Source of the DNA: Linnemannia elongata
Lineage: Eukaryota; Mortierellomycota; Mortierellomycetes; Mortierellales; Mortierellaceae
Direction of reading: 5' to 3'
Assembly (NCBI GenBank): GCA_036320915.1
Contig: JAXBDG010000005.1
Coordinates: forward strand, 2,843,857 to 2,907,856
DNA length: 64,000 nt
Below, piece by piece: positions 1 through 64,000 of this stretch; position 1 is the first letter of the stretch; the number at the start of each line of letters is the position of its first letter. A program made the position numbers and the translations under genes. The notes beneath the pieces were generated by a model. The model was not told the DNA's origin, made no database searches, and worked only from the letters and a program-made list of their open reading frames with translations.

Positions 1-42
1 GTTAACTAATGCCCCTGACCATCTAAACATCCTCTTATATAG

Positions 43-388
43 CGATTACCTGCATGTTGTCGACTGTGCCAATGGACATGTGGCTGCGCTCCAAAAGATC
101 GAGCGGGAAGAGGCCAGCAACAACTACCAGTGCAAGGCCTACAACTTGGGAGCTGGTATCGGCTACACTGTCCTGGAGGTCATCCGTGCTTTCAGCAAGG
201 CTGTGGGTCGGGACTTGCCCTATGTCATTGTGCCCCGTCGTACCGGAGATGTGCCCAATCTGACTTCTGATGCGTCCCTCGCCAACAAGGAGCTCAACTG
301 GAAGGCCGAGCGGTCTTTGGATGATATGTGTATCGACCTTTGGAGATGGCAGAGCCAGAACCCTAGAGGATACAGCTCGCAGAAGTAA
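43..388 (+). CDS. galE: UDP-glucose 4-epimerase, last exon (partial)
   Basis: This is the 3' exon of a UDP-glucose 4-epimerase, the Leloir-pathway enzyme that interconverts UDP-glucose and UDP-galactose in the cytosol. The exon opens after a branchpoint-like ctaat and an AG at 41-42. It reads RDYLHVVDCANGHVAAL, the RDYxHVxD block typical of the short-chain dehydrogenase epimerases. It then reads YNLGAGIGYTVLEVI and RRTGDVPNLTSDASLA, the C-terminal substrate-binding segments of the family, and ends with a TAA at 386-388. Upstream exons, including the NAD-binding and catalytic YxxxK parts, lie outside the window. The gene converges with the fumarylacetoacetase gene, with about 120 bp between stop codons. 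The family assignment is firm; the numbering of this exon is unknown. Confidence 0.9.
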
Positions 389-511
389 AACATTTTTACT
401 ATACATTCCTCTTTCTTTGATCATTTTCATATTTATTACTTCGTATGCAATGCTATTTTATGAGAGAGATTGAAGGGGGAATGTGGGGGGATCTTGTCGG
501 TCGACTACTAT

Positions 512-1780
512 TTACACGCGGGCGGGGAGGATCTTGCCGTGGCACTCGCCAAAGCCAACACGGACGCCATCCTTCTCGCACCAACCGGCCAAGATCATCT
601 CATCGTTGTCTTTCAAGAACTTGCGAGTGATGCCATCCTCCAACTGGATATCCTTAGCACCGCTCCAGGAGAGCTCCAACATGGAGCCGAAAGAGTCCTC
701 GGTGGGTCCAGAGATGGTACCGGATCCGCAAAGGTCTCCAGTGCGCATGTTGCATCCGTTGACGGTGTGGTGGGTGAGCTGCTGGGCAAAGGACCAGTAC
801 ATGTACTTCAAGTTGGAGCGGGAGATAACGCTGTACTTTGAGCTCTCGGCGGGCTTGAGCTTGACCTCGAGGTTGATGTCGTAGGCGGAAGCGGTCGACT
901 CGGCGAGATAGGCCATGGGCTTGGGGTCCTGGACGGGGCCGTTGACCAAGAAGGGCTCGAGGGCATCCATGGTGACGACCCAGGCGGAGACGGTGGTTCC
1001 AAAGTTCTTGCCAAGGAAGGGTCCGAGGGGGACGTACTCCCAGGCCTGAATGTCGCGAGCGCTCCAGTCGTTCATGAGAACAACACCGAACATGTGGTCC
1101 TTGGCGTTGTCGATGGTGATGGGCTCACCCAAGTTGTTGCCGGTGCCGACCAAGAAGGCCTAAAACGAGAGGCGTGAGAATTTTTAATTTTTTTGTTTTC
1201 GTAGACGGTCATAAAACCTGGGTGTTGAAGGCACAGGCCACTAAATACAATTTCTCACGATAAACAAGAGACACATAAACAAACAGAGAAAAAACAAACG
1301 TACCATCTCGAGCTCACAGTCCATGCGGAGGGAGGGACCGAACTGGGGAGCCTCACCCTTGACAACGACGCGCTGACCCTGGGGGCGCTTCAACTCTGTG
1401 CCAGAGACGACGACCGAGGAAGCACGACCATGGTAACCGACGGGGAGGTGGGTCCAGTTGGGCATCAAAGCGTTCTCCTTGCCACGGAACATAATTCCGA
1501 CGTTGGTGGCGTGCTCCTTGGAGGCGTAAAAGTCGGTGTAGTCTCCAATGTTTGCAGGGAGGTGGGTCTTGACGGTGTTGATGGGGAAGACAGCGCGCTC
1601 GAGAAGGTCCTTGTTGTCGCGAAGAGTGGCCTCGGAGGCAGAGAGGAGCTTCTGGATGTGCTTGCGGGTAGCGGACCAGACGGGCTTGCCCAACGACATG
1701 AACAAGTTCAACGTGGACTACAATTTACAACATGTTCCATTGACATATAACGGACAGTTTGTTAGGAACATGAATGCATA

Positions 1781-1816
<36 letters not shown>

Positions 1817-2296
1817 AAGTGAACAGGAAAGGCTTTTAGGAATATGCAAGTATGTATGGTCGGTCCGACGTAGTTATTATATGCAAGCTAACAGGGTCAT
1901 GAATGTCATGCTCAAGGAATAATTGAAAAGGCTTACCTGGGAGAAGACACCCTGGGCATCTGCAACGACGGAGGAGAGGAGGCCAGCCTGGGCAAGGACG
2001 GAGAGATCGATGGCATAGTCACCAATGCGAGTAGCAACGCGGGGAGCAGCCTATTAGGTCAATGTTTCAAGACGAGAGGGGTCAGTAAGACTTTATGTTC
2101 GAGTTCAATTGGAGTCATAAAAACAGACACGGTGGTGGTCGTTCCAACCATGGACATTGACGCGGTGACGAGGATTGAACAGGAACAAGGCAAAGGATAC
2201 AATAAAATAACTTACGTTGTGAGGAGTGGAAATGATTCCGAAGGGGATGTTGTGGATGGAGAAGTCCGAGTCAGGTTTGGTCTCGATGAAGGACAT
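512..2296 (-). CDS. fahA: Fumarylacetoacetase (tyrosine catabolism), 4 exons
   Basis: Fumarylacetoacetate hydrolase, last step of tyrosine/homogentisate degradation, cleaving fumarylacetoacetate to fumarate and acetoacetate. Exons on the minus strand, placed by GTAAGT/GTACGT/GTAAGC donors and AG acceptors, are 2296-2216, 2050-1937, 1717-1304 and 1159-512. They join in frame to 418 aa, the normal family length. The product starts [20 protein letters not shown]. It carries the family's metal and active-site blocks: [35 protein letters not shown] then AFLVGTGN, and [14 protein letters not shown]. The conserved [10 protein letters not shown] occurs near the C terminus. The second intron contains a run of about 31 A on the plus strand. 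The start is chosen because it is the only ATG before the first donor that gives the conserved N terminus. Very secure. Confidence 0.95.
1780..1811. repeat. Poly(A)/(T) homopolymer in FAH intron 2
   Basis: About 31 consecutive A on the plus strand lie inside the second intron of the fumarylacetoacetase gene. It is a simple repeat with no coding role. Its exact length may be affected by sequencing error. Confidence 0.9.
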
Positions 2297-2774
2297 TGTG
2301 TTTGGGTTGTAGAGAGAAAGAGTGGGGAGGAAAGTGTTGTGTGTGGGGGGTGGTGTTGTGTGGGGGGTGAGAAGGAGAAGGAGAAGGAAAAAAAGAAGAA
2401 AACGGCGGATTTAACGTGATTAAAAAGGTGGAGCTAGGTGAAGGGGCTTATTCGTAGAGAGTACTGTAATGAGCAAATCCATTGGCTGATCGTGAGAAAA
2501 AGGTTCTAAGTCTAATGTATGTATGAATGTATGTACAAGGAGCAGTCCTGAATTCTTCAAAAGGCGTGACTTTTTTATTTAACATGAACACTTTCACGCT
2601 TTCACGCTACCTGTCAACCAGACAGACAGGCTGTCGCGAGTCAAGGGCCTCACTTGCTTAATTATTTACCATCCTTGTCCCCTAACATAAGCATACACAC
2701 CTCTCCCTTCATCACACTCTTCGACTCTTTGAATTACATCCTCTTGTGTGGATCAACCCTCAGCTCCTGCTTTG

Positions 2775-3315
2775 ATGCGGACCATCCTGATCTCTGCTGC
2801 CCTATCCTTTGCCTTTGGCTACAGTGCCTGCAACTTTGCCATCATCTCGACCATCTGCGACGTTGCTGCCTCTGTCCCTGAAACATCTCACAAGGTATTT
2901 ATTTTATGCACTTGATGACATTACCCGCATTCAGGCATTGGCGTCATCACTGCAGGAATAATAGAGATCTAACTCACGTTGCCTTTTTGTTCGCTGTCAC
3001 TTTAATGGCTTTGTAGAGATACTTGTTGTACGCAATCTTGATCCTCGTCGTCCTCTTTGTGCTCATATTGATCCCCCTGGAGCGGATCGCCAACTTTGAA
3101 GCACGAAGGGTATGTCGATATCCACGTTGCCAATGGGCTAATTCATTGTGCAAGCTGTCTTTTCATTATATTGCCATTGGATAAACACATACCACCGCCT
3201 GTCACTCAGATGCTGACTTTACTCTCGTTCCTCACCTACTCCCTGAATATAGAAACAGGACTATCCATTCCGTACTTCAGCTCGGGAACATTTACAACGG
3301 AGAGGAAGCTTTTAA
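2775..3315 (+). CDS. Small two-TM membrane protein (91 aa), 3 exons, unidentified
   Basis: A short spliced gene directly upstream of GPI1. Exons are 2775-2894, 3017-3109 and 3253-3315. All three junctions are phase 0 with good donors (GTATTT, GTATGT) and acceptors (TTGTAG, ATATAG). The 91-aa product has an N-terminal hydrophobic segment (TILISAALSFAFGYSACNFA), a loop, a second strong transmembrane helix (LLYAILILVVLFVLILIPLE), and a basic C terminus ending REHLQRRGSF. I do not recognise the family. Size and topology resemble small ER membrane subunits, but that is inference. It ends 26 bp before the GPI1 start codon, so the two could be mistaken for one gene; the frames differ. No ATG further upstream gives a better frame. 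Confidence 0.6.
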
Positions 3316-3341
3316 TCTCTGGGCTACAATACTTTTCAACT

Positions 3342-6300
3342 ATGAGCTCATCGGCTGCAATCTCAAAGGTCTTTTGGCCATCTCATCTATGCTCGAGACA
3401 CGTCCGCACTGGATTCATCATAGGCTGGAACGTCAGGAGCTTCACTGCTTGCATCGCTACTATTATCTCGGATATCGATGTAAGGATAAGTCATACCCAT
3501 TATATATCACATTCGACTTGCCACTAGTCACTTGCAGCCAGATGACTGACCATCGTTTTATCGCTTGCATTTGCCCTACTTTTACTAGTTGGATGCTTTA
3601 GTGAGAGCGCTCGGATCATTGACATCAGAACCTCAGTTTGCTGCCATGAATCGAATTTGTGGAGTGAGCCCTGTAGTCCTTGGCGTAGCAATTGTGCCTT
3701 TTGCGGATGGAATGACGGCGCAGGCTGTGGCAGAGAGCAACGCCAAGCTGCTAGCCTCGCGATCATTACTGGAACATAAGGAAACGGCCAATCTGTGGCT
3801 GACCATCGAGATCAAACCAACATATATCCCTTTCCTCGAGTCATTGCATTGCTGTGGATATCTGTACAGTCATGTCAGCTCAGAAATCATCTTTTATAAA
3901 CAGCCAGATCCAAGGAGTTTTCAATTCCTTTCTCTTGACCCGCTAATCCTGGACATTTCGAAAATCAATGCCTCGGGAGCCCTCTTCGACGCGGCGATGA
4001 GTCCAAAGGCGGCACAAAGGCGAACGAAGTCTTCAATGAACCACTCTCGTCTGTATATATCTTCATCAGGACGGACAGTGACCGATGATATGAATATCAC
4101 GCTGCAGCAGGTGAGTTTTGTTATTTTGGGTTAGCACACACCATAGCCGCATGAAATGGGAAATATGTGTACTTATTTTACACTTTTGTTTCCATTTATA
4201 GATCAACTCGTCCTACATGATTGAGCAGGCTGTGCACGCCAAGGCCAAGAATTTACTCCGAAGGCGAGCCAGGAGCAGGAGCATGTCGGAAGCAGTACGC
4301 GAATCGGCGGTGGACTTGAGCATCAAGGTGCGGTCCAAACTGGCGATCACAGTTTCAATGGTGTGGCCAATGATTCAACCCTTCACGATCCGGCCTCTGA
4401 TGGTGATCCTGTTTATTCTGAGAGCGCTTGTAGAGTTCAGTCTGTGGGTGCTTAATTGGAGGTTTCCTGCCTGGGCGTTCAATGGGATTGCTATTAAGGA
4501 CATGACCACGACAGGACAACAGATCGACCTGAGACTACAGCAGGCCTGTTTTTGGCCATGGCAGTATTTCATGGCCAAGAAACGAGCGTGGACGAATATG
4601 TCTATTACTAGAGCACAGTACATCAGGTACACCGCAGCACGGCTGACTATTCTTCTCTCGATCAACGTTTAGTTCTGGGCTGCAACTACCAATGCTAATC
4701 AAGGGTTTTATTGTTTTGGCGCCGCTTTCCTTTTTTTAGCTTCTACAATAGCATGTGGCTGGTCGCCAATGACATTATCATTGGAGTCGCTTTTGGGTCG
4801 TTTCTTATCAGTAACAACCAGTACATGGCAGAGGTGCTGCAGCGCTATGTCAAGGTAGGACTCATTTGACCAACGAGGCTAAAGTCAGTGGATACACAAG
4901 CATATGCAAGCAATCGTTTATAGAACTAACATGAGCTCCCTGAACGATGGTGCTTGTAGGACTACACCATCGACTCGATCTCTGCGGTATTGGAGTGGCT
5001 GACATCCAAGAACGAATATCCCGCAGGGCTCAAACTCAACCCCGAGCTAAACCCCTTCTTGGGCCAACTCTTTAAATGGCTCATCGAACTATGGGCAGGT
5101 ACGACGAGAGTCCACTCGCTTTTAGCTGCCTTAAGGCCTGGTCAAGTACCATGCGACTAATGCCATCCTTTCATACCTCTTTTTGTAACCGACTAGACTT
5201 CATTATCTCGCTCGCACCCATCGTGCCTATCGCCATCAACTTAATTGGGCTTTCGGGAGCATTTGGAGCAACCATGGCGCTTTCATTGATATCAGACCTC
5301 CTGGCTTTCACCACGCTCCACATCTACTGGTTCTACATGGTCGCAGCAAGGATATTTCACTGGCAACTCACTATCCTTTATTCGCTCTTCAATCTGTTTC
5401 GCGGCAAAAAGCGAAACACGCTCCGGCACCGGATTGACTCTTGCGACTATGATCTTGACCAGCTGCTTCTTGGGACGATCCTATTCACACTGCTGACTTT
5501 TTTGTTCCCGACTATTGTCGTTTACTACTTGACATTTGCTCTGGTATGTGCTGGCAGCAGGATACTCTGCTCCTACTCTATATTTTCACCCGATCAACAA
5601 CGCACGAGACTAACAAAGTGCATATTTACCCATTTGAATTCAATAGAGTCGAGTCGCGGTCATCTGCATGCAGGCTACTATGGAGACGATATTAGCGTGC
5701 CTGAACCACTTTCCTTTATTCGCGATCATGCTAAGAATCAAAGATCCCGATCGCCTTCCTGGTGGACTGAGGCTTGAGGTCTGTCCTGAGCGATTCTTCT
5801 TTGACAGGGCTACACCCCTTCGATGGGTTGTGAGCTCGTTAAGGTCTGTATCGGCCGAGTATCCCTCACATCAGACACCAGCCTATACCAGTGATGCAGA
5901 AGGCAGACCCAGCCCACAGCTTAGCGACATGGGCGGTGGCGTTTCTTCAAGCTTACTCCGTCATCGTTCTGTCGATGGAATTCAAACTTCGTATCGCCAA
6001 CCCTCTCACATTTCAGGAACTTCAAACGGCTACGAAAGCCATCTCCAGTATTCTCAACACACGCCACTACACCTTCAATCTCAACTTGGCCAGCAGGGCT
6101 TCCTTGGCTCTTTTGATGGCCTATCCAACATGGAGCACGAGAGAATACCTCGCTCCACAAGCTATGTCTTCCTCACTGTGAGTTTATTATTGAAGGACCA
6201 GGATACAAATTACTTGCGCTTCAATGTTGAAACACTTCGTTACTCCCATATTGACTTCTGTCCACATTGTGTTTTTGTTATATTGATAGAACTCACCATT

Positions 6301-6499
6301 GCCGCCACCAGCCATATTCTTCCAATATTCGGTACTCTGGAAACGACTTTCGTCCCACTACTTCACGCTACGTGTCCTCAAATGCTTGCTCTCGGGGGAA
6401 ACCATCCGTTCGATCCCAAGACTGCAGTATCCAATGCTGCCCGACACGAGGTTTGTGCCAGTCTTCGTTCGCCACGTCAATACATGCAAGATTGTTTAA
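3342..6499 (+). CDS. GPI1: GPI1/PIG-Q, subunit of the GPI-GlcNAc transferase, 8 exons
   Basis: Membrane subunit of the ER complex that adds GlcNAc to phosphatidylinositol, the first step of GPI-anchor synthesis. Exons: 3342-3479, 3589-4110, 4202-4626, 4740-4854, 4960-5098, 5197-5543, 5647-6177 and 6290-6499. They join in frame to about 808 aa. The start is supported by KVFWPSHL followed by GFIIGWNVRS, matching the FWP...GW opening of Gpi1 proteins. Later blocks match the family closely: GQQIDLRLQQACFWPWQYF, FYNSMWLVANDIIIG, LFNLFRGKKRNTLRHR, the hallmark DSCDYDLDQLLLGTILFTLL (around residue 527), NHFPLFAIMLRIKDPDRLPG, and VLWKRLSSHYFTLRVLKCLL at the end. Several hydrophobic segments fit a polytopic ER protein. 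The serine-rich stretch in exon 7 (about 5850-6150) is longer than in yeast. It converges with the zinc-finger gene downstream. Confidence 0.88.
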
Positions 6500-6786
6500 C
6501 GGCTACCTTTGAGAATTAATCGATGTATTTTTTTTTCTTTCATAGAAGTCGCCTGACGATCCGGTCCATTAAGCCCACGCTTCTCAAATTTTGGGCATTC
6601 TGCGAGGAGACACTATTAGAAACTAATCCCGCCAGCAAATAAATCATAGAGAAGAACAACGCTGTTCTGCTATTGCTTGTATAACCAAGACCTATGACAT
6701 TGCAATAGATTGAGGCCATGCCTCCCTTTCATAAGCACACACTTTGAGCAGACGTATGAGCAAACCAAAAGGTGTATTCATGGAAT

Positions 6787-8748
6787 CTACGGGGTACGCC
6801 TATCCTGTGGTGCAGGAGCTATTGGAACCATGTTGTGATGATTTCCACTCTTGCCATCATTAATATTCTCCAGACTCCCGGAAGTGGTCATGACAACCTG
6901 CGGCAATCCTGGCCCCGCCGTAGACACAAAACCTCCCTCCAAAGAGGCCGTTGATTCAGAGTCCGAAACAAACTTGGCGCTCCTATGGCTTGACTGGCTA
7001 GAAGACGAAGCAGCAGATTCGGAAGCAGCATTGCCTTGGTTGGCCGCCGCTGCCTGGGCGGTCAAGATTGCGTTTGCGGCCAGGGCCATCATTGGACTCG
7101 CCCCCACCGCTGCCAAAGCCGCTGCTATCGTCATCGCCGCTGCGCTTCCGTTTGCAAACGGTCCGTTTACAAACAAGGGGTGGTTGGCCAGTCCGGACTG
7201 GTGGGCTCGAAGTGCAGCAATGAGGTTTGGATGAGTGTGTTCAATATGGTACTTGAGCCCGTTCAGGTTCTTGTACCGCTTGCCGCATTCCAGGAACGTG
7301 CACACATAGGGTTTTGACTCTGGATTGTCGCCTTCCCCAAGGCCGTTGGAACAATGGCCATGCAGGTTGTGGTACTTGAGTCCATTGGGGTTTTTGTACG
7401 CCTTGTCGCAGCCCGTTATAGAGCACCGGTAGGGCTTGTTCTCGCTGGACGCGTTTGGAGGTACCTTGGTCATATCCTCGATAATGCTGTACACCTCGTC
7501 ACGTTGGCGCATCAGATCGACGACGGCGGCGATGTAGGGTGATTGGCTCGACGATTTAAACAGGGAGAGCCCACTTACGGACGATTCGGACGACGTTGTG
7601 GGGACACTGCCTCCGAGGAATATGTTGGGGCGGATGCTGGAGAGAGATCCCTGTGCATTGCCGCACCCATGCGCGCCTGCTGCTCCCGCCATTATTCCTC
7701 CTGCAAAGCCGCTTAAGAGGACGTTGGTGATCTTGCTGTTGTTGCCGTTGCTGTTGCTTTTTGAGGAACCATACGCTGAGCTGTTATGTTTCTTGTCTGC
7801 AGAATGGATTAGTTCCTCAGTAATTGGGTGTAGTCGCTGCTGTTGCTGTAGGTTCTGCTGTGGATGCTGTTGTTGAAGTTGAGTTGGTTCCAGTAATTGT
7901 CGCTTTGCAGGAGGTCCGAAGGGATTCGAAGGTGTGAAACCATTGTTGCCACTGGTTGATCGTGTACGCAAAATGGTGTTCAAAAACGCAGACGAAGAAC
8001 CCCCATCGCCGTGCTCAGATCCACCCTCGTCCTCGGCGTAGATGTCCGACAGCGACACCACCGCTTTTCGTTTAGAGGCCCCGCCAAGGGACGCAGAAAA
8101 GATTTCTAGCGCAAGCGTCGTCGGGTTAATATTGTCGGCATGCAGATGATGATGCGTCCGTCCACCACCTCCTTGTCTTGACGGCGATGGTGGCATAAAA
8201 AAGGATACCGGACCTGATGCATTACCATGCTTGTTTGTCGGAATAGCTGAGCCATTGGGGTATTGCTGAAAGTGCGGTTGGTAACAGCGGTGAGTGTGGT
8301 GCTGTTCAGTGCTCCTGCTGCTCCTACTCAGGCTGCTGCCGGATCCTGACCCAAGAGGAGATGAGGAGCTTCCCGACGACGACGACAACGACTCTGAATC
8401 ACTCCAGCTATCCTCATCAAGGAATTCTGAATCTCCACCATCACCATCATCCATGGAGAGTCTACAATCCTCATCCTCTTCAAACCGAACGTGGCACTCC
8501 TCATAATGTTGCAACAGGTCGTGCAGGTCCAAGAGCGTCAGACCACAGCAGTAAAAATCTCGACAGAATGCGGTCTCCAGTTCTCGCGTATGGTTGGTAT
8601 GATCTCCTCGACCTCCTCCTACTGCTGCTGACGCTGCTGTAGTTCCTGTTCCTGGAGCTGTGAGTGCGGCGCCGGGCACCCCTAGCATCGGAGGTGATAA
8701 CTGTCGTTCAAAGTTGCTCTCGCATCTAAAGAGCAGGTTTGAAGGCAT
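6787..8748 (-). CDS. SFP1: Sfp1-like C2H2 zinc-finger transcription factor (653 aa)
   Basis: An intronless gene for a nuclear zinc-finger protein. In yeast, Sfp1 controls ribosomal-protein genes and cell size downstream of nutrient signalling. The N-terminal block CRDFYCCGLTLLDLHDLLQH (followed by YEECH, around residues 60-86) is the Sfp1/JAZF1 N-terminal finger. Two C-terminal fingers (about residues 437-507), YRCSITGCDKAYKNPNGLKY and YVCTFLECGKRYKNLNGLKY, show the duplicated KxYKNxNGLKYH signature. Between them lie acidic, Ser-rich and Gln-rich low-complexity stretches. An Ala-rich region (AAALAAVGASPMMALAANAI) follows the fingers. The start is the only ATG giving the conserved N terminus after a short leader. 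Naming it Sfp1 rests on the finger motif; orthology is probable, not proved. Confidence 0.82.
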   Translation of the reverse strand: MPSNLLFRCESNFERQLSPPMLGVPGAALTAPGTGTTAASAAVGGGRGDHTNHTRELETAFCRDFYCCGLTLLDLHDLLQHYEECHVRFEEDEDCRLSMDDGDGGDSEFLDEDSWSDSESLSSSSGSSSSPLGSGSGSSLSRSSRSTEQHHTHRCYQPHFQQYPNGSAIPTNKHGNASGPVSFFMPPSPSRQGGGGRTHHHLHADNINPTTLALEIFSASLGGASKRKAVVSLSDIYAEDEGGSEHGDGGSSSAFLNTILRTRSTSGNNGFTPSNPFGPPAKRQLLEPTQLQQQHPQQNLQQQQRLHPITEELIHSADKKHNSSAYGSSKSNSNGNNSKITNVLLSGFAGGIMAGAAGAHGCGNAQGSLSSIRPNIFLGGSVPTTSSESSVSGLSLFKSSSQSPYIAAVVDLMRQRDEVYSIIEDMTKVPPNASSENKPYRCSITGCDKAYKNPNGLKYHNLHGHCSNGLGEGDNPESKPYVCTFLECGKRYKNLNGLKYHIEHTHPNLIAALRAHQSGLANHPLFVNGPFANGSAAAMTIAAALAAVGASPMMALAANAILTAQAAAANQGNAASESAASSSSQSSHRSAKFVSDSESTASLEGGFVSTAGPGLPQVVMTTSGSLENINDGKSGNHHNMVPIAPAPQDRRTP

Positions 8749-10048
8749 GATAAAATAAAATGCTTCTGCTTAGTCAATCGGAGAACAAACTAGAAGCACA
8801 GCGATGCTACATGATATGGATCTTGACCCGACATCTGCTGATACTAATTGACAACGAATGTGTCCTGAACATAATACGCCTTTTGCGCATGTTTAATAAC
8901 GTCTTATCCGTCCACAGCATAACTTTTTTTTTTCCTCTCTCTCTCGCTCTCTCTCTCTTTCTTGGTGACTACCCGTTCTTGGATACACAATCCTCGAAGC
9001 AGTAGCCTTTGTTGTCTTCCAATTGGACAATTAGCACTTGTCTCACTTGATTGCTGCTCATAAGCCGCCAAAGTCTCCTTCTGCAATAAACATCAGCGTG
9101 AATCTAGATGCAGAATAAGGCAAGCAAAGAGATCTCCTACAGAAGAAAGAAGGGAAACATGGTACATACTCGTATGCAGAGGCGAGGTAAGAGAACTGTT
9201 GAAGGAGCGGGGTGGAATGACTAGACTGAAGTCGATGTAATGGCGGGGATTGAATCTCAAGTGGTGCAGGCATAGCGAGGGAGGTTGTGGCAGGTGGGAA
9301 GGGTAAAGGACGCTTTGGGTGAGGGGTTTTTAAGTGCACTGTCAATGGTAATTGGGGATGGTTGAGTAGTGGGAAGATAGAGTGCAGTTGTGGCTGAGAG
9401 TGAGGGAGCGAGTAAAAGAGAGTTAGAGAGTACAAGACGAAGAAAGAGGCCGTGCTTTTCAAAAATGCCTCATTATTCATCTGACCGCTAGGAAAGCGCA
9501 AGACAGCCAGGAGGGTTGTGTTGCCCAAGAGGTAAACAACTGACTGGCACCGTGGGTAGAGGGGAGGATGTTAGTTTCGGTGTTCTAGTTCTGGTTCTAG
9601 TTCTAGTCGTGGACAGTCATTGTTTTTGTTCGATTATGACTTTGCCTTACAACCTCAGCCAACCGTGGTTGGTGTTTCGCTCGATGCATCCATTGTTCCA
9701 GGCGTCTCGCTCTTCTTGTGCCTTCATTGAGAATGGTGCGTAAGCCCACTTTCAGAGACAATAAACCCAATGCAAGCGCCCACACCCTCCTACTCAACTT
9801 GTTTGACAAATAATGACCGCAAGCCATTCACCTTCTTTCATCTGTTATCTGTTATTGTAGAGTTGTAGAACAAAAAGCACAAAAAGACGCGAAATATGAA
9901 TGAGTCGATCATGGTCTCACATTGGGTTTCATTTCACAAAAAGCGTTCTGAGCCCCACAGTGAAACAAAAGGCAGATGTTTATTGGCGTGCATGGTGTGT
10001 GTGTGTGTATGTGTGTGTGCGTGTGTGTGCGTGTATGTAGGGTATCCA
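8749..10048. other. Intergenic region with CT and GT microsatellites
   Basis: Between the Sfp1-like gene and the RhoGAP gene. It holds a CT tract (about 8935-8962), a (GT)n-rich tract (about 9994-10038) and one weakly supported small gene (8969-9273). The rest shows no convincing coding signal on either strand. Confidence 0.6.
8969..9273 (-). CDS. Candidate small protein (71 aa), 2 exons, unidentified
   Basis: A weak candidate. Exon 9273-9170 starts MPAPLEIQSPPLHRLQSSHS. It joins through a GTATGT donor and a TTGCAG acceptor to exon 9080-8969, continuing ERRLWRLMSSNQVRQVLIVQ and ending CFEDCVSKNG before TAG. The phase is maintained and the second exon looks like ordinary globular sequence. 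An alternative acceptor (TCTGTAG at about 9140) gives a different C terminus, so the model is uncertain. I recognise no family. It lies just downstream of a CT microsatellite in the Sfp1-like gene's upstream region. Confidence 0.35.
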
Positions 10049-13000
10049 TTAGGGAAAGTGTGTCATGTCGACTTCAGGGTTGCCTTGTTGTCGCTGCTGT
10101 ACGTGCAGTTGCTGTTGTTGCTGCTGAGCCAATGATGGGTTTTGAGACGGAAGCGGCGACGAAGGCTGCGTCGAGACGGATGGCGGCGACGATGGCTCCA
10201 CTGCATCTGACTCTTCCTGATCCTGCTCAAGATCGAGTTCTTGATCTCGCTTTGTATGCTTCTGCTGCTGCTGTTGTTGCTGCTGCTGATCGCGTTGGAA
10301 CTGCTCGCGCTGCTGTTGTTGAAGCTTTAATTGCTGAAGGGTTGGATGTTGAGGCTGCTGGAACTGTTGCGGCCGGAACATCTGCTGTTGCTGCTGCTGG
10401 TACATATGCTGGCCGTTGTTGTACTGCTGTTGCTGTTGCTGTTGTTGTTGCTGATGATAGTGCTGTGGCTGTTGGCCTTGGGTCACAGTGGGTATAGCGT
10501 CGCCTGAACTCGATCGGGGTGGGAGGACAGGCGCGTTGGGGTGGCCGACATGGTTAGGCACTCGTCTAGGAGGAGGGGTCATATGACTGACACTGCCATG
10601 AGATCCCTGGCGCTGTCCAGTGAACCCAGGTGGAAATCCGTCCGAAGGCGTCAAGCTTGATCCGTTGGCCGAGCCTTGGCCGTGAGCATGACTACCGGAC
10701 GAAGTCCTCTCGACGCGAACAAATAGCTCAGAAGTGTTCACAATCAAGAACTCGATCGTCAAGTTCTTGGAAGTCATGTCCAAAATTTCCCGACTTGGGT
10801 CTGGATTCCGCATGAGGGTAGGACCAAAGACGACTGAGAGGTTCTTGGATGTCATCAAATTGATACTCTCTTGGTCGGTGACTCGGTTTAGATGCTCCAT
10901 GAGGACCTTCAGCGTCTGGTAGTGAGCGAATGGCATCCTATCCATGAGTTCCTTGAAGATGTCATACTTGTCATCTGTATGGGGCAGGCCGGTGGCCTCC
11001 ATGAATTCGCTATAAAGGTCATAAGGAATCAGGGGTTCTGGTAACGTTCGTAGATACTGCTTCAAGACGGATGTAATTGAGCAGATATCCTGGTAGACCG
11101 CAGTATCCATGAGATTAGGGTACAGGCCAGAGTCAAAAGCCTGCACCAACTGTCTGGCTTCGACGGCCATTCCTGAACGACGGTAAATACCCTCCACCTC
11201 CAAACCTCGCTCATCCACGGCCTCGATACACTTCTCAACGACCATAGGAACCGCTCGTTGCTCGATCTCCAGCTGATCCAGGAGACTGTTGCCGAACATG
11301 ACCTGCTTGGGGGATGGTGGGGGGAGGCCATGGCTGCTTTCACCGCTCGGGGTGAGGTTACGGATGCTGGAGGAGTCAGAGTCCTTGAACCGTCCAGAAC
11401 ATCCTGGTACAATCTCATGAGTGCAACGTCCGTGAATTTGGAATCCGCAGCCTGATTTGACAAGGCAAAGCAATGTTAATAACACATATCAAAGAGCGTC
11501 ATGTTCAAATGGAGGTTGACGTATAGAAGAGCGGACATCTTACCACGACACTTGTATTCGCGACCCCACATCTTGTCATCACAGCAGTCGCACCGGGTAG
11601 GCTTGATGTAGTTGTGCTGGATGAAAAAGTGCTGCTCTGTATACTGCCCATTCAGCGATCGGCTATCGCTTCCCCCTGAGAAGGACCTGGTCGGTGGAAG
11701 AATCTGTCCGTTCGAGCTCCCGTTGTCGCTCAGCATGGTCGGTGCACCCCTGCCATTGGCCGCAGAGGCATCCTGGACAGTAGGTCCTTCGACAAGCAAC
11801 TTTCCAAACATCGCCCCGACGTTCTTGACAGTGTTGACACTAGTGTTCATCGTGTTGATGGTGCCCTTCTTCCAGTTGAACTTCTTGGGCGCCACAATCT
11901 CCTCTCCAAAGATGTCTTCCTGTCTGTCCTCCTTCTTGCTCTTTGAACCTTGCTGAGACCTGGATGACGCTCCGTCAGAGTTGGTCGAAACGAACGAGAG
12001 GGTCGACTCATTGCTTCCAGCGACGAGGTTTTGTGCCTTAAGCTCCTGCTGGTTGCCTCCACTCATTTGTCTCTGCCGCCTCATCTTTCCTGTGAAGGAC
12101 GTCAAATTGAAGGATGAAGAAGGAGCAGCCGGGGCAGCCTTTGCATCCTTGCGTCCCTGCAACTCTCTCATCATGTCGTTGTTAATGGTTGAGAGCTCCG
12201 CATTCCGAACGCTTAGAATCTGCATCTCATCGAGGACCCGATCACGCGTCTCGACAAAGGCCTGAATCTCTTGCTGAAGCAGTTCCTTTTGGTCCTGAAG
12301 CGCCTTCACCTCGACCTGGTATGATTGTTTCATCAGGTCATGGCTCGTGCTCAACCTGAAATTGTGAGTCACAGGCCGAGGCTTCAAGCTGTCCGATGTA
12401 TTGGCCGCCAACGCTTCCTCCTTTGCACTAATTAGTGTTAATAGTGGTGTTTTTGAGTTATTAACGTCGGTTTCAATACAGCAACAACTTTAAAACGAAA
12501 ATAACTGCAAAAGAGTGCAGACTTACGCAAGTTCTTCGTTCATGGCTTCCAAATCCATGCCAAGAAGGTCCTTTTCAATGTACATGTCGCGAATCGATTT
12601 CTCGAGTTCGGCGTGCTTCTGAGTGAGCTTGTCGACCTTCTCCTTCAAGAGACCAAAGTGAAGCTGGGGTGTACCATAGAGGAGTGGACTGGTTGGGTTG
12701 TGCTTGGCAACCTCCAAGCGCAATTCCCGCACCAAAGTAAGTGCCTCGCTATGGCTTATTGCATCGTCCTACGATTGGCAAACAAATCGTGGTAAATTTA
12801 CGCGCGTCAATAAGATGCTTTTACAACGTAAGCGATTGAGGCATTCAACAACCAGAACAGGCCGGCTTTTTTTCTACCTCTGCAGGGTCGTCAGGGAGCG
12901 ACAAAAATGGGGTGTCGACTGGCTTGTGCTCTGGAATATCTGACAGTGTCTTGGCTTCGTCCTCTACACCCGATTTGTCACTGCTGGTAGGAGAGGACAT

Positions 13001-14159
13001 GCTTAGCCGGGCGCTAGCACGACTGATGCTAAGTCGGTAGGAGCTGCGATCCGAGCCCTTGACAATCTCTACCTCCTTCACCGAAGGAGCCGGAGAGCTG
13101 ATCGCCGAAGACCCCTGACTTGTATCCTTGGTCCCAGGAGTGCTGAGCATATCCCCGAGATCAAAGCCACCAGAGCTAATGGCAATGTCGTCGAGTCCGA
13201 ATGTGAGAGGCGGAAGCAATGGTGGTCCAACATCGAGAGAAGGCAGACTAGATCCGTTGGTTTTTAGACGACTATCGGATCGGATGGAAGGTGCCAGGCC
13301 GGGTCCACCGAGACCATAGCTTTCATTGGAGAGCGGTTCGTGCATCGGCAGTTTTGGCTGAGGATATCTTGGTGAATCATTGTTGGTGTGGGCGATTCCA
13401 TTGGATGCCAAAGCAGGCTGCTGGTGTTTCTCATACGACTGGTTCCTGTAGGTTGATGCTGCGGTTGGTTTCTGAAAGGCAGCAGTGGCAACATGCGAAA
13501 TGAATGGGATGGGTGAGACCCGTTAATATCTATGCTGCCATGGCATGAACCGAAACGTTCTGTTCCTCATCTCTCATCTTATCATCTTAGTTTCATGCGC
13601 ACAGCGTGCAAACATATAATTATTTTTTTTGATTTCATCCATCCACCCAGAGACCGCATGACAATGAGAGAGAGAGAGAGAGAGAGAGAGAGCGTGGCAT
13701 GTGTTTAAAATATCAAACATGGCACACGTGTGTCTTTAGGAGAGCAAGTCTGAACATTGTACCATCCTTTTCCAGCTGGATGTTGTCACGGTTATTGTTG
13801 TTGTTCTTACCTCTGCTTCGGGAATGGTTGGTAGCAGTTTCTCCATCATCTTCTCGGCCCGCTCCATGCGTTCACGCTCCTCTCGTAGCCTCTTGGCCTC
13901 CTTTCGCTCCTGGTGGCATTTCATACAGTAGATGCCCTGAGATGTCTTTGCAAATACCAGATCGTCAATCTTGGAATCGCACTGTGTGCATCGGAAACAA
14001 TCTGCATGATATGCCTCGTCACCTGTTGTTACACAATAATGTGCAAGGAAAATAAATGTTAAAGTTGGTGAGTTAGCAGTCGGCCTTATGAGCAAACGTT
14101 GAGAGAAAGGTTCCTGTCGTGTTTGGATGCAAATACCGGTATTATTATTATTATTTGAC

Positions 14160-14191
<32 letters not shown>

Positions 14192-14722
14192 TGAGTGGGT
14201 TAAAGTTGCGCGAGAAAGATAAGTTTACCAGTCATGATCGCCTCGTCCAGGATGGGTCTCCGACAAGAGCTGCAGCTGTAGGAGCATTGCTCACAGATTG
14301 GGCTTCCATCCGAGAGCAAAAGCAGGTTGCTGTCGCATTCCACTCGGCCCTTGCACTTTGCGCACCGGAAGCTACAAGTTTGGTTTAAGGTAGCCGGGTC
14401 AAGATGGTCAGAGAAGGGACAAGCATGGTTAGCATTCGACGGCATCCATGGGTACAACTCTTATGCAATCAATCGACTATGCGTATGCTCCTGCCTGTGC
14501 TTATGTTACAAATGTATCTCTTTTCTTTTTTGAGTTCATTCGTTGTCATTACGCCATGATCCTCCTTTCTTCTCTCTTCCCTTTTCCTCGGTCTCTTAAG
14601 TTTAGCCATTTGCTGTTGTATACTTGCCATTGGACATGCCACAAGCCCTCACCAAAGGCAACAACGCTGCCTTCTTCAATAGAGCGGTGACAGCCGATAC
14701 AGACGGGGTCCTGTTCATCCAT
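10049..14722 (-). CDS. LIM-LIM-C1-RhoGAP protein (about 1190 aa), 7 exons
   Basis: A Rho-family GTPase-activating protein, probably acting on Cdc42/Rho at polarity sites. Exons: 14722-14628, 14371-14229, 14022-13811, 13471-12878, 12768-12527, 12427-11544 and 11451-10049. All phases agree. Two tandem LIM domains (about residues 8-115) include CIGCHRSI, WHVQCFRCAKC, CEQCSYSCSSC and DCFRCTQCDSK. A Glu/Arg-rich helix follows, then a Ser-rich linker and a coiled coil (about 370-490). The C1 domain (about 693-743) spans the last intron: HNYIKPTRCDCCDDKMWG, then CGFQIHGRCTHEIVPGCSG. The RhoGAP domain (about 774-964) has the arginine finger in EGIYRRSG and the NLSVVFGPTLMR block. A long Gln-rich tail (QQQ runs) closes it. 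The first intron appears to use a GC donor (ATG|GCAAGT), which restores the LIM cysteine. This resembles yeast Rga1/Rga2 plus a C1 domain. Confidence 0.88.
13665..13692. repeat. (GA)n microsatellite in RhoGAP intron 3
   Basis: A run of about 14 GA dinucleotides on the plus strand inside the intron between RhoGAP exons 3 and 4. Simple repeat. Confidence 0.85.
14160..14188. repeat. Poly(A)/(T) homopolymer in RhoGAP intron 2
   Basis: About 28 consecutive A on the plus strand in the intron between RhoGAP exons 2 and 3, preceded by an ATT repeat. Simple repeat. Confidence 0.85.
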
Positions 14723-17700
14723 GGCGGGAACTTTTTATAATAAGCGAGTGACGAGTGACGAGTGGCGAGTAGCGACAAGTGGAGAGATGACGATGAAAGA
14801 AAGGGAGAGATGAATGGAAGCAAATAAGGAAAGAAGGAAGGAGGGAAAGTAGAGAGGAAGGAATGGATGGCGAGGATGAGTGATGACGAGTGAAGTTGAA
14901 GGAAAGTGTAGCCCTGAAAGTTGATGGTTGTTGTGTTCGAGTCTGATGTGAACGCAAGTCGAGGCGTCGGAAGGATGGAAGGGAAAGAGACCCGGGTTCG
15001 TCAACGTTTCGTGGAGTTTATTAGTAGTAGTGTGGTGTGGAGGGGGGCGTGAAGAGGATGAAGTGGAAGGAGGGGGTAGGGGATGTCGGGGAGGATGACT
15101 GATGAGGAGAAGAAGAAGGAGGGAAGGGAAGGGAAGGGAAGGGGAGGGAGGGATGGGGGGATGATGGACGAAATGGGGGATGGAGAAGAATAAGAAGGGA
15201 GAAGGAGGAAAAGAACAAGAATAAGAAAAGGAGGGAAAGAAAAGGAGGGAAAGAAAAGGGGGCGGGATGGCGACGGAGGGAGATATGACAAGAGTGACTG
15301 AACACAACACCAAGGGGATTGTATAGTATGGGTCAAAGGGGGGGCGTCGAGGAAAGACAGCAAGAAAGTGGGAAAGGGTCAAGGAATAAAAGGAATAAAA
15401 GGAAGAAAAGGAAGAAAAGGAAGAAAAACGTTGGTGGATGTGCATAGACAATTGCAACTGACAGGGTGCTTGCACATATCATAAAACATGAAGCATACGA
15501 AGGCATTAGAAGGAGAACAAGGAGAAGAAGAAGAAGGAGCAGCTTGTTTCTTTGCTTCTTGTCGCATAGAGAGACTCATTCCTCTCTCTCTCTTCTTCGT
15601 CGTCTTTTTACATTTTGCTTTTTCTTTTCTTTTTCTTTTTCTTTTTTCACCTACACTCTTTCCTTTACTTCAACGAGCACAGATGAATGTCCTCTATTCC
15701 CTCTTGGACGTGGGATACATAAATATGTACACAATGAACAAATACTACAATATAAAGAGGGCTCTTGTGGTTGTTGTTCTTACCCCTCGAGTGTGTCAAT
15801 CTGTTTTGAGAAGAGAAGCTGTTATTTTTTAGTCTGAAAGTAGTACCGTTATTACGCCCAAAGAATTAGCACTAGTGCAGCCAACCTGTTGTTGTTGTTG
15901 TTTTCTCTTCCCCTCGGAGATAGAGGGTGTTCCTCTTTGTCGACACTGTCCCCACTATCCTCTCTTTACTCTTTGTCCTACCTACTTGTACATTCCCCCA
16001 CCTGCTATTTCTGACACCATACCCCGCACCATTCAAGTGCATATGTTTCAATATGTCTGTCTTTGTCAGCCTTCGCTTATTCTCTTGGTCAGCATGCTCC
16101 ACTCCTCAGCTATAGAAAGATAGGACAGCCCTTGTTCTATTTGCTTACCTTTTGTTTTTGTTCTTGTTTCTATTGTCGTTCATTGTACTCTCTCGCTGTA
16201 TTTTCCTTTCCAGTCCTGGCGCCCACCTGTTCTCTGTCCCTGTCTCTGTCTATAATTAAAGACGGCCGCCCTGGGTTCTAATTTGCATCAGTCAGCACGC
16301 TGCCAGAAGGACCCCCCCCCAACCCGGCTCACATACATCCAACCCGTCTGTGCGACATTGCGGCAAATTAAGGTTTTATCAGTTCAGGAACACGCTCTCT
16401 CTCACACACAAATGCACACGCATCCACGTCTCATCAACTGATGAGACATTAAAATATCCAGCACAAATGCTTCCATCACTCCTACGCCATAATTCTTCTT
16501 CAAAAGATGTATTTCTTCACCCTCGTTTTCTCATTCTTTCTTTTCCCCTTCCTTTCTATTCTTCGCGGTTCACTCCTGCGTCGTACAGAGTGGCATCCAC
16601 CTCATCTCACAGTTGTTATATCGGTTACATAGAGAAAATAAACTGTCTGATTACAGTGGACATTTCAGCCGTAAAAATTCCTCTTATTTTCAAGCCAATA
16701 TCCCTATCCTTGTGTTGCCTCTCGTGCACATTTGAACCCCCTTGAAAAAAAAAAAAAGTCTCAAGGAAGCTGTCCCACGTCTTTGCTAGGAAAGGGACTA
16801 CTCTCAGGCCACCACGCGTCAACCAATCACATTCGACCATCTCTCTCCTATTTTTTTTTCTTCTTATTCTTCTTGACGAGGCTACTACAGACCACCACCA
16901 TCAACATTGAAATTCTCAAAACCCAAGGACTGAAATATAGCTTGCGTGAATGTATGTTGGGGGTCTCTTTCTCCCCTCTTCCCATCTCCTCCTTCTTACT
17001 CATCCTCCTCCGTCCCGATGAAAAAATGCAATGACGTCGAAGGTTAAACACATGGGATGGGGTGGATGAAGAGTCCTGTGGAGTAAGTAGACAAGACTTT
17101 GGCGTGAAGAAGGAGTCTCGTGGAATACGTACAATTCAAGGAAGGTGGATGTTGAGCCTTTTTTTCTCAGGAGTGCATGATGTATTCCTGTTTTGTCTTT
17201 GTCCCGACTCTTGGCCCATGCATTTTTTGTATGTCTTGTATGCACGAGTATGTGTCCGTGTGTAAGTGCAAAAACGGGACAGGACGTGTGATACGAATCT
17301 GGGGTCGCTGAGAGAGCTACACACTCAATGGTAACCCTTCTTTTTTTTTTTTTTTGTCTTTTGGTATTTTGGTATTTTGACCCTTGTTTTCCAAACGTAT
17401 TAGCATTGGGTGGGATGTCAACGACTTGAAGGCACTTCTTTCCTTGAACATGATCTATTCAAGGGAAGGCACAATGGGAGATAGAGTGGTCAAGAATCGT
17501 CCAAAAAAAAGGATAGTTAAAGGAATAAAAACAAGTGAAGAAAAGGTAATAAATGAAGCGTGGTGTCATTTCGTGGTGTGTCCCAGGTATGTACTGTTGG
17601 CTTGTTTCTTCATCGATTCACGCAAGTGTTGGCCACTGTTTCTTTTCTTTCCTCTCTCTTCCTTTACGACTATTTCTTCCTCTCCATGCTCACAGGTTGA

Positions 17701-18514
17701 AACTGAAAAGTAAGCGTCCACCCCAGGTGGACAATCTCAATAATAATAATAATAACATGATTAATGCCACGAGAGCGAGCGTTAATGCGGCGAACAAACA
17801 GGTGGTGAATGAATTGACCACTCAGAGACCGACTTCTTGTCCACGATCTGAGCCTTTCATTTCAATCTCAATCCGATCACTCTTTCACTCACCCCACTCT
17901 TTCTCTCCCTACCCATGTTTCCTCACTCACACGACACCCACAGAATGAATACCGAGCCGCTGCTGTAAAAATAATACATGTACCTTACCTATATCGTACA
18001 AACAAAAAAAAAAAAAAAAGGTTATTGCGAGTAAAGTTGCCAGTTGCATAAGATACGACGGATAGACGGACAGAAAAGGACAGGACTAGACATGGCATGG
18101 CATGACATGACATGACATGATACCTCTTCTCCCCTTCCTCATCCTTCTCCTCTTCCCCCTGTCCTTTTCAAGGTTTTCAAGGGAGACAGAAGCCTGCAGT
18201 GGCCCTGCCTTGCTGCCTTGCTGCCTTGTGTGCATACTTGGTGTGAGTGTGTATGTATATACATGTATGTCTCCTCTTTGTCTTTCTGTCTCCCTGTCTC
18301 TCTTTCCCTGTTTCTCTGTCTCTGCCTTTTGTGTGCACCCCTTCACCCTCCCGCCTTCTTCCTGCGTCCATGTTGCCCATGCTATTCATGCTGTCGATCC
18401 CGTCCACTCGACACACTAGCAATAGCCCATCAGCCCACTTTCTCCAACTCTTATTTTCCCTTGATACATAACCTTCCCACTCTTGTTCTTTTACCTTTAT
18501 GTCTTTCTCCCTCG

Positions 18515-18518
<4 letters not shown>

Positions 18519-18590
<72 letters not shown>
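18519..18590. repeat. (CT)n microsatellite
   Basis: About 36 CT dinucleotides in a row on the plus strand, upstream of the LAM-type gene. A second shorter CT tract lies at about 18807-18831. Confidence 0.95.
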
Positions 18591-18592
<2 letters not shown>

Positions 18593-18668
18593 GTGTGTCT
18601 GTCTTGTCTCTCCTCCTCCCATCCCCCCTCTCCTCAACCAACCCCTCACTTCCTTTCGTTTCCTCAAA

Positions 18669-18766
18669 CATTCATTCATTCATTCATACATTCATTCATT
18701 CATTCATACATTCATTCATTCATTTATACATTCATTCATTCATTCATTCATTCATTCATTCACTTA
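18669..18766. repeat. (CATT)n tetranucleotide repeat with CATA variants
   Basis: Roughly 24 units of CATT, in which every third to fifth unit is changed to CATA (tcattcatacattcattc). This gives a higher-order pattern of about 20-28 bp. Simple repeat within the long pyrimidine-rich gap. Confidence 0.9.
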
Positions 18767-18799
18767 CTCCCTCATTCACCCTTCTTCCTCTTCTCATTC

Positions 18800-18831
<32 letters not shown>

Positions 18832-19217
18832 TTTTAATCATTCCACTCTGATTCAACACACATCCTTCGCCTCTTCTCCACAACCCGACCCTTGCCCTGA
18901 TTCGACATCCATCCTTTTTGTGACATTAGACCCCTGTAGGCTCGTTCCATTCAATCCCTTCCGGGCCTTAGTCGCCAAGCACAAAAGGCCAACCTACGCC
19001 ACTCCTGTTTTGTCCCTTGGTCTTTCGCCCCACCTTCAAACCCAATCAAAGCACCGTACCAACTCCCCTCCTCCCTCCTCCCAACCCTGCAGAGACGACC
19101 TACCGCCTATTCTTTCGTTATCCTCTGTGGTCAGCATAGCTCTACCCGAGCTGGATACAGTGACCAATTGCTTGCCAGCTGATCCTTGAAGGCACTCGCG
19201 TCTGTTCACCAACCATC

Positions 19218-22200
19218 ATGGCCGTAAGCTGAAAAACAACTATTATCAACAACAGCATCAATAACAACACGCATTCCCCCCTCCTTCCCAATTTCTTGTC
19301 ATCGATCCCCGTTGTCCAATTGCACCACTTTCCCTATCCCTGTTCGTTCACTTCTGTTCTCCATCCCCTGGATGCCTCCTTTTGAGGCAAGACCTTGAGT
19401 GCAAAGAAACGCTCTCTTCGTTGCGCTCTTAATCTCTTCATTTGTGCCCTCTGTCGCTGTCTTCGCCCAGACCCTGTTATTGTTTCCCCACCCTGCCCTT
19501 TTGCCCTCTGCTCAATCTCAATCAAGACGTTCTCCAACTCTCTTCTTATCGCTAGATCGCCACACAGCATTAGCTATTATTAACCGACCTTCGCTCTTCT
19601 CGTTTTTTACTCTCTCCCCCTTGTTAGAGTCGTAAGCATATTTCGAGCTCGAGTAGTACCGCTGAGCCTAAACGATCAACCTCAAACACAGGATCTACGA
19701 CACTTAAGCCTGCTCAAAAGGTTCTGGGCTTTCTAAAGAAGCGATCTGGACCCACTATCAACACTACCACCACCACTACTACTACTACGACCACCATCAT
19801 CACCACCGCAGCAACAGATACACCAATATCAACACCGACTGGCCATCAGGATCGAACAAAACCCATGGTCGTCCCGCCCCCATCAGCTGTAGACACGGTG
19901 GCGGTGGGTCATAACACGACCGCCCCTGTTCGAGCGACAAGTATGGGATCCTTAGGAAAGGCCAACCCTCTTAAGAACATCATTCGGCGCAAAAGCCTCG
20001 AGCTCGGACGGTTCTTTGATGGGAGTGTAGGGTCCTCCTCCCAGAGGGGTAACAGTAAGGGACTGAGGAAGGTTTATGGCATTACGTTGTGGGGGACACA
20101 ACAAAGTCAATCGCCACTAACGGACGAAAAATTCATCTTCATTACCCTGTTTCTCTTCAGACGGCAGCAAAGCAAGTCTCGAGCAAGACGCCTCCCCAAG
20201 CACACCTCCTCTCATCAGTCTAGACATCAACCGAGCGGGCACTCCCACCCCCATATCTCCACCACGACTGACCACTCGCCGGCCTAACTTCACTCTGGGA
20301 CTTCCCTGGCGTCCACAGTCCGAATACATCAGCCAAGGGACTCCAGGCGTCCAAACGAGTCTGTCAAAAACCCAGAAACGCTTTATTCGAGCTTTTCCAG
20401 AACTTGCAGATTTGGCCAAAGTTCCCGCAGCCTATTGTTTGCCTTGTCTAGCGACGCCCCCCCATACTCCTCTTGAGCATCCTCTCACGCCTGGATCCAC
20501 CTCCATGTCACCTTCCAACACCTTGAGCACATTGACATCGTCAGTCTTTTCCACAACATCCTCAACCACAACATTGGCCTGCCCTGGTCATTTCCACGAC
20601 TATTCATGTGCATTAGAGCGAGAGATCCTCTGGCAGGGCACACTCTACGTTGCAGCAACCCATGTCTGCTTCTACGGGAAGCACTTTGGCAAGACTGTCA
20701 AGGTCATTATCGACTATCGAGACCTGATTCTGATTGAACGAGAGAAGAAGATGGGAGTTTTCCCGAGCTCCATTAGACTCCGCGTGTCGTTAGTAGAAAC
20801 GAATTCTCCTACCTCCGCAGCACTGGATCCACAGGAGACAAAAGGAAACACCAACACTAACACCAACAACGATGCAGGCGCAGCTGAACCAAAAATCCCG
20901 GCAACAACAAAGGACTACGTCCTCACCAGTCTTATGAGTCGAGAACAGGCATTTGCAGATATTGAGAGGAATTGGCAAGCCTACCGCCACTTTCAAAAGA
21001 GTGCCTGTGCCAATGGACTGCCAACACCACAGCTCGAGTCCCCGGGAGGCTCCGAAAAGAACTTGGCTGGACTGGTTGATAGTGGGTACGGCAGGGGCAC
21101 GACTCTTGGGCTCGACAGCCGTGTAAAGCCCTGGACCATACTGGACAGACACAAGATCCCAAGGACGTATTCGGTGATATCGGACGAGGCGTTCTCAAGC
21201 TCCGAGAATCTGGATCGACCCCATCTCCGAGAGCGAGCCTCAACCTCCTTGATCCGCCCCTCAACCCTCGCTTCACACGAGCACATCAGCTCCTGGCGAG
21301 CTGCAGCTGCAGCAACAGGAGCAGGCAGCGATCACCCTTCCATATCCTCAGGATCACCAGCATCAGTCTCTGAGGGCCGAAGAGGGTCCGTTGCCAGTAT
21401 CGGATCCTCAGACAAGCAGGAACTGACATCTGGACTGATTGGGTTCCTTCAACGACGCTCAAGTCTAGTTCATAAGTGGAAGAAGAGCGAGAGTGGAGGA
21501 GGTAGCAACTTTTCAGACTCTAGCTCCGAAGCAGCGCAGGATCTTCGGGAGGATGTTACTCCATCTCCTGTCGACGTTTCACTTGCCGCTACTGCTGTCT
21601 CCACCACACAACCCTCCACCCTACAAGATTCACCTTTGCTTGCGGCCCAACGACAGGACGGAACTCTCAGAGCCCCAACTCCTCCACCCACCCTCATTTC
21701 ACCCTCTTTAACAACAACCAAGGTATCGCGCTCACTCTCGACTGTGCAAACAGACGCAAAGCCTGGGAGCACACATGGCATGACAAAGCATATTCGTGGG
21801 GAGAGCAGCGACGGGCTTCAGATCACACCTGATGAGCGAGGCGGCATGAAGCCTGGACAAGCAGTCAAAGTGAGCACAAACAGCAACAACGTGAACGCCA
21901 TTCCTAGCAACTTTTCGACACCCCCTCTACCCTCAGGCCCCGTTCCTTGCGGGTGTTCTCGGCATTACAAGAATGCTGTTGTCTCCACGGTAGTCCCATT
22001 GCCAGTTGATCTGTGTTTTGAAATCTTGTTTTCAGGTGCAGGCGCGGGGCTTGGCGACAATCTAGGGTGCGACACTCATCGTATCAAGGATGGTTCGACG
22101 GACATTCTCATCACGCCATGGCAGCATGAGGACCAACCGCAGGACGGTAACAAGGTCGAAAAGATGGGCTGGGTGGATCAACAACGAAGACTTGAGTACT

Positions 22201-24089
22201 CTGTGTCCTTCAAGGTCCCTATGCGTAAGTTTCCAATTGCCCTGTAGCCACATGCTACTGGAAAGAATGAATTTTCTGAATGATTATTTGACCCTATTTC
22301 TCTCTCTCCTTGACTAAATTTCCCTGTTGTAGTGGCAAAGACGTCTACTGCCTGTTTTGAAACTCAGAGGGTCACCCATCATGAGCCCTTTGCCATCCTG
22401 GTGCATTCAGAATCCAGGACCCCAAATGTGCCCTATGGAGACCACTTTTCGACCGTGAATCAGATATGTATGACCTGGGAGTCTGAGGGCAAGACAAGGA
22501 TTAAGTGTTTTACAGAGGTCAAGTTCAAGCGGTCCATCATGTGGAGCAGTAAGGTCGAGGCCGGGTCTCTCGAAGGATCGGGCGGGTTCTACAAGGAGTT
22601 TATCCGTCAGTTTGAACAGCTTGTCGAGTCCCAACGAGAGCAGCTTCTTGCCTCTTACGAAGCCGGAAGGCTGACTTCCTCCCCCACCTCCTCCTTGATT
22701 TTCAGCCCTGTTGCCGATGACAGCGATTTTGCCCTGGGCACTAGAGCTTGCACGTCTACTTCGGACGAGACACGCCCGTCTTTACTCTCGCGACCACCTC
22801 TCTGTTCCACTCACGAAACTCCAAAAATCAGAGAGAGAACCCACAATCCTGTAGCCGTCCAAGAACCAACACAACCTGGACCACAAGAGATGAGCCGCGC
22901 TCGGTCTCTCCTCTCTCAGCAGTTTCTCCGTCACCCTCCGTCGTCAACTACGGCAGCCGGTTTGTCTCGTCACTCTCTAGACTCTGCACGTCCATCCATG
23001 TTGGGAGCATCTTCCTTTGTGCCCCAGAAAAGTCCCTTGAGCACACCAGTGCTGCCATTAGAGAAGAAGTCTGCTCTCACAGTCCTTCTCCAGTCTTTGA
23101 CGCCGCCTACCTACCCCGTCGTACCAATGGCACCTGAAGGAGAGGCCACAATCTCAGTGCCTGTATCAGTATCCACTGGCATCGGCTCTCCTATTTCGCC
23201 AGCTGCACCCCTTCCGCCTTCGTCCTCAAGTAGTCCTACATCATCCTGGATCGATCTTGTCCGGAGAAACATGTCCCTATTGGGTCGAGCTTCACCAACA
23301 ACTTCAAATTCACAGTACCATCGTGCCATGCCCTCCACAGGACAGAGTACTCTAGCAACATCCACATTTGGACACGAGAGTGCACGAGTTGTTGAGAAGA
23401 CTGGATCTCCTCGAGTCACTTTTGCCGTCTCCACCTTCCCATCCGCACCCTCGACTCCTGCGTCACCAAGGTCGTCTGAGTCTTTATTGTGTTTCCCTAA
23501 AGATCACTCGACTCCACGGCAAGGAAGGCGAGACCACGATCGTAACCACACTCGACAACATAGCTCATCACGAAGGCTCTCAAAAATCCTTCTTGGTTTC
23601 GTGATCCTGGGCCTTGCGGTCTCTGCACTCAACATCTGGTACCTCTTCAACGTCGTCTCATCCATGGTGGAGGTCGTTCAGCTGAAAGAAGATGTCTTTC
23701 AGCACCAGTTTCATCCTCTCCAAGCATCATACCACCGCAAGCGCCGCTCTTCTCACTCAAATCATCCTATATACCGGAGACGGGCCGGAAATCATGAACC
23801 CTGGAAACCCTCTTCGTCACTCGTACCCGGAAGAACTCAACAGCATTCTCGACGACTTTCTTCCTCTGGCAAAACAACAGCAACCGCTGCACCATCATTC
23901 ACTGCACCCAAAACGCCAACGATCCGCAGCAGCAATCCACAAAAGCACCTCTTCGACGAGACCCTTCTTGACCCACTGCAGACCCAAACTGCCATCCTTC
24001 GCACTGAGATTACAGAGCTTTTCGATCTTCTAGAATTAGCCCGCAAGGAGCTCCACCAGCCACATCACCAACACCACCATCGTTCATAG
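19218..24089 (+). CDS. GRAM-VASt sterol-transfer protein (LAM/Aster family, about 1417 aa), 4 exons
   Basis: A probable ER-anchored sterol transporter at membrane contact sites (yeast Lam/Ltc, animal GRAMD1). Exons: 19218-19223 (only ATG GCC), 19628-20054, 20161-22224 and 22333-24089. Donors are GTAAGC, GTAAGG and GTAAGT, and the phases agree. After a Thr-rich N terminus, the GRAM domain (about residues 290-420) reads LEREILWQGTLYVAATHVCF, YGKHFGKTVKVIIDYRDLI, and later LMSREQAFADI. The VASt domain (about 741-938) reads VVPLPVDLCFEILFSGAGAG, DILITPWQ, LEYSVSFKVPM then LAKTSTACFETQ, and FKRSIMWSSKVEAGS. A single C-terminal TM helix (LLGFVILGLAVSALNIWYLF, about 1248-1275) is the expected ER anchor. 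A His-rich tail ends the protein. The 6-nt first coding exon is unusual but is the only in-frame ATG consistent with the splice signals. It converges with the DBP2-like gene. Confidence 0.85.
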
Positions 24090-24325
24090 ATAGAAATACT
24101 TTCTATTGCTGCTTCTACCTACACCCCATGTATCAATATTAATGCCAATGTGTTATTATAACTTCAATGGAAGCTTTTATTGTTGTCATGCAAAAGGAAT
24201 TGATGGTGCGAAAAAAAAAGGTAGAGCTGAGAAAAAGTACGTGAGAAAGACGGACATAACAGCGTTACAACCTGAAACTGGTTGCAAACACTCATTCATG
24301 TCATCGGAGAGTGAGACCAGGCAAC

Positions 24326-27437
<3,112 letters not shown>

Positions 27438-28377
27438 TCTTTTTTTCTTGTTTGTTTTGTCTTTGTTCTTGTTGTGAGAGGGATGTGTATGTGTGTGTGT
27501 GTGCGGTGTGCACAGGAAGGGTGATGGTCAAGAAAGGATGGAGAGAGAAAGTAGGAAGAGGGAAGAAGAACAAAAGGGAACAAAAGAAAAAGAGAGAAAG
27601 GAAGAAGGGAGTAAGAAAACAGATAGGAGAGGAGAGGGTACCAAGAACAAAGGCAACAAATTGCTCTGAAATAAAAAAAAGAACAACAAAAAAAAAAAAA
27701 AAAAAAAAAAAGACGACGTCACCTCTTCGTGGAACACGTACACGTTGTACGTACAATTAGAGTTTTGATGGCCCCTTTCTCTCTCTCTCTCCTTTGATAC
27801 TCCTGCTGGTCCAGCTCCTGGCCCCTGTTTGACGGATAGAGATTTGATTTGAATTGATGTGATTTGATATGATATTTTTAAAGTGATGTGAGTGTAATTT
27901 TTTTAAACAAATGAAGTGGTTTGTCATGTAAGTAGTGTGAGTAAAGAGAACGAACACAAGCTCCTCGCTTATCCAACAAAAAAACAATAATGATGAACTG
28001 TTGCGATTGCCCTACCTGCTTCTGTGTGTTGTGTCCTGACACAGTCCTCTGTCCCTGTGTCCTGTGCCTATATTGATTGACCACTGTGTGTGTGTGGGAG
28101 TGTGTCTCTCTCCTCCTCCTCCTCCCTTTCAGGAACCCTTCTCTTCTTTCTTCTTTCCTTTTTTTTTATTCTTCTTCACTATCCCCTTCTCCCCTTTCAT
28201 CACCTTCAGCCCCTCTCTGCCTCGCCTGTCTTTCGCAATCTACGTCTTTTCCTCCTGCCTCTCCCACTTCATCCCTACTTTCTTCCGCCCATCCTTCCAC
28301 CCTCTGTACTCGCTCCCTGGCAACCTTCTCCTTTTGCTATTATTATTCGCTGTGCAGAGTGCCTCTGCCTGTCCACG
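27438..28377. promoter_or_regulatory. Divergent upstream region of DBP2-like and MAK-like genes
   Basis: About 0.94 kb between two divergent start codons. It contains a poly(A) tract (about 27687-27710), a purine-rich stretch next to the helicase gene and CT-rich tracts next to the kinase gene. This pyrimidine-rich-in-sense pattern is seen upstream of several genes here. No specific factor site is identifiable. Confidence 0.5.
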
Positions 28378-28861
28378 ATGGCCGATGTCGCCCACGGCCA
28401 GAGACATTCGTCCAAAAAGTCATTCTTCTTCCTCCCCTCTGCCCTTCCGACCCCCCTTACACCGACCTCCCCTCCATCACCCATCACTAAGGCCTCAAAG
28501 TTCATGTCGTCTTCATATCCAGGGCCTGGGCCAAACCTAGACAACCTGCGCGAAGCACAGGGTCACAGCACCCCACCCCAAACCACCATTCCCTCCTTCC
28601 CTCTTTCACGCTCCCCTGCCTCGACCGACCGACTCGTCACCCCACAACATGAACCACAATCCTCGTATACCTTGGCTGCCTCTGCCATCTCCCCGAACGA
28701 CAACCATTCCAGCCTCCAAAGTCTCGCAACATCACGTTCGATGGATCACTTTGTCGTCCTACAGGAACTTGGCAAAGGTTCCTTTGGCTCTGTTTTCAAA
28801 GCCCAGCATAAGGTCTCCGGCGAAACGGTATGCTGAAACCCTACCCCACACGCACACACGC

Positions 28862-28892
<31 letters not shown>

Positions 28893-30643
28893 AACACCTT
28901 CTGCCGCAGTGCACTGTCCACCATTATTGAGAACTATGCTCACGCGACTTTACTCACCCTCCATCCATCCTTTGCTCTCCTAATGATAACCATAGGTTGC
29001 GATCAAAAAGATGAAGAAAAAGTTCACCTCACAAGGCGAGTGTCGCTCGCTCCAAGAAGTCAAAGTGAGTTGGTTTCTTTTTTTCCCAACAACCTTATGC
29101 ATCGGACGATAGTATCTCTTGTGCTCTCACAGATTATTAATTACACTCACGATCATTCCCACCTCACCCTAGGCTCTGGAGGCACTTCGTGCAGGCCCGA
29201 ATATTGTCCGACTCCACCAATTCTTCCTTGAAAAGAAGGAACTCTGCATGGTCTTCGAGCTTATGGATGGAAACCTCTATCAACTGATCAAGGACAGAAA
29301 CGGAATACGGCTAGAGGAGACAACGACCAGGAGCATGGTGTGCGTTGTCCTTTTTTTTGTTGTCTCTATTGTTTTCGAGTACCTGACTGAGTGCCGCGTT
29401 CATTCAATCCGAAGTCTCAATTCAGGAAGGCTGACCGTGCTTTCTGGACTCTTCTTCACAATGACAGATTCCAGATACTCCGAGGATTGCAACACATGCA
29501 TGCCAAAGGTATCATGCATCGCGACATGAAGCCAGAAAACCTTTTGGTGACAGGAGACTGTGTTAAGATTGCCGACTTTGGCCTGGCGCGTGAACTCAAG
29601 AGTCGGCCACCATACACAACTTATGTCAGCACACGATGGTGAGTTACCAATATCTCATAACCTACCATTGTTATAAATCGTGAGATTGACGAAGACATTG
29701 ATCTGTCTGTTAACTTTCCTCCTTTATCCATACAACCTTAGGTATCGAGCTCCAGAAGTTCTTTTGAAGTCCTCAGCCTATACCTATGCAGTGGATCTAT
29801 GGGCGGCAGGAACAATTGCAGCCGAACTCATCAGTTTAAAACCGCTCTTCCCTGGAAGCAGCGACGTCGATCAAATCAATCGGATCGGCAATGCACTTGG
29901 GAGCCCAACACAAGTGGCTCATGAGGGACAGGCGATCGGTACCACGATAACCATTGGAAGCGGTGGCGAATGGAAGGAAGGCGTACAGCTTGCTGCAAAA
30001 ATGGGCGTGTCATTTCCACAAGTACGTAGATTTAGCAAGCAAGCACTGCTTTCTCAACGTGCCGACGATATCAAGAGCACTCGCTGACATTTTGCACCAT
30101 TATGAATAGGTTCACACTCGATCATTGCAGGATGTATTACAGCCAACATCAAAGGCATCTATCGATCTGATTGGTGGACTCTTGAAGTACGACCCCAAAT
30201 CTCGGACGACAGCATACCAGGCTCTTTTATGTCCTTGGTTCGAAGACATTCCAGAGGTCGACGAAGTGCGGTTATTGGTGGATGTTCAACACTCGCCCGA
30301 CAAACGACGGAGTATGTTTTCAGGATTGCGATCAACCTCCTTCAAGAAAGAGTCCAGGGAAGGAAAAGATATCAAAGAAGGAAAAGATGGTAAGGATGCC
30401 AAGGATGGTAAGGATGGTAAGGATGGCAAGGATGGCAAGGATGCAAAGGCAAGGAAACGTGGACTTTCAGTTACCCTGCCCAGTCCGAATAATATCGCCA
30501 AGCCCTCCTTGGCAATGGTTCTCAAAACCGACAGTGCTGTTGAAGGAATCCGACTCTCTACCCAGGCAGTGCATCTCCATTCCGGGTTCGACCTCCCTGA
30601 GATTTCACCAACGTCACCCTTTTGGAATGACACTCACACCTAA
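28378..30643 (+). CDS. MAK/RCK-family serine/threonine kinase (556 aa), 6 exons
   Basis: A CMGC protein kinase of the MAK/ICK/MOK (Ime2-like) group. Exons: 28378-28827, 28996-29064, 29173-29339, 29468-29638, 29742-30021 and 30110-30643. All phases agree. After a Ser/Pro-rich N terminus of about 120 residues, the kinase domain shows [13 protein letters not shown] (P-loop), [34 protein letters not shown] (catalytic loop), IADFGLARE, and the activation-loop [16 protein letters not shown] with the family T-x-Y. ALLCPWFE ends the domain. The tail has a tandem Gly-Lys-Asp repeat ([18 protein letters not shown], around 30375-30445). Intron 1 contains a (TA)n repeat (about 28866-28890). The exon 3 donor is taken as ATGGT|GTGCGT because it keeps the frame into [14 protein letters not shown]. 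In fungi this group includes meiotic regulators; the role here is unknown. Confidence 0.88.
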
Positions 30644-30989
30644 GTGAGCATCACATCACCACAAATATTTAAATAAACCTTGTACAATAGTGTATTAGAA
30701 GACGAAGAACATCCGCCAGCGTGAAGTTGACAATGATAAGTGTCCACCCTGCTCCTTCTCTCTCTTCTTTCACTCTCTCTCTCTCTCTCTTTCCCATCGT
30801 TCACACTAACCTCTGTCCAGCGTATTGGTCACAATCGACTTCCTGTCCCCTCTCCTAAAACCCTTTTACTCTCAGCCCATCTCTCTATCGCCTTCCTCCC
30901 ATTCTTCCCCTTTCCCTGTCCCTCTTACTTTCCCTTTCTTCGTCCCTACTGACGAATGCACCCCTTTTTCTTAAATTTTATACGCAGCG

Positions 30990-31240
30990 AAGAGAACACC
31001 TCTACAAAGACTATTGTCGCCCTTGGCCAGAGAGTCTTCTCCAAAAAAGTCATTCTTTTCCTTGCCCAAGGCCACCGGCCCCTGTCGCACCTCGCCTTCT
31101 ATCCCCGTCACCAAAGCCACACCGTGTATGGCCTTGTCATATGCCAGGTATTGTACAAACTTAAGCATCCTTCCCTACCTCGGATAACCGACTCGCCACA
31201 TTGCAGCATGAACCATAGCCCTCCTATTCGGACTTAAAGT
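30990..31240 (+). pseudogene. Decayed partial duplicate of the MAK-like kinase first exon
   Basis: About 250 bp align with the start of the kinase gene (28378-28665). GTCGCCCttGGCCAGAGA matches the ADVAHGQRH codons. It is followed by a near-identical tccaaaaaagtcattctt and later by a copy of the cgactcgtcac...catgaacca segment. The start codon is lost (gatggcc has become tattgtc), small indels break the frame, and no kinase-domain sequence follows. Pyrimidine-rich DNA upstream (30740-30950) also resembles the kinase 5' region. This is best read as an old tandem partial duplication at the edge of the repeat-rich region. Confidence 0.7.
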
Positions 31241-32344
31241 TTGATAGGACCATCGTCCGCAGCATTGTATAACAAGGAGTCTCACCCCTCTACATCTGAT
31301 AAAGCGTCGTGGCCACTTGACACTTTTTTTTTTTGTTACAGCCTCCTCCTCATACCTACCTCAACTCTCCTGTTGGTGACCTGTCAAGGGAGGTTTGTCA
31401 CGTATTCTGTTTCAAACTCTTCCCTCCCTTTCCTTTGATACACTCAGTCAGTGTGAAGGAAGGGCAAACAGGATAGAGGAGGATGGTTGGAAGTGGACCT
31501 GAACACCCCAAAGGAAAACCTTGCTAATGTTACCGAGTTTGTTGAATCTGCTCATGATCATGGTTCAGATTCAGACTCATTCACATAAAATTCACAAGCC
31601 AGTCAAAGTGAGAGGGTTCAAGACGTCTCCAGTTTAACAAACGATCTTGTTGACCATTCGTCACACCACGCTCCCCCTTTACTCGCCACATTCCACTTCT
31701 CTACCCACGCAATTTTATTCTTCCCTCACTCCACCTCGGCGTTTCCAGAGATCTCTTCTCCATACTCCTTCCCGTCGACATGTCCCTCTTCTCCACCCAC
31801 CTTTTTGGCACTCTTCTCCTACTCAGACGCAGTGCAGAACATACCCTTGTATAAGCACAAATATGTTAGCGCCTGTTTATCGCCGACCTTCCTTCTTGCG
31901 TACGTGCTACCTTGATCTCTTCTTTGTCATCCTTTCCCCTTCTTCTTCACTCCACCTTTGGCATCGATACTTCTATATCCCTCATGTCCGCTGTGGGTTG
32001 CCCAAGTGTTTGTTTCCTACCTTTGTACAAGCATCCTAGAAAGCGTTGGCAAATCCACTGTACGCCTTCGGCAGTCAAAACCGGTGCTGTATGACTACAA
32101 CCTTCCTGAGGATTGGAGCACGGCTGTATCCGAATGTGGTGACAATGATGTCGACAACCTCAACAACGACGAGAACTGGCTCAGTATATGCTCGAAACCG
32201 GCGGGCTGACAGACAGAGAGCTCGGTAGGATTGATAGCAGGACGTGCAGCGGTTAGGCGAACCCGATACGAAGGTCACCTTCGTAGCAAACACGCGACAT
32301 CGGAAGTGGACCCGTGTCTTTGCCCTCTCTGTGACCAGTCCTTT
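31241..32344. other. Transition region, no gene recognised
   Basis: About 1.1 kb without a convincing gene. A short plus-strand open stretch near 32010-32209 (SVGKSTVRLRQSKPVLYDYN and an acidic Asn/Asp-rich continuation) looks like a protein fragment but has no recognisable family or start. It may be a captured or decayed exon. Confidence 0.4.
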
Positions 32345-32966
32345 GTACACACGCCATTTGTCCAGATCCTGTACAACGATTTTTCAGCGCGCACCTTTAA
32401 GCCACACTTTATAATTCTCTGAGACCAGCTGCCATAATGGCATAGGCTGTACCAGGCTCCAGAATTTGGTCGGCTGCAGTATACAGCGACGTACCGACAG
32501 CTTTCAGATGCAAAATATTTGTTTCTACTTCATCACCTTCACATTCGAAGATTTATGCCAGCGGGGCAGTATTGTTGGTATGAACAGGTTTTGACCAAAC
32601 AATAGAGATATTGTCGACTTCCACAATTCTCACATTGCAAAATTTACGAATACCACCATTACGAGATGCATCTCTAGAAGGAAACATTCTTTTTTGTGAA
32701 CCAGCAACTAATGTAATCTCTTCCTCATCTACTTTTCCTTCCATATAGTATATAGGTCTATCGTTAACGCTGGAAGACGGCTGGTTTAACCTCGTTCCAC
32801 ATGTATCCGTATTTCTTGGAGGTAAGGAAATTCCACTAATGGCAGTGTGCAAACACTGCTTCCTTTGCAGTCACCATCGATGTAATGCATTTTGAACGTT
32901 TCTGCCGCTATTTTTCAAAGGAACATTTAAATGTTCAGCACTCTTTCAAGAGTTTTGTCTTATCCA
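32345..32966 (-). pseudogene. Rep-like gene remnant, 3' half (old element E)
   Basis: A decayed copy of the C-terminal half of the 563-565-aa Rep-like protein found in elements A-D. Reading on the minus strand from 32966 it matches DARxLLxxC, then TSMV...VFAHCH*WNF, TSKKYGYMW, NDRPIYYMEGKV, MFPSRD, ILEPGTAYAIMAAGL and RAEKSLYRIW, in the same order as the intact genes. It contains several in-frame stops and frameshifts. Its other half lies at 43295-44130; the Helitron-like array at 32967-43294 separates the two. The last about 30 codons and any inverted repeat are not recognisable. Confidence 0.85.
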
Positions 32967-34615
32967 CTAGCTAGTGCCCGCGGCTTCGCTCGCGGAGGGA
33001 GGTGAAAAAAACTAAAAGGGGGGAGCATTGAAGGTGTCCATTTGCCCGACACAATAGTTGGATAGCTGAAGGACTCTGTATTGCCACAATCTGTGTGGCT
33101 GGTACAACTTTGCATTGGGATGGCTATAAACAAATGTTACTTTATTTTCTCTGATTTCGATCCCTTTCAGGCACCACATACACGCTGTGTGCCCTGATCT
33201 TTGCTTTGACCTTTCTATGTCTGTGCTGCATGTCTTTGTTCTCTAGGCTTATATGAATAATAAGAGGGATTTTTTTTTTGGACTTTCCCTTCTTACCTTG
33301 GCTCTTATCCCTCTTCTCTCCTTCCCTCACCCTGTTATTTCTTCGCCTTCTGTTCAGTTCCCCCTCGCCAAAGAAAAGCAAGCGAATACTCTTGGAGCGC
33401 AAGACGGAAAATACACTCGAGCTAAACAATGGCTGATTAATTGATCAGTGGTTGTTGATAGTGCTGTTGTTTTCCTGTACAGTAGCAACGGAGACGACTT
33501 GTGGCCATTGGCGATTGTTTCCCCGACACTTGGAGCATCTGATAAGGCGAGGAGAAAAGGAGAATGAAGAGGGAGAGGTGGCATTGGGCTTGGTGGTGGT
33601 GGTGATAGTGCGCTTGGTGGAAAGCGAGGCAGGAGAGGAGGAATAGCAGGGGTAGGCCGCGATGTGATAGTATCTTAAGCTATATGCTCTGCCTTCACCT
33701 TCACCACCTTGCTCCAACCGGTACTATTAAGTTCATCCGCCTGTGGGGAGGCTCTAGCCTCACTTGTACCACTACTATTAGCTTGGTCATCAAGAAAGAC
33801 AGGTAGAGGAGAAAGGAATGGCAGTGGTGACAGAGATGGCATTGGATTTGTTGGCGGTAATATGCCTGGCAGAGGGAGAAGAGGATCTGACCGACTTAGC
33901 CGCAACCTTTTTGAGTTATTCGCCTTGGTTTGTTTGTACCCAGCAAAGTTCGCAAGAGGAGTGACATCGACATTGGCGGCGGCGGCGGGGAAGGTAGATC
34001 TAAGGGGGACACGGCGAGTGCGAGTGGGAGGCATGTTGGCAACAGGTATGAGGTATGATCGGAATGTTGCAGAGGAAGAAAAATATGAGAGAAGAGACAG
34101 GAAGTGTGAAATAAACAGCTGGGAAAAGGATAGTGACAAAGTAGGTTCCGGTCTTTATTGATCCCTATGAGAATATATAGGAGGCCGACGACGACGATTA
34201 GTGCCCTTAATAATAATGAAGAATAAGGAAAAGAGAATGGACAGAAACTAATATGCAACATGGGAAAGAAAGAGTAGGGAAGAGAAGAGAGAAAGGCGCC
34301 CTATTTTTATTTTTTTGATTTGATTGTTTGAAAAGGATGCTCTTCATCACTTCATGATCATAGGTGCTCCTTGTCATCATAGATGCACTTCATCATATAG
34401 TCATTATTCATAGTCGTATGAACAACAAACCATTAGTTGAGCCTACCACGACTTGTGGCTGTAAAATAACGGACACCACGGACGAGGTAGGTTTTTTTGG
34501 AACGTCAAAGTTTAAATCCGAAAAAGGAAGAAACGGACAGGTAGGTAGTTACCGTGACTGCGAACTAACTCTAAATCGTAAATCAGGTGACCTGCAACGA
34601 TTTTGTTATATTGGA
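32967..34615 (-). mobile_element. Helitron-like copy 1 (1.65 kb)
   Basis: The last unit of the array on the minus strand. It starts TCCAATATAAC directly after the CTAG of copy 2 and ends with the GC hairpin and CTAG at 32967. It carries a frame (34034-33675) starting MPPTRTRRVPLRSTF that is shared with copy 2, followed by a CSKCRGNN segment in another frame. No transposase is present. Confidence 0.8.
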
Positions 34616-36248
34616 CTAGCTTAGTGCCCGCGGCTTCGCTCGCGGAGGGAGATGAAAAATAAAGGAGAGAAGAACAGAAGGTCTTCATTGTCTCAACACA
34701 GTACTTGGATAACTGAGGAAGGACTTTGAATCGCCACAATCTGCTTAGGGTTCAACTTGAGTTAGTGGCTATAAACTAATATACCTCATTTGCAAAGGGT
34801 GCCGATTGAACCCCTATAGAACTTTCCGTGTTAGCAACTTTGTCTTTTTCAGCTTTTGATGCCCCTTTCTAAGCACGGCACACATCGTCTGCCTTGATCG
34901 TTGCTTTGTACTTTCTAAGCCTGTGCTGCATGCCTACGTTCTTTAGGCGCATATGAATAAGAGGGATATTTTTTGGGCTTTTCCTTCTTACATTGGCTCT
35001 TATCCATCTTTTTTCCTTCCCTCACTTTATTATTTCTTTTCCTTCCCTTCAGCTCCTCTTCGGTTCCTCTTCAGATATCTCTTTCTTCGTCCTTTTCTTT
35101 TCTACCCCTTCTACACCCTTCTATACCATTTTAACCGTTTCCATTCTATCTGCTCTGCGTCAATGTTGTGAAAGTTGGCCCCATCATTCATGGCGTAGTA
35201 GTAGTTAGAGAGCGGATTGGTTGAGCTGCAAAGAAGCGTTGATCCGTGCAATTGTGGCATGCTTTGCCCTTGCGGTTTGATATTGCCGTTTTTTTTTCCT
35301 TTGTAGTAGGGACAGAGATGACCTTTCCCGCGTCACAGAAAGAAGAGGAAGAGGTGACGGTCTGTTTGTGACAGAGCGGAAGAGAATGTGGCTTTCCGAG
35401 TAGACCATTGACTTATCGAGTTGGAGGTGTTGGATTGCCATAATTTTGCAGATAAAAGGCATATGGCCGCCATCAGCTCCCATGATCTCGCCGCCGTGTC
35501 CGCTCTACAGCATCGTTGGCAGCATCCCAAAGCGCGCCCAGGGGTAGTTGTTTGATAGCACGCCGTTTTTTACACGGGTGGTGCACAACATGGCTCTAGC
35601 ACGCCATTTTTTACTTTTTTTATTTTTTATTTTTTGCACCGCAATTCTGTCAACTTTAATGCTAACAGCTACTGATGGGCGGAAGAAGAGAGAGATGGAC
35701 GCATATTCGAGTGATATGTTGTTTTGAAGAAGGGGGAAGGGGTTACAAAGGTAGATATAAAAGAAAGAGTGACCGCACAATGGATAAGAACAACTACAGG
35801 TAGGAGGGACGGCCTTTTTTTTATGTATCCACAGGTGAGAGATGAACTAATAAAAGAGACTTGAAAGGAAGATGATTTTGAGTTACATTGATACTTTTTC
35901 CACTCTTCTCCAATCCTTTTTTTTTAGTTTTTGGTTTTTTTGTTCTTTTTCCTGCTGATAGCCAGTTTGATACCATGCTGTCATACGGTGTGGTAATTCG
36001 ACATCTATGCTACCGTAATGAGGAATATTTGTTACTTATGTGCTTTACTTTGACATCACGTTCAATGCAGTTATAGTACGGGGAAGTGGTAGAGAACACA
36101 ATGCAATAGACCAAAGAAAGCAAGGGAATATTCTTGAAGCGCAAAGACGGAAGATACGCTCGAGCTAAATAACGGTTGATTAATTGATCAGTGATTGTTG
36201 ATAGCGCTGTTGATTTCCTTTACAGTAGCAATGAAGACGACCTTTTGG

Positions 36249-36779
36249 TCAATGGCGATAGTTTCCCCGACACTTGGAGCACTTGGTAAGGGGAGGAGAA
36301 AAGGAGGATAAAGAGGGAAAGTTGGCATTGGGTTTGGTGATGGTGGAAATAGCGCGCTTGGTGAAAGCGAGGCAGAAGAGGCGGGAATGGCAGGGGTAGG
36401 CCGCGATTTGATAGTATCTCAAGTTATTATGATTTGCCTCCACCTTCACCACCTTGGCCCCATCGGTACTATCAATTGCATCCGCCTGTGTGCAGGGTCT
36501 AGCCTCACTTGTACCATTACTATTAGCTTGGTCATCAGGAAAGAGAGGCAGAGGAGAAAGGAATGGCATTGGTGACAGTGATGGTATTGGATTTGCTGGC
36601 GGTAGTATACCTGGTAGAGGGAGGAGAGGGCATGACCGACTTGGTCGGTCGCGACCTGTTGAGTTATTTGCCTTGGTTTGTTTGTATCTGGCAAAGTTCG
36701 TAAGAGGAAAGATATCGACATTGGCGGCGGCGGTGAAGGTGGATCTAAGAGGGACACGGCGAGTGCGAGTGGGAGGCAT
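36249..36779 (-). CDS. Conserved ORF of the Helitron-like units (176 aa), unidentified
   Basis: A minus-strand open frame starting MPPTRTRRVPLRSTF. It has a Pro/Leu/Ser-rich middle and ends near CSKCRGNYRH. The same protein is recognisable in copy 1 (34034-33445) with frameshifts, so the frame was conserved when the copies were made. The Cys pair followed by further Cys downstream (CSKC...LHCYC in the DNA past the stop) hints at a zinc-binding tail. The function is unknown. It could be a captured host gene fragment. Confidence 0.4.
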   Translation of the reverse strand: MPPTRTRRVPLRSTFTAAANVDIFPLTNFARYKQTKANNSTGRDRPSRSCPLLPLPGILPPANPIPSLSPMPFLSPLPLFPDDQANSNGTSEARPCTQADAIDSTDGAKVVKVEANHNNLRYYQIAAYPCHSRLFCLAFTKRAISTITKPNANFPSLSSFSPPLTKCSKCRGNYRH

Positions 36780-36863
36780 ATTGGGGATAGATTGGATGTG
36801 GTCGAAGTGTGTGGGAGATGAAGGATTAATGTGAGAGAGTGGAGGGAGTATGATGTGACCAAC

Positions 36864-37107
36864 TGTAAGGCGGCTCGAGGCTTGACTTGACTTGTTACGA
36901 CTTGGTTTATTCTAGATTTGAGTTATGAACTGCCCTTACTAGACTACGGACGTGGTGGTTATTTATATCATTGTTAATGATCGTTGTCTCTGGATACTTC
37001 CAGGTCTTGATTAGTCAGCAAGGTCACTTGGTCACTTGGTGGCGCTAGAAGTATCTAGAAGTTGGTGGCGTTGGTCATGTGTTAGTTATCAGAGTGAAAC
37101 TCTGACA
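36864..37107 (-). repeat. 3' LTR of the Gypsy element
   Basis: 244 bp, identical by eye to 41748-41991. On the element's strand it begins TGTCAGAG and ends CCTTACA. The polypurine tract lies immediately upstream (plus-strand ctccccctt at 37108-37116). Confidence 0.97.
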
Positions 37108-37116
37108 CTCCCCCTT

Positions 37117-40100
37117 CTAAAGGGAGACCCGGTGCTTGGACAAGTACTGGTCGAGAAGGTCTTTGGCGTTGGCTAAGTCTTCGGCGCTTTGCCAAGTGTT
37201 TTCCGAGTGAGGGTAACCAACCCACTTGATGAGGAAACGGAGGGTTCCGTCGGGGGTCTTGGTGTGTTTGATTATTTTTTCGACTTCGTATTCTTCTTGA
37301 TAGTACTCGGGATTGTCGGGGATTAGAGGTTCTTGATCGGCATTTGTTGGTTCGGGTAAGACGAATTGATTGGGATCGCGTGGAACGTGTTTTCTAAGCT
37401 TGGAAACGTGAAAAACGGGGTGAAGACGCGATTTTGGGGGTAAATCTAATTCGTAATTAAGGGGACTCGGATGGCCAATAATCTTGTAAGGCCCGAGGAA
37501 CCGAGGTCGAAGCTTGCCGGTACTGGTACTTGGTGCGGACGAGGACTTGGTATTTTCCGCGTCAAGATAGACTGAGTCGCCTATTTCGAACGAGAAGTCG
37601 CGTTTGTGCTTGTCGTACTGGTTCGAATACATTTTGTGACTGTCTTGGAGCGCGTCATAAACAATTCGAAATCGGTCGAAGTGTTTTGCAACTACATCTC
37701 TTGCATTCGGAGGACTAATGGCAGGCGACTTTTCCAACATGAGGCTTACGGGGACTTGAGGTAGGTAGCCATACAGGACTTCGAATGGGCTTGCTTTGGT
37801 TGCTTGGGACTTGGCAGAGTTGTAGACGAATTCGGCATGACAGAGGAGTTCATCCCAGTCGTTTTGCGCTTTGGACGCATATGTGCGCAAGTATTGTTTA
37901 AGAGTCTGAATCGTTCTTTCAGACTGGCCATCAGTCTGTTGATGATGGGCGGTGGACATGTCGAGACTTGTGCCGAGACAGGAGAAAAGGTTGGTCCAGA
38001 AGAGGCTGGTGAAGCGAGTGTCTCGATCGGATATAATGGACTTGGGTAGGCCAAAACGGGAGAAGACATGCTTGAAGAACAATTGCGCCAGGTCGGAAGC
38101 GGAGCAGTTGGTCTTACAGGGGATAAAGACAGCTGCTTTGCTGAAACGATCGACAAAGACGGCGATAGCATCGTGATGGGACTTGGTTTTGGGGAGTTGG
38201 GTGATTAGGTCCATGGCAATATGGGTCCAGGGGCGTTCTGGTATCGGAAGTGGTTGTAATAACCCATTCTCCTTTGTTGTTCTCGCTTTAGTGGTTTTGC
38301 ATTCGTGACAGGACTCGACGTAATGCTTGACGGAGTGGTACATTCGTGGCCAGTAGCACAATTCGGATAACCGGGCGTAGGTTTTTTCGACACCATTATG
38401 GCCGGCGATGGGGCAGTCGTGGGTCTCTGAGAGTAACTTGGTTTTGATTGCAGGTAGGTCTGGGACACAAACTCTGTCGCCGTTCTTGAGGTATAGAAGG
38501 CCGTTCTTGACTTGATATTCGAAGGGATCGTTTTCATCGGTGACGTTGGAGGCTCGGGAGAATATATCCTTGAAGTACTCATCCTTAGGAACTGTTTCTC
38601 TGCATAGTTCTAGGATGTCGGGGCCGACGGAAGGAATGGACTCGGTGATGGCGGACACTTGGTGATCAGGACGTCGGGACAATGCATCCGGAACGATGTT
38701 AAGGGGGCCTTTGCGGTGTTGAACGACGAAATTGTACTCGGCAAGTTTTTCCATCCAGCGGATCTGTCGGGGGCTGAGAGTGTTCTTGGTATCGAGATAT
38801 TTGAGGGACTCGTGATCGGTGTACACGGTGAAGGGTTTAGTTGTGGAGTGTAAGTACACACGCCATTTCTGAAGTGCATAAACAACTGCTAACTGTTCCT
38901 TCTCGTGGATAGGATAATTAATCTCGGCGGGGGACAGTTTGCGGGATTCGAAGGCGATAGGATGACCATTCTGGCGAAGTTCTGCTCCGAGGGCAAAACA
39001 GGAGGCATCGCAATGGACTTCGATGTCTTCACCGGGGACAAAGATACTAAGGATGGGAGCTTCTGTCATGAGCTTCTTGATAGTGTGAAAGGCGGTCTTC
39101 TGTGCGTCTTGCCATACAAACGGATTCCCTTTTTTCAACAGTTCGGTAAGCGGGGCGGCAATCTTGGCGAGCTGAGGGGCGTATCGTCGATAATAGTTTA
39201 CGAGTCCAAGGAAGCACTGGACATCGAGGACGCATGTGAGATCTGGCCAATCAACTATGGCGGCGACTTTGCTGGGGTCGACGGCAATGCCCTTTTGAGA
39301 GATGATGTGACCGAGGAAACCGATTTCGGACTTGAAGAACTCGCACTTGGATAATTTGGCGTACAATTTGTGTTCTTCTAGTTTCCTAAGGACGCGTTCG
39401 AGGTCGATCTTGTGCTGTTCTTCGTTCTCACTGAAAACGAGGATATCATCAAGATAGATAATGACGATGGAGTCGAGTTCATCCTTGAAGATGTCGTTCA
39501 TAAGGCACATGAAGGTAGCCGGTGCGTTCGTGAGGCCGAATGGTAGGACAAGGAACTCGTATAGACCGTAACGAGTTCGGAAAGCGGTCTTGTGGACGTC
39601 TTCTTCTTGGATACGTATCTGATGGTAACCGGAGCGAAGATCAAGCTTGCTAAAGACCTTGGCGTTTGCTAGGCGGTCGAGTAGTTCGTCAATCCTTGGT
39701 AACGGGTATGTGTTTTTGACCGTCTGTTTGTTGAGGGCTCGATAGTCTACACACATACGGAGGTCGCCTTCTTTCTTGCGAACGAATAATACTGGGGCAC
39801 CGTACGGCGATTTACTAGGACGGATGAATCCGTGGAGGAGAAGATCGTCTAACTGCTTTTTTAACTCGTCCATTTCGGCCAGGGATAACGGATAGGTAGG
39901 ACGAGACGGAGGTGTGGAACCAGGAATGATCTCGATTCTATGGTCGACGGATCTTGGTGGAGGTAAGGCTTTTGGAAGCTCGTTGGGAAATACGGCATTG
40001 TATTTTTGAAGTAGTGCTTGCGCCATAGGGTGTTGCGTAGAGAAGTCTTGACCAGAGGATTCTTCAACTGGTTTGACGATGCATAGAAACGCGGGGTCTT

Positions 40101-41661
40101 TTTCGAGGGAGCGTTTGAACTGCATTGCGGATAGGACTGGGACATGGGACGGGCGAGTGTAGCCTTGGATAATAACGTCAGGGCTGATACGGATGGTGTG
40201 ATTAACGAGGTCGATGTCAGGCTTCGGAACGGATCGTGCTTGCCAACGTTTGCCAAGAACAAGGTCGAATCTCATTGGAATGACGAGAAACTGGATGATA
40301 GGTTGGAAATTGGGGGCAAGCTTGAGGCGGATATGGCAATACCGGGTACAAGTGGCGACTTGACCATTATCGAAGCCGTTGACCGACAGCGTTTCCTTTT
40401 TCTTGGACGTGGGGATGTTCAGGGCGCGGACGATTTCTTGATTGATGTAGTTGGCGCTGGCGCCGCTGTCGATCAATACATCGAACTTATGGTTCTTTAT
40501 ATGACCGGCAACATACATCACATGTTCGTCTTCGGACTCCTCAGGTAAGATGGGAAAATCGGACGAGTCGGATGGAGAGGCAGGGAACGGTAACGTGGAC
40601 GTGTTGAACATGGTGACTGGAGCAGACGAGTAAAACAATGTCGGTGCATCAACCGATAACGACGAGCTAGATGGGATAGGTATGGGGACTTGCGTTGGTT
40701 CAGTAACCAACGACACTGGAGTAGATACTGTCGATGGAGTGTGCACAGTAGGTAATAAAGACGGTGTCGTCTTAGTAGTTGACGACCTTGGAATAGACGA
40801 AAGTGGCAAAGTGGGTGATTGTTTAATTTGGAAGGGGAAAGTCTCTGAAGTAGGTTCGGAGGAACTATGAGTGGCTCCATTCAAGGCTCCAGAAACTTCC
40901 ATTGAGGCAAGGTTTCTTGACTGGGCTTTCCGGGGACATCCACGAGCTTGGTGACCGGTGGCGTGGCAAATAAAGCAAGTGCGGTTATTTAGGTCCAACT
41001 GCTTCTGCTTTTCTTGGTTTGGGTTGCGTGAAATGCCGGTGTGAGAGGTGGAGTCTAGGTCCATGGGTTGAGGGAAAGTCTCGGAGTTGTTTCGGGGTTC
41101 GAAGGAAGAACGAGACCATGGGGTAACGAGACGGTTTCGATTCTGATATTGTACGTTGTCAAGGCTTTCGGCAATTTGCATAACCATGTTGAGGTCTTGA
41201 CGAAGCGTTGGGTTTCCAGCAAAGTGGACTTGGATTGATGGCTTGAGTCCCATTAAGAAGACTTGCAAGGCTTCGGGTTCCGTAATGTCATCGATCTGAG
41301 AACAGAGGTCTTGGAACTCCGCAATATACTTGGTGACCGATTTTCGTTGCTTGAGTTGGTACAGTTTGGACCGTGCAAAGAATTTGTGATTGGCGCTTTG
41401 GAATCGAGAGCGTACACACTTCTTGAAAAATTCCCAAGGATCCATGTTTTCGGGAGCGGCAGGGCATAGCTTTAGCCATCGACGAGCATTGTCTCTCATC
41501 AAAAGGCGGGCAGCTACGACCTTCTGAGCAGGAGTGGCATTGACTGCTCCAAGGTATTCGTCCAACTCACTCAACCAGTCTTGGACGTTCTCTTTGGGGT
41601 AGCCGCTGAAAGTGGACAAGGGAACATTCTTAAAGAAGGTGTTTTCGAAGACTTTTGCCAT
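37117..41661 (-). CDS. Gag-Pol polyprotein of Ty3/Gypsy chromovirus (1514 aa)
   Basis: A single frame encodes the whole element. In order: a Gag domain ([20 protein letters not shown]); a zinc knuckle, [14 protein letters not shown] (around residue 229); aspartic protease, [12 protein letters not shown] (around 397); reverse transcriptase with [13 protein letters not shown] and YLDDILVFS (around 738); RNase H with VHCDAS (around 884); integrase with its HHCC finger (HxxxxAGHNG...CHECK, around 1085-1125) and the D, D, E residues in [14 protein letters not shown] and DGQSERTIQ; and a C-terminal chromodomain, [11 protein letters not shown]...FLIKWVGY (around 1458), which targets integration to modified chromatin in this clade. 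No frameshift separates Gag and Pol, a common chromovirus arrangement. No stop or missing catalytic residue is seen. Confidence 0.97.
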
Positions 41662-41747
41662 GGTGGGAGTACTTGTACTGGGTTCGACTTAACTTGGTTG
41701 GATATATCTTGACTTGGACAGGTGGTTCGGAACTTCCTTTGCTACCA

Positions 41748-41991
41748 TGTAAGGCGGCTCGAGGCTTGACTTGACTTGTTACGACTTGGTTTATTCTAGA
41801 TTTGAGTTATGAACTGCCCTTACTAGACTACGGACGTGGTGGTTATTTATATCATTGTTAATGATCGTTGTCTCTGGATACTTCCAGGTCTTGATTAGTC
41901 AGCAAGGTCACTTGGTCACTTGGTGGCGCTAGAAGTATCTAGAAGTTGGTGGCGTTGGTCATGTGTTAGTTATCAGAGTGAAACTCTGACA
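41748..41991 (-). repeat. 5' LTR of the Gypsy element
   Basis: 244 bp, identical by eye to the other LTR and followed on the minus strand by the TGG primer-binding site. It presumably contains the element promoter. Confidence 0.97.
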
Positions 41992-42481
41992 CCAACTGGG
42001 AAAAGGATGGTGTGAGAATATATAGGAAGACTAACAACTACTACCCTTAATATTGCATATGGATAATAAAGAGAGCAAACAGACACTAAGATGCATCAGG
42101 GAAAAGAAAGAGTAGAGGAAATAGTAGGGAAAAGAAAGGCGAGAAAGAAAGATAGGAAACGCGTCCTATTTTTATTTTTTTGATGATTTGATTGATTGAT
42201 GATTTGATTTGATTGATTGTCGATTTTTTTGATTTGATTGATTGTTGAAGTGGATGCTCTCCATCATATTCATTATTCATATCAACAACAAAACCATTGG
42301 TAAAAAACCTTTAGTTCAAAACCATTAGTTGAGCCTACTACAACTTTTGGCTGCAAATAACGGACAGGTAGGAACGTCAAAGTTTAAAACCGAAAAAGGA
42401 AAAGGAAAAGAAAAAATGGTAACTACTGTGACTGCGAACTAACGTAAGTCAGGTGACGCGCACCGATTTTGTATTAATTGA

Positions 42482-43294
42482 CTAGCTTAGTGCCCGCAGC
42501 GTCCGCTGGCGGAGGGAGAAGGAGACGGGGAGGGAGACGGCGAAGCATTAAAGGCACCGTTTCGCCCCAGTATCAGTATTTTGAATGGATAGCCTGAAAA
42601 TGAGGAAGGGGCTCTAAGATTGCAGTCGCGATCTGCGTGGCTGAACACCTGAACACCTGAACACCTTGTGTCGGTGGGAAATGTGCCTTTTCCTTTTTTA
42701 CTTTAGCTCTTAGCAGTGTTTCTGATCGAATATTTGAGTCCGTGCGAGACCCGAAGTCAAATTGAATAATTATTGGGTTGAATATTCGATGAGAAAACAC
42801 TACTCTTATCCCTCTTCTTTCTTTCTCTTATTTTGTTCTTTCTTCGCCCTTCCTTCAATTCCTTTTCTTTTGTACCCGCTCTTCATCTTTTCTGTACCAC
42901 TGTACCCGCTCCCATTTCTATCACCTCTGTCTCAATGTTTCGAGCGTTAATGTACTGTGATAGACAATGTTTGTTTTGTTTGTTACATTTGTGCTTTCCT
43001 TCCTTGCTTTGACACTGAATGCAAAAGGCAGTATTGTACAGTTACAGGAGAGAAAAGAAGAAAAGCAAACAAATTCTCCCAGATTGTCCCTGAAGCAGGC
43101 TATCAACCCTCTCTCCCTCCCCCCATGTTGCCAGGCCAGGTGATTTATCAAAAAAATGGTCAAGTGATTTATCGAAATTGTGACGGCGACCTAAGTCATT
43201 TGACTCTCTAAGTGACAGCGAACTAAGTCACTTGACGCTCTAAGTGACTGCGTGCACCGAATTTGTTTTATTAGAGAGAAGAAGATTAGAGAGA
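42482..43294 (-). mobile_element. Helitron-like copy 3 (0.8 kb)
   Basis: The first unit on the minus strand. The 5' end is TCTCTCTAATCTTC after host A at 43295; the 3' end is the hairpin variant (GCCAGCGGACGCTGCGGGC) followed by CTAG at 42482. It is short and has no ORF of note. Its subterminal CAAATTCGGTGCACGCAGTC aligns with the 5' regions of the other units. Confidence 0.8.
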
Positions 43295-44130
43295 TTTCGT
43301 CCTGATATTCCCGAAGAGGTCTCAAAGATGGACCATAAAACGTTAGCTCAACACGCGCATAAACGTTCTTCTTAAATCGTTCGACCCGTCGTGCAAGTGT
43401 TGTTTCCTTTTCTACCAAGTTCTCCATACGAGAACCAAGGTTTTTTCGCACCTCAGCACTCAAGAATTTGCACATTTTGTTTTAGACTTTTTGTCGGATA
43501 TTTTTCTTTCCTTTGATAGACCTCTCCATGAGATGCAATGGTGGCCAACTTTTCGTACATCACCCATAACTTTCCCAGCAATAGTTTCTCGAAGAAGTCT
43601 CTGCACTTGTATCCGAGTTGTAATATACTTGCAATCATGAGCGAAATCTATGTCATGCAGTACGATAGAGCTCTCGTTTAAAGAGGCAACATCTTAGCCA
43701 AAATCGGCACAACTCTCTTTGCACGAGCGCAACCCAAGGAAACCTTGATTGATATCAATTCAGGCTGATATCTTTTTCCTTCAAACGACCTTCTATGACT
43801 TTTGAGCATAGGTTCTGAAAGATATACTGTAAGATCATCCACTTGAATCTTGCCAGAGTGTGTTAACTTTACAGATTCCGCATCCAATGCCGTGCGGTTG
43901 AATGCGTCCCACAGCTCAGCAATGTACTTGCCTATTGCTGTCCCTTAGGCCTGTCGTCTGCATGATTGTACAAACCTCAAAATATTATATAGCAAACTCC
44001 TTCTTTTCCTCGCTTCTGGCAGGCGAATTCCTAAGATTTCCAACATTGGATAGCAAATGGGCAATTTGGTTGAAAGCGTTGTTTACAAGAACTTTCTTGG
44101 CTAGAGCTATTGTTAAAATTATAATTTAGC
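43295..44130 (-). pseudogene. Rep-like gene remnant, 5' half (old element E)
   Basis: A decayed N-terminal and central part of the Rep-like protein. On the minus strand it matches KYIAELWDAF, AESVKLTHSG, ISIKVSLGCARAKR, HDID...HDCKYIT, GHHCISW, SAEVRKNLGSRMENLV and RVELTFYG, all in the order seen in the intact copies. Frameshifts and stops are frequent. It breaks off at ...REYQDE exactly where the Helitron-like array begins, and the sequence resumes at 32966. Confidence 0.85.
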
Positions 44131-44429
44131 TATTGAATATTAATACAGTATACTAATATGTGGAGTGTCTATTCTTTCTGCGCACGTATTCACCAGCATC
44201 TTTCTCTGAAAGCAGTGTATTCGGAGGTTAGATTAGAGGAAGAGTTCAAACCAAGAGTGGTGGGAAAATGTTCTGTATTTCTGGCGCTCAGACTAAGGGA
44301 AGCAATCTGTATTTACATCTGATGGGGGGATCTTTCTAAAATCTATCAGCAATGTCAGGAGGATGATCGCGAGGACGACTGCAGGGTTACCCAAGTCCAA
44401 AGTGGTCAGAGTTGAGCTGGTTCTGAGCG

Positions 44430-45779
44430 TCAGACAATCCATGAGCTCATTGTCTCCCATCTATCAAATTCAAAGTGGTCAGAGTTGAGTTGGTTCTGAG
44501 CATCAGATAAGCCATGAGCTCGTTGACTCCGACCCATTAAATTCAAAGTTGTCAGGGTCGAGTTGGTCCCGAGTGCCTCTACCAGTGCCTGAGCTCCATT
44601 GTCTCCGATCAATTTGCTGCTCAAGCCCAGAGTGGTCAGAGTTGAGATGGTCTTGAGTGCCTCTCCCAGTGTCTGCGCTCCGCTGTCTCCAATTGAGCTG
44701 CTGTACAAGAGTAAAGTGGCCAGAGTCGAGTTGATCTTGAGCGCTTCAGACAGCGCCTGAGCTCCATTATTTCCGATCGAGTTGTCCGTTAAGTCCAAAG
44801 TGGTTAGAGCCGAGTTAGTCTGGAGCGCCTCAAACAGCGCCTGAGCTCCGTTGTCTCCGATCGAGTTGTCCCTCAAGTTCAAAGTGGCCAGAGTCGAATT
44901 GATCTTGAGTGCTACGGAGAGCGCCCGAGCTCCATTGTTTCCGATCGAGTTGCCCCACAAGTTCAAAGTGGTTAGGGTCGAGTTGGTCTTGAGCGCTTCA
45001 GACAGCGCCTGAGCTCCGTTGGGTCCGATCGAGTTGTCCGTTAAGTCCAAAGTGGTTAGAGCCGAGTTAGTCTGGAGCGCCTCAAACAGCGCCTCAGCTC
45101 CATTGTCTCCGATCGAGCTGTTCCACAAGGCCAAAGCGGTTAGAGTTGAGTTAGCCTTGAGCGCCTCAGACAGCGCCTGCGCTCCGTTGGGTCCGATCGG
45201 GTTGCAGGACAAGCTCAAAGTGGTTAGGGTCCAGTTAGTCTTGAGAGCTTCAGCCAGCGCCCGGGCTCCATCACCTCCAATCGAGCTTTGGTACATTTCT
45301 AAAGTGGCCAGAGTCGAATTGATCTTGAGTGCCTCAGACAGCGACTGAGCTCCGCTGTCTCCAATCCAGTTGTCATCCAGAATCAAAGTTGATAAAGTCG
45401 AGTTGGTCTTGAGTATATCTGACAGTGCCTGGACTCCGATGTCTCCGATCGAGTCGCACTCAAATTTCAAAGTGATCAGAGCCGAGCTGGTCATGAGGGT
45501 AGAAAATACTTTGGTTCGTGCAGATGTCGATGATAGTGTATCATAGTCAGGGCTTGGAATCGTCAGGTGCTTTATAAGGTGCTTGTGTCTCTCATAAGAT
45601 TCCATGCTGAGGCCATGTTCCGACAAGACGACAGAGCTGTAGAGCGGCGGTGTGCATGAGTCGTTCCAATCTTGACTCACACGCGCACAGGATGTGAGGT
45701 CGTTAAGGCCAAGACTCTTGGCAATTCTTGAGCGAATCTCATGCAGATCGAGGGGATCTGTCCGGGATGTCTTAGTCAT
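44430..45779 (-). CDS. F-box-like/LRR protein with 11 tandem 28-residue repeats (449 aa)
   Basis: The N terminus (DLHEIRSRIAKSLGLNDLTS, CARVSQDWN) resembles the F-box-like domains of Mortierella-type LRR proteins. From about residue 108 there are 11 in-frame ribonuclease-inhibitor-type repeats with consensus IGDNGAQALSEALKTNSTLT, then TLNLxxNS, each 84 bp. The C terminus is odd. After the eleventh repeat the frame shifts, and at least one further repeat (NELMAYLMLRTNSTLTTLNL) continues in a neighbouring frame past the stop, so the gene has been truncated by a frameshift. It may still be expressed. The near-identical repeats suggest recent expansion or gene conversion. The partner is unknown; an SCF-ubiquitin adaptor role is inference. 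Confidence 0.8.
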   Translation of the reverse strand: MTKTSRTDPLDLHEIRSRIAKSLGLNDLTSCARVSQDWNDSCTPPLYSSVVLSEHGLSMESYERHKHLIKHLTIPSPDYDTLSSTSARTKVFSTLMTSSALITLKFECDSIGDIGVQALSDILKTNSTLSTLILDDNWIGDSGAQSLSEALKINSTLATLEMYQSSIGGDGARALAEALKTNWTLTTLSLSCNPIGPNGAQALSEALKANSTLTALALWNSSIGDNGAEALFEALQTNSALTTLDLTDNSIGPNGAQALSEALKTNSTLTTLNLWGNSIGNNGARALSVALKINSTLATLNLRDNSIGDNGAQALFEALQTNSALTTLDLTDNSIGNNGAQALSEALKINSTLATLLLYSSSIGDSGAQTLGEALKTISTLTTLGLSSKLIGDNGAQALVEALGTNSTLTTLNLMGRSQRAHGLSDAQNQLNSDHFEFDRWETMSSWIV

Positions 45780-46318
45780 AAAGAATAAAGGGTGTCAAGC
45801 GTGGTGGGATTGATGAAGATGATGGTGAGTATGAGGTTACAAGAAGGTTCGATAATGAAGGAAGAGTGAGGAAGAGAAAGAAATAAGAAGGAAATAAATG
45901 AAAAGAATGAACAAGACGACAGCAATGTTGTACAGTAGTCAATGACGTGGATAAAGGTGTGAGAACAGGAGGCTGTGAATGAGGTAATGAGAAAGAGAAG
46001 GAAGCACGAGAGAGACCAGGGGGAGATGAGAGAGACGAGAGTAAGGCAAGAGTTCTGGGGAAAATGGAAGAGGCTAAAAAGATCCCAATTTGTGATACAA
46101 GAGAGAGGGCTATTTATACTAGTATACAGAAGGGCTGGAGGCGTCGCAAGTAGAGGCGCAGTAGTGAGAGTTGGTGGAGGCATGGTTGATAGGGCTGGTG
46201 AAGGCGTGGTAAAGGGCATTATATAATACTCTTACATGAATCTTATGCATTAATTGCTTTCATGTCGCAGTGAACAACATACATACAGCTAACAAACGGA
46301 AGGGATGGGAAGAACATC
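45780..46318. other. Upstream region of the LRR gene, no other feature
   Basis: Purine-rich on the plus strand (gaaggaagagtgaggaagag), i.e. pyrimidine-rich in the sense of the LRR gene, like other promoters here. No second gene is supported. Confidence 0.5.
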
Positions 46319-46928
46319 AGAGGGGCAACACAATGCGGGAGTATAATGCAGCAGGGACAATGGGCTTGTGGCAGCCAAGCGTTCATAGCGATGTTGATTT
46401 TTGATCCTTCGATGTCGGCTCTTTCTATCATACTGAAGCAGAATTCAGTAAGCGCTGGATTGTTCACCCACTAATAGGGAACGTGAGCTGAGTGTAGATC
46501 GTCGTGACAGGTTAGTTTTGCCCTAATGATAAAATGTTGCTTCAATAGTAAATAAACTTGGTACGAAAGGAACCGTTCATTCGGCTAATTAGTATTTGGG
46601 CTTGCCTGAGCAGGCAGTGGCCCGAAGCTATCATCCGCTGGGGTATGGCTGAACGCCTCTAAGTCAGAACTCGTGCTAGAACGCGACGATTACCTCCTTT
46701 TCCGATTTTTTAGTTGAATACGAATAGATCTTCGGATCCTGCATCATACTACGTGGGGTTATCTTGCAGAGCGGAAAGGCTTTATGAGGATCCTGATAAT
46801 GTTAATTTCAAATATTGGAAGAGATAAATCCATTGTAAACGACTTTACTTGAACGGGGCATTGTAAGCAGTAGATTAGCCTTGTTGCTACGATCTACTGA
46901 GATTAAGCCCATTGTTCTATAGATTTGG
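46319..46928 (+). pseudogene. Degenerate 3' fragment of 25S/28S rRNA gene
   Basis: About 600 bp follow the 3' end of eukaryotic large-subunit rRNA colinearly. Recognisable blocks are ggcttgtggcagccaagcg, gatccttcgatgtcggctc, attgttcacccactaatagg, gacaggttagttttgccct, gctgaacgcctctaagtcag, ggcattgtaagcagtagatt and gatctactgagattaagccc. It carries many substitutions. The sarcin-ricin loop reads GTACGAAAGG instead of the universal GTACGAGAGG, so the tetraloop is changed. This marks it as a nonfunctional relic rather than a live rDNA unit. The antisense open frame over it is spurious. Confidence 0.9.
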
Positions 46929-46956
46929 TCGAAGGAACAACATCTTTCTCACTCTT

Positions 46957-47106
46957 TTTTCTTTTCTTTCAGGCGTTTAAGTTAGGGGCAGCTTGACATA
47001 TGTCCTGGCAGCCGAGTTGTGCGCGGTTAGCCGCTTGAATGGGCCGCTCTTATGGTGACCCCAGCCTGAAGAAAAGAAAAAAAGAAGAAAAAAAGAAGAA
47101 AAAAAG
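46957..47106. repeat. Imperfect inverted repeat after the rRNA fragment
   Basis: The arm ttcttttctttcaggc (about 46968-46983) pairs with gcctgaagaaaagaaaaaa (about 47066-47086), enclosing about 80 bp. It may be old rDNA spacer or a small element; I cannot assign it. Confidence 0.5.
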
Positions 47107-47208
47107 TGGTATTGACACGGCTAGCATCTAGACTTCTAAGCAACTATAGAGGCATAGAGCGACGATTTGCTATATTTTTAACCGCTGTCTTGCATAAATC
47201 TTAACATC

Positions 47209-48160
47209 ATGGAGACACCTATTGGAGACAAGCCCATGCCAAAAAAACTTGCACGACTGTTTGACGGTCTACTGGAGGACGAATGGGTATTCCTTGATAA
47301 ACCATGGCAAATGTGCCCAAAACTTAAGACGTATCACCGTTCAGAGTGTAAGCAAATTGCGAGAGTACAGGACATGAAAGCCGCGTTGAAGAAGCGACTT
47401 GCTCCCATCCTGGTGTTTTCTTCCTGGCCAAAATATGGTGCAAGCATTATTTCCCTGGGCCATTTAACTTGCTGGAGGAAGGCATCACGTTCCTGTACTT
47501 TTTCGTCTCTGGAGAGACTATGGATTCCATATCGCAATACTTGCTATAATCCACATTCCATGTCATATACAGCACTTTCGCCAAGGTGGAGCGTGCGTTG
47601 TTGATAGGAGATCAAACGCTGTTTTGCATCCATGTTTTCGTCTTTGGAAATTCGCATTCGAACAGCCAACTGGGAAAATCCACAACTGTTCCAGCATGTT
47701 AGAACAATCATGTTGGATGGTCATGATTCTCGAGCATCGTTTAAGCTCAAAAAATCAGGTTTGAGAACACAAGTTGCTATCGATACCAATGGGATGGTAC
47801 TCTTCATATCCAAATCGGCATCATGCCGTGATAACAACGATGGCAAAATGCTGCTTGAGATGGTATTGGCAAAAAATCGGCAGCATGGACTGTATTGTCC
47901 TTGATAGGGGACACACACAGCACCATACCTGATCATCTGGAGGAAGAACAGTTGGAAGAGCATAACTTTTGTTCAAATATCCGCAAGAAACGCATGCAGT
48001 CACTCCACGGGAAACTGATTTAATGCTATGTTTGGTGGGTTTCGACCCATGTTAGAGCATACGTTTAGTGACCTCATGAAAACATTTAAAAAGTTTAACA
48101 AGGAGATTGTACGAACAGCTTTGCCTTCACTTGTTAAATGTTCGTAATTATGTACGCGCA
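47209..48160 (+). pseudogene. Decayed Harbinger-like DDE transposase copy
   Basis: A divergent, broken relative of the transposases of elements A-D. It starts METPIGDKPMPKKLARLFDG, aligning with the MSSGNVPEKLQDLF start of A. Later segments match EIRIRTANWENPQLFQHV, MLDGHDSRASF, KKSGLRTQVAIDTNGMVLFI and SKSASCRDNNDGKMLLEM. Several frameshifts and stops follow, and the region around the catalytic Glu is deleted or unrecognisable. No inverted repeats are visible. It ends where the terminal repeat of element C begins. Confidence 0.8.
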
Positions 48161-48169
48161 CTCGAAATC

Positions 48170-48495
48170 GGGAGTCATCCGGGTCCAGTATAGAGAGGCT
48201 TTGCAAGATGTGTGAGGGGATGCTGCGTAGATGAGCATATGTTTTAAAAAGGCGGTACCGGGGATGGATGAGTTTAGGATAGAGGGGAGCGTACAGTAGA
48301 TCTGGGCAAAAGAAGTAGGCTATGGGAGGTTGTGTGTATGAAAGACCTTGAGGGGGGGGAGGTTGTAGCATTACTCTAGCTGATGCCCTCAACCCCCCTT
48401 TCGTGTTATCCATTGCCGATAACCTACGGTATACGCGTGATTTACAAGTAACAAATGGCAAATGCGTTCATGGTAGACCAGGCATTTACATGATA
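48170..48495 (+). repeat. Left terminal inverted repeat of element C
   Basis: Closely matches the ends of elements A and B: GGGAGTCATCCGGG, then ttttaaaaaggcggtaccgg, a G-run, tgatgccctc and a C-run followed by ttatccattgccgat. Confidence 0.85.
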
Positions 48496-48507
48496 TAAAA
48501 CGCAAAC

Positions 48508-49717
48508 ATGTCAAGCGGCAACGTTGCCGAAAAACTCCAAGATTTATTCAGGTCGATTATCCAGGAATAGCGGATCTTTTTGGATGATCCCTGGCCAATG
48601 TACCTAAAAACTCGTAGGGCACACCGGTCTGAGTTCAAGGTCATCAAGGGTATGCGACACATGAAATTAGAGGTCATGTCCAAGCTGGGGGCTATTGCGG
48701 TGTACTTCTTCCTGACGGTCCTGTGGAATAAAGTATACTTCCCCGGTTCGTATAAGGCACTTGAAAAGGGTATTGCCTTCTTATATTTTTTTGTCTCTGG
48801 AGAATCCATGGAGTCCATGTCGGTGTTCATGCCCAGGTCTTCCTTCTACGAGATCTTTTCGCACGTTCTTCAAGGAGGAAAGGAGCCTGTTCAACAAGGA
48901 AATGGCAAGGTGCTTCTCAACCATGTTTTCCACCCCAGAGATACGCATGCGATCGGCCAGATGGAGTAACCCAAAGATGTTCAAGCATGTAACACTGCTG
49001 CTGGATGGCCATGACACACGGGCAACCTACGGGGAGTTAAAGTCGGAGATGTACAGCTTTAAGTTCAGGAAGTCAGGCCTCCGCACACAAGTATGCATAG
49101 ACGTCAACAACATGGTGGTCTTTGTGTCCAAGTCCGAGTCATGTAAGAAACACAACGATGGTACCATGCTGGTTGACATGGGTGTGGCCAAAAGGATTCA
49201 TGAGGTGGACTGCATTGGCCTCGATGGTGGATACCCACAGCATATACCCAAGCTCCTGGAGAAAGAGGACACCCTGGATATTCGCAACTTTTGTTTTCCC
49301 ATACGTAAGCGCACTGGACAGCCCTTGGATGAGGATGAGGCTACCTTTAATACGATGTTCGGAGGATTCAGGTCTATGGTTGAAAATACCTTTGGTGACC
49401 TCGGATCCACCTTTGCCAAGTTCAACCATAAAGACGCCATCCGTACCACCGACAAAAGGGAGGTTAACATGATGTTGTGGCCGTGCTTTCTGCTGCTAAA
49501 TGTACGTAATATGTCCAACAACCTCAGCCTGGATATACTACCCCACCATATGGAATGGATCGAGGATGGATTCGACTATCCAACCACCAATAAGCCTGTC
49601 CTGCAGAACTCCGAGGTAGAGACTGTCCAAAATAGGCTACAGAACGGATCTGAACTACAGGAACTCCAGAACGCGTTCTTGGGAATGGACATGTCGGAGG
49701 ATGACGAGGAATTGTAG
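48508..49717 (+). pseudogene. Element C DDE transposase, one stop and one frameshift
   Basis: Nearly identical to the element B transposase. It is broken by a TAG early on (after SIIQE) and by one extra T in gagatcttttcgcac (about 48855), which shifts the frame. Downstream of the frameshift the protein is intact to the terminal SEDDEEL, including LLLDGHDTRA, LDGGYPQHI and MVENTFGDL. The high identity despite the breaks indicates a recent copy. Confidence 0.85.
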
Positions 49718-49769
49718 GACCTGATTTCTGTAGCAGCATGTACCAAGTTTTTAAAAGCCTTACCTCACG

Positions 49770-51023
49770 TTACTCCTGGACCAGCTGACACTTCATGTCG
49801 TTTGTGCCTTTGGAGCGGACTATGCGTTCTGCAAGGAAGGTCATCTTTGGCACATGGTGGATTCTTACTTGGCCATTCGTTCCCCTATATTTTCCCCGCC
49901 ACCTTTCCCACAGGTTACAGAGGGACTTGCCGGCTCTAACTCTGGTACCACAGTCCATAATTATATGCCAGTACAAAGTCCCACGAAACTCCTTTAGGCC
50001 TGCTGCTGCAATGGTATATATGCGACCTAGCTCAAGCACATTGTAGCCGGTTCCAAAGGCGGATGAATGTATATTCTGCATATGCTTAACATACTGCCCA
50101 TCATCGGATCTGCGCTCCACAAGGACAGCTAAGGGTGCACTCTCCTTGTGGTGTCGCCTCTTTGGCCATCCAATGCGGATGTTGTCCGCAGGTACAATAC
50201 CCATGTCGGCAAACTTATATACTTCGCGGTCGAACAGTGCGTATGAGGGGAACATACCCTTGGAACCACCTGGTACCAATGTTTTGGCCTTGCAGCCCGG
50301 CTCTCTCTCATACATCTTCTCCTTGGTGACCTCCACTGTACCATTCTCGCTAACTTTGGCCTCCACGTAGTAGATGGGACGGTCGTTGAACGAGTAGTTG
50401 GCAACCAGGTGCATGGCAAGCGGCGCTGAAACTTGGGACCACATATAGCCGTACTTCTTGCGGGTTGTGGAGCTCCACCAGTGGCAGTATGCAAAGACCT
50501 TGCTTCCAGGGATATACACCGCGACCATGGCCTTTATAAGCTCAGCACGTTCTATCCAGTGTTGCTCATAGCTGTAGTCAAACGTGGTGCAGCCCTCCAA
50601 AAGTCTACGCGCATCATCCATCCTATCTCGGTAGACTGCCAGAGGGTGCAGACTTGAGCCATAAAAGGTTAACTCCAGCCGTGAAAGGCCATGATCCCTG
50701 TGGCGCAATAGAGTCCTGGTGAACTTCTCATCTGGATTGGCACCTATATCCTCCATCCTTGAGCCGAGACTCTTTCGCACATCCGCGCTTTCGAGCATCT
50801 GGACCAGCTTGTTATAGGCCTTGTACCTGATTTTTTGGGCATTGTCTGCAGGAGCAAACCAGGTCACACAATGGTCACCCAAACGTCCGCGATCGTTGAC
50901 TATCGTAGAAATGCCACGAGACTTCAAGTGCCTCTCCAAGTAGGTCCGGGTTGATACATACCTGCAGTCGTGCGTCATGTCGATGTCATGCAGGACAAGG
51001 TACCGCTTCCGAAGGACAGGCAG
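49770..51023 (-). pseudogene. Element C Rep-like gene, 5' truncated by element D
   Basis: An intact frame from LPVLRKRYLVLHDIDMTHDC to the C terminus CQLVQE. About the first 160 residues are missing: at 51023/51024 the sequence switches from Rep-like coding (tgcctgtcc on the minus strand) to the end of element D. The chimeric frame would run a few codons into the D repeat. Otherwise nearly identical to the element B protein. Confidence 0.85.
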
Positions 51024-51375
51024 GGCAATCGTCCACATCCCTAATACATGAGGAAGCACCATAGGAGTGGTCGATCGTGTATAATATCAGGCAACTTTTA
51101 AAAAGCATGGATACAGGAGGCAGAGGATTTGTATAGATGGTAGTGGTGGGTAAGAGGAGGTGGATAATATGGGTGGTGGTGTAAAGGAGAGGCCAATGGA
51201 GGTTTGGGGAGGGTTGTAGTTTTCCACTGGCCGATGCTTACACCCCCCCTTTGGTCCATTCCAGGTGTATTTGGAGATGTCTCTTGGCTATGCAGTGCAG
51301 TCTCTGAGCATCTCCCCTGACATGTATTGGAATCCGCTTTTGCTGGTATCATAGGCCCATCTTGAATGCTCTGCG
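51024..51375 (+). repeat. Left terminal inverted repeat of element D
   Basis: Pairs with 54755-55105 at very high identity by eye. It contains cttttaaaaag near 51090, a G-rich ggagggttgtag and a C-run ttacaccccccctttgg. Confidence 0.9.
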
Positions 51376-51417
51376 TTGGCGGGTTGTGGACGTCGCAATG
51401 GTACCCAATATATCATC

Positions 51418-51687
51418 ATGCCTGTTTCCCACGAAAAGTCTCTCCAGCAGGATGTTTTCGCCGAGTTTGTTGACGATCATCGTCTTGAGTATTGTATGTT
51501 TGTTTACCTCGATGCATTCCTCGATACCCATCGCGCTAAGTATCCTGACCTTGTCGACAGATGGGATCCCAATGCTATGTATGAGATGCTAGAACAGGTT
51601 TACAACGGTATCCGCCTAGAGCTCCTAAAACACGGACTTCTAACAGATAAGGCGGCTGGTGAGTATGTGATGAAAAGGTCCCAGTGA
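51418..51687 (+). CDS. Element D small protein (89 aa)
   Basis: Starts MPVSHEKSLQQDVFAEFVDD. It shares KSLQQDV, DHRLE, the VYLDAF block, HRAK, a central W and AGEYVM with the products in A and B. The predicted fold is helical; there are no Cys/His clusters. It ends just before the TTTTTAAAAA box and 53 bp before the Rep-like start. The function is unknown; conservation across two subfamilies shows it is a real element gene. Confidence 0.7.
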   Translation: MPVSHEKSLQQDVFAEFVDDHRLEYCMFVYLDAFLDTHRAKYPDLVDRWDPNAMYEMLEQVYNGIRLELLKHGLLTDKAAGEYVMKRSQ

Positions 51688-51740
51688 GCCATGGTTGGCT
51701 TGAGTGGTTTTTAAAAATTTGCCCAAACACACAAGCCAAC

Positions 51741-53432
51741 ATGACAAGATCAAACGAGTCCATTATCAACGAGATTCTCAAGAAGTACACCGGTAATTTG
51801 GCTGACTTTGGTAGGCAGTCCTGTTCCCGCAGAGAGAGTAGACAGGGCTTTGCAAAGTTTTCCAAGATGTTTTGCGACAGCTTGGTTATGTGGGGACTCT
51901 ACAATACCTTGTCTGAGGACACCAAGGGAGTAACCATTGGGAAGTACATGGCAGAGTTGCGTGAGCTTTGTAGTAGGCACTCCTTGCCCTGTGACTCTAT
52001 TAAGATGGTTACTACGGGTACAAATGTCGGCGAGGAGTATTTCTCAGAGGACATGAAGGAAGCGTACGCCGCAGAGTTTGCTGGACAGTCCCTCCACATG
52101 GGGTACATTGCCATTAAGATGTCCCTGAAACAGTGCCGAGCAAAGAGGGCTGTGTTGGCATTGTCACCCATGCTGGAGACCCTCAGAAGCAAGCATATGG
52201 TACTTCATGACATAGACATGACCCGCGACTGCCGATATGTCACAGAACGTCGTCTTGTTGAGCAACATCTGTTGCGGAATGGTATCACCAAGGTCATCAA
52301 GGACCGTAGTCGTGTGGGTGACCATTGTATCTCCTGGATGGGCAGTTCAGATGACACCAAGAACATCCGCTACAAGGTCTACAACAAGTTTGTACAGATC
52401 CTAGAGAGCGCTGAGGTCCGTAAGAGTCTTGGGTCAAGGATGGAGGGTCTTGTAGCTGATGATGACGAAAGGTTCATGGCAAGGCTGCTTCGCCACAAGG
52501 ACCATGGGATGTCCCGTCTGGAGCTGACATTCTATGGTAGTACCTTGTTGTCTTTGGACGAGTACCTGGCCCACTTGGCTGATGCAAGGGCCCTGCTGAG
52601 CACTTGTCGTGTCTATGACTACAGCTATGAGGAGATGTGGAAAGAAAGGGCCAACTACATAGAGTCCATGGTCGCAGTGCATATACCTGCCAAGAAGGTC
52701 TTTGCCTACTGCCATTGGTGGAACTCGGTGACCTCCAAAAAGTATGGATATATGTGGAAGAACGTTGGATCCAAACTTGTTCCCCTGCTGCTGGCCAACT
52801 ACTCTTTCAACGACAGGCCTATCCATTACATCAAGGTCAAGGTGGATGACGCTGGAGTGGTGGAGATTATCAGCGAGAAGGTCTACGAGAGGGAATCTGG
52901 ATGCACAGCCATGACATTGGTTGCTGGCAAGACCAAAGGCATGTTTCCCTCTCGAGACACCTGTGAGGGACTTGTCTACGAGTTCTCGGAGGTTGGCATT
53001 GTGGAGCATAAGAATATCTCCATTGGATGGCCCGAGAAGAAGCATAGCAAGAAGAGCAGGCCATTAGCAGTCCTTGTTGAGAAGCCTACATCCGATAGAC
53101 ATGAGGGATATGTCCGGTGGATGAAGAAGCCGCACTCCACCTTGTTTACCGCCGATTACAACATCCTTGTCCCAGGCACAGAATATACCGTTAATGCCGC
53201 AGGGTTGGCAGATTTCCGGGGAAACAGCTACTGGCATTTGGTCACCGAATGTGGCCTCAAGGTCAAGGCTGGAAAGTCCCTTGAAGGCATCTGGGAACGA
53301 TGGAGAGGCCAATACAGAGGAAACCATGGCGGGGTTCTCATCCACAAAATCCCCAAGATGAGGTTTTTGGCAGAGAGAAAGGTTAAAATCAGAGGTATGT
53401 CTGTCGTGAAGTGCGTCTTGGTGAGGACTTAG
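51741..53432 (+). CDS. Element D Rep-like protein (563 aa)
   Basis: The start MTRSNESIINEILKKYT aligns with MSRSKEAIINEILNKYT of A and B, and a TTTTTAAAAA box lies about 24 bp upstream. The central region has LHDIDMTRDCRYV, GDHCISW, IRYKVYNKFVQILE, VRKSLGSRM and MSRLELTFYG. The D-x-T-x-D, then Y-x-K, then R-x-E arrangement recalls the replication-initiation (Rep_trans/phage CRI-like) families, but I see no clear HUH motif, so this is tentative. The C-terminal half (AYCHWW, KKYGYMW, ANYSFNDRPIHYI, MFPSRD, GKSLEGIWERWRGQYRG) is unfamiliar. It converges with the transposase. Intact. Confidence 0.8.
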   Translation: MTRSNESIINEILKKYTGNLADFGRQSCSRRESRQGFAKFSKMFCDSLVMWGLYNTLSEDTKGVTIGKYMAELRELCSRHSLPCDSIKMVTTGTNVGEEYFSEDMKEAYAAEFAGQSLHMGYIAIKMSLKQCRAKRAVLALSPMLETLRSKHMVLHDIDMTRDCRYVTERRLVEQHLLRNGITKVIKDRSRVGDHCISWMGSSDDTKNIRYKVYNKFVQILESAEVRKSLGSRMEGLVADDDERFMARLLRHKDHGMSRLELTFYGSTLLSLDEYLAHLADARALLSTCRVYDYSYEEMWKERANYIESMVAVHIPAKKVFAYCHWWNSVTSKKYGYMWKNVGSKLVPLLLANYSFNDRPIHYIKVKVDDAGVVEIISEKVYERESGCTAMTLVAGKTKGMFPSRDTCEGLVYEFSEVGIVEHKNISIGWPEKKHSKKSRPLAVLVEKPTSDRHEGYVRWMKKPHSTLFTADYNILVPGTEYTVNAAGLADFRGNSYWHLVTECGLKVKAGKSLEGIWERWRGQYRGNHGGVLIHKIPKMRFLAERKVKIRGMSVVKCVLVRT

Positions 53433-53508
53433 ATGGTGGTAGCGTGGCATAGGTTTTTAAAAACTTGGACGTAGGTCGTAGCATGGCACAGGTTTTTAAA
53501 AACTTGGC

Positions 53509-54714
53509 TCAGATCATCTCATCCTCATCTGACAGATCCATCCCAAGGAATTCTTCCTGTAGTCGCAACAGCTCTGCACCGCTCTCCAGCCTGTTTTGCA
53601 CCGTGGCTACCTGGGACTGCACCAAGACAGACTGCTTACGTGGATAGTCAAACCCATCCTCTGCCCATGCCATATGGTGGGGTTGTACCTCAAGGTTAAG
53701 AGCATTGGACATATTACGGACATTCATCAGCAGGAAACATAGGCGCATCATCATGTTAACCTCCTTCTTGTCTGTAGTACGTATGGACTCCTTGTTGTTG
53801 AACTTTCTAAATGTACGCCCAAGATCCCCAAATGTGGCCTCGATCATGGACCTGAAGCCAGCGAACTCGGAGTTAAATAAGGCCTCATGCTCGTCCAAGT
53901 CCTGTCCCGGTTTCTTGCGGATAGGGAAGCAAAAGTTCCTTACATCCAGAGAGTCCTCACGTTCAAGCAGGGTAGGGATATGCTGTGTATATCCGCCATC
54001 AACACCTACACAGTCCATCTCATGGATCTTGTTTGCCAGGCCCATTTCTACCATCATGCTGCCGTCGTTGTTGTCTTTACATGGAGCGGACTTGGAGACA
54101 AAGAGTACCATGTGGTTGATGTCTATGCACACCTGGGTCCTGAGGCCAGACTTCTTAAGCTTGTATGAGTACATCTTGGCCTTGGTTTCGCGATATGTTG
54201 CCCGGGTATCATGACCATCCAGCAGCAGGGTAATATGCCTGAACATCCGTGGGTTAGTCCATACGGCAGACCTCATGCGGATTTCAGGGGTAGAAAACAT
54301 GTTGGCAAAACATCTCGTCATCTCCTTCTCAAACAGCCTCTTCTCGGTCTTGAAGAAAGTTCTGTAGATCTCATAGAAGCTAGACCTAGGCAAAAACACA
54401 GACATGGCCTCCATAGAATCGCCTGAAACAAGATAGTACAGGAGGGCAATACCTTTCTCCACTGCTTTGTATGGACCTGGGAAATACACCTTGTTCCAAA
54501 GGGTTGTGAGAAAGAAGAACACACCAATGGCTCCTATCTTGCCTATGACCTCCTCCTTCATGTGCTGCATGTTGTTAATTGGCTTGAGCTCCGATCGGTG
54601 GAACTTTCTGGTGGTAGGGTACAATGGCCATGGATTGTCAAGAAAGCCCCACTCCTCCGCGAGTATTGCATTCAGGCAGGCGTTGAGCTTCTTTGGGATT
54701 TTGGGCTCGGACAT
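53509..54714 (-). CDS. Element D DDE transposase (401 aa)
   Basis: A Harbinger/DDE_4-like transposase. The start is set at MSEPKIPKKLNACLNAI because it aligns with the METPIGDKPMPKKL and MSSGNVPEKL starts of relatives; an in-frame ATG lies at 54762 inside the repeat. Catalytic candidates are LLLDGHDTRA, VDGGYTQHIP and RSMIEATFGDLGR, spaced as in A and B. Other conserved blocks are FPGPYKAVEKGIALLYYLVS, KKSGLRTQVCIDINHMV and NVRNMSNALN. It ends in an acidic DEDEMI tail. All catalytic positions are present. Confidence 0.85.
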   Translation of the reverse strand: MSEPKIPKKLNACLNAILAEEWGFLDNPWPLYPTTRKFHRSELKPINNMQHMKEEVIGKIGAIGVFFFLTTLWNKVYFPGPYKAVEKGIALLYYLVSGDSMEAMSVFLPRSSFYEIYRTFFKTEKRLFEKEMTRCFANMFSTPEIRMRSAVWTNPRMFRHITLLLDGHDTRATYRETKAKMYSYKLKKSGLRTQVCIDINHMVLFVSKSAPCKDNNDGSMMVEMGLANKIHEMDCVGVDGGYTQHIPTLLEREDSLDVRNFCFPIRKKPGQDLDEHEALFNSEFAGFRSMIEATFGDLGRTFRKFNNKESIRTTDKKEVNMMMRLCFLLMNVRNMSNALNLEVQPHHMAWAEDGFDYPRKQSVLVQSQVATVQNRLESGAELLRLQEEFLGMDLSDEDEMI

Positions 54715-54754
54715 TGGGTATGTTGAAGGAAGGCCCCGCACAACCTGCCATACC

Positions 54755-55105
54755 CAGAGCATTCAAGATGGGCCTATGATACCAGCAAAAGCGGGTTCCA
54801 ATACATGTCAGAGGAGGTGCTCAGAGACTGCACTGCATAGCCAAGAGACATCTCCAAATACACCTCGAATGGACCAAAGGGGGGGTGTAAGCATCGGCCA
54901 GTGGAAAACTACACCCCCCCCCCAAACCTCCATTGGCCTCTCCTTTACACCACCACCCATATTATCCACCTCCTCTTACCCACCACTACCATCTATACAA
55001 ATCCTCTGCCTCCTGTATCCATGGTTTTTAAAAGTTGCCTGATATTATACACGATCAACCACTCCTATGATGCTTCCTCATGTATTAGGGATGTGGACGA
55101 TTGCC
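54755..55105 (-). repeat. Right terminal inverted repeat of element D
   Basis: Reverse complement of 51024-51375 with few differences. It ends ...GGGATGTGGACGATTGCC at 55105. Confidence 0.9.
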
Positions 55106-55406
55106 TTGCTTCACGTCTTGAATGTCAGCAATTAGAAATAAATGTTGCTTCATACTCTTGAAGGCTACACACAAGATGTAGACCACCCGTGATCTTTCCA
55201 CCGACAGTCCACGATGCCTTCCACTGTGATAACATGGAGAACGAACAGAGATTTCGTGTGGACATCATATAGTCTCAACAGGGATTGCTATAGTATACCT
55301 GCTCACCATGACTTGATTCCACCATGAATCCTGCTTGTTGATGACCTTGATGTTTTTAAAAATATACAAGATATGCAATAGTATGAGCTAGATTAAAATA
55401 TTCCCC
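55106..55406. repeat. 301-bp dispersed repeat, copy 1
   Basis: Almost identical to 61678-61978, the right-hand 301 bp of the insert in element A. It lies between the right end of D and the left end of B and includes a TTTTTAAAAA box at 55353-55362. A further 17 bp of unrelated sequence precede the B terminal repeat. Confidence 0.85.
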
Positions 55407-55423
55407 ATAGGTTTTTCTCCAAT

Positions 55424-55740
55424 GGGAGTCATCCGGGTCCAGTATAGAGAGGCTTTTCATGATGTGTGAGAGTATGGTGCATAGATGAGCCTATGTTTTA
55501 AAAAGGTGGTACCGGGGATGGATGAGTCCAGGATAGAGGGGAGCGTACAGTAGATCTGGGCAAAAGAAGTAGGCTCTGGGAGGTTGTGCTGCATGAAAGA
55601 CCTCGAAGGGGGGGTTGTAGCTTTACTCTGGCTGATGCCCTCGACCCCCCTTTGGCGTTATCCATTGCCGATGACCTATGGTATATGCGTGATGTACAGG
55701 TAAGGAATGACAAATGCGGTATGGCAGACCAGGTAAGTAC
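55424..55740 (+). repeat. Left terminal inverted repeat of element B
   Basis: Begins GGGAGTCATCCGGGTCC and matches the A and C ends over about 310 bp, including gttttaaaaaggtggtaccg and paired G- and C-runs flanking tggctgatgccctcg. Confidence 0.9.
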
Positions 55741-55758
55741 AGGATATACAAAACAAAT

Positions 55759-56967
55759 ATGTCAAGCGGCAACGTTCCCGAAAAACTTCAAGATTTGTTC
55801 AGGGCGATTATTCAGGAGGAGTGGACCTTCCTGGATGATCCCTGGCCAATATACCCAAAAACACGTAGGGCACACCGGTCCGAGTTCAAGGTCATCAAGG
55901 GTATGCGACACATGAAATTAGCCGTTATGTCCAAGCTGGGGGCTGTTGCGGTGTACTTCTTCCTGACGGTCCTGTGGAATAAAGTATACTTCCCCGGTCC
56001 GTATAAGGCACTTGAAAAGGGTATTGCCTTCTTATACTTTTTTGTCTCTGGAGAATCCATGGAGTCCATGTCGGTGTTCATGCCCAGGTCTTCCTTCTAC
56101 GAGATCTTTCGCACCTTCTTCAAGGAGGAAAGGAGCCTGTTCAACAAGGAAATGGCAAGGTGCTTCTCAACCATGTTTTCCACCCCAGAGATACGCATGC
56201 GATCGGCCAGATGGAGTAACCCAAAGATGTTCAAGCATGTAACACTGCTGCTGGATGGCCATGACACACGGGCAACCTACGGGGAGTTAAAGTCGGAGAT
56301 GTACAGCTTTAAGTTCAGGAAGTCAGGCCTCCGCACACAAGTATGCATAGACGTCAACAACATGGTGGTCTTTGTGTCCAAGTCCGAGTCATGTAAGAAA
56401 CACAACGATGGTACCATGCTGGTTGACATGGGTGTGGCCAAAAGGATTCATGAGGTGGACTGCATTGGCCTCGATGGTGGATACCCACAGCATATACCCA
56501 AGCTCCTGGAGAAAGAGGACACCCTGGATATTCGCAACTTTTGTTTTCCCATACGTAAGCGTAATGGAAAGCCCTTGGATGAGGATGAGGCTACCTTTAA
56601 TACGATGTTCGGAGGATTCAGGTCTATGGTTGAAAATACCTTTGGTGAGCTCGGATCCACCTTTGCCAAGTTCAACCATAAAGACGCCATCCGCACTACC
56701 GACAAGAGGGAGGTTAACATGATGTTGCGGCTGTGCTTTCTGCTGCTAAATGTACGTAATATGTCCAACAACCTCAGCCTGGATATACTACCCCACCATA
56801 TGGAATGGATCGAGGATGGATTCGACTATCCAACCACCAATAAGCCTGTCCTGCAGAACTCCGAGGTAGAGACTGTCCAAAATAGGCTACAGAATGGATC
56901 TGAACTACAGGAACTCCAGAACGCGTTCTTGGGAATGGACATGTCGGAGGATGACGAGGAACTGTAG
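55759..56967 (+). CDS. Element B DDE transposase (402 aa)
   Basis: A Harbinger/DDE_4-like transposase, expected to cut and join element ends. The start is taken at MSSGNVPEKLQDLFRAI by alignment with D and the 47.2-kb copy; the frame is open back to 55714. Candidate catalytic residues (numbered from 55714) are D181 in LLLDGHDTRA, D254 in LDGGYPQHIP and E307 in MVENTFGEL. Between them lie FKFRKSGLRTQVCID and KHNDGTMLVDMG. A C-terminal helical block (MLRLCFLLLNVRNMSNNLSL) and the acidic tail SEDDEEL complete it. No N-terminal DNA-binding finger is obvious. Intact. Confidence 0.88.
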   Translation: MSSGNVPEKLQDLFRAIIQEEWTFLDDPWPIYPKTRRAHRSEFKVIKGMRHMKLAVMSKLGAVAVYFFLTVLWNKVYFPGPYKALEKGIAFLYFFVSGESMESMSVFMPRSSFYEIFRTFFKEERSLFNKEMARCFSTMFSTPEIRMRSARWSNPKMFKHVTLLLDGHDTRATYGELKSEMYSFKFRKSGLRTQVCIDVNNMVVFVSKSESCKKHNDGTMLVDMGVAKRIHEVDCIGLDGGYPQHIPKLLEKEDTLDIRNFCFPIRKRNGKPLDEDEATFNTMFGGFRSMVENTFGELGSTFAKFNHKDAIRTTDKREVNMMLRLCFLLLNVRNMSNNLSLDILPHHMEWIEDGFDYPTTNKPVLQNSEVETVQNRLQNGSELQELQNAFLGMDMSEDDEEL

Positions 56968-56997
56968 GGCCTGATTTCTGTAGCAGCATGTACCAAG

Positions 56998-57065
56998 TTT
57001 TTAAAAACCTTATGGTATATTACCTTACGTTACTCCTGGACCAGCATGTACCAAGTTTTTAAAAA
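56998..57065. repeat. Duplicated TTTTTAAAAA spacer between convergent genes of element B
   Basis: The segment gtaccaagtttttaaaaacctta...ccttacgttactcctggaccagc is present twice in tandem (boxes at 56998-57007 and 57056-57065). It is single in A and C. A short local duplication. Confidence 0.85.
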
Positions 57066-57077
57066 CCTTACCTTACG

Positions 57078-58775
57078 TTACTCCTGGACCAGCTTACACT
57101 TCATGTCGTTCGTGCCTTTGGAGCGGACTATGCGTTCTGCAAGGAAGCTCATCTTTGGCACATGGTGGATTCTTACTTGGCCATTCCTTCCCCTATATTT
57201 TCCCCGCCACCTTTCCCACAGGTCACAGAGGGACTTGCCGGCTCTAACTCTGGTCCCACAGTCCATAATTATATGCCAGTACAAAGTCCCGCGAAACTCC
57301 TTTAGACCTGCTGCTGCAATGGTATATATGCGACCTGGCTCAAGGACATTGTAGCCGCTTCCAAAGGTAGATGAGTGCATATTCCGCATATACTTAACAT
57401 ACTGCCCATCATCAGGTCTGTGCTCCACAAGGACAGCTAATGGTGCACTCTCCTTGTGGTGTCGCCTCTTTGGCCATCTAATGCGGATGTTGTCCACAGG
57501 TACAATACCCATGTCGGCAAACTTATATACTTCGCGGTCGAACAGTGCGTATGAGGGGAACATACCCTTGGAACCACCTGGTACCAACGTTTTGGCCTTG
57601 CAGCCCGGCTCTCTCTCGTAGATCTTCTCCTTGGTGACCTCCACTGTACCATTCTCGCTAACTTTGGCCTCCACGTAGTAGATGGGACGGTCGTTGAACG
57701 AGTAGTTGGCAACCAGGTGCATGGCAAGCGGTGCTGAAACCTTGGACCACATATAGCCGTACTTCTTGCCGGTTGTGGAGTTCCACCAGTGGCAGTATGC
57801 AAAGACCTTGCTTCCAGGGATATACACCGCGACCATGGCCTTTATAAGCTCAGCACGTTCTATCCAGTGTTGCTCGTAGCTGTAGTCGAAGGTGGTGCAG
57901 CCGTCCAAAAGCCTACGCGCATCATCCATCCTATCTTGGTAGTCTGCCAGAGGGTGCAGCCTTGAGCCATAAAAGGTTAACTCCAGGCGTGAAAGGCCAT
58001 GATCCCTATGGCGCAATAGAGTCCTGGTGAACTTCTCATCTGGATTGGCAACTATATCCTCCATCCTTGAGCCAAGACTCTTTCGCACATCCGCGCTTTC
58101 GAGCATCTGGACCAGCTTGTTATAGACCTTGCACCTGATTTTTTGGGCATTGTCTGCAGATGCAAACCAGGTCACACAATGGTCACCCACACGTCCGCGA
58201 TCGTTGACTATCGTTGAAATGCCCTTAGCCTTCAAGTGCCTCTCCAAATAGGTCCGGGTTGATACATACCTGCAGTCATGGGTCATGTCGATGTCATGCA
58301 GGACAAGGTACCGCTTCCGGAGGACAGGCAGGATGGAAGCCATGGCCACTACCACCTTTTTGGCACGGCAGTGGTAGAGAGACACCTTGATAGAGACAAA
58401 TCCGGCAGAGTATGGTCCATTGCTGTTCTCCTGTGCATGTGCGGTTTGGATGTCAGCAGGGATATACTCATGGTCCAACAGAGTGCCACTATGCAACGAC
58501 TTGATGGAATCGTAAGGTAGATCCGCCTTGCCAAATGCCTCACGTAAGTCAGCCATATATTTGCCAATGGACTTACCCTTGCCCTTTTCATCGGCAGAGT
58601 TGACCGGAGCCCAAAAGACCATACTGTCACAGAACATCTTGGAGTACCGTGTGAACCCCTTGCGTTTGGTAGCTCCAAGACTACCAAGGGGATGTACACA
58701 TTTGCCAACGTCGGCAAGGTTCTGAGTGTACTTATTGAGGATCTCGTTGATGATAGCTTCCTTTGATCGTGACAT
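57078..58775 (-). CDS. Element B Rep-like protein (565 aa)
   Basis: Intact reference copy for the family. It starts MSRSKEAIINEILNKYT, with a TTTTTAAAAA box at 58795-58804, 20 bp upstream; an upstream in-frame ATG at 58847 would read through the box and is less likely. Core motifs: LHDIDMTHDCRYV, GDHCVTWF, IRCKVYNKLVQMLE, VRKSLGSRM, LSRLELTFYG, VFAYCHWWN, KKYGYMW, ANYSFNDRPIYYVEAKV, GMFPSYALFDREVY and KSLCDLWERWRGKYRG. It ends CKLVQE. Similarity to rolling-circle initiator folds is only motif-level (D-x-T-x-D, Y-x-K, R-x-E). It may act in element replication or end recognition with the transposase. Confidence 0.82.
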   Translation of the reverse strand: MSRSKEAIINEILNKYTQNLADVGKCVHPLGSLGATKRKGFTRYSKMFCDSMVFWAPVNSADEKGKGKSIGKYMADLREAFGKADLPYDSIKSLHSGTLLDHEYIPADIQTAHAQENSNGPYSAGFVSIKVSLYHCRAKKVVVAMASILPVLRKRYLVLHDIDMTHDCRYVSTRTYLERHLKAKGISTIVNDRGRVGDHCVTWFASADNAQKIRCKVYNKLVQMLESADVRKSLGSRMEDIVANPDEKFTRTLLRHRDHGLSRLELTFYGSRLHPLADYQDRMDDARRLLDGCTTFDYSYEQHWIERAELIKAMVAVYIPGSKVFAYCHWWNSTTGKKYGYMWSKVSAPLAMHLVANYSFNDRPIYYVEAKVSENGTVEVTKEKIYEREPGCKAKTLVPGGSKGMFPSYALFDREVYKFADMGIVPVDNIRIRWPKRRHHKESAPLAVLVEHRPDDGQYVKYMRNMHSSTFGSGYNVLEPGRIYTIAAAGLKEFRGTLYWHIIMDCGTRVRAGKSLCDLWERWRGKYRGRNGQVRIHHVPKMSFLAERIVRSKGTNDMKCKLVQE

Positions 58776-58809
58776 GTTGTTAATAGATTCTTGCTTTTTA
58801 AAAACTCCC

Positions 58810-59094
58810 TTAGGTGGCCTTTGGCTCAGTGCGCATAAGGTACTCACCGGCAGCTTCGTTGGTCAACAGTCCTTTCTCAGAGAGTTCACGTCGGATACCC
58901 TTGTATACCTTTTCCAGCATCGAGTATATAATATGTGGACACCAGGTTTCACCAAAGTCAGGAGGAGAGTTAGCGCGGTGAATATCCATGAATGCATCAA
59001 GGTACACATACATACAGGTCTCTAAGCGATGGTCCGTGATAAATTCGGCGACAACATCCTGTTGCAAAGATTTCTGTGTAAGTGGAATAGGCAT
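58810..59094 (-). CDS. Element B small protein (94 aa)
   Basis: Starts MPIPLTQKSLQQDVVAEFIT. It has the same DHRLE, YVYLDAF and AGEYLM blocks as in A and D. The stop lies just before the TTTTTAAAAA box that precedes the Rep-like gene. Unknown function; intact. Confidence 0.7.
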   Translation of the reverse strand: MPIPLTQKSLQQDVVAEFITDHRLETCMYVYLDAFMDIHRANSPPDFGETWCPHIIYSMLEKVYKGIRRELSEKGLLTNEAAGEYLMRTEPKAT

Positions 59095-59222
59095 TGTTGT
59101 TGTCTTTGGGGCACCTGGTCTACCATACCGCTGATTTGTCATTCCTTACCTGTACATCACGCATATACCATAGGTCATCGGCAATGGATAACGCCAAAGG
59201 GGGGTCGAGGGCATCAGCCAGA
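59095..59222 (-). repeat. Partial right terminal repeat of element B
   Basis: The inner about 120 bp of the repeat (toward the small ORF) are present, up to gagggcatcagccaga. The outer part is missing, and element A's GGGAGTC starts at 59223. A short GAG microhomology lies at the join. Confidence 0.8.
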
Positions 59223-59534
59223 GGGAGTCATCCGGGACTAGTATAGATAGGCGCTTCAAGGTGTGTGAGAGTATGCTGCATAGATTACCATATGTTTTAA
59301 AAAGGCGGTACCGGGGATGGATGAGTTTAGGATAGAGGGGAGCGTACAGTAGTTCTAGGTAAAAGAAGTAGGCTCTGGGAGGTTGTGCTGCATGAAAGAC
59401 CTCGAAGGGGGGGTTGTAGCTTTACTCTGGCTGATGCCCTCAACCCCCCTTTGGTGTTATCCATTGCCGATGACCTACGGTATATGCATGATGTAAAGGT
59501 AACGAATGACAAATCGGCGGTATGGTAGACAAGG
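59223..59534 (+). repeat. Left terminal inverted repeat of element A
   Basis: Pairs with 63351-63660 with only a few differences (for example ttctaggtaaaag versus ttcggggtaaag). Confidence 0.93.
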
Positions 59535-59553
59535 TGCCCCAAAGAAAACAACA

Positions 59554-59835
59554 ATGCCTATTCCGCTTACACATAAATCTTTGCAACAGGATGTCGTCGC
59601 TGAATTTATTACGGACCATCGCTTAGAGACCTGTATGTATGTGTACCTTGATGCATTCGTGGATATTCACCGCGCTAAATCTCCTGACTTTGGTGAAACC
59701 TGGTGTCCACATACTATCTACTCGATGTTGGAAAAGGTATACAAGGGTATCCGACGTGAACTCTCTGAGAAAGGACTGTTGACCAACGAAGCTGCTGGTG
59801 AGTACCTTATGCGCACTGAGTTGAAGGCCACCTAA
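59554..59835 (+). CDS. Element A small protein (93 aa)
   Basis: Starts MPIPLTHKSLQQDVVAEFIT. It shares the conserved blocks of the B and D copies and ends TELKAT. A longer in-frame start at 59506 lies within the terminal repeat and is absent from the D alignment, so the inner ATG is preferred. Unknown function. Confidence 0.68.
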   Translation: MPIPLTHKSLQQDVVAEFITDHRLETCMYVYLDAFVDIHRAKSPDFGETWCPHTIYSMLEKVYKGIRRELSEKGLLTNEAAGEYLMRTELKAT

Positions 59836-59869
59836 GGGAGTTTTTAAAAAGCAAGAATCTATTAACAAC

Positions 59870-61516
59870 ATGTCACGGTCAAAGGAAGCTATCATCAACG
59901 AGATCCTCAATAAGTACACGCACAACCTTGCCGACGTTGGCAAATGTGTACATCCCCTTGGTCGTCTTGGAGGTACCAAACGCAAGGGGTTCACACGGTT
60001 CTCCAAGATGTTCTGTGATAGTATGGTTTTTTGGGCTCCGGTCAACTATGCCGATGAAAAGGTCAAGGGCAAGTCCATTGGCAAATATATGGCTGACTTA
60101 CGTGAGGCATTTGGCAAGGCGGATCTACCTTACGATTCCATCAAGTCGCTGCATAGTGGCACTCTGTTGGACGAAGAGTATATCCCTGCTGACATCCAAA
60201 CCGCACATGCACAAGAGCACAGCAATGGACCATACTCTGCCGGATTTGTCTCTATCAAGGTGTCTCTATACCACTGCCGTGCCAAAAAGGTGGTAATGGC
60301 CATGGCTGTCATCCTGCCTATCCTTCGGAAGCGGTACCTTGTCCTGCATGACATCGACATGACCCATGACTGCAGGTATGTATCAACTCGGACCTATTTG
60401 GAGAGGCACTTGAAGGCTAAGGGCATTTCAACGATAGTCAACGATCGCGGACGGGTGGGTGACCACTGTGTGACCTGGTTTGCATCTGCAGACAATGCCC
60501 AAAATATCAGGTGCAAGGTCTATAACAAGCTGGTCCAGATGCTCGAAAGCGCGGATGTGCGAAAGAGTCTCGGTTCAAGGATGGAGGATATAGTTGCCAA
60601 TCCAGATGAGAAGTTCACCAGGACTCTATTGCGCCATAGGGATCATGGCCTTTCACGGCTGGAGCTAACCTTTTATGGCTCAAGGCTGCACCCTTTGGCG
60701 GTATACCAAGATAAGATGGATGATGCGCGTAGGCTTTTGGACGGCTGCACCACGTTTGACTACAGCTATGAACAGCACTGGATAGAACGTGCTGAGCTTA
60801 TAAAGGCCATGGTCGCGGTGTATATCCCTGGAAGCAAGGTCTTTGCATACTGCCACTGGTGGAACTCTACAACCCGCAAGAAGTACGGTTATATGTGGTC
60901 CAAAGTTTCAGCACCGCTTGCCATGCACCTGGTTGCCAACTACTCGTTCAACGACCGTCCCATCTACTATGTGGAGGCCAAAGTTAGCGAGAATGGTACA
61001 GTGGAGGTCACCAAGGAGAAGATGTATGAGAGAGAGCCAGGCTGCAAGGCCAAAACATTGGTACCAGGTGGTTCCAAGGGTATGTTCCCCTCATACGCAC
61101 TGTTCGACCGCGAAGTATATAAGTTTGCCGACATGGGTATTGTATCTGTGGACAACATCCGCATTGGATGGCCAAAGAGGCGACACCACAAGGAGAGTGC
61201 ACCCTTAGCTGTCCTTGTGGAGCGCAGATCCGATGATGGGCAGTATGTTAAGCATATGCAGAGTATACATTCATCCGCCTTTGGAACCGGCTACAATGTG
61301 CTTGAGCCAGGTCGCATATATACCATTGCAGCAGCAGGCTTAAAGAAGTTTCGCGGGACTTTGTACTGGCATATAATTATGGACTGTGGTACCAGAGTTA
61401 GAGCCGGTAAGTCCCTCTGTAACCTGTGGGAAAGGTGGCGGGGAAAATATAGGGGAACGAATGGCCAAGTAAGAATCCACCATGGCGACCATCCAAGCAT
61501 AAGATATACAGCATAG
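59870..61516 (+). CDS. Element A Rep-like protein with altered C terminus (548 aa)
   Basis: Nearly identical to the element B protein from MSRSKEAIINEILNKYT through RGKYRGTNGQVRIHH. There a 494-bp insertion replaces the last about 30 residues with GDHPSIRYTA and a stop. The natural end of the gene (coding ...MTFLAERIVRSKGTNDMKCK) resumes at 61979-62064. The lost tail contains basic residues conserved in B, C and D, so activity may be reduced. A TTTTTAAAAA box at 59841-59850 precedes the start. Confidence 0.8.
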   Translation: MSRSKEAIINEILNKYTHNLADVGKCVHPLGRLGGTKRKGFTRFSKMFCDSMVFWAPVNYADEKVKGKSIGKYMADLREAFGKADLPYDSIKSLHSGTLLDEEYIPADIQTAHAQEHSNGPYSAGFVSIKVSLYHCRAKKVVMAMAVILPILRKRYLVLHDIDMTHDCRYVSTRTYLERHLKAKGISTIVNDRGRVGDHCVTWFASADNAQNIRCKVYNKLVQMLESADVRKSLGSRMEDIVANPDEKFTRTLLRHRDHGLSRLELTFYGSRLHPLAVYQDKMDDARRLLDGCTTFDYSYEQHWIERAELIKAMVAVYIPGSKVFAYCHWWNSTTRKKYGYMWSKVSAPLAMHLVANYSFNDRPIYYVEAKVSENGTVEVTKEKMYEREPGCKAKTLVPGGSKGMFPSYALFDREVYKFADMGIVSVDNIRIGWPKRRHHKESAPLAVLVERRSDDGQYVKHMQSIHSSAFGTGYNVLEPGRIYTIAAAGLKKFRGTLYWHIIMDCGTRVRAGKSLCNLWERWRGKYRGTNGQVRIHHGDHPSIRYTA

Positions 61517-61978
61517 ACTTTTAAAAACAAGGAATATACCTTGCGCATTAGCTTCCACTTGTATTTATCACCTGGTTCTAATCTCCAAGTACAAGTTACA
61601 TGCAGAGCACCTGCACCAAACTTTTATACTCTAGCCTGTCGATGATATTACATTGCGAATAATCTGCTCATGTTTCGTTGCTTCACGTCTTGAATGTCAG
61701 CAATTAGAAATAAATGTTGCTTCATACTCTTGAAGGCTACACACAAGATGTAGACCACCCGTGATCTTTCCACCGACAGTCCACGATGCCTTCCACTGTG
61801 ATAACATGGAGAACGAACAGAGATTTCGTGTGGACATCATATAGTCTCAACAGGGATTGCTATAGTATACCTGCTCACCATGACTTGATTCCACCATGAA
61901 TCCTGCTTGTTGATGACCTTGATGTTTTTAAAAATATACAAGATATGCAATAGTATGAGCTAGCCTAAAATATTCCCC
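61485..61978. mobile_element. 494-bp insertion in element A Rep-like gene
   Basis: Flanked by a direct CATG (61481-61484 and 61979-61982) that looks like a 4-bp target duplication. Without it the coding sequence reads as in element B. The ends are GCGACCATCC and TATTCCCC, with no evident inverted repeats. It carries TTTTTAAAAA-type boxes near both ends (61519-61527 and 61925-61934). The right 301 bp recur at 55106-55406. No substantial ORF is visible. Nature unknown, possibly a small non-autonomous element. Confidence 0.75.
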
Positions 61979-62117
61979 CATGTGCCAAAGATGACCTTCC
62001 TTGCAGAACGCATAGTCCGCTCCAAAGGCACGAACGACATGAAGTGTAAGCTGGTCCAGGAGTAACGTAAGGTAAGGTTTTTAAAAACTTGGTACATGCT
62101 GCCACAAAAATCAGGCC

Positions 62118-63326
62118 CTACAGTTCCTCGTCATCCTCCGACATGTCCATTCCCAAGAACGCGTTCTGGAGTTCCTGTAGTTCAGATCCATTCTGTAGCC
62201 TATTTTGGACAGTCTCTACTTCGGAGTTCTGCAGGACAGGCTTATTGGTGGTTGGATAGTCGAATCCATCCTCGATCCATTCCATATGGTGGGGTAGTAT
62301 ATCCAGGCTGAGGTTGTTGGACATATTACGTACATTTAGCAGCAGAAAGCACAACCGCAACATCATGTTAACCTCCCTCTTGTCGGTGGTACGGATGGCG
62401 TCTTTATGGTTGAACTTGGCAAAGGTGGATCCGAGCTCACCAAAGGTATTTTCAACCATAGACCTGAATCCTCCGAACATCGTATTAAAGGTAGCCTCAT
62501 CCTCATCCAAGGGCTGTCCAGTGCGCTTACGTATGGGAAAACAAAAGTTGCGAATATCCAGGGTGTCCTCTTTCTCCAGGAGCTTGGGTATATGCTGTGG
62601 GTATCCACCGTCAAGGCCAATGCAGTCCACCTCATGAATCCTTTTGGCCACACCCATGTCAACCAGCATGGTACCATCGTTGTGTTTCTTACATGACTCG
62701 GACTTGGACACAAAGACCACCATGTTGTTGACGTCTATGCATACTTGTGTGCGGAGGCCTGACTTCCTGAACTTAAAGCTGTACATCTCCGACTTTAACT
62801 CCCCGTAGGTTGCCCGTGTGTCATGGCCATCCAGCAGCAGTGTTACATGCTTGAACATCTTTGGGTTACTCCATCTGGCTGATCGCATGCGTATCTCTGG
62901 GGTGGAAAACATGGTTGAGAAGCACCTTGCCATTTCCTTGTTGAACAGGCTCCTTTCCTCCTTGAAGAACATGCGAAAGATCTCGTAGAAGGATGACCGG
63001 GGCATGAACACCGACATGGACTCCATGGATTCTCCAGAGACAAAAAAGTATAAGAAGGCAATACCCTTTTCAAGTGCCTTATACGGACCGGGGAAGTATA
63101 CTTTACTCCACAGGACCGTCAGGAAGAAGTACACCGCAACAGCCCCCAGCTTGGACATAACGGCTAATTTCATGTGACGCATACCCTTGATGACCTTGAA
63201 CTCAGACCGGTGTGCCCTACGAGTTTTTGGGTACATTGGCCAGGGATCATCCAAGAAGGTCCACTCCTCCTGAATAATCGCCCTGAACAAATCTTGAAGT
63301 TTTTCGGGAACGTTGCCGCTTGACAT
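62118..63326 (-). CDS. Element A DDE transposase (402 aa)
   Basis: Virtually identical to the element B enzyme. The start is at MSSGNVPEKLQDLFRAI; the frame is open to 63371. Catalytic candidates LLLDGHDTRA, LDGGYPQHIP and MVENTFGEL are all present, and it ends with SEDDEEL. It is convergent with the Rep-like gene; a TTTTTAAAAA box at 62078-62087 lies just beyond the stop. Confidence 0.88.
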   Translation of the reverse strand: MSSGNVPEKLQDLFRAIIQEEWTFLDDPWPMYPKTRRAHRSEFKVIKGMRHMKLAVMSKLGAVAVYFFLTVLWSKVYFPGPYKALEKGIAFLYFFVSGESMESMSVFMPRSSFYEIFRMFFKEERSLFNKEMARCFSTMFSTPEIRMRSARWSNPKMFKHVTLLLDGHDTRATYGELKSEMYSFKFRKSGLRTQVCIDVNNMVVFVSKSESCKKHNDGTMLVDMGVAKRIHEVDCIGLDGGYPQHIPKLLEKEDTLDIRNFCFPIRKRTGQPLDEDEATFNTMFGGFRSMVENTFGELGSTFAKFNHKDAIRTTDKREVNMMLRLCFLLLNVRNMSNNLSLDILPHHMEWIEDGFDYPTTNKPVLQNSEVETVQNRLQNGSELQELQNAFLGMDMSEDDEEL

Positions 63327-63350
63327 ATTTGTTTTGTATATCCTGTACTT

Positions 63351-63660
63351 ACCTGGTCTACCATACCGCATTTGTCATTCGTTACCTTTACATCATGCAT
63401 ATACCGTAGGTCATCGGCAATGGATAACACCAAAGGGGGGTTGAGGGCATCAGCCAGAGTAAATCTACAACCCCCCCTTCGAGGTCTTTCATGCAGCACA
63501 ACCTCCCAGAGCCTACTTCTTTACCCCGAACTACTGTACGCTCCCCTCTATCCTAAACTCATCCATCCCCGGTACCGCCTTTTTAAAACATATGGTAATC
63601 TATGCAGCATACTCTCACACACCTTGAAGCGCCTATCTATACTAGTCCCGGATGACTCCC
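63351..63660 (-). repeat. Right terminal inverted repeat of element A
   Basis: Reverse complement of the left repeat, ending ...CTAGTCCCGGATGACTCCC at 63660. Confidence 0.93.
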
Positions 63661-63698
63661 AGAGATGGGAAACATTGGGAACTTGTAAGTTTTATGAG

Positions 63699-64000
63699 GT
63701 TTTTTAGGGTTTTTAAGGGTTTTTTAGGGTTTTTTAGGGTTTTTTAGGGTTTTTTAGGGTTTTTTAGGGTTTTTTAGGGTTTTTTAGGGTTTTTTAGGGT
63801 TTTTAGGGTTTTTTAGGGTTTTTTAGGGTTTTTTAGGGTTTTTTAGGGTTTTTTAGGGTTTTTTAGGGTTTTTTAGGGTTTTTTAGGGTTTTTTAGGGTT
63901 TTTTAGGGTTTTTTTAGGGTTTTTTAGGGTTTTTAGGGTTTTTAGGGTTTTTTAGGGTTTTTTAGGGTTTTTTAGGGTTTTTTAGGGTTTTTTTAGGGTT
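63699..64000 (+). repeat. Telomere array with TTTTTTAGGG-type unit
   Basis: About 30 tandem units run to the end of the window with the G-rich strand 5' to 3' outward, as expected for a right chromosome end. The main unit is TTTTTTAGGG (six T); units with five or seven T occur, and one early unit reads tttttaaggg. No canonical six-base TTAGGG arrays are present. The 38 bp between element A and the array (agagatgggaaacattggg...) are partly degenerate telomere-like sequence. Confidence 0.95.

Follow-up and report, generated by a model that had tools for sequence, protein, structure and literature searches.

Subtelomeric DDE transposons of Linnemannia elongata with a predicted Rep_trans-like partner protein

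The nested copies and their families

Positions 48170-63660 of the window (the whole 64,000-nucleotide stretch of Linnemannia elongata DNA that was analysed) contain four nested transposon copies, which belong to two families, F1 and F2 (Table 1). The F1 copies A, B and C are 93-95% identical in DNA across 1.7-2.9 kb, which is far above chance. A previous sequence-only reading had assigned a shared plan to all four copies, and re-analysis of the sequence finds its repeats, frames and coordinates to be real, with some corrections: copies A, B and D retain the small conserved protein and an uninterrupted transposase frame, whereas copy C is truncated and has a broken transposase frame (longest piece 48761-49717, the C-terminal part of its Rep lying at about 49770-51023), the Rep gene of copy A is cut short and the right repeat of copy B is incomplete. 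Uninterrupted Rep frames are accordingly found in copies B and D of the window. Copy A is the sole copy with two tips and matching 3-bp flanks (AGA), and in the left-hand hairpin counterpart of copy D, at about 51207-51255, the G run is interrupted. A clean insertion of copy A into the repeat of copy B was rejected, since the right flank of A leaves B sequence after AGAG; as a matching other half is found at another locus (C11), recombination has probably reshuffled element halves at this junction.

Table 1. Transposon copies, their parts and neighbouring features, in window positions
Feature	Position	Strand	Remarks
Copy C, family F1	48170..51023	-	cut at start of copy D, near Rep residue 142
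Copy D, family F2 (diverged subfamily)	51024..55105	+	two tips (GGCAATCGTCCAC); no target duplication; inside Rep gene of copy C
Copy D small conserved protein	51376..51687	+	core from 51409
Copy D Rep-like protein	51684..53432	+	uninterrupted; 55% identical to copy B Rep
Copy D DDE_Tnp_4 transposase	53509..54762	-	
Copy D right-repeat conserved hairpin	54879..54923	-	
F4 terminal-repeat fragment between copies D and B	55106..55410	+	
Copy B, family F1	55424..59223	-	outer part of right repeat lost at start of copy A
Copy B DDE_Tnp_4 transposase	55714..56967	+	417 aa; triad D181, D254, E307
Copy B Rep-like protein	57078..58775	-	about 565 aa, uninterrupted; source of structure models
Copy B small conserved protein	58810..59142	-	110-aa frame
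Copy A, family F1	59223..63660	+	4438 bp including 495-bp insert; flanks AGA / AGA
Copy A left terminal inverted repeat	59223..59534	+	tip GGGAGTCATCCGGG; 97.8% to right repeat
Copy A left-repeat G-run/C-run hairpin	59407..59449	+	placed from F1 reference copy; candidate Rep nick site
Copy A small conserved protein	59506..59835	+	frame of 109 aa; its conserved core (about 90 aa) starts at 59563
Copy A Rep-like gene	59870..61516	+	truncated near residue 541 by insert
Insert in copy A Rep gene	61484..61978	+	solo 495-bp F4 terminal repeat; flanks CAT / CAT
Copy A DDE_Tnp_4 transposase	62118..63371	-	417 aa
Copy A right terminal inverted repeat	63351..63660	-	
Copy A right-repeat G-run/C-run hairpin	63434..63476	-	placed from F1 reference copy
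Telomeric array GGTTTTTTAG at contig end	63698..64000	+	

The plan of F1 and F2 comprises inverted repeats of 310-380 bp, a protein of about 90 aa, a Rep of about 565 aa and a convergent DDE_Tnp_4 transposase, and it is shared by a third family, F3, found elsewhere in the 51-Mb genome. The proteins of F1 and F2 are 55% (Rep), 69% (DDE) and 61% (small protein) identical, likewise far above chance. Also found elsewhere in the genome is F4, a relative with a related transposase (44% identical) and other partner genes but no Rep; given F4, the Rep partner is not obligatory for this transposase lineage. A preference of F4 for Rep genes was considered as well, since seven of eight F4-type insertions in F1-F3 hit Rep in a count by eye, but was dropped because the insertions are too few.

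The elements accumulate as nests in the subtelomeres, as the earlier reading had supposed. The contig of the window ends in a telomeric array, and 62 of 79 Rep matches lie at most 35 kb from contig ends; in addition, an element fragment is found 56-214 bp from the telomeric array at all 11 telomere-bearing ends examined. The chromosome ends of this soil fungus are largely built from these transposons, which therefore have a bearing on how subtelomeres are built.

Transposase, target duplications and gene linkage

In a scan of F1, F2 and F4 the transposases match PF13359 with 36.9, 48.8 and 33.6 bits respectively (cut-off 24.8), and the D181, D254, E307 triad of F1 is kept in its spacing (73-74 and 52-53) in four families. 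The triad of PHIS transposases occurs in contexts of the DGGY and FRSM-E-FG type, and these are likewise found here. Target duplications of 3 bp (AAT, AAT, TTA and AGA) flank 4 of 12 tip-to-tip F1 copies in the stretches examined, including both examined solitary copies remote from contig ends, and three of three complete F4 copies examined are similarly flanked. Two F2 copies have duplications (ACG and TCT) solely if extra terminal units are counted in, host sequence picking up again on the far side, and no 3-bp duplication was found for the F3 copies in the stretches examined. Integration is well supported by these duplications, which together with the profile scores and the triad uphold the original assignment of a PIF/Harbinger-like DDE transposase. 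A Pfam scan gave no match to a Myb/SANT domain in the Rep or the small protein of F1 and F2, and in the material examined no known Harbinger accessory protein was found to match the 565-aa protein.

The three genes are linked and under selection, in agreement with the sequence-only reading. A convergent transposase adjoins each of the 29 uninterrupted Reps (24 of these transposases being uninterrupted over at least 395 aa, one having a stop and four being partial). The linkage of Rep and transposase recurs in other Mortierellaceae, where it was judged from equal-sized contigs and locus tags of protein records: 10 of 96 transposase matches are paired with a Rep match on an equal-sized contig, as compared to 0-3 with shifted sizes, and Haplosporangium bisporale BGZ52_005333/005334 provides an example of a linked pair. 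In the material judged in this way, the three genes were not seen to lie mostly apart. Furthermore, Rep and transposase distances are strongly correlated (Mantel r 0.93, 0 of 10000 permutations, 12 pairs), the test omitting one of 10 linked contigs (97812, where the transposase covers 17%) and using one of the two Reps on contig 3296. Among F1 Rep copies dN/dS is 0.11-0.26, and synonymous sites are near saturation between families in all three genes.

The Rep-like protein

The Reps of F1 and F2 match no Pfam family, PF02486 included. This profile is likewise absent among the 25 listed of 62 Pfam families found at chance level for 76 Rep members, and gave no match at E <= 0.001 in the organism's own genome, which holds all F1-F3 copies. 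Nothing was found with Rep in PHROGs and NCBIfam, or in PDB sequences with either the single protein or a 76-row profile; tblastn of phage records gave tail-spike noise only, hhalign against the Rep_trans alignment was not significant, and no relatives were seen in viral contigs and a prokaryote genome collection using three short peptide patterns, which remote relatives would escape. No bacterial source of Rep was traced by these searches.

The model predicted from the copy B sequence (pLDDT 94.2) has a TBP-like fold; its best PDB match as a whole is a staphylococcal Rep (4cwe, E 8.5e-4), and its BFVD matches include two named inovirus Reps (3.0e-4 and 5.5e-4). The YNK tyrosine is residue 191 in RepC, which we take to be 314 residues long, and residue 188 in RepD. 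Counterparts of Y191, K193, E196/Q184, D46, D142, D146, R212 and E214 (PMC4797284, partial text) are kept in 74-76 of 76 Rep sequences, and the active-site counterparts sit on matching kinds of strand and helix in the model. Matched by eye to D46, D142 and E214 of that source, the metal-ligand counterparts are D50 (74/76, with two gaps), D163 (75/76) and E265 (76/76), while Y218, K220 and Q223 are each present in all 76 sequences and K216 (76/76) replaces R189. Y218 is placed on a predicted strand (212-219) and Q223 on a predicted helix (220-226); the fold of the model fits Rep_trans and TBP equally. It should also be mentioned that 30 of 103 Rep matches, mostly short or partial, were omitted from the Rep alignment (A3), and that the pattern test on it, devised after the alignment was seen, is descriptive and proves nothing. 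No counterpart of motif II (T/SxY/ExG; PMC5714925, partial text) was assigned in the 76 sequences, and the arginine of motif I (RxD in the same text) is missing, D161 (73/76) standing at the expected R140 site. An HUH or Helitron reading is rejected, since no H-x-H of the His-hydrophobic-His type occurs in invariant or near-invariant columns of the 76 sequences and since inverted repeats and target duplications are present. For the 565-aa protein the metal and tyrosine residues of a Rep_trans relaxase (D50, D163, E265, Y218, K220 and R263) are strongly indicated, within a predicted fold of the kind that such relaxases share with TBP, and the Rep-like partner proposed earlier is thereby narrowed to a predicted Rep_trans-like protein with a TBP-like fold.

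Possible mechanism and known systems

A G-run/C-run hairpin is common to the terminal repeats of F1, F2 and F3 (at 3715-3757, 187-231 and 3867-3907, respectively, in each family's own numbering), and this pattern is found neither in F4 nor at positions 1-47000 of the window. Beside the hairpins begin amplified terminal units (BLAST boundaries at F1 3716, F2 232 and F3 3860). We lean towards regarding the elements as autonomous PHIS-type DNA transposons in which a Rep_trans-like initiator, with nicking and replication as its presumed roles, has for a long time taken the place of the usual Myb-like partner. The transposase would bind the tips and integrate the element, and Rep may nick or join one strand at the terminal-repeat hairpin and prime displacement synthesis, either of the element at its site or of an excised form, by which the element could multiply and not only move. 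Such synthesis would yield, as by-products, the terminal units that start close to the hairpin, and the small protein might, at a guess, be a DNA-binding or loading cofactor. Only tentatively do we suggest a eukaryotic transposon class in which DDE cut-and-paste integration is joined to a rolling-circle initiator of Rep_trans type, encoded by the element itself, and to a hairpin origin in the terminal repeats. It would be the first eukaryotic Rep_trans lineage, could replicate like an episome between integrations and would have helped to build Mortierellaceae subtelomeres by terminal-unit amplification.

Alternatively, Rep may be a nickase serving the transposase only, which nicks or resolves the terminal hairpins at excision without replicating the element and thus does the job of the Myb-like partner in Harbinger. 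Such a role is in agreement with the strict linkage and co-divergence of Rep and transposase and with the position of the hairpins inside the terminal repeats, but is made rather unlikely by the fact that F4, with its related transposase, moves with target duplications without any Rep, and by the terminal-unit amplification, which suggests DNA synthesis. It is improbable that Rep is a mere TBP-fold factor that binds the terminal repeats for the transposase and is no longer, or never was, a nuclease, since this leaves the conserved active site unexplained and since Rep_trans shares the TBP fold (PMC13107129, partial text). TBP rows do score as high as Rep_trans rows with the Rep model and no PF02486 profile match was seen; however, the nucleophile, metal-ligand and basic counterparts are conserved in 74-76 of the 76 sequences, a constraint unexpected in a plain binder. 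In spite of the element fragments beside the telomeric array at 11 of 11 examined ends, and of terminal units repeated in tandem with a period of 393 bp at locus C7, it is very improbable that the element has been drawn into chromosome-end maintenance, with Rep copying terminal units so that subtelomeres are preserved or extended: telomeric arrays cap these ends, solitary internal copies exist, and subtelomeres commonly harbour transposons and recombination.

Regarded as PHIS-kind transposons with a Rep_trans-like initiator, the new elements share the DDE_Tnp_4 transposase, inverted repeats and 3-bp duplications of PHIS (PIF/Harbinger-ISL2EU-Spy), canonical Harbinger and Nuwa elements, but differ from them in that the partner is Rep_trans-like and not Myb/SANT, that the repeats are 310-380 bp long with a conserved internal hairpin, and that target duplications are not limited to TWA, the target preference of PIF/Harbinger. 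Helitrons and IS91, which are HUH rolling-circle transposons, likewise have a tyrosine enzyme of the rolling-circle type in a transposon; that of Helitrons is however an HUH Rep-helicase, and Helitrons lack inverted repeats, target duplication and a DDE transposase. The likeness to Rep_trans, the pT181-type rolling-circle initiators of bacterial plasmids (PF02486; pT181 RepC/RepD and RepSTK1), lies in the pattern D / DxAxD / [RK]xYxKxx[EQ] / RxE, with a predicted TBP-like fold that may be a further likeness, whereas the new Rep escapes profiles, is without motif II, has a C-terminal half without a nameable counterpart and sits in a DDE transposon of a eukaryotic host.

The family had been called possibly undescribed, and in open-licence PMC papers we found neither an earlier description of such elements nor a report of a Rep_trans-type protein in eukaryotes. 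HUH enzymes are known in all three domains, where mobile elements carry them, whereas Rep_trans was described in 2026 as apparently restricted to bacteria, with one new archaeal relative (PMC13107129, partial text). If selection does maintain a Rep_trans-like enzyme in transposons of eukaryotes, the lineage would extend to the third domain, and the elements would allow a test of whether one transposon can both integrate by DDE chemistry and replicate itself. Rep-Arvir of archaeal viruses and plasmids is likewise a remote Rep_trans relative by structure and active site and has an origin hairpin, but it belongs to archaeal replicons, has KHYYM as motif III in SNJ2, and is described together with no transposase in the same partial text (PMC13107129). 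Finally, PHISTA and other fungal transposons with captured TET/JBP genes are, in the available part of PMC12730594, also PHIS-type elements with extra non-Myb genes in fungi, the difference being that their captured gene encodes a dioxygenase and not a replication initiator and that the duplications of PHISTA are TA.

Element families and their position at chromosome ends

The window forms the terminal 64 kb of contig C28 in a genome of 51.1 Mb and 32 contigs, its end is closed by a GGTTTTTTAG telomere array, and its four element copies belong to two related families, nested and in some cases truncated. Family F1 (copies A, B and C) has a whole length of 3941 bp and inverted repeats of 313 bp with the tip GGGAGTCATCCGGG, and family F2 (copy D) has inverted repeats of about 370 bp with the tip GGCAATCGTCC; the plan described in the sequence-only reading is seen in both, where the inverted repeats enclose a transposase gene that converges on the genes for the small protein and Rep from the opposite strand. 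Among named relatives of the element proteins, the closest come from Linnemannia elongata and further members of the Mortierellaceae.

A whole-genome search gave at least 79 Rep and at least 100 transposase matches, lower bounds in which separate pieces are counted singly, and a third family, F3, has the same three genes, its Rep being 47% and its transposase 55% identical to those of F1. Uninterrupted Reps, that is matches covering at least 560 of 565 residues with no stop, make up 29 of the Rep matches, and every one of them has a convergent transposase 59-238 bp away, of which 24 have an unbroken frame of at least 395 aa, one contains a stop and four are partial. The subtelomeric placement that had been claimed is borne out: 62 of the 79 Rep matches (79 being a lower bound) fall in the outermost 35 kb of a contig, a zone of about 4.4% of the genome, with the matches on C12 and C18 entered as internal, and in the fetched DNA an element fragment starts 56-214 bp from the telomere array at 11 of 11 array-bearing ends. 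By eye, the stretch between the outermost fragment and the array, about 57-214 bp long at the ends given in the table, is partly alike across several ends.

Locations of the elements and neighbouring features
Feature	Location	Remarks
Element copies A to D	window 48170-63660
Large-subunit rRNA match	window 46313-46926	partial, eukaryotic (Rfam RF02543, 410 bits); adjoins element cluster; sole Rfam match listed for window at gathering score
Tandem array	window 44398-45497	84/168-bp units; immediately inward of subtelomeric cluster
Decayed F3-type-like fragments	window 32348-32954, 43294-43992, 47180-48119	farther inside chromosome arm
F3 element	C7:1598452-1602585
F4 element (Rep-less)	C7:3460-9279 (L017:3460-9279)	5820 bp; also on C2 and C16
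F4 solo repeat	window 61484-61978
Tandem hairpin-to-tip units	L020/L021 (C7:1602585-1604000); L031 5864-6379; L038 4761-5019
Solitary F1 copies	C1:2474929; C28:617685	far from contig ends
F1 copy within F3-type element	C1:4481373
Ends with stretch between element and telomere array	C2, C3, C7, C9, C10, C16, C17, C29, C30, C31

The probable active site of Rep

For the Rep_trans family of pT181-type plasmid initiators (PF02486), PMC4797284 gives Y191 as nucleophile, with R189, K193 and E196 (Q184 in RepSTK1) also named, D46, D142 and E214 as metal ligands, and R140, A144, D146 and R212 as conserved residues, along with T176, Y178 and G180 of motif II. The Rep-like partner that had been claimed does keep residues of this type in 74-76 of 76 fungal sequences: Y218, K216, K220 and Q223 are each present in all 76, as are R263 and E265, D163 and D167 are present in 75, and D50 in 74, the remaining two having gaps, and position 165 is A or T in 71. 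In the predicted Rep model D50 lies in strand 48-59, D163 and D167 in strand 158-169, K216 and Y218 in strand 212-219, Q223 in the helix directly after it (220-226), and R263 and E265 in strand 261-269, a placement like that described for Rep_trans when the residues are paired by eye rather than on superposed coordinates. The fungal Rep however has D161 (73/76) in place of R140 and K216 in place of R189, and matching by eye assigned no counterpart to motif II. Plasmid records place the YNK-motif tyrosine at residue 191 in RepC, whose length we take to be 314, and at 188 in RepD.

A relaxed active-site pattern, drawn up like the tighter one with the alignment already seen, fits 69/76 fungal Reps and 7/7 Rep_trans proteins, against a background of 6/20000 shuffles, 1/96 transposases and 0/115 window frames, and the tighter core fits 72/76 and 6/7 (2/20000, 1/96 and 0/115, respectively). 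It is strongly indicated that the fungal Rep carries a Rep_trans-type active site, and the protein is Rep_trans-like and, by the tests made, outside the Pfam family.

Terminal hairpins, extra units and integration

In all three Rep-bearing families (F1-F3) the terminal repeats contain a conserved element about 185-270 bp from the tip, in which G6-8 is followed by about 30 bases including TTGwAG-TTT and GGCyGATG and then by C6-8. It is the best conserved 40-column stretch (22/40 columns) in an alignment of one repeat per family and the sole BLAST-aligned part between F1 and F2 repeats (49 bp, 82%). Both repeats of F1 and of F3 and the right repeat of F2 have the pattern, the G run being interrupted in the left repeat of F2, and a pattern search found it neither in F4, which serves as a control with neither Rep nor hairpin, nor in window 1-47000. 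Folding the five versions tested as DNA yields values between -9.3 and -13.1 kcal/mol (z between -4.2 and -0.6), and two control stretches of the same repeats give z of 1.95 and -0.29. The hairpin element is a candidate origin.

Many copies are furthermore flanked by extra terminal units made up of the hairpin-to-tip part and a spacer. F1 units have an identical 32-bp spacer at ten places on nine contigs, which an exact search with its first 12 bases did not find within F1; F2 units are single and double with a period of 258, and those of F3 occur at least four in tandem with a period of 393, the fourth being incomplete where the fetched DNA stops. Identical unit spacers recur at several chromosome ends. 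By BLAST boundaries the start of the units coincides with the hairpin's inner edge or is no more than 7 bp away from it in all three families, except for one F1 unit (C8) whose alignment begins 14 bp later. In two F2 copies, one with a single unit and one with two, a target duplication (ACG and TCT, respectively) is seen only when the units are counted in, and host DNA resumes beyond it; the units therefore belong to the inserted DNA.

The elements integrate with 3-bp target duplications. Of the 12 F1 copies that run from tip to tip in the fetched stretches, 4 are bordered by such duplications (AAT, AAT, TTA, AGA), among them both fetched solitary copies; one F1 copy is cleanly inserted within an F3-type element. 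Copies lacking duplications belong to mosaic clusters in which the two sides of a single insertion site are found at different ends, likely because of recombination. The transposases of F1, F2 and F4 match the DDE_Tnp_4 profile (PF13359) above cut-off, in agreement with the Harbinger-like enzyme proposed from sequence, and the D-73/74-D-52/53-E triad is kept in all four families.

Where the units start and where they are placed would be explained if the hairpin were a site of nicking or of template switching, and we propose that Rep would act at the terminal hairpin and prime copying of the element. That Rep is instead a nickase only helping excision seems unlikely, and that a protein with so conserved a set of catalytic-type residues is a plain DNA binder is decidedly improbable. 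A role of the element in chromosome-end maintenance, set beside the subtelomeric clustering on the one hand and the solitary copies far from contig ends on the other, is very improbable indeed.

Selection, linkage and comparison with known transposons

Selection acts on all three genes, as had been claimed for the set, since between F1, F2 and F3 pN is 0.19-0.37 and pS 0.71-0.85, with synonymous sites near saturation, for Rep, transposase and small protein alike; F1 Rep copies compared with one another have dN/dS of 0.11-0.26. A Rep search gave 103 relatives, the named genera being Mortierella, Linnemannia, Podila, Actinomortierella, Gryganskiella, Haplosporangium and, at 30% identity, Apophysomyces of the Mucorales. 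Judged from matching contig sizes and locus tags, 10 of 96 transposase relatives are on a contig of exactly the same size as that of a Rep relative (0-3 with shifted sizes), the Rep and transposase relatives BGZ52_005333/005334 have neighbouring locus tags, and in L. elongata AG-77 one contig of 271981 bases, paired by size and species name, has matches to all three genes. Rep and transposase distances over 12 linked pairs correlate at r = 0.93, which 0/10000 permutations reach, and with the linkage in other species this argues that the gene set has long travelled together. A branch of related transposases (about 37-45% identical) bears an added chromodomain (PF00385), and none of these is on a contig size-matched to that of a Rep relative.

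F4 has a related DDE_Tnp_4 transposase (44% identical) and no Rep, in whose stead are a 105-aa protein and a 671-aa protein with weak matches to DUF5763 and a primase zinc finger, both below cut-off; with a related transposase and other partners, it shows that the transposase lineage swaps partners. Its 496-bp terminal repeats are direct and identical within the C7 copy and within the C2 copy, and 3-bp duplications flank 3/3 complete fetched copies (AAT, TAA, ACA) as well as solo repeats (CAT, ATG, TTG, TAT). For a DNA transposon, such a layout, with direct LTR-like repeats, solo repeats and other proteins in the place of Rep, is unusual.

A Pfam scan of Rep and the small protein of F1 and F2 found no Myb/SANT partner, and these families are therefore not canonical two-gene Harbingers. 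In the open-licence literature searched we found no earlier description of a rolling-circle initiator as partner in PIF/Harbinger-ISL2EU-Spy (PHIS) transposons, and DDE integration combined with the element's own Rep_trans replication, a reading somewhat less likely than not, would be a categorically new combination. Partner exchange is not new, since captured TET/JBP genes are known in fungal PHIS elements (PMC12730594), and the element works as PHIS DNA transposons do, its transposase fitting the superfamily in the features tested.
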